This document shows, one piece after another, positions 1-64,000 of a stretch of DNA of 64,000 nt. A model generated the notes under the pieces. It saw nothing but the letters and a program-made list of their open reading frames with translations. It was not told the DNA's origin and did not search any database. The translations under genes were made by a program, and so were the position numbers. Origin of the DNA: Branchiostoma floridae (lineage: Eukaryota > Chordata > Leptocardii > Amphioxiformes > Branchiostomatidae); assembly GCF_000003815.2 (NCBI RefSeq), contig NC_049993.1, forward strand, positions 7,537,969 through 7,601,968. Direction: 5' to 3'. Every line of letters begins with the position of its first letter. The stretch's first letter is position 1.

Positions 1-288
1 AGTGAGTGCTAGTTCAGTGCCCAGAAGTAGGCCTTGCACTGAGAGAAAACCCTCGAGAAAGCCCATTGATTGGAGAGTAAAGTTATCCAAGGACAAAAAG
101 TTAAATGCAATACATGTACTGATGGAGGAAAATGTAACCAACAAGTCCACCACGTCCGTTTTTAATTGGGGTATAACAAAATAAAATGAAAAGTAGGAAA
201 ACTAGACACGAAAGAGTGATTGCACTGTTTTCCTTTTTTGTCAGGAAAGTCAGTTGTAATTCAAGTAGTGTACATTGTAAATACCTAC

Positions 289-456
289 TTCGACATGGCC
301 GTGACTGACAGGGGAAGGTTGTGTTGGTGGGACCTGTACATCCGGGGTCTACATCCACCGTGCCTCCGCGCTCACAGTCCCGGATGTAGTCCTGACGTCC
401 CGGTCCGCAGACCTTGTGACTGGAGCAGTTTCCTACAGGACTCCACTCAGACCAGG
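289..456 (-). CDS. TSP1 repeat exon (second TSP1 of the PAN-EGF-TSP1 gene)
   Basis: This internal exon encodes one thrombospondin type 1 repeat. Visible are the WSEWSP tryptophan motif, the CSSHKVCGPG core and the closing Cys residues of PCQSRPC. The acceptor is TTTTCAG before 456. The donor GTAGGT after 289 gives a phase-1 end; an alternative donor GTATTT two bases further would be phase 2. The 168-bp length with phase 1 at both ends is the classic shuffled-module layout and joins in frame to the TSP1 exon at 13348-13524. TSP1 domains are extracellular and bind glycosaminoglycans or receptors. The gene continues beyond the left edge, so the number of later repeats is unknown. Confidence 0.82.
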
Positions 457-540
457 CTGAAAACAAGAAGGGAGATCGGAGATGGAAGAATTCACTTATG
501 TCAGAAACAACGAGAGGAACACAGACACAGACAGACGGAA

Positions 541-563
541 AGACACACACACACACGCACACA

Positions 564-604
<41 letters not shown>
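541..604. repeat. (CA)n microsatellite
   Basis: Nearly pure CA dinucleotides with a few interruptions, about 85 bp upstream (in gene sense) of the TSP1 exon acceptor at 456. Confidence 0.95.
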
Positions 605-607
<3 letters not shown>

Positions 608-2290
608 GAGAGACAGGGAGAGAGAAACACACACACAGAACAAGTTGCTATAAGTTAAAACTTCTTGTGAGCCGTTCTTATGACACACTACCGTAAAATA
701 AGAAAATACGAGTGGTTGTGTTAGGACATGAAACTGGAAAAACAAAATTTATGAGCACATATCTCGCTTTTCTCCCTCTCGCATAAAAGATGTCAAAAAC
801 GTACACACAACTCTAGTAAATCATTTTGTATTATGTCCCATACTCTTAAGCAAGTGAAAGGGCACTATTTAAAGAATCATAGCGACCCACCGATCAGGAA
901 TGATTCATTCGGTCCATTAACGTTCACGTCCTTGGTTGCCTGCGTTCACAAAATCCCCAATCTACACTCACCCGGGAGACTGGTTTATATATAGAGAGGC
1001 CTGTCAGGGCAACAGGATGACGAATACTTCAACTATCTGACCTGAACCTAAGGTGAGACCAAGGAGTTACAAACCTGTCATTTTCTGGGGGTTTGAAAAT
1101 CAGATTAACTGATGCGAAGAAAACACTGTCTGTAGGGGAAGGGGACGGTTTCGTATTCCAGTGGAGCAGGAGGATGATTTCAGTTTCGGCTAGCAGCAAC
1201 AGTGCGGATGTTCTTTTCATAACTGTGTAAACTATAACTGACATTAGATGGCTAGGTCGTGCGTTTTGTGTCCAGACGACCGGCCATACAGAATTTGCAA
1301 TATGATAAAAGCTTGCTTGAACCCGTGGTGCAACAACATTTTTTAAGTCTGAATTTTTGGAAATTTCTTCGAGATGTCGTTTGTCGAAATCTATTAATAT
1401 CGCCATATAAGTTTAAGCAGACTGGAAAGCTACTATTTGAAATTTTTGGTTCGCTGCATGTTCCACAAGTCAGTATGAAGATACTTAACGTTATCCATTT
1501 AAACATTCAAAGGAAATTGCACAGTATTGCTGCACTCAAGCTTAAGGAACACGCTTAATATATAAGACCTATCACTGAATCACTTGGTAGAATATTCTTC
1601 TGAGACAAACATATACATCATTCAAGACTGTATACATACAAGAGAGGGAACGTCCAGCTCAAATAGAGGAAACAAAAGATAGGACACTGCCGACTTCATC
1701 AAAGTAGTCTATAAACGGAAAATGACATCGGCAATGACGACGATAAGATATTTTCGTTGAAACTGCCTGCGTGTAACTATTCGATTTAGCACCAAGATTT
1801 CTTGGCGGAATATTGCCTAATAAGTACTCTTACTTTCAGCTCTCTTAGTTGTCCATGGGGCTCTTAACACGATGTCTTTAAATGCATTTTGTAGATCCAG
1901 GCATACAATATTCCACCAAAATGCTTTTTGGGCACAGTGCCTAAAAAGATAAGGAAGTAAGCATCTCACTAATTGCGACACATCTTCCCCAGATTGACCT
2001 TTCATGAAGCTCATCACTACAATGCCTCTCAAGCAGACAGCATTTTACCCAGCTGAGACTGTGTGGGAGTAAAGTAAGGTCGTGTTGATTTGATTATATG
2101 GAGGACATCCGCGCGCGCATCAATTTTCAGTCGTTTCTAAAAAAAGTTTTCAACTATACTGTAAATTGTACAAAACAGCTGAAAATGAAAACGGATACCA
2201 ACATCATAGAATGCCAAAGTCAATTCTAATGTCAAAGAAAAATATGTGAAAGAACGAAAATGAATTGTTTGGTATAGTTTTGTGTTTAGC

Positions 2291-4040
2291 CAGAGAGAGA
2301 GAGAGAGAAATGGTTTATTATTGCCATTGACATTAAAAAACATTTGCAGCACATTTACAAATGGCTGAATTGTCGTTTTTTCACACTCAGTATTTCAACC
2401 TCTAACTCAAGTTAACACTTTTAAAATGATCGAGTCACAACATAACATCTACCGTTTACAATTACTGGTCAGTTACTATACAAAGAAAGATTCGCTAGTA
2501 TTCACAAATTACCCTTAGTCTTGGTTCAGCAGCTTTACACAGTACGGTAATGTGCTATTAGCGAAACGAGCAGTTCTACACCGGAAGTGAGAGAGTTTGT
2601 CTTTGTTTCTTAGAGACCTATCATGGGTATCCCCTCGTCTAGATGGAAGCCAATAACTGAATCTTTCAGAGTTGACAAGAGCTCGTGCAAACCGTAGGCA
2701 TAGATTGTCCCTTCTACAGTCCAGTCGACAAAGACCCGAAGTGTTCAGTGCACTGTCGTAAGTGACGTACTCCCGTCCGAGTATAATTCTCAGAGCCCTC
2801 TTCTGCACGCGTTCGACTTTCGATGACAAAACTCTGGTAAGACCGGGGTGCCAGATGACACAGGCGTACTCAAGAAGAGGCCGCACGAAACCGATGTAGA
2901 CGAGTACAAGGTCACTTATGTCCAGTCCGTGTTTCTTCAGGTTTCTTATCATATAGAGTCTCTTACTCCCTTTGGTGACGATTGAGGTCACATGTTGAGT
3001 CCATTTGAGGTTGTTCTGGAGGATAAGTCCCAGGACACGTGCTGCCTGGACAACCTGTAGTTGGGTTGGCCCAACAGTGATTACTGGCGGCGGTGGAGGA
3101 TTTCTCATGAAGCAAAACACCATCACCATGCACTTAGACGGGTTCAGGGCCATGAAGTTGGTATCAGTCCAACGTGTCAGGCCATTGATGTCGTCCTGAA
3201 TCCTTGGTGCCGCAGACACATGTCGTGATTCGGAGACAGACATGTCATCGACATACTTAAACCCATCTGAAGACGTTTCGTGACTTGGGAGGGCGTCATT
3301 AACCAGGGCTAGAAAAACTAGTGGTCCTAACTTCGTTCCCTGAGGCACACCACACGTCAGAGTTTGCCAGTCCGAGACTGTGCCCTGATATCTCACACGC
3401 TGGCGCCGACCTGACAGGAAACTGCTCACCCAGGGCACGATGGACGGGCGGACACCAAGGTCAAGTAGCTTGCAAATGGCGGTCTGGTGGTGGACATAAT
3501 CAAATGCTCGGGAAAAGTCCGTGAGAACAAGTGTTGTCACGTAGCCTGGTTTGTCTGATGCCTCAAGGATGTTGTGTACAAGACGCGTCAGGTAATGTAC
3601 TGTTGAGCAACCATGGAGAGAACCGAACTGCCGAGGGTCCAGGTTAGGAAGGATATCCTGCATGCACCAGTCACGTACGATTCCTTCACACACTTTGGCA
3701 AAGATAGGTGTTAGAGAGATGGGTCTTAACTTCTCTAGTCGCGGTGGCATCTCCTTTGGAATGGGCACAACATCAGCATCCTTGAACATGTCCGGTACTT
3801 CACCTTGACACAGGGAGGTGTTCATTATGTCACATAAAGGCTGGGACAGTTCAAAGGAGAATTCCCTAATAATCCTTGGGGAGATACCATCAGGGCCAGT
3901 AGCTTTGCCAATCTTGACATTCCTTAGTCTGTTGTTCAACCTTCCTGACCATATCACGAAGGCAACTTTTTTGGCCAAACTTTTTTGTTCGCACGCTCGC
4001 ATCAGTTTTGGGGTTCCCAGGGGATGTCGTCATCCATATA
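2291..4040 (-). mobile_element. 5'-truncated non-LTR retrotransposon with reverse transcriptase ORF
   Basis: The minus-strand ORF 4002-2515 (495 codons) is a LINE reverse transcriptase. It shows GKATGPDGISP (RT motif 1), RPISLTPIFAK, LTDFSRAFD, GVPQGTKLGPL and a catalytic FKYVDD box, followed by the usual C-terminal thumb-like region and a CR1/jockey-type tail with RVQKRALR. No endonuclease domain lies upstream, so the copy begins inside the RT region. Downstream of the stop is a short 3' UTR with AATAAA (complement of 2313-2318) ending in a (CT)n tract at about 2291-2308. The ORF is intact, which suggests a young insertion or a chance lack of lesions. The clade (CR1, L2 or jockey-like) cannot be fixed by eye. 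The 5' boundary near 4040 is approximate and no target duplication was found. Confidence 0.88.
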
Positions 4041-4635
4041 ATGAAACCGACATTGCCTAATGGAATGAATTAAACGGAATGAATTGTTGACGTCTGCGGC
4101 GTAGACAGACCTAGAGACGGCCAAGGATGGGACAAACTGTGACAATCAATAACCTTAGAGAGCAGTATAATGGGGCGTAAGTGGGGGGTGCGAACAGTCT
4201 GGTGTCACAAGCAGTAGTTATACAATCTTTTTCCTGGAACCGGGCTTTACTTACGGAAATGAGACCTGTTATTTTGTTGATTGTCTGAAAGGTTCAACTC
4301 TAGGACTAACGGCAGGGCAAGAAGGTAAGTAACGCTTATAAAGGGAAAGAATATTTTCAACAGCGACTTGGGAGAGTTCAGCAGCAAGTGAGTTCTGCCA
4401 TAGCAATGGCGTCTGTTTTGTCCTTACAATGGTCGACGCTCCTGGAACGACTGGAGAAACAGGTGAAACCTTACTCCTTCCTGAAAGAAAACTGTGGCTT
4501 CAGTAGACGTTACTGGTATGCGTATGTCATTCCCTTCGTTAGTGTCTTTTTCTAATTGCTATTTTCTTCGATACCGTTTGTAATGTTCAGTGTTCGGTCA
4601 TGAAATTCCGTTTGCGGTTAGGCCAAGGTCTTGAC

Positions 4636-5095
4636 TAAGGGTGGGTGCCGGTACAGAAAATTCAGGTCCAGGTCCGGTTCAGGTCCAAAGGATCAGGTCC
4701 AGGTCCGGACCTGAACCTGGACCTGATTCTGTATGACTCATACGGTCATACCAATGGTCCATTTCAGTGACGGTTTTATTTTCACTACAAATAAATCTGT
4801 TTGGTGGAGTATTAGACTTACACTTTTGTCTTAAAATCATAAATTAAACCGCTAACTGCACCTATACCATTGACTGTAAAACTGTGAAATGACTATAAAC
4901 TCTGAACTACTTCACTCTTGTTATTTTCTTCCACCTGTAAGCGCCAAAACGTGTGAATGCCTGATCAAATAATCTGTTAATTTTCTAATCGGTCCAACAT
5001 ACGGTCCACCTAATTTTTCAGGTCCGGTTTTTCTGGACCGGTCCAATAAGAAAAACCGGTTTTGTACCGGTGCGCTGTACCGGTACCCACCCCTA
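4636..5095. mobile_element. hAT-like MITE with 8-bp target duplication
   Basis: A 460-bp element is flanked on both sides by the 8-mer GTCTTGAC (4628-4635 and 5096-5103). The ends are inverted repeats: TAAGGGTGGGTGCCGGTAC at the left, and at the right the complement of TAGGGGTGGGTACCGGTAC. Next to the ends are many copies of AGGTCCAGGTCCGG and its complement. No transposase ORF is present. An 8-bp duplication with TAGGG-type termini fits the hAT superfamily. Confidence 0.8.
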
Positions 5096-5555
5096 GTCTT
5101 GACCTATCAAAGAAATGTTTAGATTTCTGGCTCCTATCGTCTTTCTTTGTACTACAGCAGAACTTGTTCTGTGTAATAGTGTTCAAAACACCACCTTTCT
5201 AAAGTACCATAATTTAAGAAAGGCTTGCCAAAACGCGCGGGAAACAGAGGGAAATTTCCAGAGTCATTTTATAACGTACCTCCCACGCGATTGTCCTTAG
5301 GTCCCCAAAGAGGCAATTATAACGGTGCTAACGGCGGTGCAACAGGCTAGCAACAAATTCTGACAAATTCGTTTCGATAAGGACTTCATTTCAACGATTA
5401 TTCGAGTCGGTCCGGTGATCGAATCCACAGATTATTCCGCCTATAGTTCAGATACTAGTATTCCCCGCCGGCATTGGTACTAGTATTTCATTGGTACGCG
5501 TACTAAATGGGCACTACAAGATTCGTAGCCTGGTATCCAGCCGCATTATAATAAC

Positions 5556-5612
5556 TTTATTGCAAGATCCTGCTCAAAAGCTGATCGCAAAGTAAGGCAG
5601 TTGTCTAAATCT
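5556..5612 (-). repeat. Retroposon 3'-end fragment
   Basis: Contains AATAACTTTATTGCAAGATC followed by AAAGTAAGGCAGTTGTC. A close relative lies at 18158-18225. On the minus strand it ends in AATAAAGTTATT, as expected for a retroposon 3' end. Confidence 0.5.
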
Positions 5613-6762
5613 ATGTTTATTTATAGCTCTCGAGCCTCCTCTGTCCTACCAGGCTGCTAATACTCTGCGTATTTACATAGAGGACAGAAGAAATACTGGG
5701 CTGTAATATATAATACGGCTGGATACCAGGTTAAAAGACTTGTTGAAACTGATTTATATTCACAAGACGTCATCCTTTGTTCTGAAGTAGCGGTGACAGC
5801 CTACACGTCTTGACGTGTCTCTCACACGACAAGGTCTCGCTGCGTTCGGCTCTACAGCTCCGTGGTACATGCTGAGGTCTTGCGACAAAATCGATCAACT
5901 GTGCAGGGGTAGCGGCAACCCCTCTCGTGCACACAGTCTGTCTGCGACTGTTACAGGTGTCAGGTCTCCTTCTCTAAACAGGTGAGTCTCAGATACCTTT
6001 GTTTTTATAATATAATCATATCGTTTACTAGAAGAACTGAGGTGTGGAAAAACCCAAGACAGATATCCATATGCACCAATGGGTCGTTTTCACTTAATGT
6101 GAAATAGGCAGGTGATAACGCGTCGTTTTGACTTTCATCTCAGACGCAAAAAGATCCATTATACTAATGAATTTGTCATACACGGTTTGCTAGTTTTAAC
6201 CACCCAAACCCGCACAATGGCATTATGAAAGGCGTACGTGATCTTTTAATGTTTTGAGCGATTCAGCACACATATCTCAGGTCATATAGGGTGACGCATG
6301 TTAAAATATCGAGGAATCCATGGGGGAGAATTAAGATAAGAATCTAAAGATCTGTTTCATGTACGTGCAACAATAGGGGCTATTCGGGAGTGGAACGGTG
6401 GTGGTTCAACCATACGAGGATTTATCATCGGACATATGGGGGCGCTCAAACTATAAGCTTTCACAGACTGAACGATGAAAATGGAACGTTGCCAAAATGC
6501 AACAGTTGCCTCAGTGTTTTCCCGAGGTGGCACATATGTACCACAGCAATAACGATGTCAAAGATAGACTCTTGTTGGGCGTATTTGCATTTCAAGCTTT
6601 CGGGCCAGACATAGAACACGCGCGCTGGTGAAACACAATCGTAAAACACAATGTGCGGGTGACATTGGCAATTAGTCACCTGAGTGCTCCCCGCTTTCAT
6701 TGCTCTAGAAACAGCTTTATACAAGAGTGTGCTTGAAAGTAATATCTCTCTAAAGTAATAGT

Positions 6763-6830
<68 letters not shown>
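6763..6830. repeat. Compound (CT)n(TA)n microsatellite
   Basis: About 36 bp of CT followed directly by about 32 bp of TA. Confidence 0.95.
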
Positions 6831-6833
<3 letters not shown>

Positions 6834-7223
6834 GGGGATTTCCGATTTGTTGTTTTAAAAGAGAATGAGAGTGAGTGAAAGATCCCGTGTGAGTTCTGAT
6901 CATCCAAGAAAACATGCAGAAATGACTGATGGCGCTTTTACCATTCTCTACCAACATGCCATTTACCACGTTAACGTGACAGCCCGCCCGTTACCATGAT
7001 TACAGCGTCATTTACAGAATCCCCTGCTTTCACTACAATCCTTTGAGAATGCATCATAGTCTGAGGCAGATAGTTTGCCTAGCTGGTCTAAATCCGCACC
7101 ATTACATAGCATCGCTCTATGGACGCGTTTACTCCAGTTTTCAATTCTTCAACCTCAAAGAAAAGTTTCAGCTAGAAAAATACACAAACCCGACGTTCCA
7201 CTGCAGCTACAGGGAAACCCACC

Positions 7224-7560
7224 AAGGCCTAGGGAAAAATGTTGTGTTTCCTGTTTCATTTTTGGAAAAATAGGGTCGGTAGGTAGGGATTATCGTTTTT
7301 TTTTAATATTTTTTTTAGGCTGGCCAAAACTGTATTGATACATATTACAATACAGATGAACAAAGTAAACTGGTAGCCACGAGGACACTAAGTATCTTTC
7401 AATGTCAAGCAGCATCTTTACTTCAATAGGAAGCAGGCTGAATAAAGTTCTAACTGGAAGCTATGTGACTCCCCTGCCTACCGAAAAAAGTCTAGGGTCG
7501 CAGGTTTTCCTAGAGTAGGGAAACAGGAAACACAACTATGTTTTCCCCTAGACCCAAGGG
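7224..7560. repeat. Short inverted-repeat element
   Basis: The left arm, CCTAGGGAAAAATGTTGTG then TTTCCTGTTTC at about 7228-7258, is matched in inverted orientation at about 7522-7555. A second inverted pair, GGTCGGTAGG with CCTACCGA, lies just inside. This structure fits a MITE of about 330 bp. Target duplications could not be resolved. Confidence 0.6.
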
Positions 7561-9500
7561 GTCCAAGGTCTATCTTTTCTTCGATGCCTTATGACCTAAC
7601 CTCATACCAAATCCGATACATGCGGAGCTTCTTGAGTTACACTGTTCAACCAGGAACAAAACTGAAGCAAAATCTTCTTCGCGAAGGTAATAATCGCGTA
7701 TACATAACGAAAGAAAGCAAGACAGAAGGACACCCGAGCGAGCACGTCTCTAGCTATGGGATGTTTATTACGGGTTAAATTGACTGGTGTGAACTTTATA
7801 CTTACCGATGGAGTATACATGAGTTTCGATATTGCAGCATCGCTGAAAGATGTTGTGTCAGACGACAGATAACGTACGAAGGAAAAATTAGATACATCTG
7901 TGTGTACGTGTGTATATCGAATTCACGGAGAAACAGGAAATGAGACTCTATGCTGACAGAGTACTTCTGCGTGCAGTTCTTATTAAATTATGTTCCCTGA
8001 GGCGAGAAGTAAATGATAACTGACGTTCTCACACCCGAACAACGCGTTAACGCCGCTTGTGAAAGGTCCACTTTCCATAAGGTGGCGTTCGCTGAGCGAC
8101 AGAAATTGGACTTCTACAATTTATAACCCTCGATTTCATAGTTGGAATATGATGCCAGAAGTAAAATTGTGATTCAAAAGACAACTGATGACACAAAAAG
8201 TAGAACAAACTGTTATTTATCTCAGTGAAACTCGTTGAACGATCTGTAAAATTTTTGGTCGCACGGAAGTCAAAACCTCACGTGTTAACGGGGTGAAAAG
8301 CTGCACATTTCTCAGTAGTGGTCCACATTGCCCCCACATAGCAAGTTCATTTATCGATAAGATTCAGTCAGGTTGATCATCCTATAATCTACGGTTAAGC
8401 AACCATTGCCCTCAATGAACGTTTCCCAAGGCTCCTTGTTCCTCATGATAAGAATGATGGACTTTAGAACACCGCTTTCCAATCCAATGCCCCTGTCCCT
8501 GTTATAATCTAATCATAAGATATTATACGCCATTGTTGTCCTCAATTGAAGTTCCCCAAACCATCTTGTCCTTTGCGGGAGATCTGAGGTCACCATTTTT
8601 CAATCCAACGCCTCTCAACCATACTTAACACGGTGGTGAGAACAGGGCGGCTCGGCCTGCGTGTAATCGTCTGGGTCCCATATATAGAAAAACTCCTCCA
8701 GCCATTTATTCAATTTCATCTTAGATTTCAGCCAGCCTTACTGGGTTGTGCAATACTTGAGACTTCAGGAGAGATAAGAAGACGGTGTGCTCACAGTAGA
8801 ACGCGAGGTTTCAAGTGCGGTGACGAAGGAATGGTTTTCTCAAGTGTAGCGGCGGCGAGAGTAAAACAAGTACATGTATACTCCCAGGAATATTCATCTT
8901 AGGCTTTTTTTCTTCTTTCAGAAAGCAAGAATGGAAAACAGGAGCTTTGAAGACTTGCAAGGCTTGGTGTGCTTGATCATGAAGCCGGCTCGCTGTGTCG
9001 TGTTGTCTGGATGATGCTTACACGTATGTTTGATTTCTCAAGAACTTCGGAAGAAGAAACGGCCCTGGACCAGTAACTACGCATCGCATCGTCTTGGGAG
9101 TAATCTTTTTTTTTTAACGAGAGAGGGAGGATTGTCCGCCAATTCGTTCCATGATACTTTATTTGCCAGATACGCGGAGTTACGAACGTGCCTTTTACGG
9201 TGATGCTGAACATATCTGTCATCTATACAGCGACACTAATAAGTGACGATCCGATTTGACGGGCCACAGAACACAATTTAACGGCGCACTTGGGTTTCAC
9301 CAGCGCCTGGTGTCCTCATTTGCTTTCAGCACACGTCGCCGAGAAGACATCTTTGTAAGTAAACCATTTCTGCAGTCAACGAGACTGTCGAAGGCAAGCT
9401 CAGCCTCGAGCGCCGGTAGAAATCATCTAGATTGACAACTCGCTCAAAACAGCAGTAAAAATCTCCAGCGCCTGTCAGGAGAATCTCCACTTTTCCGGCG

Positions 9501-10820
9501 ATGATAGCGTGCCAGACAGCCAGGATGGGTGCCTTAATGGTGAGGTGCGTTCTCGTCCTGCTTGTCACGGCGGAGTGTGTCCTGCGAGACTGCGGGCTGG
9601 GCCGACTCGCCGTGGCTGCGCGCGCGTTACCGACACCAGCGGAGCAGGGCGTCAAACCGCCGGGAGACGTGCCGCTCGCCACCGTCTCCCCCTTCCCGCA
9701 CGTCCCCATCACAGGCGCGCTGCACCCGCCGCTGGTGTACGCCCAAACCGAGGGGGCTCCGCTGTCACAGATAGACCAACCCGCCTCGCACGCGCTCTCC
9801 ACCGCCGATGCCATCAGCATCCTGTGCGTGGCAACGATCGTACCGATCCTGGGGATCGCCTTCATTCTGTACCCGTGCTTCCGCGACGGAATCCTGGAGT
9901 GGCGGCTGCAATGGGTCCAGAAGAGGAGAAACCAGCAGAAGGCAGATGTGGACGCTTCGAGGCTGAAAAACGTCAGAGGATCCGATCCTGGTATCTGTGA
10001 CATCGAGTGGGCCTTCATTTCATCACCCCCGAACCGCGAGTCTTTGCTGCAGGACGTTTGGAGCCGCCCTGACGACGCAGCCTTAAGAACACAGCGGCGT
10101 CAACTTAACGACGAAAAGGGTTCGCGTCTACCCGTCCAGGTACTGCTGCCAGAAACGCCTATCACTCAGAGTCGTCCCGAGATCCCAAGCCCCCTGTCGC
10201 CAGACTTTCCCTGGAGAAGCATGTTTTCTTACGGAGAGACTTTCCGTCGTCTGCAACCACCGACGTGGAGAAGCCATCAGCCACAGAACGACGTGACGTC
10301 CTCTGAAGAACACTCCGAACACGTCTTCGAATTCGGCGCTCTGGAAAAGGAGCAGGCTCACGACGATCCTTTCAAACGCCTTAACAGTGACGTAGCTTAC
10401 GGACGAGACCAAGGCGTTGTCAGTGAGAAGAGACGGCGTCAGTTCTACAGCGTGTCGTCATTAGCAGAGACAAGTGACGGCAGCAAAATGCCAAGCCCTG
10501 TCTGGGTAAGACGGCGGTCTGTTGTCGTCATAGAGAGCACGAAAATTGACGCGTCATCAGGTTCCGATACCGTGGGTGACAGATCACCTCTGCGCATGGC
10601 CGCATGGAAGACTGACGCGTCTGGCACGGACAACTTGAAGACATTATGTCAAAGAAACAGAACTTCATCTGTCGAGAAGAATGAGAACACTTTGACGTCA
10701 TCAACTGAAAGCGACAACGGTGGTCACGTGATCTGCGTCTGCGCAGAAGTGCATAAGCATGGCAACTCAAGTTCGTCGGGAAACAGTGTGGACGGGGTCG
10801 GTGCGACAGGTCCCTCATAG
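9501..10820 (+). CDS. Intronless gene for an unrecognised single-pass membrane protein
   Basis: An open frame of 439 codons, far longer than chance in this window, with no recognised homolog. The start could be Met1, Met9 or Met13; MGALMVRCVLVLLVTAECV reads as a signal peptide. A Pro-rich ectodomain of about 75 residues follows, then one hydrophobic segment at about residues 103-127 (AISILCVATIVPILGIAFIL) with a basic stop-transfer flank (QKRRNQQK), then a cytoplasmic tail of about 300 residues rich in Ser, Arg and Asp. I see no catalytic or folded-domain motif in the tail. The tail has RRR and SSS clusters and FKRLNSD-like phosphosite contexts. The gene lies in the intron between the two TSP1 exons, on the opposite strand. 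A candidate polyA signal is at 11404. It could be a retrocopy-derived or amphioxus-specific gene, or the last exon of a longer one. Confidence 0.68.
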   Translation: MIACQTARMGALMVRCVLVLLVTAECVLRDCGLGRLAVAARALPTPAEQGVKPPGDVPLATVSPFPHVPITGALHPPLVYAQTEGAPLSQIDQPASHALSTADAISILCVATIVPILGIAFILYPCFRDGILEWRLQWVQKRRNQQKADVDASRLKNVRGSDPGICDIEWAFISSPPNRESLLQDVWSRPDDAALRTQRRQLNDEKGSRLPVQVLLPETPITQSRPEIPSPLSPDFPWRSMFSYGETFRRLQPPTWRSHQPQNDVTSSEEHSEHVFEFGALEKEQAHDDPFKRLNSDVAYGRDQGVVSEKRRRQFYSVSSLAETSDGSKMPSPVWVRRRSVVVIESTKIDASSGSDTVGDRSPLRMAAWKTDASGTDNLKTLCQRNRTSSVEKNENTLTSSTESDNGGHVICVCAEVHKHGNSSSSGNSVDGVGATGPS

Positions 10821-11149
10821 CTGACGGGAAAGACGGAAAGGTGTAGAGACGGACAACACACAACAGAAATGTTGACACACATTCAGGTGTGTTATCGTAT
10901 TGTGCTGCTCGAGTGCGGACAATTATAACATACTTTGATAACTGTTCTATGATTCTGAATTCGATTATCTTCAATCTGTTTCCAAGAAGCGCCTTGGTGT
11001 ATCTGAAAAGGACTGGCAAACGGGAAGCATCGCTCTCCTGTTGGATATTGAGGCAGATTTTTTTTTCTATTTTGCTTTTGGACAGACGAGGACAACTTAT
11101 ATTAACAGTGCCACATACACAGTACAGACAGAAGGTACCCATTTTTACA

Positions 11150-11290
11150 CCTGGGTGAAGTGAGGAAGGCCGTGTAAAGTGCCTTTCCCAAGGGCACAAC
11201 GTCGGGGCGGGGCACGGCGGGGATCGAACTCAGAACCTCTAGGTTCCGAGCCGAACGCTCTACCAGTTACGCCACGCCCGACGCCACATT
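11150..11290 (-). mobile_element. tRNA-derived SINE
   Basis: The minus strand carries tRNA-like promoter boxes: GGCGTAACTGGTAGAGCG (A box) and GGTTCTGAGTTCGATCCC (B box). These are followed by a conserved TGCCCTTGGGAAAGGCACTT segment and ACCCAGGTGTAAAA. A diverged second copy is at 15440-15570. Confidence 0.75.
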
Positions 11291-11403
11291 TGTAAAGGGC
11301 AGATTTGTAAAGAAACTTTGACTGGTGAGTTATCAAACAATCACGACGGAACAGTGGATATTTTACGAAGAGGCTGTTTGTAAGCCAACAGGACACTGAC
11401 CGA

Positions 11404-11409
11404 AATAAA
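11404..11409 (+). terminator. Candidate polyadenylation signal AATAAA
   Basis: AATAAA lies 584 bp downstream of the stop of the 439-codon ORF, with a T/G-rich stretch following. It would place the SINE at 11150-11290 inside the 3' UTR. Confidence 0.35.
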
Positions 11410-11827
11410 GTCATGTTTCCTATGTCCAACATTTGTGACAACTTGACATTGAGAGAAACGCGTATGTTGAATGATCAATGGTTAGATTTCAAGAAATTTT
11501 ATTTGAGATATGACAGAAATAGAACTGAAAGTTGTGATATGACGTAAAGATATGGCTTCTTGATATTTTTCTTATCCTGAGAACGAAGTACAAACTGTGC
11601 ACTGTACACAGAAAAATTTGATGTACTAATGGCTTGCTTTTTCGTCAAAAGAATTTGACTTAAATGTTGTGTACGGTTCATGGAATGACGGAAGTCTATT
11701 TCAAAACCATAAAAACAGACTTCTACTACTGTATTTGATTATCATGCCAGTTATTGTGTGAAATCGTTACAACATATAAACAACATGTACACTTTTATTT
11801 GCGAAGGCAAAATTGGATTGTTTTGGG

Positions 11828-11888
11828 TCCATATATATATATGTGGAGTGGACATAGCGGGTTCTCCATGCTACATATATATATGCAT
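11828..11888. repeat. AT-rich palindrome
   Basis: CATATATATATATG and CATATATATATATGCAT flank a short GC-richer loop (GGAGTGGACATAGCGG), so the strand could fold into a hairpin. Confidence 0.5.
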
Positions 11889-12970
11889 ATTAACCGGAAT
11901 GAAATGTTTATATTAATTGTTCCTTAGATATTGTGTTTTAGGTGTTTTGATATTATCAGTGACTAGTTAAACTGTTTGATATGTTTCAATAATCTTTTTA
12001 TACTGGGGACGTATCAGGAGTGTAAAACATAAAAATTCTCTATCGATCGGCTTTAAATTGTTAATAATTCTAATCCTTAACTTCATGATATCTTTGATAT
12101 GTAGTAGGATTAACGATTTCAGTCTGACGATTGCATTGTAATTGTTGCATAGATTGCTTGCATTTACTTCTGTGTACATGTACATGTGAATATGGGACAA
12201 CGAGAATGGCATTTAGCCAACAGTATTGTTAAGATATAAAGGGAAAGCTACTAACAAGTTGCTGAATTCCTGTTTTCCTGCTGTTCATCGAAAATATATT
12301 TCTACCTGGTACATACTCTATACATACATGTACAGGAAGTCAATCGAACTGGTTTCTAGGATTCCGTAAGTTTGCCTTAAGCAACACTGGCTTTCGTTAT
12401 TGTTCCTTCACACCCAGCAAAGTCAGGCTTCCCGACTGTTTGCGGTATCCTTCTTGGAACCCAAAAGCCTTACGAGCAGCGGTTCTGGGAAATTCGTATA
12501 AAAATGAAACCACCGTGAGACAATCGACACTAGACAGGCCTAGGTTTCTGGCGGAGCTTATCCAGAAGACCATATGAAAGTCTACACGTCAATCCTTCGC
12601 TATCTCCAATGGTACCAAACAATGTAGTCAAAATCTACCCGTCCTCACAAGTCCCTGAAAAGCAACATTTTCTGATGAATGATTGTGTGCCGGCTTTCTT
12701 GAGTGGTTGAAAAGTACGGACTTGACATTTGCTCACTGTTTGATGGATGGTTGAATGAAGGCTTTGATTCGGCACTCGACGTTTTAGACTGCCAGGAGCC
12801 GGAGTGATAAAAGTGTCACTTAGCTACTGTTAAAGGCTTTGGAATAAATCAACTGGATGTCGTGAAAAATCAACGCAACGTCGTTCAACACGTAACACTT
12901 AACGGGTCTCCAGAATGGATGTTAGTAAGGAAACAGTGCGCCCTACGAACATCCGAACATATAGTATTGT

Positions 12971-12989
12971 AACACACAAACACACACAC

Positions 12990-13030
<41 letters not shown>
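12971..13030. repeat. (CA)n microsatellite
   Basis: CA dinucleotide tract next to the MITE copy that starts near 13086. Confidence 0.95.
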
Positions 13031-13032
<2 letters not shown>

Positions 13033-13085
13033 GAGAGAGCACAAGGGGAATTCTTGATGTGTGTCGTCAATCATGTTAACGTTAC

Positions 13086-13303
13086 TTCACATTTTTGCGC
13101 GAATAACCTATATCCGTTATTTCGGATATTCGGATTTTCGGATATCAAGTTTGGGATATCGGATATCAAGGCGACAGGCTGTGGTACCAGCCTGCAATAC
13201 TTTGAAATTATTGCTAGTTGAAACTACCGTCTGTCGACTTGATTTCACTAAATACTTGGTCTTAAAACAACGGATATAGGTTCCCCCGCGGATAAAGGTT
13301 AAC
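13086..13303. mobile_element. MITE family A, copy 1
   Basis: Ends in inverted repeats: GCGAATAACCTATATCCGTT at the left, and AACGGATATAGGTTCCCCCG then CGGATAAAGG at the right. The internal block ACCGTCTGTCGACTTGAT is shared with the copies at 58072 and 61280. There is no coding potential. The left side is degraded and contains extra GGATAT repeats. Confidence 0.7.
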
Positions 13304-13347
13304 TAGCTTTACAGTTCTACATATAATATACAACGTTACAGACTTAC

Positions 13348-13524
13348 ATGGACAGCGTTGCTTGTTGCACTGGCCCCTCTGCTCCACCGGACCCACACAG
13401 CCGGCTCCACGCCCGGGGGTGGGGGTGGGGCTGTCACAGCTCCGCTGCCTCACCCGTAACCCCACCCCACACGACTCCGAGCAGGCGCCCCACGGACCCC
13501 ACGAACCCCAACCACCGTCAAGGA
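13348..13524 (-). CDS. TSP1 repeat exon (first TSP1 of the PAN-EGF-TSP1 gene)
   Basis: This 177-bp exon encodes a textbook TSP1 repeat. It has three spaced tryptophans (GGWGSWGPWG), CSESCGVGLRVRQRSC, and a final QRCP. The acceptor TTAG lies before 13524 and the donor is T|GTAAGT at 13348. Both ends are phase 1, matching the phase-1 end of the EGF exon at 17974, so the spliced product reads EGF-TSP1-TSP1. The WxxWxxW pattern is the usual site for C-mannosylation, and CSESCG resembles a Cys-Ser/Thr O-fucosylation context. The codon between the two modules reads Val (G plus TC). Confidence 0.88.
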
Positions 13525-13589
13525 CTAAGGGGAAAAAAAGGACAATTGTTTTCCCAGCGATCCTCCCATAGTCAATACGTGAGACAGAA

Positions 13590-13800
13590 AAGTAAGTGTG
13601 TTGATGTTCGTGTGTTTGTGCGTGTGTGTATTTGTATGTATGCGCGCTTGTGTCTGTGCATGTGTGTGCGTATGTGTTTGTGTGTGTGCGCGGTGTGAAT
13701 GTGAGTGTATGTACATATGTGAATGTGTGTGTGCGTATGTGTATGTGCTTGTGCGTGTGAATGCATGTGTATGTGTGTGTGTGCGCGTGCCTTTGTGTGT
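13590..13800. repeat. TG-rich degenerate microsatellite
   Basis: About 200 bp of interrupted TGTGTG/TGCGTG repeats directly upstream (in gene sense) of the TSP1 exon. Long ORFs across it on both strands are low-complexity artefacts. Confidence 0.85.
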
Positions 13801-15439
13801 TTACGTATAGCAGATGACACTTCATTAGCACGATCCCAATAGTAATTTAACATACCAAACAACTATCCTTATCATCAAACTTAGAATATATAGAAACAGC
13901 CAGACCTCCTCATTACATTGGCGCATTGGTAAAATCTATGCTAAACCTATGCTAAACATGGAAACCTCGAAACTTGAGCAGACTTGCACGAAACTTTGCA
14001 ATTTAACGTACAAAGTGAAAGCGAATACAACCAGCTGGTGTCTTATAAATAGATCAATATAGAATAGCCTAATTATACCTACAACTACAAGGTCGGTATA
14101 CATGTATGACCTATCCTTGATGACATGAGGATACTCTAAAAATAGATATAATGCCGAAATGATATCTTGATAGAATAGGTGAGCTCGCAAGATTCTGGTA
14201 TTCTGTTCAGGCTAAAAATATCGAGGCACTCAAATAGACGCCCCGTATGTATTTCACAGCTCATCATAGATAGGGTGTCATCATTCGTTCCTATTGTTGT
14301 AATAGCAGCAAAACCTAAACCTGAATTCATAAGTAGACATGCTGTTGAGGAACAGGGACATGGCACCATCATTTACGATACTGTGCATCCCTTGTGGGGA
14401 AGGAGAACATCTTATTTTATTGTGTCTTATCAATACTGTCTCGATTCTGTCTCCTTCAGTCTCCACGAGACTGCTCTCTATCATAAGTTTACGAGTGAAG
14501 GCAAGTGAGTCCTCCTATTGAGTGTGTACTACATGTTTGCTTTGACAGCCAATCTGTCTGGTCTACTGTTGCGTTTTCCTCCTTGTCAAACACCATTTCT
14601 CTCTCTATTTCCGAATACGCCTTGAATGAATGAATGTACAGATGATTGGAAGGGATGAGTCTAACAGGAAATGGCGGATGTCTAGTTGCAGTTTGCGATC
14701 CTCCTGCACATTTCCGATATGATTGAAGATGTATAAAAAACACATTCACTTAACTACGCCTGCGTACAAAGGTTCAGATATAACGTCCTTGGCAGATCTA
14801 TGTACATGTTGGTTGCGGCGGGACACCTTCCGTTTCTGCAAGAATCTAATGATTACGTACGTTGTAACGAGCTTGGCGAGGTCGTTTTCATTTGATGCGG
14901 ATTCGATGCAACCAGCGCCAAGCGTGCATTTGAATTCCAACTTTTTCGCCATAATAGAATCTTAGTTTGTTAACCTGAATAGAAACATAAGCAGTTTAAA
15001 CTGGTCGTCAAGATGGTGCCTCACTACCGACAGCATCAGGACAAGGTTCTTCATCGGCAGAAGGTCAACGAATTCAAAATTGACACCGATTGAGCTTATA
15101 TTTAACCATATTACATTGCACGGAACTCTGGGATCATATCTATGAACACCGGTCGACCCCTGAATATATCGCGATGTGACGGAGAGGAAACCAGTCGAAT
15201 CACGGCTGAAAATGATTCTTTTGAGCTGCAGAATCGTCAGGTGAGCCATTTTCCTGCCGTGTGACACCTATCTATCGTTCTCAATGAACAATCATTTAGA
15301 ACTTTTTAAAATCATATTTACTTTTGGACAAACAAGGGCAATGTGGGATGTGGGACTGCACTTAACTCACTTCATTCAACTTATTTTAACAGTGTCACAT
15401 ACACAACATGATACGATGCAGGCCATGTGGGGAGTGGGT

Positions 15440-15570
15440 TAGTGTCCACTTTTACACCTGGGTAGAAAGAGGAAAGTCGTGTAGAGTGCCTTTCCGAAGG
15501 GCACAAGATTGGTAGAATGATAGGATTCAAACCCGATACCTCTGGGTTCTGGGCCAAACACTAATACTTC
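15440..15570 (-). mobile_element. tRNA-derived SINE, diverged copy
   Basis: Same order of segments as at 11150: ACACCTGGGTAGAAAGAGG, GTGCCTTTCCGAAGGGCAC, then a B-box relative (complement of GATTCAAACCC). The A box is decayed. Confidence 0.65.
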
Positions 15571-15595
15571 AGTCCCAAGGACAGCAGCACACTTC

Positions 15596-16850
15596 TGTGG
15601 TTTTGTTACTTGGCGCACATACATAGCGGCAACGGTTGATTTAGTATCTTGGTGCTAACCAAGAAGGCCAAAACCTCGCATGTACATATCTGTGACCAAC
15701 TGAAGCCTATACCTATATTATAGGCCTAGATATGCAGGGTTTCTGTTCCGTATAGATGAATGAACATGTACAGTACTCACGGCGCAACAATTCAGCACCA
15801 AGGACAGTACCACCATGAAGTACCCCAGCTGTTTCTCTACATCGATGAGACTTACGTTGTAGCACCGTATTTAGCCTTGAAACTTGAATTCAAGTGAAAC
15901 GTACCTAACAGTTCGGAGAAACTACTCACACGCCACAGCTTGAGGACATATCCTCTTTTCCAAGAAAACATTAGTAAAGCATCATTGCATTACACGTTAC
16001 TTAAGGTGGGGTCACACATGCGTATATAATAGTATATATTCAAGTCAGTTTGAGGTGCGTATGAAGCTCTTAGTATCTACCAGGCTCCACAGGTCGCGGG
16101 AAAAATAGTACAAATTGGACAAATATAGATACATAACATGCCGGATGAATTAGCTGACCGAGAAGTATGGTTAGCGACCCAGCTAACACGTCTGACATGT
16201 TACCTGTTTACGTTTGTCCAATTTCTATTATTTTTCCAACGACCTGTGGAGCCTGGTGAAGGCAAATACTCCCATGCACGCCTCATACGAACTTAAACAT
16301 ATACGCAGGTGTGACTCCACCTTAAAATCATGTCTGTAATGCTGTTTGATGCTGTATTTACAAGTCTCGTAAGTAATACAGAGGCATATCCCTGCCAACT
16401 GTAAGGCAGGAGATATAAGTTTTGACAGGCGTACCACGCCACATTGCACACAGCTGCTTAGTGTGTCTGAATTGATCATTTTCTAAAGCGTGAAATGGTC
16501 TTTTTATATGCACGAAATCGTGCATAGAACACTTCAGTACTTGATGACCTTTTTATGACCTTTTCAATGACTTATGCATGACGCATCTCACGAATGCCTC
16601 TTGTTAGTTGTGTCCTTGAATGCAGTGATAGCAGACACAAATCAGATTCTCCCATGTGTATATTGTACATGTATGTGCATCTGTACGAAACAGAATCTGC
16701 AGAATATCTTGTAATATAGCTACAGGCTTCAGTCAGTCACAGATATGTACATTCGAGATTTTTTTTGCTTTATTGGTTAGCACCGGGATACTAAACCAAT
16801 CGTTGCCTTAGTAACAAAGCGACAGTAGTGTGTTGCTGTCATTGGTGCTG
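15596..16850. repeat. Inverted repeat pair, possible larger transposon remnant
   Basis: A block at about 15628-15660 (CGGTTGATTTAGTATCTTGG) recurs inverted at about 16775-16812 (TTAGCACCGGGATACTAAAC). The two arms face each other about 1.2 kb apart, and the fold-back MITE at 16001 sits between them. No transposase was seen. Could be a nested insertion. Confidence 0.4.
16001..16325. mobile_element. Fold-back MITE bounded by TTAA
   Basis: The two arms are about 120 bp each and nearly fill the 325-bp element. The left arm begins TTAAGGTGGGGTCACACATG. The right end is its complement, beginning TTAAGGTGGAGTCACACCTG when read inward. Both arms share CAGGCTCCACAGGTCG and AATTGGACAAA. TTAA at both ends fits a TTAA-targeting superfamily (piggyBac or Kolobok type). 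Confidence 0.78.
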
Positions 16851-17410
16851 AAGCGTTCGTATGACATCTGTGTTGAACAATTGTATTAAAGCTGTCACCA
16901 TGTATGTGCGACAGGTAACAACCTTAATCTCCAAGCAGATGTTGCGAGGTGGAAGATTTTGGACGGCCGCTTCTCTGACAGCCATCCACAGAGCAATTCA
17001 GCTGTCAGAAGACGCTCCGAAATTTCAGCCTAATATCTTCACACATCATCTGCACATCTATTTTCTATAACTTGTTGTCGTGAACTGTAACCACCGATCT
17101 AAACGCGATTGCTATAATGTCCTATAGAGGTCAGCTTAGCACTCCAGTGACTAATCCTCTGGTCACATCTGCCAACGGCTTTGTTTCGTCCATTAGTAAC
17201 TCGATTAAGCGGTGCCACCATGAAAAGTAGCCGACCAAGCAGATGTGTCGTTATGTTTTTGGACTTGACTGCCACTTCTCTAACAGCCACCCACAGAGAA
17301 ATTCAGCTGTCAGAAGACGCTACAATCTGTCAGCTCAACATCTACTTGGAGACTGCAACAAGCCGACAGAGCTGCCAGCGTACCTCATATTGTTGCTGAC
17401 CCTGGTGCTG
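16840..17410. repeat. Two diverged direct repeat units
   Basis: Segments near 16950-17030 and 17260-17340 share ACAGCCA(T/C)CCACAGAG and AATTCAGCTGTCAGAAGACG. Both are followed by similar ATC-rich text. They are probably fragments of one repeat family. Confidence 0.5.
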
Positions 17411-17973
17411 AAGTACCAACAAACCAACTGCTGTATTTGTAGATTTATGTTAATATTTAGTCCAACGGACTAACATTTCTGAAGGGGAAATTCCCCATTC
17501 AAACCTTGTAGACGCCTAGTCTATGGCAACAACGAAGCTGGTGTGTTACGCCGAAGGGCGGTTATACCGGCTATATAGATACAGATACAGATAAAGAACA
17601 AACACAGGTGTTTTGTAGTGCAATGAATTAGTCTCCTGCAGATTGATCTGATTATTATTACCTTCGCCAGGAAGGTAACATTTCGGTAGCGTTTGTATAT
17701 GTGTCTGTATATGTGTGGTTGTGGATGGACAGTACTAGTATAACCAGAGAAGATCTAAATGGATTGTATTGATATTTAGTATGTGAATTTGTATTCATGA
17801 TATGAGACCTTGAAACGATGAAATTTTGGGACTTCGTAGCGAATCGTTACGGTACTGTAGTGGAACTTTCGGTTGTTATATCTGTACATACTAGCCTACT
17901 GGAATGATTAGTTTCCCAGAGAAAGTATAAGATGTAGACACTTTCAGACTTTCAATCCCGTCCAAATCCTTAC

Positions 17974-18103
17974 CTTCCTCATGACACTGCTGCCCGTGGT
18001 ATTCAGTAGCAGCACAGAAGCAGTAGTAAGGCGGGTTCGACCCGGGGCGCTCCTGACACATGCCGCCATGGAGACACGGACGACTGGCGCAGGCCGGCAA
18101 CCC
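17974..18103 (-). CDS. EGF-like domain exon of the PAN-EGF-TSP1 gene
   Basis: The exon encodes one EGF-like module with all six cysteines: ACASRPC, GGMC, YYCFC and QQC. No Asp/Asn calcium-binding signature is visible, so it is probably non-calcium-binding. The donor is G|GTAAGG at 17974, phase 1. The acceptor is ambiguous: AG before 18103 gives phase 0, and TAG before 18106 gives phase 2 and would need a different donor in the preceding exon. The module lies between the PAN half-exon and the TSP1 exon on the same strand. Confidence 0.82.
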
Positions 18104-18157
18104 CTCCTAGCGGACCAGAAAGGCATGTCAGTATTTTACACTCTTTACATCATAATG

Positions 18158-18225
18158 AAAATAATAACTTTATTGCAAGATCATGTCCAATGGCTAGTGT
18201 AAAGTAAAACAATAGCATAAGACTT
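18158..18225 (-). repeat. Retroposon 3'-end fragment
   Basis: AATAACTTTATTGCAAGATC again, followed by AAAGTAAAACAATAGC. It is related to 5556-5612. Confidence 0.5.
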
Positions 18226-18428
18226 GTCAAGAATGAAATATATAACGTTAGATAGATTAAAAGGGAAATGTCAAATGACAACTGTTCAAAATCTATTTCT
18301 ACCTTTACAAATACGCTGATAGTATTCGCGATATGTTCGTGTGCGTCTTAGCATCATATTGCATAGCTTTGCGGTTGATTTTTAACCGACTAACGTTAAC
18401 GTCGAGTTCATTTGGAGTTGCAACGCAC

Positions 18429-18555
18429 CTCTGGCGGAACGATATCTGTCCGACCGAAGTACTGATACCCGGGGGCGTTAACCAGCAGGAGGGAACTGTT
18501 GGTGACTTCGGCGTTCAGCTCACACGTGGTCTCTGCCTTGTTGTAGTTGTAGGAA
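18429..18555 (-). CDS. PAN/apple domain, C-terminal half exon
   Basis: The exon reads SYNYNKAETTCELNAE, then LLVNAPGYQYFGRTD. This is the usual second half of a PAN/apple domain (Y-x-x-x-x-x-C-x-L, then a YxYF-type end). The acceptor is ATTTCAG before 18555. Its first base completes the split Ser codon left by the phase-2 donor of the exon at 19151, so the product reads LQTCSSYNYN. The proposed donor GAG|GTGCGT after 18429 ends the exon in phase 0. PAN domains bind protein or carbohydrate ligands in secreted proteins. Confidence 0.78.
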
Positions 18556-18984
18556 CTGAAATATAGAATTTTTAAAAGATAAATTGTGGGAAATTCTCAC
18601 TGGTGGTTAGCAAACTTCAAAGACCAAACATACCCAATATTTAGGTGTTATTTAGACAAGGAAATTTACCCGACATATCTGAGCCGCTAGCGCTCTTTTC
18701 CAACGCCAAAAGCGACTTGTATTTTGTGTATCATGTTTATCCATGAAGGTACAGCAGTAACCGTCAAAAATAGTAATACTTGCAACAGGGAAGCTAAATA
18801 TAGATGGCGGAGTGGTGAAGGAAGGAGAGAAGGGAGGAAGGAAATAGAGGAGAGCGTGAGCGGGTGAAAGAGATGAGGAGAGAGATCTAGATCGACCGAC
18901 CTGCACGTCTAAGTTTCGCACAGGTCCCTGGAAGGGTCGTATCGTACGCGTACCTATGTATGTGTGTGCATTATTTCTGTGTGT

Positions 18985-19200
18985 TTGTAGGTATGTACAT
19001 GTGTGAAAGAGAAAGAGACCGGCCCACCTGCAGTGCACCCGTAGACAGGCCCGTGCGCACGCCAGGACGTGTACAAATGTATGTGTGTGTGAGTCACGTT
19101 GTGTGCGTTATTTCTGTGTGGATGTAAAAGGGAGAAAGAGACCGGCCCACCTGCAAGTCTGTAGCTGTAGACAGGCCCGTGCGCAAGCCAGGACGCTGTG
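18985..19200 (-). repeat. Tandem duplication of exon 1 3' end and splice donor
   Basis: Two copies about 130 bp apart both contain a stretch read on the minus strand as VLACARACL, then the donor TGCAG|GTGGGC, followed by CTCTTTCTC and a CA-rich tail. The upper copy is the real end of exon 1. The lower copy (about 19020-19070) lies in intron 1 and keeps the same donor and the same phase. Confidence 0.7.
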
Positions 19201-19356
19201 TGCGTAGTCGAACCGCCGCACGACGTGTCCGTCCAGACGGGCGTCTGTGGCCTCGGGGCCCGGCTTCTTGTACGTCCAGTCATACACCGCCCCGTCCGCC
19301 AGCAAACACGAACTGGCGAGGCTAGCAATTAGCAACAACAGCATGGTTTCACACAT
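19151..19356 (-). CDS. First coding exon: signal peptide and N-terminal half of PAN/apple domain
   Basis: The exon starts MCETMLLLLIASLASS, a clear signal peptide; translation could also begin at Met5 (19344). The mature part reads DGHVVRRFDYAHSVLAC, then ARACLQLQTC, the Cys-rich core of a PAN/apple domain. The exon ends at TGCAG|GTGGGC in phase 2. With the exons at 18429, 17974, 13348 and 289 it forms the 5' part of a secreted protein ordered signal-PAN-EGF-TSP1-TSP1. I cannot name an ortholog. A partial copy of this exon's 3' end and donor lies in the following intron at about 19020-19070. Confidence 0.8.
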
Positions 19357-22300
19357 GTGATCTTAACTAAAAGGATCATAAAATTGTACGACCTTAGTAA
19401 GATGCTCAATGTTGGCGAACCCACAGTTCGTGTTTTTCACATCAAGTAATTCTCATATAACGTTACTGCGTAGTTTTGCTAAAGGCTACGCTTGCGTGCG
19501 AGAATGTAAGAGCCTCTTTCCGACACAATAACTTATATTTGACATAATCCTTTACCTCAAAAGGCTAGGAAACCACAAACGGACAACAGTGACAGTTGTT
19601 AGAAATGTCCATCAGTGTCTAATGGGGTATTAAGTTGTGTTGGTAAATATTTCATACTTTTGTCACAAACGCACAAAGGTACTGGTAAACCGACGACGCT
19701 GTGGTTCAAAGACTGGGATTACAGGACTTACCTTTACTGCAGCTCTTTTAAAAGCCAAACTAGTGCAACCAAAAGCTTCATTCTGCGACATGAATAAATT
19801 ATGTATCCTGGTATTTGAGAACATCGTCGTCATCAATGAATATACAGGTCCTAATAGATGCTTAGATAGATATATATAGAAGGATTTACAACTGTTGCTA
19901 TATCCCATTCAACCCGTATACTTGTGTCTAAAAGATGGATAGATTGTGACTTTTTTGCATAACATCAACTCAAAATTCCACAAGGTACCGGAAGACTGAC
20001 ACATTGAATGGGGAAAATTTTAAGATATTTACCATAAAATACAGCATCCGTAGACCTTGAGGTATGCATACTTCATGCATCCAGACATTCTTAAGAAGGC
20101 ACTGACAAAAGTACTGTTAACTAGAGTTCAACGAACCCATCTCTTCGCCAAATAATCATGCCTTTATTTAAGACTTTAAGGTCTTATTCATGTATTACTA
20201 AATAGCAAATGACTGCATGAACTGTGTTCCTCACATGCAAACACACAAACATTACCAAAACCAGACTGTGACCTGACAGATGACCTGGTAGCATCCCTGG
20301 TCAATCAGAATTTCATGCTTGTCAATTTAGACTTTGTCCCCAGTGTAAGGGCGTCCTCCAGCAAACCATCTGTATAACAGCTGTGTCCATAGATATAGGT
20401 CAAAATGAGATATATAGAGCACAGTTTATTTCTGTTAATAAGTTTTGCTGCAGTACCTTAGGAAGCCGCTAGGGGGCCCACAATCATAATTTATCTTCGT
20501 TTTCCTGACCCCTACCCACCTACCAAATATCATCAGGATTTTTTCAAGGCTTCTCGAGTTATGCATTCCACAAACAAAAGGACGCACACACTCGGCCCAC
20601 TACCGTCCTAACGGAAAATGCTACGTCAACTATTTTCGAACACAACCTTCTTTTCCGCAGCCGCTACTTAAATACTAAATATCATGAAAATCCATACACA
20701 GCTTCTTGAGTTATATGCTGTTGGCATGGATTTATGAACTTTCCTCATTAATTATGCAAATAAGCTACTGATTTGCATAATTAGTATTACATTGTATAAG
20801 TCATCACTCATTCTATCTACATACCGAAAATCCTGATGATCTGTTTACACGTTCTCAAGTTATCCTCGTCCAAAGTTTGAACGGAAATCGGTGCCTGCAG
20901 TTCCCAAAAAGCCGCTAGGGGGTCCAAACTCACAGCACTTACTCTCTGTTTCAAGGGCTATCTACTACTCAAAAATCATGACCACAGCATGTCCAGAACA
21001 CGAAGTGCCAAAATTAAAAGTTTTGCTGCAGTACCTTAGGCAGACACTAGGGTGCCCATTATCGAACTTGACCTTTGTTTTCCTAACCCCAATCCACCTA
21101 ACAAATATAATCAGGATCCATTCAAGGGTTCTCGAGTTATCTTGCTTACAGACAAACGCACTTACATACAAATCCCGCTACAGCACCATAGGTAAGAGCC
21201 AGGTAAACCATTTTCGCACTTGACCTTCCTCTCCAAAACCGCTACACACCTACCAAGTTTCGTGAAAATCGCCCAGCTAGATTTTGACTTATGCTGCCAA
21301 AAACAAACCGCAAAAAACATACCAAGCTCGCTGCAGTACCGTAGGAAAACGCCAGGTAAACCGTTTTCAAACTTGGCATTCCTTTCGACAACTGCTACAC
21401 ACCTACCAAAAATCACAAAGTTCCATCCACAATTTCTCGAGTTATATGCTGTTGACCTACATACAGACCCAAGTCAAGCAATCTCATACTCTTCTTGGCG
21501 AAGAGAAATATGGCGACCTCCGGGGACCCTGTAGAATGATGACATATGATGTTATATATGCCAGCCTAATGGTTGGCAGAGTGGAGTGATACGGAGGGTG
21601 ATCAATAAGGCCTCACCAAGAAGTGATAAGCAGAACTCAGATTTCGAAGTCAAGTATAAAGTCTTATATAAATGTGTACCAAACTTCAAATTATTGTCAT
21701 CATTACTTTGCAGGTGGCACCAAGTACATGTAAACCTTTTGTCTGATTCAACTTGTTCAACTCTTTGGACATTTTTAGACTCAAGTTAATGTACTTTTTT
21801 TTTACAACCGGTTAACCTGACCTTTTTCAAAACCTAAAATACCCGGCACTTCTTTCTGATTTGGTGCAATAGTTTGTCTTTGTCTTACAATTTTCTTTAT
21901 ACTTTTCATCCACTTCTGGTAGCTTCAAATTAATTGTGTTAACTGCAAGTCTAAATCTGGACGGTAAAAGAAAGACATGGAGATCTATATGAAGTATATT
22001 TATTTGCATTGTGCCAAAAGATCATTAAAACGCTTGCAACAAAACAGTAGCATAGAAGTTGATGCAAAGAAATAGAAAAAGCCACAAAGAATTATTAGAA
22101 AACAGGAAACACAATATCAACTACAATGTATTCAACATCATCTTCCAGAAAACTTTTTTCCTTTCAACTAAAAATCAATCCTTCGAAGTACTAAAAGAAA
22201 AAGAAAGCAATATAATATTGATATACATAATCATTGTACAGATTAAAATAAATGACAACTAGTACTGCTAAGCCTGAATTTTAGTCAATATATGATAGTG

Positions 22301-24065
22301 CATACAGTCACATCTGGCCAATTTGGGACCACCTTACTGCATTATAACCAGCCTTTGCCTCTTCATGGTTCATTAGTTAGTGTTAGAGATCTCAAATATT
22401 GAGAGTGAATTTCTGAAGAGGAAGGCAATATCATGTGTCATACCGGTAGTCATTAATCGCAGGTCAACAAAGTCTGATTCTTCTTCTCGTCAATAAAGTT
22501 AATTTACATATGTGGCAGTTTTCTAAACAATTTTGCTACTTGAAAGGTGTCAGGAAGAAAATACAACAGAGCATTCAAGGTAATTACATAATGCACATTG
22601 CAGACATAAGCTTGATAAGTTCAACAGCACTTTTGTTAACTACATAATTGGTAATTGTCTATGATTTATTTTACACTCAGCCCGAAGCCACTCGGCACCA
22701 AAAACTCAAACACAATTGCTGACTTTCCACAATATCGGACAATGCCATTAAATACACTGAGGTGGGTTGACTGGGAAATATTCTGCATTAATAATTATGT
22801 ATGGAGCTCTGAATTTTTCTGGTACAAGTAGACTTTTATTTGAATCTAGATAATTTATTTGAATTTATACAAAACAATCTATATATTCTATGTTTCATAT
22901 CTCCCTATGCTTTCAACCATCTCTTGGCATTCAAACCATTCTCCAATCTGGTAACCTCAAATATATTCAATGGATGCCCTCTGAACAGCCTTATGTTGGA
23001 TAAACTAATTTGGTAATTTGAAACACTCCATTACACCATTTCATTTGAATACTTATCCACATTGGGCATCAAACATCACAAAAATTGCCAGTCTAATAAT
23101 ACAAATAGTTGTCTAGATATATATCAGGCATTGGGCCAGGTCACATGTCAAACATTAGCAACATGTAGCAGTCAAAGTTATGGCATCATTATTGAAGTGA
23201 ACTTGTCTAATGTTAGCATATGTAAAATATCTTATCTACATATCATTAAATTTCTTTTCTTTCTGAAAGGTATATCAATGATCATGTCAAAATAATAACA
23301 TTCGGAGGCAAGCATATTAGATTTGTCATTTTTTCGTAAGATTTTTGTAACACCCTTAACAACAATGATGTCAACTCTGTCCCCTAGTGGTGCACGTAAA
23401 ATAGAAAATCTATTTTCTTAAAGCACAGAAATAAACCCCATACTTTCTAGACATGGGCCTTTGATTGGCTCTCCAGATCATGTGACATTAGATGTGATTG
23501 GTCAAGTACAAAAAGACCTTGTCCAATGGCATTGCAGAGTGGAAATAATGTGACAAGGGCACACTGACTGCTAGTGAAGTATCATTGCACCAATGTTTCA
23601 CCAACAATGTAGTACAAGATACACAATTAACTTCAACTGGGACAATTGCTCAAGAATATTACTATTGAGAGAAAAAGATCCCAGCATTTGCACATGTAAG
23701 ATGTACACTGATGCACACGGCTAGATCTACTGAAATTGAAGCCTGATAAACATGTCCCTGATTGTACCCAATAGTCTATTGTTGTATTGCAGTTTTCGTT
23801 TGCCAACCACTGAATAGAATAACTAGTAATGTCACTACAACAGGAAAATCGTTTCTCGACTTGCTTACTGCCAATTGTCAAAAGCATTTTGTACTTTAAG
23901 TTTGAAAAGTCACATTACGTAAGCTACACAGGTTCTCTTTTTTGATGTGAATACTACACATTGTATTTGTATGAATCTAATATGAACTGTATGGAAGTAA
24001 CAACAAGCAGATGATAGAAGTTTCTGTGCAGAACTGCGGACAGGGCAGGGTGCTTGAGTGTCTCC
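19357..24065. other. Gene-poor spacer and Dab 3' UTR
   Basis: Between the start of the PAN-EGF-TSP1 gene and the Dab stop codon there is no convincing coding exon. 20440-21450 is a diverged repeat array. The AT-rich stretch 22000-24065 downstream of the Dab stop probably contains its 3' UTR. Candidate AATAAA signals on the minus strand are near 21995 and 22835-22860, but none is decisive. Confidence 0.45.
20440..21450. repeat. Array of six diverged units of about 150 bp
   Basis: Recurring pairs such as CTACCAAATATCATCAGGAT with TTCTCGAGTTATGC start near 20520, 20675, 20820, 21100, 21247 and 21400. GCTGCAGTACC(T/G)TAGG occurs between several of them. Related text (AAGCCGCTAGGAGGCC) occurs at 43380 and 43595 near the Dab 5' exon. 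Confidence 0.6.
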
Positions 24066-24110
24066 TCATTGGTTCTTCGGTGGCTTGTTCACTGTGGCAT
24101 ACAGTGGCTC
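24066..24110 (-). CDS. DAB: Dab exon 14: C-terminal exon
   Basis: Reads [14 protein letters not shown] and then TGA. The acceptor is CATCCTGCAG before 24110. LYATV is another possible phosphotyrosine/ITIM-like site at the extreme C-terminus. Confidence 0.8.
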   Translation of the reverse strand, partial: EPLYATVNKPPKNQ

Positions 24111-27100
24111 CTGCAGGATGGGAATAAAGAAGTATTCAATATTCTAACCATCGACAAGAACTGAAGAAAACTAAAAAATAAGAGAGTGAAACCTAAAGGC
24201 AAGGTGCAAAATTAATACCCAATTCTAGTAAGAGTGACGGAAAAGAACTGTTAGGGAAGAGCATTTAGACTAGAGGACTGATCTTCAATCTTTTTCTTTT
24301 ATCTGTAAATACATTTACGTCTAGTTTCCTCAGTTCACAACAAAATTATAAAAAATTAATAATAAGTTTATAGCAAGTTCTTCCTCGAGGGAATTGCAAG
24401 TGACATACGAAAGAGGTATAACAAGATAGCAAGTAAAGAAAGGTTGAGATCAGAATTTTATGCAAAGCAGACTTGCCTCTTGCCTTCAAACCTTTAACCA
24501 ACCTGCTGAGTAAAAGGGTCCAGGCCAAACGGGTCAGGCTTTGGTGGGGCCTGCTGGAACAATAAGTACAAACATTTACTCTTACAGTGAGATCAGAAGT
24601 GCACTTGACACAGCACTACATCCACCTTGTTCCCTCCACAAAACGAAATGGAACGGGCCTTTGGAAGGGCACATATCCCCACCCCTATCCCCTTCAGATA
24701 CGTGTATGCCAATCACAAATCACCTACTTCTACAACTCCCATAGTATTTACATGCAGACAAATCAAGTTATTTTTGTGGCTTATTGAGGCTCTCAAGAGT
24801 TTGAAATTGATCGAGCAAGCAGGCAAAATAAACATGAAAAATAAAAAATAAATGAGTATCTTGTGATAGACCCAATGCTGTACTATCGGAAAATTCGGAA
24901 CCATAAAGTTCCAGGATGCTTAATTTGTCAAGCAATGCATCGTCTAGTACATTTTTTGTGCATTGACAACTGGAAAATTGTAACAAGAAAGACAAGTACT
25001 TTCATCCAGGACCAAATGTGCCAAATGTGTATTTTGAGGTTGATTCATGTCCTTTATGATGTACAGGTATAGTACTGTTACATGCAGTACATGACACAAA
25101 AATGTAGAATATGGGGCTCCCAACCACTTACATGTTTATTTGTTTTTTGAATGATCCAAAAAGAAATCCTGAATGATTTATGTGATATTTTTCCTCTCAG
25201 TTTTATAAAGAGAAAAAAAAGCTGCCGAATCTGAGAACCAAGAAATAAAATTGGTCAGCCCACATTTTTCTCAGAACTGTTGACATCAACAATACTGCAG
25301 ACTAAAATTACATGTTTTATGAATCTGGCCTCGATATGCAAAAAAAAAATGCTATATTGTGACATTCTGCTTCAGCATGTTGGTAAACAAAGAGTATGTG
25401 TAACAGTTTACTTTGCTGAACAGAACTGATTTTCTCTGACAAAAACATTTTATTCAAATTACACAAGGCTGGATTTAATAATATTCTTGCATGTACAAAA
25501 ATAAGCAAATAATTTCTTTGCTTTCTACAACTCTCATAATTGGCTATCATGATGATATTGGTATGGAGATGTATGGATGCACATGGCAGCATTGTCAGCT
25601 CCCCAATTACAATATTCTGTCATAATATAATGTGAAGGATTATCCATGCTGGAACAAACCCATTAACAGCTTAAAGGTGAAGCCCTATCACCTTTTCAGA
25701 TGTCAACATGCAATGGTTTGGATGAATTTTTAATGTAACACATTGTGCGCTCAAACATTTTGCTACATAATATTGCTACAATTGTTATTGTAACCGTACC
25801 ATTGTCATATAAACTGCAGCAAAATCCTACCTTTGCAGCACTTTTGCTGTCTCCACCTCCGAAGTCGAACGGTGCGAACGGCTCGTTTCCGAACGGGTCG
25901 TTGCTGGGTGCTGCAGGGTTTGCTGCAGGGGCCGCCGGGGTTGGGGCTAACGATCCTAACCCGAACGGGTCTATCTCTGCCGTTGGTGGGGCGGCCGCTC
26001 GTGTCGGCTTGGGGGGAGCGTCTCCAAACGAATTCCCGAAGCCGAAAGGATCTGACGAAGCCGGGCCGTTGGCTGCTGATCGTGGAGCTGGGGTCGGGGC
26101 TGCCATCCCGTTGGCTGACGGCCTTGGTGGTGGAGCTGGCCCTGTGAGGTCGCCTCCCAGTAGCGGGGGAGGAGGGCCTGAGGGCGGGGGTTTGCTCTCC
26201 GCCTCTTCATCTGCTTCGATCCCCACGGCAGAGCCGAAGTACGCAGAAAAGGCATCTGACGTGCCCTCCACGCCAACCTCGTCGGGAGGTGCCATCTGCT
26301 TCTTGTCTTGGTCGGCGGCATAGTCTAATAAGTCTGCGAACGGATCTGGTTGTGACTTTTTGGGCTCCTCTGGGGGAGGGCGTCTGACTAGCGGCTGTCC
26401 TGCTGTGTTGAGTGCAGGGCTGGCGATGGCCGCCGTGTTCAGCCCGACCGAGGACGTCGTGGCGTTGAACGGAGAGGCCCCGAATCCCGCGGGGCTACCA
26501 AAACCGGGCTGCGCCATCATCGGAGGGGACTGCATGGTGGTTGCCATCGGGGCGGTACCAAAGCCCTGGCCAAATCCTGCCTGTGGTTGGTTAAAGCCCA
26601 TGGGAGCCTGAGAGAAGGCAGGTTGCTGGGCCGGTGGTGCAGTGAAAGACCCTCCGAAGGGATCGATCTGCTGTTGAATGCCGGGGCTGGCGAAGGCTTG
26701 GTTTGCCGGCGGCTGGTTGCCCTGCACAGGGGAGGAGAATGGGTTACGGTGATGCATGTTATGTTGTGACACTGGCAGCAACAAATGGAGGTGGTAATGT
26801 CGCAGCTATGTCTGGTACTAATGGTCCCCGACCTCAATGAATAGAAATGCTCTTGATGGGGCCAGTGTAATGCAGTTCTGGGGATCCAATACTCCGCTCC
26901 AGTAATAACAACAATTATTCATGATAGCTTTGTTATTCTCGAAGCAGATTTGAGGCTGCAACCTTTAAACTGCCTTTGTACCAACTAGAAACAAAAGATT
27001 TTTCATCACATAATTCTCAGAGTTTGTCCTGTAAAATCTGCAATCAGAATTTTTTTAACACCAATAACTGTGCTCCCAGCCACTAAGCTGTGGTGAAGAG

Positions 27101-30100
27101 GTTGACAAGTGTTGTTGCCCAGAGAACATCGATACACAGGAACACAGAGCCTTTACAGCTACTGGGGTTTGTTCAAATACAACTTGAGAAAAAATCAATT
27201 CCAGGATACCACTTCCCACAGCATCACAGCAGAGTTTGTGTGCTTTTGAACTTCCACAGAGTATGACTTGAGAGTGAAGCCAATACAACATACACAGATT
27301 CTGCCTGTCATCATACAATCGCTCCTGAATATGCAAAACAGCAGTCATGTTTTGTAAACAACCCCAGACTTATTTCTCTTACATACCAGCTGCTTCAAAG
27401 TGAAAGCAGTTATCACATTTTAAGCAAAGAACACATTTTCCTGGAAAAACTGGTGTATTGAAACAAAAATTCTTTTATTCAAATTGTTTTCCCTTTTCAA
27501 ACTGATTTTGGAACACAATTTTTAGCAAGACATGATTACAATACTATAGTCCTTTCAGTTGGCCCTTATCATGTGCATCACTATACGGAGAGAAGCCAGA
27601 CGAATTTGCAGCTTCGTGTATTAATATTCCACCTTTTGTCACCACAGAAACAACAACAAAATGTGGGTCGATGCACCCATCACAAAGGACAGGATTTAGA
27701 GGTTTATCTTTTGTACTCATGCTTTTCCACCTGACAGGATACATGGTGATACTACTCAAGCAGATACTAGTACTACTTATTTCATTCAGAACTGCACTAC
27801 ATTGTCATGCAATTTGTAAACCCTTGAGAACATAGTCTCCTTTAAAAAAACTTCTGGATGGCTAGCAATTTCTTTTTTTTTGCGCTCTTTTATGATCATT
27901 CGAGTGTTCTGATATGGCACAGCTTAGTCAGTACACCATAACATTTGAGCAATCAGAAAACAACGCAAGTCTGCCAAAAAAAATGCAAGCCACCTGAATG
28001 TCTGTAAAGGAGGCTGCCAGAACGGGAAATGCATATGGAGCACACTGATCATTACTTGTCTCTGTATGACACAATGCTACAATCCAACAAGTAGAACAGC
28101 CCAGACTGATTCCTAGGAGTGGTGTTGGGTGGGGCAATGTGAGTTTCTGGCATTGCAGACATTTGTTTTACATGGTTCTATACACCGGAGCACTGTGTTC
28201 TGTGTCCCACAGTCCATGAGTAAGTGCTTACTCATGCACTGTAGCCTAGGACACACAACTTTTACCTATTGCATAAAATTATGGCAGACTAAGAGAAAAC
28301 TTTTCATAAGTACATAATGATGCAAGTTAAAATCTATAAGTGTCTCATGTCATAATGTTTCAATTGGAATCATACATGTAATCATAATAAAGTTCCATAT
28401 AACTTATACACATTAAGTCTTTTGAACACACAAAAAACAGCAAACACAAACACAATACAGATGTATGTAACACTGAACATGCACCATGCAAATCAGGTTA
28501 GATCTAGAGCTAGTGCTGAAATACAAAATGAAAGAACAAAATGGAAGATAAAGGCTCGTGGTCATGTTAGTTTGGAAGAAGACAGACTACAAAACAAATT
28601 GCAATACATAACAAACCAATGGAGAACATGCAAGTTGGAATCATCAACTACAAAGTGATTGTTGGTAGCGAAAGGAAAGTTTTCAAAAGAAAGTAAAAAA
28701 AAAAACACACTACCCTCCACCAAAAAATTAAGAGCACCACAACAACCCACACCAAAAGGGGCACGTATCGGTACTTTACCCGTCTCTCACTGTCCTCAGG
28801 GAAACTTGTAGAAATTGCTGACGTAGCTAGAGTAGACGAATCGGCAGAGGTCACTCTAAAGGAGTCTCCGAACGGGTCACTTTTTACTAGGTCCTTATTT
28901 ACAGGGGTAGAAAACACAGTTTTCGTCTCTCTTGTGACCATCCCTCCAGTGCTGTAGCTTTGTGTGAAGGATGTGGTTGGTTTGGAGAAATCGCCTCCTC
29001 CAAAAGGATTAACTACGGGAGTTGTCGAAACTCCGTTAACAAATTCTTTTCTATCTACCGTGAAAGGAGAGTCACTGAACGGATTGGACTGTGATTGGCT
29101 GCTGCTACTTGAAAACGAATCGCTCTGATTGGCTGACTGTTGGAAAGGAGAATCTGCAAACGGATCATCGAGAACGCGGATGACCCCGATTTGCCTCTCG
29201 GGTGACGTTTTACTGCTTCCAGAGTCCAGACTTGGGAAGGACGGTCCGCTCGATTGGCTGCTAGTGTCTGAATGTAAACTTGTCTGGGATTGGTTAACAG
29301 GAGTCGACTGTAAGACTGGCTGTGATTTGCTATTAGGAGGAGGAGGGAGAGAGACTGCCGACAGTTGGCTGGAAGGACTTGGTTGTAATTTGGACTGTGA
29401 TTGGTTGTTGACAGGGGTTGGTATCAAGACAGGCTGTGATTGGTTGACAGGTATGGGTTGCAGAGGCTGATTGGCCTTGATTGGTTGAAGCAGACTGTTG
29501 AGAAAATCATCACCAGGCGTTGTTGCGGAGCTGCCAGGGAGACTAGATGACCCCACAGGGGTCAAAATTTCATTCTGGAAAACACACAGTAAAGGGCAAA
29601 TAGTAACCATACATGATGGTACAGCAAAGGCACAGAACAGACATCCTGGAAAAATGAAGGTTGAGGAAATCAGGTACAGCTAGGTACATACAGGTATAAT
29701 TACAGATTCAATGAAAGGAAAGGGACCATGTCAGAAGTACTCTCACAAATAAATATGCATTAAGTTAGTAGAATCACACAGTTTTGACAGAGGATTGGCA
29801 TTAAAGGGATTCGAATATATGCACATGTCACAGATGAAATGACATCTAAAATTAAAAGTACACTGTTGGAAAATAAATATGTTTGTTTGTTTACTTGTTA
29901 AGTCATTGTGAACTTTTGAGACGGCCCCTCATGGGTACCCCATCACCAGTCTACACCAGATCAGCACCATGGACAGAAATGACAACCATTAACTTTCAGT
30001 AGTCCATAGGTACCACATGTACCAATACTGGTACAGCAGTACACTGGAGTGCTGAAAGTATATGCATGATGGCACCCTCATCCACAGACAAGGACAATAT

Positions 30101-33100
30101 AAAATACTTCCAAGTCAAAGCTTTTGAGCAATGATACCCGACTTATTAGCATTACATCCAAGGATGAAGCCAGGCCTATCAACCCAATTAACACTGAGCG
30201 TTAATAGAAAAAATTGTCACCATTTACCTCAATTTAAAATAAGGACTGGCATTAAATAATAATTCTGCGATACTTAAAAAAAGACACAACAGCAAGTTGA
30301 AGGCCTTGCTACATCCTTGAAATGTTGGAAGGAGAAAGGAATAATATCGAGAGAAGGAGACAGAATGGATGTCGGTCAAGAACATTAAGTTAACCTCCAG
30401 CAATCTATGGTTACCCTTATGCACCCTGGGATGTTAGACCACCAAGGGTTAACTGCACACAAAAATGACTCTTGTTCTTCATGCTATTTGACCCATCACC
30501 ATAGAAAAGATCTAAGAGAGGGAAGAAAACTTTTTGAGTTAATGTTCCGAACTTTCCACCTGGAATGAGCCTCTTTATTTAGAAAAAGATAAAATATTTT
30601 GACAGCTACTGGTCATAGTTTGAATCTAATCAATATTGGCATGTAAGTACTTTGTAAGCACAGCCAAAATAGGTATCAATACCATATACATAAAACAGCT
30701 CTGTACTAGTTGTCATTCTGATTTTTTTTAGTCCACTTTTCTTTACATCTTGATCCTTTATCTGGACAAGAAATTGGAGATCTGACAAAAATAGAAGAGG
30801 GTTAACTTTTGAGGGGGATGGTCTCATACCAAGTGAAAAGCACAATGGTCTCTCACTACCCAAAAGTACTTCCACCAGAAAATCGAGAGTGCAGCATCCA
30901 AATACCAGCGTCACGAGACTCTGCGATCTCTTCAACCCCGGGGAGGTCTTGCGCCTCCGTGCTGGCGCCTGCGGTGCAACAGGTTCCGAGGCTGAGTCCT
31001 GGCTATCTATGCTACGGAACGGATTGAACGGATTCTCCGGCTTTTCCGGAATAACCTCCATTTTACGTGTTGTCGGTGGTGCCTCTTCCAAAGAACCGAG
31101 GGAGGACCTGAAGGGATTTCTAGACAGGGAAGGAGGCGGCTCGGGTTTTTCTTGGTGGATAGATTTGATCAACTCTAAACGAGCCTTGTCGAACAAGAAT
31201 TGGTCATACTCACTGGACGGGGTAGCTGCCTTGGGAGTTTCCTGATAAGTTGCAAAGGGATCAACCCAGTCAGGACTAACAGGAGATTTTATTGTACTAC
31301 TAGACGACATCATACGTTCTCTTGAAACCTCAGGAGTTGGTGTAGTACTAGTAGGAAAGTTGTCACCTTGAAGAGGCTTGTCATGTGCTTGCAGTGTTTG
31401 ATTATCAGGCTCTTGAGCAAAAGGATTGAACTTAACCTTATTATTTAGTGTTTCTTCTGATGCTGCCTGAGGTTTATAAATGTGGTTTGGTGTCTGGCTT
31501 TGTGGAATATTGCTGTTCTCTGACAACACTACTGGACTGCTACCATTAAAATGGGCGTTATCAAATGTTGTAATTGCGTTATTGTGGTTTGTTGACTGGC
31601 TTTGTGGAATATTCCTATTCTCTGACAACATTGTTGGACTGCTACCATTAAAATTCCTGTTTTCAAATGTTGATATTGCACTTGTTATAGGATGGGACAG
31701 CCTTGGCACTACAGAACTAGAAACAGTTGTTGGTTCTTTCACTGGAGGAGCATTTGTTGTATTTTTCACAGAAACATCAAAACGATTATCGTTTACCATT
31801 GGGGTAGGGTCCTCAAAGGACTGCCAATCCTCAATTTTCATACTGTTTCTACTCTTTGGTCTACTCCTAGCAATGTCACTATTGGAGCCAAGCTGCCTCC
31901 TGTTTTTCCTGAATAAGGAGTCGTTATTTAGGGATAACTTCCATCTTTCCACAAACTTGTCCTTGTCAAAGGCAGCCTTATCTTTCTGGATAAATTCTGT
32001 AGTGGAAAAGAGGCCGAAGGAGGGTTTCTGGTAGGGTGTTAGGCTTGGTGATGCGGTATTAAGGACAGGGGTAGAAGCCCACGGACTCAACCTCGACTGT
32101 TTCAACCTCTGGAAAAAGACATAAGTAGCAGGGATGGCATTAGTACAATGGGGGTAGGTAGGAGGATAAGGGATGTCCCCAGAACTTTTGAGAGCTTTAA
32201 ATATGCCAGCATATGTAGAGAGTGTGAGATAGCTTAGCTGATAGAGCACTGGTTTTGTAATAAGAGTTTCCTTTGCACAAATTGGTCAAAACCCTACCAG
32301 TTCCTAACAAACTTCTATATACAGTAGAAGCCAGTTAACTGCACAATGGATTACCACCCACTTCTGTTAAATGCACGGAATCCCCAAATCCCAAACNNNN
32401 NNNNNNNNNNNNNNNNNNNNNNNNNNNNNNNNNNNNNNNNNNNNNNNNNNNNNNNNNNNNNNNNNNNNNNNNNNNNNNNNNNNNNNNNNNNNNNNNGGTG
32501 CAGTGCAGCTCGATACTTTTTCGTGATGCACCATTCACCAGATATTTCACAAAATACACTGGCAATTGGAGTGTGCAATTAAACAGCTTTGACTGTACAT
32601 GCACTACAGTATAGATATGCTGTGCATTCTGTAACTAGCAACTCATTGATTATTCGTAACATTTTGAAAACTGGGGAAAAGCTGGAGACATCCCTCTCAT
32701 TTACTGATAAATACCCAAAGAGTCGATCTCAAAAGTTCACAACCAGAAGTGAGTATGTTCCATAACACATGCATAGCACCATTGCCAAGCAAGCTTGGCT
32801 TTTATAGCATACTCAGTTTATAGTATATACATTGTGTAGTAAATTGAAAATGCGTAAGCGGCATTGCATGCTGTATAATTTTGTATATGGGAAAATGAAC
32901 CTGAATAACAATACTCAATTATGTGAATACAAAAATCTGAGCCAAATTGATCAAGAGAAAAATTTGTATCCAATCCTTACGCATCAGTCATTAACAGAAG
33001 CATGTCAACGTATCAACATAAAAGATTAAAAAAGGAAAATGACAGAAAGCATTGGAATGATATGCACTCAAGTCACACCACAATGCAATGGCAATCAAAT

Positions 33101-36100
33101 GCATGAAAACGTTTCATGATAAAATTACAAATATTAACATGAAAGAAACACATACAACTTTGTGAGTATACTCAATGCTTTTCAGATTAGTAGGCTTTCA
33201 TTCCATTCTTAATAGCGGCGCAAAAAACACAGGGTTGGGAGACATCCCTTGTGAGAACAATTGTTGTGTATCTAGTAAATGCATGTATGTGTGTTTGTTT
33301 TGGGGTGGTATTAAAATCGTACCCCACTATTGTGCAAAAGTCCTTCAACATAGACTATGATTGGTAAAGTTAATGTCTGTTCCAATGTTTACAGTAGATT
33401 TTACAATGTGGCGTAAAAGCTGATACTGATCCCATAAATTATTTGTTCCATTCAAAACAGGAAGATTTATTTTTCACTCACATATTCAACAGGAAAAGAG
33501 GAAGTAAAAATATGAATGTGTGCTTTGCAACAGCATTCATCGAGTCGAGAAATCCATGGATGTTTAATTTATTACATGGTAAAACCAGTACAAATGGAAG
33601 GTATCAAACATTGTTTACACAAGCCGAAAAAGCAGTTACTGTACAATATGTTAGCTGCTACAACCAAGATATTGAAAAATAAAGGTTATGTTTACCACTG
33701 GGGCCACAGGGGAGCCGAACAGATCTTGTTGTGTGGTGTTGGGAGTGTTCGCAGTAGAGTCTGGGCTGCTGAATGGATCGTTGGGCTGGGCAGCAAAAAG
33801 GTCTGCCAACTTGTCCATGTCTTTGATTCCCTGGAATTAGAGAAGCAAGATTTACATACACAGTAAATAAAGTATGGAGAAAATGTGGTTGCATACATGA
33901 AAATGTTGCTGCTAAAGGACTGACTGCACTGTGTACCTTGCCAATGCTCCGAGATTCTGCAAATATGACGAGCAAAAAAAAAACACTTTTGCACACTGGG
34001 ACCCTGACAAACCAAGCTCTCACGACTCTACTGTTACTGCTGTTAAGTACTGCGGTAAAGATCACAGTAAGCCAACTAACTCAGCTGTAGGACTGGCTAT
34101 TGGACACAACATTAGCAGCAATCAATCATCATCAGTGTTCTTTATGGACAAACAATAAAAACTCCCATCTGACTATCACATATGTTGTTAATACATTGCA
34201 GATAATAACCCTTACACAAGACTATGATTCTTTGGACACCTTGTGCTCAAATCATTAAGCTAAGCAATGTTAGCTCTACAACAGCTGGCCTTGAGCCAAT
34301 GCTGTCGTTCATATTCCAATCACTAGATGGCATTGCTATGTTGTTTCAGGCAAATGGTTTACTGCTGTACATAAGATATAGGTTGATTTTAAAATGTTAG
34401 TCTGGCATATGAAAATCATTTCCAAGTAGTTTGTTTTATTTCTTACGAGTTGCAATTTCTTCTTTGTCTGTTGTTCCAAAGATTTTGACTGCTTTGCATG
34501 TTCTTAAGGAATGAGGCTTGGCTAGATCATAGTTTGACTTTCAAGGCATATAGTTCTATTCATACATGCCAAATACTAGTTTGGTCCTAATTTCTTTTGC
34601 AGGAAAAAAATGTTTCATCTTGCTTCCACAACCACCCCAAGGACTGATTGTGAACATTTTACACTAAATCTAACTCAGCTCACAGGTAAAAGGTCAAGGT
34701 AACAATTCTTGGAATGCTAGCTCTACTTATCATTTGTAATCACCTGAGAAAGTTCCGGCCCTGAATCAAACTGATTATCTATGCATGTTTGCACAAGAAG
34801 TACTCAGGTACAAAATGCTGTGATTAAAATATCTCTTCCTTCCTCTATTACTGCTCATGGAGCCAAACCAACTTTTTATTTTGAGTCTGTTCCTTAAAAA
34901 TTTTACTCACTGGACTCTTCAATACTGATACACATTTCAACCTTGAACTGACATCATGCAAATTGTCAGTATAGTATTCTCAACAAACTCCAGTACTTCA
35001 GAAAAGCCAAAGAAACTCTTCCACCAAAAGCCAAGAGATTTTTACAGCACGATTGAAATAAATTTTCGTTCGACCATTTCAGACAATAACTGAGAAATCA
35101 CATGTGTATTCATGAGTGAATATTCTGAGTAACAATGCAAGATTTTCATCTTTATCTTTACAAAACAAAGCAGAAAGTATCAATTCATTTGATGTTAAAA
35201 TTCCTAGTCAAAAGTCAAATTTACATTCAGCATAACCGTGGTAGCTCCACAGTACATGTTAGTTACATGTACATCAACACAACAGCAATCTTAATCTGTA
35301 GCTCACAGCACTTTTGCGATAAATTTTGGCTCAGAAAATAAGTCGGAAATCACATGTGTTAAGATGAGTGAATCTAATGATTGCCATGAGCAATGCAAAA
35401 TTTCCATCTTCATTCTTAATAACTAAAGCAGAAAATTTCAATTCATTTTGTAGATGTTAAAATTCCTACTCAAAATGATGAAACCATTTGCAAGATGTCA
35501 TCCAGCATAACCGTGGTATGTTAGTAACATGTACATAAATACAACATACAGCAACCTTAGTCTGTAGCTCATGATATCAGTAAAAACAAAACTTACAGTC
35601 TGCAATGACTGAAGCTCCTCTTCAAGATCCAGCAAATTGCCAACCTGTGCACCAGCCTGGAAGGCAGGCGAGGAAACTGGCGTTAGTGTCCGTGGCAAAT
35701 AACTCCTGGACTTGATCATGTTAGCAGGGCTGATGCCATACAGCAAAAGTGCAAGTCACAAGCCATATGTGTATGATTATTGTCATTTCAGCCATGTTGC
35801 CATCAGAGAACCCTCTCACGCAGTACATACATTCAGCAAAATAAAAAAGAAAATGTGAAACTCCAAGGAGGCAGAGTCATTGTTGGTTACCTTGGTTTCC
35901 TCTGCACTCTGTTCTGCTGCTGCAGGTTGGGCTTCTCCATCTTGTCCTACTGGTTTGTTGGTGGGAACCTGGGAAGAAGAAGGAATGACGTCTCCATGAG
36001 GTATGAGGCTTAAGGGGGTGAAAACCAAAGGCTGTCTCCAACTTAGTTCTTTTCCCAGTCATTGCTTGGAAGCCAAAGTTGTGAATTTTCATTATTAGAT

Positions 36101-39100
36101 CCGTCGTTTTAAACTTATGAAAATACACTTTCTCCAGATTTCAATTTCATGCCAAAAAGTTCAAATTTTCTGGATGTATAGGGTGAGATTTTTGTCTGTC
36201 CGGACAACCAAATTTACGTCCTGGAATGGATGAACATGTCCTGGAGACAGCCTTGGTAAACCAAACCTTTGTTACATACAGTCAAACCTGCACTAGTGAC
36301 CACCTCTGCATAACGACCACCTGACCAATTTTTTGGGTGATTCCTTACTTTCCCCATTGACCCAAGCATTAAAAATCCTGTCTATAGTGGCCACCTGTCT
36401 ACTATGACCATTTTCAAGCCCTGGTCGCTATAGACAGGTTTGACTGCACCATAAGGCAATACTTCTTGTGAGTACTCACACGAGGCAAGCAAGCAGTAAG
36501 CTGCAGCGTGTTGCTATTAAGGTGGTTGGATGAAAGCTGGCCCTGTGTACACAACAGTAGACAGCAACAAACGATAAAGAGCACAAAACAAACAAAAACA
36601 AGAAGACGTCAGAGATGCAATTTTGAAAAAAGCAAGCATGGTAAACTGTAGCACAGGAGGGAGATAAACAATGCTTTTCATGAAATGAAATGGCATGAAA
36701 TTTGACTGCAATCAGAAACCTAGCTAGCATCATAGACAATAACCATGCAAGCAATAGTTTGCCCTGCTATGGAGCAAACTGCCACAAGCATGCAATGTAC
36801 ATGCAATTTTTTAAAGATTTCAACAGACTTTCACAACACTGACAAAGAATGCCATGCCACAAAAGTTTACACACAATAAAGGGAAAAGGAAAGACATTCA
36901 AGGAAGGGAGAAACAAGTCCAAAAAAGTACCACACTATAGCCAAGCCAATTCTAGACACAGCTATACCTGGTAGATAGGTTCTCCCGTAGAAGAGTCATA
37001 CGAGCTTTCGTTTGTAGGGCTTCCTTTGTCTTTGCGTCTCTTTTTTGGACTTTTTACCTTTGTAGATTGGACAGACTGGTCCAATCCATGCAAGCAGACA
37101 GGAAGACAAATTGGGAGAGAAGACACAAAAGTGAAACAGGTAACAATCACACATTTAAGGACAGTATTCTTATAACTATCAATTATTTGAGCCTTAAAAA
37201 TGCAGAGCTAAAAAACTACTGGTCCTAAACAATACGACAACAATGTAAGCAGATACAACTTTTTGCGAGTGTTAGTATTACTATATAACTGACTTTTACT
37301 GTATAACTAAGTTTTTTTGAGAAAGATAATTCTATGGTGGTCTTCACAAAATGAATAAATGATTTTGGATTCTTTAGATTCGAATGAAGTTGATGTAAGT
37401 ACATGTATCGTACATGTACCACTATCAGCACAGAATTTTTGCTGTAAATGTTAAGTATCAATGTACAGTGAAACTTGTCTAAGAAGACCACCCTGGGGAC
37501 CAGTGCAAAGTGGTCGTTTTAGACACGTGGTCTTCTTGTGCAAAGAAAGAAAAAGTGACAAGATAGGACAGACACAATGATTTCAAAGTTAATTGTCTTT
37601 AAAATAGTTTAATTCCACGAACCTGTACATTTGCACGTGAGAACATTATCACTGTTGAACTGTCTATCTGTATGATTCATATAGTATTGTTATACCAACT
37701 CATGTAAAATTGAAACGTTTCCAAAATTTAGGGCTATTCTTTCACATTTTCGTTGCTTTTTGTAGCAGGAGCAGCGTCATTTTTCCCGCCGGCATTGTCT
37801 GTCAAAAACTTGTGAATGGGCGACACCGTCAAGACAATGGTCCATATTGCTACAAAAACATCGCTGTTTTCAGTGGAGAACCCGACGCCCCACGTGCGTT
37901 TTGAAATGCGATTTTCGTGTTAACAACGCTAATTGCCTATCTTTTTACTTTGTGAATCTCAGCCAGCGGGTCAGAAATAAGTTGGGGAGCTTACCGCCAT
38001 AACAAAAAGCATGCGCACACATGCCCGACAAGACGGGAACCTTCTTTCAAATCGGCAGCACGGCAGAAAAATAAATGGTTCATTTCAACGTTGTTACCCA
38101 TGAAAATAATGTGAGTGAGTTTGTTTCTCTTCTGGTGCGGGTCTTAAAGTCTCAACGCTGCCTAGAAGGCGAAAATTTGCCGAGAAAAACAAGTTTAACC
38201 CCACCGACGCTTCTAACCATGAAGATGTTGACAAATGGACGCTTCACTAGAAGCAAGGGTGAGCAGTTTCTCAAAAAGACACACATGCACCTTTTATTCT
38301 CTGATAAAATGTGTTATAAAGTCATAAAGATATCTTATATCTGTTATCTTTACTTCAAACAAGTTTTATGAAAATAAATTTGCAATTTGTACGGTTTAAA
38401 TGTAGAGTACAATAACAACGCACGCAACATTTCTACCTACACTCCAGTGGACTTGCCCAATGACACCGTTTGACCTCTTGGGCGCCATGTTTGATTTTGG
38501 CTCGGCGCGATAACAGAACCAAAACACACAGATTTTGCCGTAATTTCCCGGCAGTTATGATAAAAAATCGATGTTCTTATACTCTTGAAAATAACGCAGT
38601 GGTTTCGGTAACATTTTAGTTGCCAAAACACAAGCCAATTTTAGCGATATTTCTCGCGATTTATCATCAAATATCGACAGTTTCTACAGTCTTGAAAATG
38701 ACGCAGTCGTTTCGGCAAGTTTTCTTCGCCAAAACACAAGCCGATTTTAGCGGATTTCTCGCCAGATATCATAAAAAATCGAGGCCGCTACACACTTGAA
38801 AATGACGCGGTCGTCTTCGGCAACATTTCGGTCGCGGGCGGACCGGATTCGGGGTGGTCGCGGTCACAGAAGACAAGTGGTCGCCTTAGCCACGTTGCTT
38901 AATGCTTGTGTCTATGGGGAGGAAAATCGGGACCGGCCAAAAGCGGTCGTAATAGGCCGATGGTCGTCTTACGGACGTGGTCGCTTATACAAGTTTCACT
39001 GTATATCCTCCAATAGCTAATGCAGTGAAAAAGTCAGGGACAGTCACTGAAAGGTTGTCAATAAAGAACCTTGATGAACTTATTCAAAGGTTTTGACAGC

Positions 39101-42100
39101 AGTAGATGTCACATTCCAAAAAACTTCCTATTGTATTGGCCAGAGGCTTTGTCCATTCTGTCCAGAGCAAATTGAAGATGAATATCACTGTATGATTATA
39201 TGTTCCAAATATTCTGAATTACCAATTCTCTATATTTCATAGACAAGAATTTATCTCAATGGACATGAATGTAAAAGCCTCCAATGATTGTAAAAAAACA
39301 CCTTATCCCATACTTCACACTCCTGTATTAGTTAGATAAGCTATAGAACTGTAGTTACATGTATGCAGATGCCATCTTTGTACCTTGTACATTTGTTGTG
39401 CAATAAAGTTATCATTATTTGTTGATACCTCATAGATGTGTTCCTCAATGGATGTGTCTTTGTACCCCTCATTACACAGTCCATCTAGCAGTATAGTTTC
39501 AGAGTCTATCAACTTTTTAATCCGAAGAGAGAAAGCACAGCAGGAAAAGGCAGAACAAGGGAACAAGTTAGTGAGAGAGGAAGGACCAACTGTAGTAAAG
39601 TGTGCAGTGTGCATTAAACAGAGAGAGACACTGTGGAGATGAGATAGAGGTTAGGGCTCAAGATACTTTCTTTTGGTGACATACTATAGTGCTGTAGTGT
39701 TGTTAAAAGCTCTACATGCAATTCAGAGAAGCTGTCTAATCAAGTTGCTGTTGCAGTGCTCAAAATATTTTCTTCAGCCAGGTTGCTCAGGCGGCAACCT
39801 GAGTTAAAAGCCAGGTTGCGCCATCAACATTACAGGTTGCCCCACTTCTAAGTTATTGCTTTCTTTGAATCAGCTACATATCCATTATATGTATCTTCTT
39901 ATGTTTTAGCTTATCAAGAAATAAATATAAAAAAAGCTTATGCATGTAGGTGGGGGAAAAGCAGTGTTCGAACTGCAAAATTTCATGTTCGCACTGTGCT
40001 ACCTGAGTTTAAAATTAAGTTGCGCCAAGCAAAATGTGGCTGCATTTGCAAGTGCAAAAGTGGGTGTTTCGTGTTTCGAGCACCGCTGTCCGACTACAAC
40101 ATGACGTTTCGTACACTGTTGATAAGCCTAAAATCTTGTCCCCTACCAGGGCTTGAAATACTTTTTTCTGCATACCTGCACTGGTGCAGGTAACATTGAA
40201 AATTACCTGCACCAGACAAATTTTACCTGCACCACTCTGAATTTAGAAAGTAAAGATCAATCTGTTCAGGAACCATTGCTATTTTTTTCTGTTATACTTT
40301 ATAGGTCAATGCAGTTAATAACAACCCATGTACAGCTACATTATGGGAGTATGCGTAAAAACCCGGCACATGGACCAGTGCAGGTTGGGTGCAGGTAGAC
40401 ACCAGAAACAACTGCACAGCTCCAATTTTACCTGCACCAACCTGCATATGCAGGTGGTATTTCGAGCCCTGCCTACAATGCCAACTGGCATGCAAATTGC
40501 AGGTATGTATTTTGAACCTTGGAGGTTAAAATGCCTCTAGATAGCCATAAATTACAACATCTACAAGTATAGGAGGGATAAGAAAGAGGTTAATGCTAAT
40601 ACAAACATCTACACAAGGTGCTACTTCTATTGCTCTAGATGCTGCCTGACAGGTATGATAGCCATTTTCAACCCAATTTTTACAAATATTCTAAGCATCA
40701 CTTTCATGTAACCAATCAGCACATAGATCATACATGTAGCTATATTTCTGCCCCGTTTAAGTGCACTGAAATGAACTATTCTAAAATCCAGTTGCATGAA
40801 AATCAATGATGCATCAAAAGTTGGCGTGAAGGACCAAGGACATTTGTAATCTCAAAGCAGATCATTGGGAGACAACCAGTGTCCATGAGAGCCAGTTGGA
40901 CACTGTTCAGTCCTTGAATACTGTCTTTGCCTCTGATAGATCTGCTTGGAGATTAGGACATTTGTACCATTGAAGAAAAGTACATTTAGTTGTATTTATC
41001 TATTTATCTATTAATATTCTCCAATACAGTAGAAGGTATGGCAAAACAGTTGTTTCTTGTCAGAAGACAACTTTTCAAGGCCGCCATAGCTATATAAGTC
41101 AAATGCATCCATTGGAGATGCATGAATATTAACGACTTCATACCTGGTAGTAGCTTTCACCGTTGGTGGGATCTGTGGTGCCATCCTGCTGGGCTTGTTT
41201 CTTCTTGTCCATCTCTGCTTTCTTCACATTGTACACCGTCTGGAACAGGTCTCGGATGGACAACACCACAGCTTCGGCCTGGAGAAACATTTCAGTGGAC
41301 ACGTCGATGAAGATTAGGCATCCAGATCCAGGTAATAAGATACACCAAATAGCAGTTACTCAAACACCTGGATATGATATTGGAAATGGCCAGATATGCA
41401 AAAGAGATGTTTCCTATTGGACTACCAAAAACTGTCTTTACCTCTTTTGCATGTCAATTCCTAGTTGGGATATAAAACCCGCTCTCCAACAAGATCTCAC
41501 AGACGAAAGATAACGGATGTTATCAAAAACGTCTGACCATTTCCAAAATCATATCCAGTTGCTTGAGAAATTGCTATTTGGTACATTTCAGTGAATACTT
41601 TCATCTTCTTGATAAGTTGTAAGGAGTTTGATGCTATTGTGACATGTTGGCATTACATTTCTTGTCGACTTTTTATTTGAGGTTTCATTATTATGTTTTC
41701 CCCAACAGGGAAAACAAATTGCTTCTGCTGGTGTGTTGTTGTTCTTCTTCTTTCTTTTCCTTCAGGGAAAATATGCTGCTTTTTTTTTGCAAAAATATTA
41801 CCTTTCTGGTTGCACATACTTAAGACAAAGATTTCACACAAACTACTGATAACAAATTTTGGCCCACCTGCTTTTCTGTCTTGATGGCGAAGAACTTGTG
41901 CTGCCCCTCCCCTGGGCTGAAGACCCAGCCAAAGGCTCTGTTGTCTGTCACATCCCGGGCTATGAACGAGATCTTGTGCACAGGGTGCCGGTGGTTGATC
42001 GCCTGTTAAGAAATAAGTCATAGGATTACAAACAAACTCCCTTCTGACTATTTTGTCAAAGTATGTAAAATTCTACTTTATGTCTGTATGCTTTCTGTAT

Positions 42101-43216
42101 CCAGGGTTGGCTGCTGACCTCCAAAAAGAACCCCCCGAACAAGGCCGAAGTCCCTAACTTCCGGGGTTCGCACGCCATGCGCGCGCAAAGTTGCTACTTC
42201 GGGGGAATACCCTATCCCGGATATATCTGGGTTCGGCACACAGGACATGTATATGTGTGCCGGGTATATCTGGGTTTGGCAGTTTAAGGGTTAAGTCTAT
42301 TCATTTCTAACATATACTCCAAATACACATCACAATTGATACTTAAATATCATCATATCATAACGTAATCATATTATTATTATTGCTGCTTGCTTCTCCA
42401 CTCTCCCTCTTCTAAATGAACACTTACATAATACTAACTTTAAGAAATCCACATCTCATTTCATTGAAACATCTATTTCAGACTCCACAGTCTGTATTAA
42501 ATATACTTACACACTAACAATGCTAACAAATACAACAATACTCACCCCAGAGGCCAGATCTATGATCTTCAGACCCTGGAGGGACACACTGATGGTGATG
42601 CGCTGCTTGTGGGCTCCTGATGCCTTAACTGCAAGCTAAAGTACGGAGGAAATAGTCATGAGAAAATACATATTCTTGTTTCATTTTTTATCATAACTGA
42701 CTACACTGTAAACAAATGATTCTTGATTTGAACACATTTAGCAGGATATTGTTAGTAATTTGTTACTCAATTGCTCAGAACCATGACATGTACAAATTTT
42801 ACTTGTGTCTTAGACATAGAATTTTAGAAATACATTTGTGTTTTCCAGTCATTTTACTCGTTATAAAATTCATACTACCATGTCTTTGGATATCATCACT
42901 ATTTGTTCCAGTATAACTAATCTGGTCACATGACTTACATTCATCAATGTATTTGTACCAACAAATAAGAGTGCCAATAAAGTTTAGGTAATTGATCACA
43001 ACTAAAGACAACAATTCACAATATCAACTACTCTTGAGCTCAACGTACCTTGAGCTTGTTCATGGAGTCCTGGCACATCTTGTCCCCTCTTGCAGCCTCC
43101 ACATCATCAATACCTATCACCTTGCCCTTGAAGACCATTCCGTCCCCTTCATACTGTTTGACCTTTTCTTCGGCTGTTAAGGGCTCCTTCTTGCCCTTCT
43201 TGACTGTGCTTGCCAT
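24066..43216 (-). CDS. DAB: Disabled (DAB1/DAB2-type) endocytic adaptor, complete coding region
   Basis: Fourteen coding exons give up to 1319 aa: 43216-43049, 42635-42546, 42002-41868, 41278-41144, 39512-39429, 37057-36968, 35968-35891, 35656-35597, 33830-33696, 32108-30906, 29574-28780, 26721-25831, 24553-24503 and 24110-24066. Every intron is phase 0. Residues of about 25-165 form a Disabled-type PTB domain ([50 protein letters not shown]), which binds NPxY tails and phosphoinositides. The rest is disordered, with about 11 DPF and 6 NPF motifs for AP-2 and EH-domain binding, and a SAYF...VGI segment like the myosin VI site of DAB2. Tyrosines at the ends of exons 4-6 recall DAB1. The protein is much longer than vertebrate DAB1 or DAB2 (about 500-770 aa) and combines features of both, as expected of a pre-duplication ortholog. 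Cargo and Reelin-type roles are inferred from the family. Confidence 0.93.
24503..24553 (-). CDS. DAB: Dab exon 13: 17-codon double-DPF exon
   Basis: Reads [17 protein letters not shown] between acceptor TTGTTCCAG and donor CAG|GTTGGT. Too short to stand out as an ORF; it is found by motif, splice sites and phase 0. Confidence 0.85.
25831..26721 (-). CDS. DAB: Dab exon 12: 297-codon DPF-rich exon with SAYF motif
   Basis: Acceptor TGTGCAG before 26721, donor AAG|GTAGGA. It encodes [34 protein letters not shown] (similar to the DAB2 segment that binds myosin VI), a PPPP-rich SH3-ligand-like stretch, then SDPFGFG, IDPFGLG and [11 protein letters not shown] content is much higher than in neighbouring introns. 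It contains long opposite-strand frames that are shadows. Confidence 0.92.
28780..29574 (-). CDS. DAB: Dab exon 11: 265-codon Ser/Gln-rich exon
   Basis: Starts [14 protein letters not shown] after acceptor TTTTCCAG and ends EDSERR at CGG|GTAAAG. It holds repeats of a QPxxxxPVNQSQ type, then [28 protein letters not shown] and SDPFGDSF. These are clathrin-adaptor and EH-binding peptides in disordered sequence. Confidence 0.88.
30906..32108 (-). CDS. DAB: Dab exon 10: 401-codon disordered NPF/DPF exon
   Basis: From acceptor TTTTTCCAG to donor CTG|GTATTT, phase 0. It includes [11 protein letters not shown], a [13 protein letters not shown] segment, two similar repeats (FNGSSP..LSEN.NIPQSQ), [20 protein letters not shown] and ENPFNPFRS, and ends with a basic [14 protein letters not shown] stretch. 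The exon resembles in role the large alternative exon of vertebrate DAB2 that separates long and short isoforms. That parallel is inference. Confidence 0.88.
32322..32595. mobile_element. pogo/Tigger-like MITE interrupted by assembly gap
   Basis: The left end is CAGTAGAAGCCAGTTAACTG and the right end the complement of CAGTCAAAGCTGTTTAA. Both are flanked by TA (32320-32321 and 32596-32597), as in Tc1/mariner-type insertions. The middle is unknown because of the N run. Confidence 0.6.
32397..32496. other. Assembly gap (100 N)
   Basis: Exactly 100 N, probably a placeholder of unknown true length. It lies in the Dab intron between exons 9 and 10. Confidence 0.98.
33696..33830 (-). CDS. DAB: Dab exon 9: first DPF segment
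   Basis: Forty-five codons beginning [20 protein letters not shown]. It also contains [16 protein letters not shown] resembles the conserved DLFGDM segment of vertebrate DAB proteins. Acceptor ATTCCAG and donor GTG|GTAAAC are phase 0. Confidence 0.88.
35597..35656 (-). CDS. DAB: Dab exon 8: short acidic leucine-rich segment
   Basis: Twenty codons, [20 protein letters not shown], with acceptor CCTTCCAG and donor [17 protein letters not shown] resembles an acidic clathrin-box-like segment (LLDLE). Confidence 0.85.
35891..35968 (-). CDS. DAB: Dab exon 7
   Basis: Twenty-six codons: [20 protein letters not shown], then SAEETK. The acceptor CTTCTTCCCAG is strong and the donor is AAG|GTAACC. Its first two residues complete the YQVP motif begun in exon 6. 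Confidence 0.88.
36279..36446. mobile_element. pogo/Tigger-like short MITE
   Basis: Inverted ends CAGTCAAACCTG at the left and CAGGTTTGACTG at the right, each followed inward by GACCACC/GGTCGCTATAG-type text. Left flank is TA; the right flank has changed to CA. Confidence 0.65.
36968..37057 (-). CDS. DAB: Dab exon 6: basic patch and YQVP tyrosine cassette
   Basis: Thirty codons: [20 protein letters not shown], then [10 protein letters not shown]. The acceptor is ACAAAG before 37057 and the donor [17 protein letters not shown] could act as a nuclear or phosphoinositide-binding basic patch. Splicing to exon 7 creates EPIYQVP. Confidence 0.82.
37466..39001. mobile_element. 1.5-kb non-autonomous pogo/Tigger-like element
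   Basis: CAGTGAAACTTGT at the left is matched by its complement at the right end, and TA flanks both sides. Inner termini carry GACCACC and GTGGTC motifs. The right third (about 38535-38810) contains three diverged copies of a 115-bp unit with CTTGAAAATGACGCAGTCGT and GCCAAAACACAAGCC. No transposase ORF remains. Confidence 0.72.
39429..39512 (-). CDS. DAB: Dab exon 5: 28-codon tyrosine cassette, probably alternative
   Basis: Reads [19 protein letters not shown], then TSIEEHIYE, from acceptor TTAAAAAG to donor GAG|GTATCA, phase 0 at both ends. It starts with LI directly after the YYQ of exon 4 and ends in IYE directly before a Val. The acceptor is weak (purine-rich near the AG), which fits a regulated exon. 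The translation has no database check behind it, so its exon status rests on phase, splice sites and motif placement. Confidence 0.68.
39754..40088. mobile_element. hAT-like MITE (first of a pair)
   Basis: Left end CAGTGCTCAAAATAT; right end, read inward, CAGCGGTGCTCGAAACAC. The interior repeats CAGGTTGC and CAACCTGAG. No transposase. Confidence 0.55.
40147..40471. mobile_element. hAT-like MITE (second of a pair)
   Basis: Ends CAGGGCTTGAAATAC and GTATTTCGAGCCCTG are inverted. The interior has at least six ACCTGCACC/GGTGCAGGT units. Only CCTAC matches between the flanks, so the target duplication is uncertain. Confidence 0.65.
40846..40957. mobile_element. MITE family C, copy 1
   Basis: Ends GTAATCTCAAAGCAGATC and GATCTGCTTGGAGATTAG form an inverted pair of about 110 bp. 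The same termini occur at 52500-52627. Confidence 0.55.
41144..41278 (-). CDS. DAB: Dab exon 4: PTB C-terminal helix and linker tyrosines
   Basis: Encodes [20 protein letters not shown], the C-terminal PTB helix, then a charged linker ending GESYYQ exactly at the donor CAG|GTATGA. The residue after the joint depends on the next exon: YQLI if the cassette at 39429 is used, YQVK if it is skipped. A MITE lies about 35 bp upstream of its acceptor. Confidence 0.92.
41312..41590. mobile_element. MITE family B, copy 1
   Basis: A left arm with CAAATAGCAGTTACTCAA and GGATATGATATTGGAAATGG is matched inverted at the right by CCATTTCCAAAATCATATCC and TTGAGAAATTGCTATTTG. The element begins about 35 bp from the acceptor of Dab exon 4. 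A second copy is at 62455-62692. Confidence 0.7.
41868..42002 (-). CDS. DAB: Dab exon 3: PTB core
   Basis: Forty-five codons carrying [20 protein letters not shown] and [13 protein letters not shown], the most conserved part of the Disabled PTB domain. Acceptor TTAACAG and donor CAG|GTGGGC are both phase 0. Confidence 0.94.
42546..42635 (-). CDS. DAB: Dab exon 2: PTB domain
   Basis: Thirty codons: [16 protein letters not shown], then [14 protein letters not shown] chose the acceptor TTTAG before 42635 because it keeps phase 0 and the usual PTB length. TTGCAG, a few bases further, would break the frame. The donor is GGG|GTGAGT. Confidence 0.9.
43049..43216 (-). CDS. DAB: Dab exon 1: start and first part of PTB domain
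   Basis: Starts [18 protein letters not shown], a basic N-terminus, then [20 protein letters not shown] and [14 protein letters not shown] at 43216 is the first in-frame Met, in an AGCAGCATGG context. The donor is AAG|GTACGT. The 5' UTR part of this exon appears to begin after an acceptor at about 43296 (TTTTCACAG). Confidence 0.92.
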
Positions 43217-43650
43217 GCTGCTGCTCTAGTCTAGTTATCTTCGTCTCTACTCTATCTACTGTGGACGCTACTGCGGCATCCCACTGCTTAAAACCTGTGA
43301 AAACAAAATAAAAAATGGAACTGCTTTAACAACAAGATCAGAGCATGTTCAGAATGGGAAGTTTGATTCAGTATCATGAAAGCCGCTAGGAGGCCTACAA
43401 ATGATGTGCATCTTAAGGATCTCAACAATTTTGCCATGTTGCTGCTCTAGTTATCTTTGTCTCTACTCTATCTACTGTGGACACTATTGCGGCATCCCAC
43501 TGTTTAAAACCTGTAAGGAGAAAATAGAAAAACTTTTACAACAAGATCACAACAGCATGTCCAAAAAGGTACATTTGATGCAGCATCAGAAAGCCACTAC
43601 GAGGCCCACAAATGATGTGCATTTTCAGGAACGCAACAATCCATTTATTA
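43211..43650 (-). repeat. Tandem duplication of Dab 5' exon region (period about 221 bp)
   Basis: Copy 1 (43211-43432) includes the Dab start codon, 5' UTR and its upstream acceptor. Copy 2 (43432-43650) repeats CTGCTCTAG, TACTCTATCTACTGTGGAC, GCGGCATCCCACTG and TTAAAACCTGT, keeps an ATG and keeps an acceptor AG. Both copies contain a fragment related to the repeat array at 20440. Confidence 0.82.
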
Positions 43651-44105
43651 CGTGCTACAATTCAATCATGACAACTAGGTCAAATTCTTGCATCACAGTC
43701 ACATACATCCAGATCCATAAACGTACACAAAAAACATAACATATGCTTCATAGAGGTAACATGCTACAATCAAGCATAATATTACGCAAATGTTGATATA
43801 AACTAACATCTTTCCAGGATGATGTACTGAATCGTAATGTACATTGTAATTGAGCACCACGGGTACTAACAGACAAATGCTTTCACAGCAGTGTACTGAT
43901 TAACTTCAATAAGTAGTAACCATGACCTAATTTGCAAAATAAAAGCAAGGCAATGGGCAGATTGAACTTAGAAATACAACAACATTAACATCCAATCTAT
44001 TCCTGAGAAATCCACTGTCCTATGTTGCAGGATACATCATCCAGTACTATGAAAACAGAGAAGGGGATACTAAAGGTTGCTGTTACAACATGGCTGCCAA
44101 ATCCA

Positions 44106-45085
44106 TTAACCCTCAAACACCCGAGTGGGGTCCATTTGGACCCCAGACATACATTTTGAAATACCATTTGAACATTTTTTATTGGACGAAAAAATCCTTC
44201 CGTGACTTTGTCAGCCAATGTCTTCTATACCTTCTCCTACGTTTTTATGAAGATTGGTACAATACTGTGGAAGCTATAAAGAAAGTCCGTGATCAGTCCG
44301 TCTGGGGTCCAAACGGACCCCAGCCAAAAAGTGCAGGTTTTGAAACAAACTTTTGAGTCTAACTCTCTAACTACTTATCCTATCACCACCAAACTTTCAG
44401 AGAAGAGTAAACATGTAAAACTAAATCCTCCTAGAAACTTCTGTGTCATTACCATATAATGTGACGTCATTATGACGTCATTTACCTTATAAGGACGGCC
44501 ATCTTGGATTTTGACTAATGACGTCATGAAATTAGCATAAATTATAAATTTGAATCATGAAAAAAGCATTAAACTTCATAGAACTTTATTGTTGTAAGAA
44601 AACAAGCATGGTTTACCAAAAAAACCTTGTTTAAATCAAAATTGGAAATTTTTTGCAAAAATATGCCTGTCAGAATTCCGTTGCCATGGCAACCTTAAAT
44701 AATGATAAAATTACTTTACTGACAAAAATATTTTGCTAACAATATTTTGTGATATATAACCAAGTTTCGTAGCTTTAGCACTAGCCGTTCATGAGTTATG
44801 CGACATAAAGCTTGCTGAGGGCCTCAAAATTCCCCTCTCTGGTCAGAATGGGTTTAGTGCAAAACATGGTCCTTCTGATCTTTTGCATAAATTATGATAA
44901 TGAGGTAGAATTAGCAACACCTTAACATGTCAAAATATTCCTCTTACATTGACGAAGCAATGTATGCACAATGATCACCGATAGGAATTGGAACTGAGAT
45001 GATATGAACAAAATATTTTGGGGTCCGTTTGGACCCCACTCGGTCATTTTAGTCGCAAAAAAAGGTCGGGTGCTTGAGGGTTTAA
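44106..45085. mobile_element. piggyBac-like non-autonomous element
   Basis: TTAA flanks both ends (44106-44109 and 45082-45085). Termini are CCCTCAAACACCCGAGTGGG and, inverted, CCCTCAAGCACCCGACC. Three near-palindromes, GGGGTCCATTTGGACCCC, GGGGTCCAAACGGACCCC and GGGGTCCGTTTGGACCCC, lie near the left end, at about 44303 and near the right end. TTAA duplication plus CCC termini fits piggyBac. No transposase is present. Confidence 0.78.
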
Positions 45086-45102
45086 GGTTCCCAAGTGTAT
45101 CT

Positions 45103-45436
45103 ACCCTTGACTTTCAATGACCCCTTTTTATTGAGGGTAGGATAAAACTGATAATATTCCCTATCTGCAAATTAGCACCTGCCATGAGTGTATCTAAAAA
45201 TTACTAGTCACCAGGCAGAATTTACTATGGTGGATAGCTGGCCACATCTTTAAGAATATCTACACATGTACCCTTGACTTTCAATGACCCCTTTTTATTG
45301 AGGGTAGGATAAAACTGATAATATTCCCTATCTGCAAATTAGCACCTGCCATGAGTGTATCTAAAAATCACTAGTCACCAGCCATAATTTACTATAGTGG
45401 GTAGCTGGTCACATCTTAAATTTACTTTATCTCGAG
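45103..45436. repeat. Direct tandem duplication, period 167 bp
   Basis: ACCCTTGACTTTCAATGACC begins at 45103 and again at 45270. The following 145 bp, including GATAATATTCCCTATCTGC and TAGTCACCA, match closely. It directly abuts the piggyBac-like element. Confidence 0.85.
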
Positions 45437-48400
45437 ACTTGATGACATCAAACCACTGCTAGATGTGGTTTGCCTTAAATGCTGGACAACTGCCAATAAG
45501 CCAAACATTAAACATTTGTTTGAGATTTTACAGGGAAGTGTAGGGACACGGGAGGAATTCTGGAGTGACAGAGGTTGGATGGTCTGTTATAAACAAACCT
45601 CTGATGTAGCTTGGTGTACATTTGTAAGTACCAGGTCCAACCTCTTGAAGTTGAATACCAACAAGATATAAAACATTGTATTTCAAGTGTAACTGAGTTG
45701 ATAAGCAGATATTTTGACAATGAACAAAAAAAAGTTGATATGTATTACTTTTAGCTAGCAAGAGTCACAATTTTTAGAGTCAAATTATTCAAAAGCACAT
45801 ACTGTAAAAACTATATTTATACGCACTAGGCACACCTAACCTAAGTATGACTCAGCATATATTAACTGCGAGATTCTAGCTATATCATGTGTCAAATCCA
45901 AGGTACTGGTAAAATTTGACTAAGCTTTTACCTTTAGAAAGGTATTACAGAAGACAAAAAACCAACAACGTTGATCCCATGAACCTCAGGAATTGCCAGT
46001 CAAGCAATTGCTACCGAGCATGCTAATGAACATGATCAAACTCCCATAAGAGTGCCACATTACAGCAAGGCAACCACGCACCTTAAAATTGCTCACAAAG
46101 TGATTCACGATGTATATCCACATACATGGACTCTACCTTCCCTTTGAAGCTTAAAATAGCACCTGTTCAGTCCATACATAATACATTTCTAAGCTATGAC
46201 TGTGTATGAGTAATTCACTACAGAGCCGGACAGAATACCAATGCCTATAAACTCAACATGTATATGTATAGTGTACCCTGTACTACTGTACAGAGAAATT
46301 TTCCTCTATATTTTCAGTTATAATAGAAATCATACAATAATTGTCATATGGAAAAGCTGCAATACAAGGCCATTTCTAGGATTCCGGGCAACTAAATAAA
46401 CAAAGCGAGAAATTTCATTCAAATACAATAATTAATATTAAGAAAACATAACTTTATTAATACAATATCACTAAGAATATACAGCTCTATTCATACAATA
46501 TATGATCAATACATTTCTTGGGTATCATGATAAAATATCATTGAGGGAAAAAACGTTTGTGGATAGCTGGTGTAATATTCCTCTTTTTTTAAAGACCAAC
46601 AGCTTTTCCAGCAACAAGAAAGGCAATAACCTTGTAACATCCCATTTATCACGTCAGTTAATGAGAGGACACGCAGGCAATTATGATAATTATATGAGTG
46701 ATGCACCTGTGCCTCTTAATTATAGCCCTGGCTGTACATGACCTCCGCCATTACCGCTGTCGAGGCTAATCTTAATTACCTCTTCAAAAATGCTCATTTT
46801 GGAGCTGCACCAGACAAACGTCTACATGCAACACTAAAAAAATCACAATGGAACGTGGAAACTGTAAATAGAATGTTAAACCATTTTACTGTAGTTCTTT
46901 TTTTTCATGAAACTTTGGTGACAATCATCACAGTAAACATCTACATATACTACATAAATATATCAATTACAGTAGCTAATACCCAGTATGGAACAGTATA
47001 TAGGTTTGGATTATATAAAAATGTATCAACAGATTAACCTGAACTGAACTGACAGGTGTTTTTTGCATAATTGCTATGTTTTGCCTCATTTTTAAACCAG
47101 AAAATAGCAAGTTTGCTCTACCCCTACATTATAGAAGAGTATTTTGGAGCAATCTATGGAGTACATGTGATAGCAAGGTTAAGCAAAGGACACCATGTGA
47201 CACACCAAGTGAACTGTCCTATTCAATCATCTCAAGAACATTCCATTAGCAAATCCCAAAAGGGGGCCAACCACAAACCTTTACAACCATCTGCTTCTAC
47301 TTTTATTTCAATTACCATGGCTTCTGGTGTCAAATTCTTCTTGGCAACACCACTTTTTGATGATATGAGAAAAAACTGTTCCCCCTTGCTAATTGCACTG
47401 ACCAGCGAAAAGGTAAATTGTAGCATGGAGTAAAATAAATACCAATATTTGAGATGATCAGTACACTTCAAGCCAAAGGACATGAAGTCTTTTGATGTGT
47501 CTGGACGTTGAAGTAAAAGGGGAGTGGCAGCCACAAGGGGTAGCAGCCCTGGAGTGAAAGGTTAAAGATTACTATTGCTAAATGATCAACCAGACAATCA
47601 TTCAAGAAAGATGATGATGATAATGGAAGAGGGATACACAGAAGTCAATCACTCATGGAAGGTTTCTACAGATTTGTAATGTAAGGACTGTCTTGATAAT
47701 GAGGTTGAAGAGAAAGGGTATCCTGTCAACAGGGACCTTGCCATGTCAACTGTACATTTAATATTTACTGTAGAGAAGACTTTGTATGGTCAAAGTACAT
47801 CTACAGTACATGTCAAACCACACCCATGCGTCAATACCAAACACAGTGATGTTTTCATTACTCACGAGTTACAGGTTCTCGCCACTGAACGTAGTTAAAG
47901 GTATAGTTAGTTAAAGGGTAAATTGTAACAACATAATTTACAGAAAAACAACAAAGCCTGAGAGTTGACGAAAATAGAGTTAGTGTTACTAACAAACAAA
48001 TCCTTTAGACGTGCAGTAAACTGTAACAAGGGAAATGTTTGCGGTGGCTTTATGTTTGTGGTTTTCACTGTGACCTCCTCACCGCAAGCAAACTTAAAGC
48101 CACTGAATATACTCAAGATTTTCCCTTCCACAATATTGAATTTCCATGAACATTTCTCCTTTTACAGCAACATGGTAAAAGCAAGAGTATTTACATTAAG
48201 TAAGAGCAAAGGTGCTGTCAGAAAACATAACTAATGCTATTTAGAAACTTGTTGCCTTCAGCCTATCATGGTATTGAAACAATAACAAACCTGCTCGCTC
48301 ATGACAAACAAAAATGCTGCTTTACCTACAAGTTTCTCTGGGTTTGAATGATAACCTGGGTTTACCATACATCCTTTCAGCTGGCAAATCTATGTCAGTT

Positions 48401-51229
48401 TTGCCATAACTCATCATATAACCACATGTATGAGCTTCAAAGACATTATCCATATGGATTGGATGTGGCATTGGCCTTGACGGGGTATTTCTGAGAATTT
48501 GCTAGAGGCCTGGAATAGATGATTCCATATGAGGAGACACGTTCAAGATGTAAACATGCATATACATCATGTACAGATGTATGTAAGGCAATGTTTCCAT
48601 TGAAGTCAGGATGTACCCGAAAACTATCTTCAGAACAATGTCACCTTATCATGAATGGAGCATTCTTGCTGTCATGCCAAGAAATAAATATGGGAGGCTG
48701 CTACCAGTTGAACCACTGGGACATCCCCTCCTGTCCTATAACACTAGTAATATAATATGACTGTCCAGTCTAGCCTTCACAGGTCAAGGTCTCTTGAATT
48801 TCAAACAACTGCACCCTGAAACTTCTCATTAACATTATAAGGGGAATAAGTATACATTAAAATTTTACTATATATGATGTGGTTCAATCAGAGCACCATA
48901 CAATATTTACAAAGTAATAATTCATAAATCTAAACATTTGCAAGCTTTTGCTAATAATATCCATAGGCATTAGGTTATCAGAAAATGTGTTCTTTGTGGG
49001 TTTAGTAGAATGCCTGGTTATGAGTCCATGATAAGCTTTTACTTTTTAGTACCAGCTTGTCTGCATTTTGCTCACGGTAGGTCTCAGTCTCACATTGTGT
49101 AAAAGCTGTCCAGACTAGTCAATAATCCCTGTGCCAGACAAGTAGTGGTTAAGGTCAGGGTAAGGTCAGGTTTAGTATGGCCTGTCTGGTGGCTCCTACA
49201 AGCAATTCCATCAGCAATTCGATATCAGAGAGAGTGGTTATATTTAGACTTGTGATGGGATCCTGGCTGCTTATCCTGGTTTCTTGGAATCCTAGTTAAG
49301 GCCACACAGAGAGAGAGATACATTCATGGGTGTCAACTGCATATTCCTTTATTTTAGCCAGTTTTGGAAGTTCATGAATTATCCAACTTTATTTTTCATT
49401 GAAGACAAGAAGAAAAGTAGAAATAAAGAAATCAGAGATAAGAGATAAGGAATGAGATGACAATTAATATATTGTTGCCTTGGTCCAATTTTATTTCGAA
49501 AGAGTATGTAACGAAAACATGTTGCAAAGTATTAGGGTTAAGTTTGATAACTCACTTTGCACATTAATTTGAATGGAAAATGTCATTGAATACACTTCTT
49601 CCTAGTATTGGTACTAGTACACCATGTGTATAATTTTGCGCAACATTGAGCCCATAATTTATAGCCTGTTTCCAAACACAACATTCCCTGCCAGTCCACA
49701 CTAGTACAGGAGGATGTAAAGATTTGGAGAATGTTGTCTTGAAGAAAGAAAGGCTTCCTGCCAGAAGTGTCTTACCCTGGAATTTCTTGGCAGGCCTTCA
49801 GGGTTTGGTACCTGTCAACATCCTGGTGTGAAACTTCTACAGCTTTCAAAACACTGTCTGTTTTGATGGGATACCAAAGAAAGCCTTTTCCCTGCCCACT
49901 ATACAACGTAACACATATGGTGGCTACTAATTCCTAAAGAAAGTACTTAATGGCAATAGGTGAATCACTATATGCAAACAGTGATCTTTGCCCCACTTTC
50001 AGTTACAATTATCAACTTGTACTTTGGCAGCAGGAGATTTGTAAATGACCTTTGGTTTTGGGACCATTTTAAAAGTACCTACCGCATAGTTTGTTACTTC
50101 TTGTACAATTTACCTTTATCTATCTTTTTGCTATGTTATGCAACTTCTGGAGTAAAAATCATGTTGTAAACATAGTCCTCTACAAATAACTCAAAGATGC
50201 GCTGACAAGAACTGACAAAAAATGACTGCAAGTGAAAACTTGGGATGAGGTAAAGCAAGGGAATTAAAAAGTTCTGCAGAAACTTTGAGAAAGTACTACT
50301 GACAAGAATAATAAAGTAATGGATACAATCCAGTCTAGGGTCTTTGTGGTACAAGTATATCACAAAACTAACAATTGAACGGTGACCTTTCCCGCCCCAT
50401 TATCCAAGCTCTGTTGAAAGAAGACGTAACCTTACACCATGGGCATGAATAGACTACAAAAATTCAACCCTACAAGCATTCTTCACTTCTTGATAACACG
50501 CTATAAGTCCAGAGTTAATGCACAGTGTGAATTACTGATTTTGAAAGGGTGACAAATTTAATCCTGATTAGCCTTTGTGATTCATGTGGTTCTAAGTGTG
50601 TTGTCTTTTCAGGAATGTGAAATATGGGCTACAAATGTGAATGCTGAACCCATGATGCAATCAGAAACCGTCCCATTGACATTCTTTAACTCACTCTACG
50701 ACTTATCAACTCTTACTTCTGTAGAAAGGGAAAATAGAACTTGATAATTTGGATATCTGATGCAATTAACGGACAAAAGGAGGGCAGAATTGGTGCATAA
50801 TTTGAGGGGGTGGCGTTGTCTGAAGTCAGCATACGCCTAGAGTAGAAGGCCGATCGCCCTTAATTATTTCCAGATGAAATCATGTCGTGAGAAGGAAGAA
50901 TTGTTCGTCACGGCGTTTTCTACACGAAGAAATAAATCTCTGAGGAGAAAAAAAGTGAACTTTGACACTGTCCACAATACGCCCCCCAAAATGACAAACA
51001 CACAGGTGGTCATTTATTGATGGACTAGCTAGAGGAATGAAAAATTCGTCTGCATCGTCAGACTCTATCCGCTGTAGTTGGCCAAGGTGACCACGACCAA
51101 AACACAACACTTTTATCACAAAAATAGCTATCATAATCAACTTGACAACTTCCTACACGTCTACGAGTCTGGTTCTTACATCATGTGCGACTGTATAATC
51201 CGCAGCAATTTAAGGATTTAGTGCCAAAC

Positions 51230-51803
51230 GAAGCCGTCTCATGCCCTTGGATGGGACCTGAGCTTTGCAACGTCGACACGTTTGGGACGTGTGGGGGAAC
51301 ATGAGTCGGTATGTGTGTCCCGCGGGGCAGACGGCGCGTGATACGGCCCGCCACGGCCTACCTACCTTCTCTACCGCCTTCTTATCCGCACGGACTCCGA
51401 TCAGACGGCCGTTCCTTTCCGGTTACTGTGAAAATTCCACCAGAAGTGAGCAAATCTAATGAAATAACGCCCGAATCAGACGACTTTTTCGCCCCCACTC
51501 GCACTTTGATCGCGGGGTGAAGTACCCGGATATGGTCCATACTGCGCAGGCGCCGTGAACTTTTCGACCTTTCCCGCCAAAAACGAAATAAATTTCCCGC
51601 GAAAATCATGAAGATTGACGAATATCAAGAATTATTATCATCAAAGCATCACCCGCTCGTGTTATCGGTGATATCAAAATTCAAACGCCGCCTCATATTT
51701 GACCACATTATCCTTACTTACTTTTCGGAATCTTATCTTTTTGCTGAACCGGATATACATGATGGGGGAGCTGACCGTCACATGACTGCCTGCGGACGAC
51801 AAC
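51230..51803. promoter_or_regulatory. Candidate bidirectional promoter between Dab and MFSD1
   Basis: This interval is clearly richer in CpG than its surroundings (CGCGGGGCAGACGGCGCG near 51320, CGGACTCCGATCAGACGG near 51395, GCGCAGGCGCCG near 51545). It ends at the first MFSD1 coding exon on the plus strand, and Dab runs the other way. No TATA box stands out. A possible minus-strand donor (GAAG|GTAGGT near 51364) could close a Dab 5' non-coding exon. Promoter function is inference. Confidence 0.4.
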
Positions 51804-54800
51804 ATGGCGATCAGTCCGGATTCTGGTAAGTTTGGGGCGAAAGTCGCCGCAGTTTCGCAGCATTTGCCAATCAGAGATGCCTTGTAGTTTATATCTGTGC
51901 ATGTTGAAGTATTGTTGAAAGTAGAGACATTGCGAGAGCTATCTGGCTTAGTTGTACGACATGCAAATGGCTGGTTTTCGTAAGGTGGGAGGGCAAGTCT
52001 ATTTTTATAATTTGTGCGTATGAAAAAAAAATGTACGTCAATCGCGGGAAATAATGATACTATGCAGATATTAAAAAACTTAACATTGTTTGAGTTATTG
52101 ACAGTATGAATTTAATTTTCTTTGCTTATGATTCGTTCTCAAAAATCAAAGTGATCCTATCAAGAAAAGTGATATTAATTAAGTTGATTGAATTATGAAA
52201 AATATTATTCAGTTATTGACAGGAACATCCAGTAAATAGATGGATTCCATAGCCCCATCCACATCCGTCAAAATGCTGATGTGCAATTGAAAAACAGAGA
52301 CATGCAAATATTTGACAGACATGCAGCGACTCTCTCATAATCATTGGTGGAGCCACAAATTGCCTTGAATGGGGGACAGAGACGTTTGGAAGGAGAGAGT
52401 AGACCTGGTCCGGGCAAGCAGCCCGCAATGATGATGATGATGAATTGGTTGAACTGCTAATTGTGATGGACAGTCAGGATCGGTCTATTCCCTCAAGCCA
52501 ATAGTCTCCAGGCAGATCTACCAGTGCATAAGGAGTTTAGCTGGCCAAGAAGTGTTCTGACCCCTGTGGCTTAGAACACTCATATAAACTCCTCATGCCA
52601 CCAGGAGATCTGCCTGGAGATTACAAGCCAAGGCAGTAAGACATCAGTTTTGTACTTTATCTGTTATCAGATTCATGCCTTTCTCCCACCCATGGAATAT
52701 GATCAAAAGTTCAAGGATATTTTCTGTTTTGTCCAGCCTGCTACAGGTTCCTGGTGCTGTTCTTCAACTGCATGTTGACGTTCGGCTCCTACTTCTGTTT
52801 TGACATGCCCAGTGTTCTACAGGATGTCTTCCAAGGGGTATGTAACCCTTACAAATAATGATCTATTTGTGTATCAATGTTCTGCTACATTTATGTTTAG
52901 TCCTAGCTTCTCTGACCATATACCAATGCACTGGCTCTCTCTGTCTCTCCCTCTCTCTGTCTGTGTCTCTTCCTCTCTCTCTCTCTCTCCTTCTCTCTCC
53001 CTCTCTCCTCTCTCTCTTCTCTCTCTTCTCTCTCTTCTCTCTCTTCTCTCTCTTCTCTCTCTTCTCTCTCTTCTCTCTCTTCTCTCTCTTCTCTCTCTTC
53101 CTCCTAGTTAAGATTCTAACATGGTGTTACAACAGGTGAAGAATTCAAGTTAAGAATCTGTGCTACTGTTGAAGCTAAAATCAAAATCAAAGTTTGTTAA
53201 GATTTGTTCTTTGTTTTCTGATTATTTCAGCCAATCGAATGCGTCAGAAATGCCACAGCCAACCACACTGATGGCAGCTGGTACAACCTGACCAAGAGTT
53301 GTGAGGAAGGACTAGGGATGTCATCCGAGGATTACAACCTACTGTATGCCATCTACGCTTGGACGTGAGTACGACAATTCTTAGGGACTTTTTCTTAAGT
53401 AAAATCAAGAACTTATCGCTTTGTCTGTCTGTGTTTTATCTTGACAAAGCTGTGATCGACCCCAAAGGTCCACTTTTCATTGTAAGAGGCCATAGAAAAG
53501 GTCATAGAGTCTGAGATAAATCTTTAAGATTGATGAAATTGAGATGGGAAATGATTCTATGTGCTCATGTTTATTCCAAACTGTTGTCCTTTCTGTAGGA
53601 ATGCACTGGTGGTCATAGCAGCAGGATTCCTTATAGACAAACTGGGGAACAGGAGTAAGTACTCTGCAAACCCTAGACCCTGATACAAACACAGGACCTC
53701 TAACCATTACAACACAGCATATCATTTCTTTACCCCTTTTGGATGTTTTGCTGAGCTCTCATTGGATATGAAATTTAAAGATTTGAACTATTTACAACAT
53801 TTTGTTTTTACCTTGGGAAGTAGGTTCACCTCTGATGGGGGTACTGTTTTTACATGAATCGTGGCAATGTTGGGTCCCCTAGCAATATTTTCTGGTACTG
53901 CAGCATTGCAGAAAGACTTCCCTTTTCTAAAATTAGTATGGTCCATGGACTGATGGTCAGCCTTCCCCCCAAAATGGCAGCTTATGGAATAGAGAGACAG
54001 TAGCTGGGTTTGGTTAAGGGAAGAAGGGTAGGGGAGGATCTCTATCATCTCTGATTACTAGGACTATGGCATTTGATTAAGATATTCACAAAACTTATTT
54101 CACAGACTTACCAGATCTTCAATTTGTAATCATGTTTGTTTCTGTCCTGCACAGTTGGTGTCTTCCTGTTCTCTGGCCTGTGTGTGGTGGGGTCGTCCAT
54201 ATTTGCCCTTGGCACCATGTTCAAGGGCACCAAGTACATGCTGCCCCTCATGCTTGTAGGCCGGCTGCTTTTCGGCTCTGGAAATGGCTCTCTCACAAGT
54301 AAGCTATCATCCATTATAGTCTTACACCCAGATATAAACAAAGTTAATTACACCAAGTTAATTACACCCAAATATAACAAAGTAAATTAATAGTATCTGT
54401 TGTGCAATTTGACATTTGTTCAAATGCAAAGAAAACACTCACCATGAGTTTACAGTCGATTTCCCCAACCTTCATTGGATATCTCAATACCTTCGTAGAG
54501 ATTAAACTGGAGAAGGGAAGGAAGGGAAGATTGACCGAAAATTAATGATGAGTGTTTCCTTCATGTTGGAACAAAGTTCAAATTGTACTTCTATGGGTTC
54601 TACCAACACAGGTGAGTTTCTTTTGAAAGTGGATAATACTGTAAATGCATTTAAAATGCATTTAAGTTCACTGGGATTTAATTTCACGGCAGGGGGAAAA
54701 TGGAGCATTTGCGTTGGTTTTGAATTCACGGTAGCGCCATCCCACAAACTTATTTACAGTACTGTAGTATAGTCGCATACTGTATTAGGAATATTCGCAG

Positions 54801-57800
54801 TGGTTTTAAGTTTGCGGTTCAGCGGCCACCACTATGATATGTAAAATATAAAAAAACACCAGGTAAGTTTTTGCATTTACAGCACTTTGATTGACAAAGA
54901 AATGAATATGTATTATTATTACTAGGTACAAGGTGATTACCTTACTTTTCCAGCCATGAAATTAAGAGGAAAAAATTAGCCTAGTAGGTACATGATACAG
55001 AAGATGACTTTTTTTACCCATCTGTGCAGTCAATGTAAGCCTGAAGTTCTTCCTTGCTCGTTAAGTGTTACTAGATAGTATGTTTGGACTTGAACATAGC
55101 ACATTCTATTTTATGCAGTGCATATTTTTTTCTTGCAGTTGTACAGAACAGAATCACTGCCTTCTGGTTCAAGGGGAAGGAGCTGGCTTTGGCGTTTGGT
55201 CTGACACTTACTGTGTCTCGCCTGGTGAGTTATAGGCAGAGTATTTTCTAAAGTCTCTCGAGTGGTCGCTACAGACAGTTTTGCCTGTGTGTGGCAATAG
55301 GATAGAATTGTCGTTGTAGTCTTCTCTGTGAAATAATTTGCTGGATACATGTAGGTTAAGTATCTTAACTTTGTTACACATGACTGTCTCCCTTCACATC
55401 ACAGGGCAGTGTGCTGAACTTCTTTGTGACAGAAAGTTTTGAGGAAAAGTTTGGACTGACTTGGACCCTATGGGGAGGTAGGTAACACAACGTGAAACCA
55501 ACATTTTGTAGTTAAATGTCCAGTTGGCTTAAAATTTCTGTCCATTACAATAAGCAGCAAATTTTGATGATTTTAATATTGATAAGGTAAAATCCCTCAG
55601 ACTGTGGTTCGTAAAGATCTTGGATGAAGAGAACATGGAACAAAAATGTCCAAAGGACAATCAGAAAGTTGATAGCTTTGGACTGTGATTACAGACATCA
55701 GTACAGGTCTCGTGTGCAGTTTTCATGTAAAATGCTAGGAGGGGCTCATGAAAACAGCTCAGGAAAGAAAAATAGACCATTAAATTATCTTCTGGATCTA
55801 TAAGTATAACGTTATGTACTGTTGTGGTAATTTGCAAGGAACTGTTTTATTCCAGGTGCAATCCTGTGTGGGCTAGGCTTTATTTCAGCAGCCATTGTCA
55901 GTGCTCTGGATGTGGTTGGAGTAAAGAACCTTGGGCAGGTGAGTGTCATTAAGAATGCAAGAAACATACTAAAGCAGATTTGTGGTTTTTCAGTACCTGA
56001 TACACTAAATGGACCAACATTTTGTCATACACTGTGGCCCAAGAGAGGAAGACTGGAAATATTATCAACTTTGGCTTTTCTATTGCAATATTTCCTGCAA
56101 ACCCATTCTTCTTACCGTCTGAATTTTTGCACTCTTTCTTGTTGTCAATTAGATATTTCTTCTTCTTTAAGCTCTATGTTTTGTTTTGAAAACATATTTC
56201 TTGTTGTTTAAAAAAATTACAATGTTGATGTTTTGCTACTTTCAGACGGAAAATATGGCTGTCCAGTCCAAGAAAATGGTATGTCACTTTAATTTTTTTT
56301 CTAGTTACTGATATGCTTTCAAGTTGGTGATACACACATTACGTAATTAGCAAATGTGGCCCATAGCATGTGAAACATAGATTTTACTATACTCAATGAC
56401 ACATTTGAGTTTTTCTTCCTTTTTTCCAGAGGTTCACAGATATCAAGTACTTTACTGGATCATTCTGGCTGCTGGTACTCACCATCATGTTCTTCTATAA
56501 CGGAGTCTTTCCCTTCGTAGCTGATGCCAGGTGGGTTTTCTCATTCAGGGCTCAATGAAAGCTATAGTTGCTAGAGGGCACAACTAGATTCATGTCTGTC
56601 ATTTTGTGCTAAAAAACTGCATATACAGGTTAGAGCAGGTCCCGGAGGTCCCGTGTATGGGGAGAGCCATACCCCATGCACGTTAAAGAACCCCCACACG
56701 TGCGTTGGTGCAAATCCTTCTGTCGGAAGTTGGTGATCCACTTCAAATCACCCGGATGGAGGCCTGGCGACCTCTGTCTCGTATCAGCCACATGGTGATC
56801 TACATCATTCACCCGGACGGGTGTGTCACCCCGTAAGGGGCGGTATAACCCGTCGTTGTGCGAACATGTGCGAACATGAATATAGGGCTTGGAAATCAGT
56901 TACTACGTTAACTGAAGGGACTACCCTAAAGATCAATAAATAAATAAATAAAAAAAGCAGGTAAAATTGGAGCTGTGTAGGAATTCCTGATGTCCATCTA
57001 TCCTGCACCAGTCCAAAACAACATCCTTTTACACAGCAGATCACAGGATTAGATATGGTACAGGGCCAAGATTTGAACATTGTTTTTTTTATGGATTGAA
57101 AGAAATAGAAAATGGGTTGTGCAGGTATAACATGAATCTGACTATTTCTTACTACAGTACTGAAACTTTGTAATCCTGAGAAGTAACAAACTATGATGCT
57201 GTGTTTCTGTGAAATACCTACTAGGAAACAGATTGTTAATCTCATTATGGTCCTTCATATTTCTAGTAATAAAAATGAAGAGTAATTATAAAATAATGTT
57301 GATGTTTTTTCCAGCAACTTTATCCAGGACAAATACCACTACCCCCCTGACACCTCGTCCTATTTTGCTGGCGCCATCTACTTTGTGTCCATGGTGGCAT
57401 CTGCACTCATCGGGATTGCTATTGTAAGATGCCGTTCTTTATTGCCAAGTTTGTACTTATTTGTGTTAATATGCTAATATAAATACTATGATTGTCAATG
57501 ATGGACCAGGACAAAAATAAGAGGTTGGATTTACACTTTGGCTGTTAAGGAGGAATAGTTGCTCAATGTTGTGGCAAAAAGATTTAAAAAATAGGCAAAC
57601 TATTAAAAAGAAATCATTTTCAAACACCCCAACTTTATTGTCTGTCCCATGTTATCATGTGAAAAATTGATGGTGTGAAACGAACAATACATTTTGCTAT
57701 ATTCATTATATTACAGTATGAGTAGACTTGGCAAAAGTTCTTGTTTTTTTAAAGGTGGTGCCTTGCTCAGTTAAAGAGGTATATAATATGTATATATGAT

Positions 57801-60462
57801 CTTGTCATAATAGATTTCTGTAATCTTCTCCAATTGTTCCTGGTAGGATTTTGTAGGTTTCCGGGGTATCCTGGCGGTGACCTGTGCCGTGCTGACCCTC
57901 CCAGTGTTCGGACTTCTGGCCTTCACCTACGTCCATCCGTTAGTGGCTACCATTTGGCTGGGAATCATGTACTCCATCGCTGCTGTAAGTTACAAAAGGC
58001 TTGTACAAATAGGTTTATATTTAGATGTCATGGATCAGGGTTCCAAATACTACCAGTGTATGTAACACAAGTTCACCTTTATCCGCAGGGTAACCTATAT
58101 TCGTTGTGTTTACCAATACGGCATTAAGGGATAGCAACTGAATATACAGTAGTTTCAAGTTGTAATATGTCTCAAATATTGTAGTTTGGAACTACCGTCC
58201 GTCGACTTCATATCCCTGAATACCCATTTCTGAAAGCAACGGATATAGGTTACCCCGCGAATAAAGGTTAACCAGGGTTAGGTTAGGGGGTTAAACTCAA
58301 AGCTTTGCAGGTATTTCCAGTGTCTACCTGTACTTAAACTGTATGTAAGTGTTTGAATACTTTACCAATCATTATCCCTGGAAAATGCAAAAAAATTGAA
58401 GTATATTAACTTGAATGTTCATTGAGTGTTGTAGGGAAAGTCCAGATTTTTATTCAACTTTGATTCATGATACAAATGTATTTTGAGACATGTTTGTGGT
58501 GACTCTTACTAAGTTTCCTGTGTTGTTTGTTCCCCACCCAGGGAGTCTGTGGCCGTCTATCCCCCTAGTGTAGTGGTGACTAAGTTTCTTGTGGTTTGTT
58601 CCCCACCCAGGCGAGTCTGTGGCCGTCCATCCCCCTAGTGTAGTGGTTACTAAGTTTCCTGTGTTGTTTGTTCCCCACCCAGGCGAGTCTGTGGCCGTCC
58701 ATCCCCCTAGTGTAGTGGTTACTAAGTTTCCTGTGTTGTTTGTTCCCCACCCAGGCGAGTCTGTGGCCGTCCATCCCCCTAGTGTAGTGGTTACTAAGTT
58801 TCCTGTGTTGTTTGTTCCCCACCCAGGCGAGTCTGTGGCCGTCCATCCCCCTAGTGTAGTGGTTACTAAGTTTCCTGTGTTGTTTGTTCCCCACCCAGGC
58901 GAGTCTGTGGCCGTCCATCCCCCTAGTGTAGTGGTTACTAAGTTTCCTGTGTTGTTTGTTCCCCACCCAGGCGAGTCTGTGGCCGTCCATCCCCCTGGTT
59001 GTGTCCCAGGCCACCATCGGGACAGCCATGGGCCTCACCACGTCCGTACAGATGATCGGCATCGGCATCTGTAACCTCGTCATCGGAGCTCTGCTACACA
59101 AGCACGGAGAGTCAGTAACTGTCATGATTAATAAACTAGTCATGGAGGGGTCACCATGCCTTATAATTATGCTGCTGAAAATGGGGAAATATTTGGTTTA
59201 ATGTTTCCAGTTTTGGGCGCTGACGTCTTCATAGCAATTTTAAAACCATTGCGAAAATGTTTGTCCATTATGTGACTGTAGCGATATTATTGTTCCAACT
59301 GTGAAATTAAAACCACTGCAAACACTCTGTTTTCTCCCTACTGCAAAATTACAAAAGTAAGGCCTTTGTGGTTCTGCTCAAAACAGATCAACACATTTAA
59401 CCCTTAATGACATCAAATCATCCTTGTTTTCTGGGAAGTTATAATGTGATAATCTTTAATCCATTCTAAATCTTTTTAATGTGTTGCCATGCAACAAAAC
59501 GGGTAACGAGAGGCATGTGTGGTCTTTGCATTGAGTCACATACATTTCACTACCACAGTACTTGTTACTTGTACTTGAGAAAGCATAAGCGGTATATTTC
59601 ACCTCAATAGAGGATAGCTGCTTTGCTTTGCATAATTTTTTTTGCATTGTATAATACGTGTGTGTGCACTTGAATATAGCCTGATGACCATGATGTTTGT
59701 ACTTGTACAGTGACCCCATCCCCCTGTACCGGTGGAAGTACATGATCATCTTCCTGTTTGCAAACTCCCTGGCGTGTGTGGCCACCTCTGTCATGCTCAA
59801 CATCGTAGACAGGAGATCGGTGAGTTGTGCATTTTTATCAGCACAAGAAAAGTGCCATTTTACCCTTTGGCGCAGAGCAGTATTGTATTTAGAGGAAAGG
59901 TAGATAAATGAATACATGTGCCCTGCTATGGCTCTGGACCATGCAATATAGAGGAAGCCAACAGAGTGAGCAAGAGGGTAGTCCCTAGCCTAGGCACTCA
60001 GACTGGTAGGCAGGCAGGCTATTTGTTTTTTGGAGTATTATATGTAATCTCAAGAGGTCACCTGGAAGGTTTACGAAGTCCTTAATGTACATGTCAATAT
60101 CAACTATCTTGATGTTCATCATTTCAGTCCTACTTTCTCATCCATCTCACCCAGTTCTCATCGGCATGTAGATTTAGCTAACCCGTAACCTCAAGTGATG
60201 TTTTGATGACCTTTGATAAATAAAACCAGTCCACTGCCCATAATGAGCCCTGTCTCTGTGCTATAGAGTGGTATACTTCTCCTTGTAATATTTCCCTGTC
60301 TCTCCACTATAGGGTGGTGTACTGAACTTCTCCAAGATGCGGTCTGTGAAGGAACTTCCCTTGAAGGACCCTGACGAATCACAAGAACATGATTATGACG
60401 ACGAGGTAGAATACGGGGAGACAGACAGGCTGCTGGCACCAGCAGCGCACTCTACCAACTGA
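51804..60462 (+). CDS. MFSD1: MFSD1-type lysosomal major facilitator transporter, complete
   Basis: Fifteen exons encode 492 aa: 51804-51825, 52737-52837, 53231-53364, 53599-53654, 54155-54298, 55139-55224, 55405-55477, 55856-55938, 56246-56278, 56430-56530, 57315-57423, 57847-57984, 58971-59110, 59711-59819 and 60313-60462. All splice sites are GT-AG and all phases agree. Family hallmarks are LTFGSYFCFDMPSVLQ in helix 1, LLYAIYAWTN, a GFLIDKLGNR cytoplasmic loop, AFWFKGKELALAFGL and FVGFRGI. Twelve membrane segments are expected. MFSD1 of vertebrates is a lysosomal dipeptide uniporter that works with the glycoprotein GLMP. Here the first luminal loop has its own sequons (N48, N52, N60) and two Cys. 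The short N-terminus lacks a dileucine, and ETDRLL lies near the C-terminus. It could be an MFSD1 paralog rather than the strict ortholog. Confidence 0.9.
52225..52443 (+). mobile_element. Retroposon 3'-end fragment with (ATG)n tail
   Basis: Ends CCGGGCAAGCAGCCCGCA followed by ATGATGATGATGATGA, a tail typical of L2/CR1-like LINE 3' ends. No coding part is recognised. Confidence 0.45.
52500..52627. mobile_element. MITE family C, copy 2
   Basis: AGTCTCCAGGCAGATCTACC and GGAGATCTGCCTGGAGATTAC face each other, with AAGGAGTTTA and TAAACTCCT just inside. Related to 40846-40957. Confidence 0.6.
52934..53103. repeat. CT-rich microsatellite with 9-bp unit
   Basis: CT-dinucleotide text passes into about ten tandem copies of TTCTCTCTC at about 53013-53103, in the second MFSD1 intron. 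The pyrimidine bias is on the coding strand. Confidence 0.92.
56625..56960 (+). mobile_element. Retroposon-like repeat with (TAAA)n tail
   Basis: Contains CCCCATGCACGTTAAAGAAC, a phrase I know from LINE 3' regions in many marine invertebrates, then GTCACCCCGTAAGGGGCGG and a tail of AATAAATAAATAAATAAA. It lies in an MFSD1 intron, in the sense direction. Confidence 0.55.
58072..58272. mobile_element. MITE family A, copy 2
   Basis: Left TTCACCTTTATCCGCAGGGT then AACCTATATTCGTTG. Right CAACGGATATAGGTTACCCC then GCGAATAAAGGTTAA. Inner block ACCGTCCGTCGACTTCAT. In an MFSD1 intron. Confidence 0.75.
58510..58997 (+). repeat. 72-bp minisatellite duplicating the exon 13 splice acceptor
   Basis: Seven copies of TTCCCCACCCAG followed by GCGAGTCTGTGGCCGTCC and ATCCCC, with exon-start positions 58542, 58611, 58683, 58755, 58827, 58899 and 58971. 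The last five intervals are exactly 72 bp; the first is 69. The seventh copy is the real exon 13. The upstream copies read into an in-frame TAG after ten codons. Being a multiple of three, the array leaves open frames on both strands that are not genes. Confidence 0.93.
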
Positions 60463-61279
60463 GTACAGAACTGCAGCCCAGATGTACAGGGCTCAGCACA
60501 CTTCTAACCGCACAGACCTTGAGAATCATGTCACGTTAAATGGATGCAATACAATATACATGTGTGTAGTTTGCTTCCCATGTAAAATGTAAAGTAAAGC
60601 CGTTATCCTTAGTGGAGCACAGTGACTTTTTATCTAGTTGGTATTGCAATGTGGCTTTGCTATGGCTTGCATTTTGATCCAAGCAAACAGGGCCCCCCCC
60701 CCCCTACTCTTCTCAACATCCTGTAGATTTTTCATACATTTTTTTTCCAATGGCTATTAGAAACAATGCACAAATCATCTAGTAGCCATACATCTGTGAA
60801 TAGTAGAAGGATACTGTCCAGACTTGGGGACTTTTAAGATGTAAGATTTTTGTACTGCTCAGCTATCAGGTAATCTGTGAATACAGTAATTGTTAAAATT
60901 CCCAAGAAGTGAAGTTTTATGTTAAGGATGCCAAAATTTGAAGTGCAAAGTTAACATGCCATATGATGATGGCTCTGTACTTACAGGTTTAGAAAAGATA
61001 ATGAATGAAATTGTGATATGGAAAAAATTGCTATCAGAGTATATGAACCAGGACTGTCTCCAGGACCCATCCCTCTGTCCCTGGATGGAAATTTCTTTTT
61101 TGGGGGTTAACTTGTCCATCAAAAAAGTGACATGAAAATGATGAAAGTAGAATGGAAATTAACAACATGAGCTTTCAAACAATGAGTGGGACAGAAAAAA
61201 ATTAATTCTGGAGACAGCCCTGATATGAAGTCTAGGACTGACATCTTAACAGATTTGTAGCTTTACTGTGTAACGATAG

Positions 61280-61481
61280 TTCACCTTTATCCGTGGGGTA
61301 ACCTATATTCGTCGTTTTAAAAACTATGTATTTACTTAGGGATGTTAAGTCAACGGTTGGTGGTTTTAAATTGCAATATTTGGTTCAAAGAAGTTTGAAG
61401 CCACCATCCGTCGACTTGATATTAGAAATAACCCCGTTTCTAAAAACAACGAATATAGGTTACCCCACGGATAAAGGTGAA
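61280..61481. mobile_element. MITE family A, copy 3
   Basis: The best-preserved copy. TTCACCTTTATCCGTGGGGT, then AACCTATATTCGTCGTTTT, is matched inverted by AACAACGAATATAGG and TTACCCCACGGATAAAGGTG. Inner block CCATCCGTCGACTTGAT. Confidence 0.82.
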
Positions 61482-62059
61482 GTAGTGTTAAACTGACATA
61501 TAAATGTATATTGATGCATTCTTTGTGAATTGGAGCTGAAGTTCAGATTACACATACAATACATGTTGTAGTCACCGTACAAGTAAAGAGTTTGAATGCT
61601 TTCCAACCAAAGTACAATGTACCACTATTACACCAGCACGGTCACATTTGCCATATGAAATGTGTATTACATGACATTTGTAGGACAGTCATGGATGTAT
61701 TGTACGAAGTTCAGCTCAGTCTCGATCACTGAGAGATTTTTAAAGATCAGTCGATGGTCACAGGTCAACAAGCCCTATCCAATGGGATATGTTTGACTTT
61801 AGAAACAGGCCTTCCAGTGAGTTGTGTATATTAAGCACATAAAATGGAATACTGGCATATGTTGACTGTATGTATAACTGTGTATTTGATTACACATGTA
61901 AGTACAACTCGTGTGTATATGTCAATGTTCAACAGATGATGGTGTGCAATAGCATTGTTGTCATTCTCTTTGTATCTCTGTGTTCTATGTGTTTCCGACA
62001 AAAACATGGATTCTGCATTTTAATTGACACATATTTTTATTCCTCACATCAATATCAAG

Positions 62060-62065
62060 TTTATT
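62060..62065 (-). terminator. Candidate polyA signals of the Cys-rich gene
   Basis: AATAAA (complement of 62060-62065) lies just after the stop at 62072, and another at 62036-62041. Both are close to the stop, implying a very short 3' UTR. Confidence 0.4.
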
Positions 62066-62071
62066 TGATAT

Positions 62072-63844
62072 TTATATGGTTATTATCAACATGAGTAAAG
62101 CCGCTATGAGCACAGCGCAAGTCGTCCCTTGAACCATAACAGCAGGTGAAGTATCCAGCACACATGGACACTGCACAAATGGGTTGTAGTCGTCAAACTG
62201 GCTGTCAAACCAGTCTGTGATGGCCTTCAGGCCCACGTCCAGCAGGCAGTTCTGGTTGATGTTCCTGTGCCAACAATCCTTCATTATGCGGAAATCCCTG
62301 GGAAAAAACATGTTTATGTTTTAAAGTCAGTGATCGTTTTCAAAATTACATTTTTAGGGAATGAGGGTGTAACGTTAACCCTCAAAGCTATTTTCTTCAA
62401 CTTTAAAAAACATGTTTGCTTACATTTAGGGCAATACATTCTTTGTAGATGTTTTGCCATTAGCAGTTACTTGAGCAACGATATGATTTTGGAAACGGTC
62501 AGACTTTTCAGGTAGCATCCAATATCTTTTGTCAGTGACACTGGAAATCTGGTTGAAGAGTAGGTTCCATCCAGATTTTCTCATCACTGATGAAAGATAA
62601 TGCATGCTACCTGAAACCTCTGAAAATTTCCAAAGTCATATCCAGTTGCTTGAGTAACTGCTTTTTAGTGTGTCCTATTACCTGGATGTCTAACCTTCAT
62701 CGATGTATTTTGTAAATGTTTGGTTACTATACCATGTGTGTCTGTTTGAAACAAAATAATCTAGAACTGGATAGCTCTATTGCAAATTCTTCATAACTGC
62801 ATGTTCTTCATAACAACACGATGACAACACGTCTGCAAAATGGCTCTCTCAAAATACCTGCAGATTCGAGGGTCAGCCGGATTTTCCCTCCATATGTCCA
62901 GCAGCGGCTGCAGGCAGGCAGTGTTCCTCTCCGTGAACTTGAAGTTGCACCTGGGCCCGTATATCTCCCACGGCAGGGCAAAATCAAGGCCGTAGAGCTG
63001 GCAGAACCACGTGGTGTTCGATAGCATGGGGTCTGCAAAACACACAAATCACGCTTTTTCTACTATCAAATGTACAATTAGATACAATGACTTTGACTGG
63101 AAGCCCTACGAACTAGCTGAATTGCAGCCTTTGCGACTTGTTTAAGGAATATGTTGCTTCTAGCTTTTTAACGTTATATATCCCCCAGTTATCTTTAAGT
63201 CTACAGGCCAAATACGGCCTCCAAAGTTGCCATCGCTATTTAGAATGTCTTTTGACTGGCTGAATCGACCCATTTGTAAACAAGCGATCTTGCCTAGAGG
63301 TCTTTGCTTCTTCGATACCTATTTTTGGCAAGTACGTTGAAGAATGCCTTAGTCTATTTAAGATGTCTCTACTGCAATGTTACAGTGTCAAACGACCTTC
63401 GGCCGAATTTGTTGATCGCCAGGTCTCCGGATCGGTACCTGTCCTTGGTGCTGAAGTTTTACTAAAGACAGTGTTTATTGTGCCCGCTTAAAAATCACCA
63501 TTGAATGCTTAAATTAGAACTTTGAACATGAACTAGAAATGATTCTTTCTCCTTCTCTAAAAGCAGATGTTGCTTACTTTCTCTTTCATTTTTAGCGTTT
63601 TTTTTCTTTCTTGAGTTTCTCCTTTCTTATTTAGGAAAGGCCGTCAGAGAACGCCCAAACAAAGGTTCGACCAAACAATCCGGAGCTGTATCTCTGTTTG
63701 GAGAGCATTTTTTCTTCACACCTACCGCTCATCCTGGCGTCCACCTGTTGCTGCACCTGTTCCTCAGGTACGCCCGTGCCGGAGAAGCAGGTGTGGAAGG
63801 ACTGGCGGGCACAGGTCGTGAAGGTACTGCTGATCTCTCCGGTC
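62072..63844 (-). CDS. 3' part of a Cys-rich, probably GPI-anchored secreted protein
   Basis: Three exons are visible: about 63844-63726, 63032-62858 and 62297-62072. Joints between them are consistent (phase 1, then phase 2). The first reads STFTTCARQSFHTCFSG then EEQVQQQVDARMS. The second reads DPMLSNTTWFCQLYGLDFAL, then PRCNFKFTERNTACLQPL and DPRIC. The third reads DFRIMKDCWHRNINQNCLLD, then VQCPCVLDTSPAV and a C-terminal hydrophobic run (TTCAVLIAALLMLIITI) ending at the stop. A terminal hydrophobic segment with no cytoplasmic tail suggests a GPI signal. At least nine Cys in short helical-looking stretches suggest a disulfide-bonded ectodomain. I do not recognise the family. The upstream exons, including the signal peptide, are outside the window, and the acceptor of the first exon is weak. 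Confidence 0.66.
62455..62692. mobile_element. MITE family B, copy 2
   Basis: Left TAGCAGTTACTTGAGCAACG with ATATGATTTTGGAAACGG. Right CCAAAGTCATATCCAGTTGC with TTGAGTAACTGC and ATTACCTGGATGTCTAACC. Inverted arms as at 41312-41590. In an intron of the Cys-rich gene. Confidence 0.68.
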
Positions 63845-64000
63845 CTTATCGTGCAAACAGAAACATGGATATAGCAAACAATAGTGGAGGAATGTACAGG
63901 TTAGGTACCACTGTAGATGTGTTGAAAATTGTTTTCTTGACTTTTTTCTAGAACTTTTTTTCAGGATAACTAACCTAGTAGGAGTCGATTGTTGCCACTT

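Follow-up and report, generated by a model that had tools for sequence, protein, structure and literature searches.

Does amphioxus already possess the exon arrangement on which the splice switch of vertebrate DAB1, a gene of brain development, operates? In DAB1, as described in two papers (PMC3232236, PMC3044655), the skipping of exons 7 and 8 (105 nt together) turns Y185QTI into Y185QVP, and the tyrosine sites comprise two YQxI and two YxVP motifs (Y185, Y198, Y220 and Y232). The isoforms compared are named Dab1-L and Dab1-E. Reports of the switch cover the brain, retina, liver and intestine of vertebrates. Because skipping-based motif switching is published for the vertebrate gene, only a pre-vertebrate origin would be new, and it was such an origin – a splicing-tunable phosphotyrosine switch – that an earlier note on this locus proposed. 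A literature search combining Dab1 with cephalochordate gave a paper on Crk as its sole match, with both mentions of Dab1 in reference titles; a search for YQVP with Dab1 gave no match.

A Disabled gene on the minus strand

The DNA analysed (the window) is a 64,000-nt stretch of the Branchiostoma floridae genome (GCF_000003815.2, NC_049993.1, 7,537,969 to 7,601,968 of the forward strand). The exons described here are predictions from its sequence and lie on the minus strand. Exon E1 (43049..43216) runs from an ATG and holds the start of a PTB domain (...MNKLK), which continues through E2 (42546..42635) and E3 (41868..42002) and ends in E4 (41144..41278). The PTB region matches PF00640, and among PDB chains it matches DAB2 (6.7e-54) and DAB1 (2.1e-46) along residues 16-163 (of 176), with PTB domain-containing engulfment adapter protein 1 as the next best molecule at 7e-15. 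This N-terminal, DAB-type PTB is accompanied, towards the C-terminus, by endocytic motifs: a clathrin-box-like LLDLE (within NLLDLEEEL) in E8 (35597..35656), DPF in E9 (33696..33830), four NPF and one DPF in E10 (30921..32108, end approximate), two of each in the open frame of E11 (28900..29574, end approximate), and one NPF and five DPF in that of E12 (25831..26790, start approximate). When the 513 Mb assembly was searched for the protein, all four matches (4/4) fell inside this window, which makes the gene single-copy in this assembly; a second copy or allele, sought in the assembly for a measurement of selection, was not found. We take the minus-strand gene to be the single amphioxus Disabled (Dab) gene.

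The description of Dab as having a DAB2-like endocytic body holds: the PTB is nearer DAB2 than DAB1 (185 vs 161 bits), and the LLDLE motif and the many NPF and DPF motifs are further likenesses to DAB2. The two differ in that the Pfam model of the DAB2 sulfatide-binding region remains below its cut-off in amphioxus Dab (12 vs 27 bits), and we know of no tyrosine linker of the kind described below after the PTB of DAB2. We read the amphioxus gene as standing for the state that preceded the split between vertebrate DAB1 and DAB2. Drosophila Disabled is likewise a PTB adaptor, the tyrosines of which can be phosphorylated, according to PMC9454125. As to the pathway, Reelin_subrepeat-B (PF21471) is matched 29 times within a single 29 kb interval of the B. 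floridae genome (C5:13.389-13.418 Mb), repeats from which the presence of a Reelin gene may be read; published work reports crka1 and crka2 transcripts in B. floridae and VLDLR in B. belcheri.

Tyrosine motifs at predicted exon joints

The proposed switch lies in the exons that follow the PTB, in a linker that we expect to be disordered. E4, which also carries linker sequence, ends GESYYQ (Y174, Y175) before the intron sequence gtatga; E5 (39429..39512, 84 nt) reads LI...HIYE and is followed by gtatca; E6 (36968..37057, 90 nt), with a basic, NLS-like patch, ends EPIYQ and is followed by gtatag; E7 (35891..35968, 78 nt) begins VPTNK. The predicted joints E4|E5, E5|E6 and E6|E7 are all of phase 0 and yield YQLI, YEVK and YQVP, such that the introns fall within the tyrosine motifs and the two candidate cassettes, E5 and E6, are frame-preserving. 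The peptides given in the earlier note (ESYYQ|LI, HIYE before Val, EPIYQ|VP), with their coordinates and phases, were all recovered on the minus strand, and its range of 35891-41278 corresponds exactly to the interval from the end of E7 to the start of E4.

What these joints would produce is less simple than an exchange of one SH2 ligand for another, as had been supposed. Because E7 supplies VP to any preceding exon that ends in Tyr plus one residue, each of the four combinations of E5 and E6 keeps exactly one YxVP – including an E5-E7 joint, which would make YEVP and had been overlooked. The single YQxI after the PTB (YQLI) requires the inclusion of E5, the only exon that adds it. YQLI and YQVP resemble the DAB1 sites, as had been claimed; the middle motif, YEVK, at the second position, fits neither the YQxI nor the YxVP pattern, and a second YxVP is absent from E7 at the place of Y232. 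An alternative in-frame acceptor of E6 18 nt upstream, at 37075, scores lower on a simple matrix (-3.4 vs -1.9); with it, the E4-E6 joint would read YQSV and the E5-E6 joint YESV.

Such motifs might be a by-product of the splice consensus: CAG|GT donors and AG|GTN acceptors yield Gln-Val at phase-0 joints, and the motifs would then have no meaning for signalling. Six of the eight exons do end in NAG, the donor consensus, so that Gln, Glu or Lys is expected one residue after the tyrosine; five of the seven exons E2-E8 start with G, and a Val encoded just past an AG|G acceptor is nothing unusual. This account leaves unexplained, however, why Tyr precedes Gln or Glu at three successive joints: Tyr is penultimate at three of eight exon ends (hypergeometric p = 8e-4, a post hoc value that counts E5). 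Nor does it account for the Pro-Thr next to the Val, which E7 shares with the presumed DAB1 sequence. The splice consensus favors the Gln and the Val of these joints, but neither the Tyr nor the Pro, and we regard a pure by-product as very improbable.

The rarity of such ends was gauged against open, in-frame AG...GT segments of 45-120 nt, with cut-offs that we set so that E5 and E6 were just included. Among the 168 candidates of both strands (91 minus, 77 plus), Tyr followed by Gln, Glu or Lys stands at the end of three: the ends of E4, E5 and E6. With looser cut-offs there are seven such ends in 471, four of them belonging to E4, E5 and E6 (the last in two versions) and three to decoys at two places.

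Comparison with the DAB1 linker

The outer joints of DAB1 were deduced from the published isoform to within a codon, the text of the papers being silent on whether they lie before or after the Gln. At that resolution the DAB1 exon 6|7 and 8|9 joints coincide with the outer joints of amphioxus in their position within the motif: the end of E4 corresponds to that of DAB1 exon 6 (Y185). The earlier claim that DAB1-like YQxI and YxVP motifs are built across phase-0 joints is borne out to this extent, for predicted joints. Common to both, moreover, are the position of the tyrosines after the PTB and the change from YQxI to YQVP that leaving out the intervening exons brings about in DAB1 and would bring about in amphioxus. 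The DAB1 exon preceding VPT presumably ends IYQ, like E6, and the position of the DAB1 exon 7|8 joint is likewise presumed.

Sequence likeness was scored against a presumed DAB1 linker sequence, whose tyrosine numbering agrees with the Y185/198/200/220/232 used in the papers. The stretch from the E4 tail to E7 gave a score reached by 1 of 2000 shuffles, to which a run rich in lysine behind the PTB contributed; for the E6-E7 joint, set against the presumed DAB1 TEENIYQVPTSQ, the figure was 4/2000. For E5 and E6 it was 5/2000 and 28/2000; E7 alone against the presumed DAB1 exon 9 was not significant (211/2000). Ranked among the 168 candidates, E5 came second, the end of E4 fourth and E6 fifth; the decoy above E5 was an unrelated plus-strand segment (34 vs 33).

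The full amphioxus form would have one YQxI (YQLI), one YEVK and one YxVP, as against two YQxI and two YxVP in DAB1; the exons are longer (84+90 nt vs 105 nt in total); and E6 has a basic patch, unlike DAB1. Splice switching itself is demonstrated in vertebrate DAB1, whereas the amphioxus counterpart is known here as predicted exons.

Splice signals of E5 and E6

The donors of E5 and E6 are the weakest of eight, and their acceptors the weakest of the seven scored, the E6 acceptor (72nd percentile) being the poorest; weak sites agree with a cassette role for both exons. That skipping either would cause no frameshift, as had been pointed out, is correct but uninformative as to regulation: every exon from E1 to E9 is a multiple of three nucleotides, so that any one could be skipped without loss of frame. 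Frame preservation was rejected as a sign of regulation.

This uniformity leaves room for a rival reading in which the exon architecture is ancestral and E4-E7 are all constitutive in amphioxus (YQLI, YEVK and YQVP together in one protein), regulated skipping having arisen later, in vertebrate DAB1. In the same direction, clusters of the Nova motif UCAU beside E5 and E6 were not found – 0-2 copies in each of four 200-nt flanks, where 1.1 are expected – unlike the cluster reported to lie upstream of DAB1 exon 9B; across the whole of intron 6 there are 10 UCAU against 5.7 expected. Against constitutive use stand the cassette-like weakness of the E5 and E6 sites and an excess of UGCAUG downstream of E6: two within 200 nt (0.1 expected) and three in the 999-nt intron (0.5 expected), values uncorrected for 10 motifs and 9 regions. 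We consider constitutive splicing of all four exons rather unlikely. Two other motifs are enriched: the 200 nt preceding E5 hold four overlapping copies of CTCTCT (0.1 expected), and intron 5 holds 20 of TTTTT (9.7 expected).

E5, the weakest exon call, is the weakest part of the arrangement. Its donor and acceptor stand at the 85th and 83rd percentiles among all GT and AG of the minus strand, its codon use is unremarkable (62nd percentile of 150 decoys), with coding support poorer than that of E6, and a repeat adjoins its donor. This high-copy repeat (39113..39424, plus strand, thus antisense in intron 5; by our reading a LINE-like 3' tail) ends, depending on the copy, at 39410-39424, at its nearest a few bases from the E5 donor, where the intron starts with base 39428. 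An origin of E5 itself from a transposon was considered and rejected: of 104 candidates 40 were scored, and in these the repetition takes in the adjoining intron but not the exon. The poor sites, the decoy-like codon use and the nearby repeat would all be accommodated if E5 were not a working exon, whether decayed or false, and the gene spliced E4-E6-E7, making YQVK and YQVP with no YQLI. Against this, E5 ends Y-E where its neighbors end Y-Q, an ending confined to three of 168 candidates; it places Ile at +3 of the joint tyrosine, as in the YQTI of DAB1; it holds second rank in likeness to the presumed DAB1 linker; and its acceptor is preceded by a tract of 13 pyrimidines in 14, with no other AG over 77 nt. 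That E5 does not function we judge rather unlikely.

Discussion

The reading that we favor, and hold to be probable, is that E4-E7 form an ancestral, DAB1-like phosphotyrosine linker in which E5 and E6 are most likely regulated cassettes that set YQLI beside a constant YxVP. From this arrangement we infer how exons may be used and alternatively spliced in amphioxus Dab, and where phosphorylation and SH2 binding may follow. Phase-0 introns would divide the linker after the PTB, parting Tyr-Gln/Glu from the residues of SH2 specificity, as in DAB1 exons 6-9. With Val-Pro given by E7, a single YxVP site (Crk/Abl-type) would arise whichever of E4, E5 or E6 stands before it; YQLI (Src-family-type) would come with the inclusion of E5, and a spacer with a basic patch with that of E6. 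A Src-family kinase would phosphorylate Dab docked on the tail of an LDL-receptor-family protein, and whether YQLI accompanies the constant YxVP would depend on splicing. The claim of a splicing-tunable, pre-vertebrate switch stands insofar as weak E5 and E6 sites fit cassettes; as a statement that alternative splicing occurs it was too strong.

A more far-reaching version is possible, and we advance it tentatively, as something we would not expect to hold in full: the Reelin-DAB1 switch itself may be pre-vertebrate, the single chordate Dab already alternating between YxVP only and YQLI plus YxVP, with the NLS-like patch of E6 co-switched in amphioxus, the exons later lost from DAB2 and the sites doubled in DAB1. 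More generally, the comparison suggests that the arrangement from which the splice switch of DAB1 was made predates vertebrates. The rule would be a simple one, in which a splice junction carries SH2 specificity: the donor side gives Tyr-Gln and the acceptor side the specificity residues. If E5 and E6 are alternatively used, then the DAB1-type switch goes back further among chordates, being present in an animal that lacks a layered cortex, and amphioxus would offer a test of what the switch first did.

The Disabled gene and its surroundings

In the 513 Mb assembly the window (C15:7537969-7601968) carries a Disabled (Dab) gene on its minus strand, extending from an ATG at position 43216 to approximately 25.8 kb. 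Its N-terminal 176 residues form a PTB domain that, compared with PDB, matches DAB2 (185 bits) and DAB1 (161 bits), the following molecule scoring 58 bits; the Pfam PID model passes (37.5 bits, cut-off 20.9) and the DAB2 sulfatide-binding Pfam model falls below threshold (12 bits, cut-off 27). Because all four matches of the Dab protein in a search of the whole assembly fall inside the window, the gene is single copy in the assembly. Exons 3' of E7 (predicted exons are numbered E1 to E12) encode a clathrin-box-like LLDLE and multiple NPF and DPF motifs: DAB2-type endocytic adaptors carry clathrin-box, NPF and DPF motifs also. Within E10, a 102-nt unit is present twice at 31481-31679 (85% matches), duplicating approximately 34 residues, and a run of 100 Ns in the E9-E10 intron (32397-32496) is an assembly gap that could conceal an exon.

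Elsewhere in the window are a minisatellite (58506-58996; 6.9 copies of 72-nt units, 97% matches) that is open on both strands, a minus-strand reverse transcriptase open frame (2515-4029; 504 aa, RVT_1 2e-21), probably from a non-LTR element, and a minus-strand open frame with a Thrombospondin type 1 domain (13265-13846; 2.6e-10), probably an exon of a neighboring gene.

Tyrosines at exon joints

The peptides and coordinates that the earlier note had claimed were recovered exactly from the minus-strand sequence, where E4 lies at 41278-41144, E5 at 39512-39429, E6 at 37057-36968 and E7 at 35968-35891. The predicted lengths of E1 to E9 are all (9/9) multiples of three, with joints in phase 0. 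E4 ends GESYYQ, E5 begins LI and ends HIYE, E6 begins VK and ends EPIYQ, and E7 begins VPTNK: the joints therefore read YQLI, YEVK and YQVP. NAG ends six of eight exons and G starts five of the seven from E2 to E8. YQV at a joint is largely a free product of the splicing consensus, but the preceding tyrosine is not. Counting the two strands together, 168 candidate cassettes that are open and in frame passed score cut-offs chosen to just admit E5 and E6; three of them terminate in Tyr plus Gln, Glu or Lys, and these are the ends of E4, E5 and E6. Under looser cut-offs the count is 7 of 471: E4, E5 and E6 (the last in two versions) account for four, and the remaining three are decoys at two places. 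A penultimate tyrosine is present in three of eight exon ends (P = 8e-4, calculated post hoc).

E5 and E6 as candidate cassette exons

Splice sites were scored with an approximate weight matrix. The two weakest donors are those of E5 and E6 (-1.1 and 0.7; the remaining six range from 2.8 to 5.2), as are the two weakest acceptors (-0.3 and -1.9; the remaining five scored 1.6 to 10.6). This weakness fits regulated exons, and is also compatible with a poor exon call. For E6, codon use lies at the 93rd percentile among 150 decoys: its status as an exon is supported by this and by the match of the E6-E7 joint to DAB1. A start 18 nt upstream is possible for E6 and would alter the E4-E6 and E5-E6 joints, leaving E6-E7, E4-E7 and E5-E7 unchanged. 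Codon use of E5 is no different from that of decoys (62nd percentile of 150), and no other copy of the exon sequence was found in the genome among the 40 of 104 candidates scored. A high-copy repeat (39113-39424, plus strand) lies antisense in intron 5 and is read here as a LINE-like 3' tail; among the 40 of 1588 candidates scored, identity to other copies is 75-89% and the repeat ends at 39410-39424 depending on copy, the first intron base past E5 being 39428. We consider E5 probably a true exon.

Downstream of E6, minus-strand UGCAUG (Rbfox-type) motifs start at 36805, 36794 and 36749: two lie within 200 nt (0.1 expected) and three in the 999 nt intron (0.5 expected), with one further copy upstream of E6 at 37092. 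This excess comes from a survey of 10 motifs in 9 regions, and is only a hint. For regulated skipping of amphioxus Dab we regard the chances as even.

Comparison with vertebrate DAB1

The inner joint of DAB1 is that between exons 7 and 8. The E4 tail to E7 was compared with a DAB1 linker sequence whose tyrosine numbering is consistent with the published reports, using 2000 shuffles per test. The score, to which a lysine-rich stretch just after the PTB domain contributes, was reached by one shuffle; the corresponding counts are 4 for the E6-E7 joint, 5 for E5, 28 for E6 alone and 211 (not significant) for E7 alone. In likeness to that linker E5 ranks second of 168 candidates, E4's end fourth and E6 fifth, first place going to an unrelated plus-strand decoy.

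According to published reports, Dab1-E of human and chick, without exons 7 and 8 (105 nt in total), has Y185QVP in place of Y185QTI (PMC3232236), a pig study states in words that Y185 switches from YQXI to YXVP (PMC3044655), and joining of exons 6 and 9 restores an Abl/Crk motif at Y185 (PMC7916142). The outer joints of DAB1 (exons 6|7 and 8|9) therefore adjoin Y185-Q and precede VP. These are the places of the amphioxus joints to within one codon, the text of those reports leaving unstated whether the break falls before or after the Gln. A shared origin of the outer joints is very probable.

Predicted exon combinations and their meaning

Inclusion of both cassettes would give YQLI, YEVK and YQVP; E5 without E6, YQLI and YEVP; E6 without E5, YQVK and YQVP; and skipping of both, YQVP preceded by a double tyrosine. 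In these four combinations exactly one YxVP is thus always completed by E7, and E5 alone sets the presence of YQLI. The swap of SH2-ligand types proposed earlier is accordingly no simple exchange, YxVP being constant; the YEVP of the E5-E7 joint, drawn from the predicted combinations, goes beyond that account.

E6 also encodes PKKRRKDK (within 36968-37057, minus strand), a basic, NLS-like patch whose inclusion or skipping might affect nuclear entry. DAB1 exons 7-8 are not known to carry such a patch. A bipartite NLS is placed at DAB1 residues 20-36 in PMC3044655.

Likely partners for Dab are present: the same genome has a Reelin-type gene (C5:13388932-13417710) with 29 Reelin_subrepeat-B matches within one 29 kb stretch, and published work reports two crk transcripts in B. 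floridae and a VLDLR in B. belcheri.

Among the matches listed from open-licence literature there was no prior report of amphioxus Dab splicing. The joint anatomy of amphioxus Dab is real, and inheritance from a common ancestor with DAB1 is its most likely source; since the mechanism is already known in vertebrates, amphioxus Dab would be an older instance of an established type.
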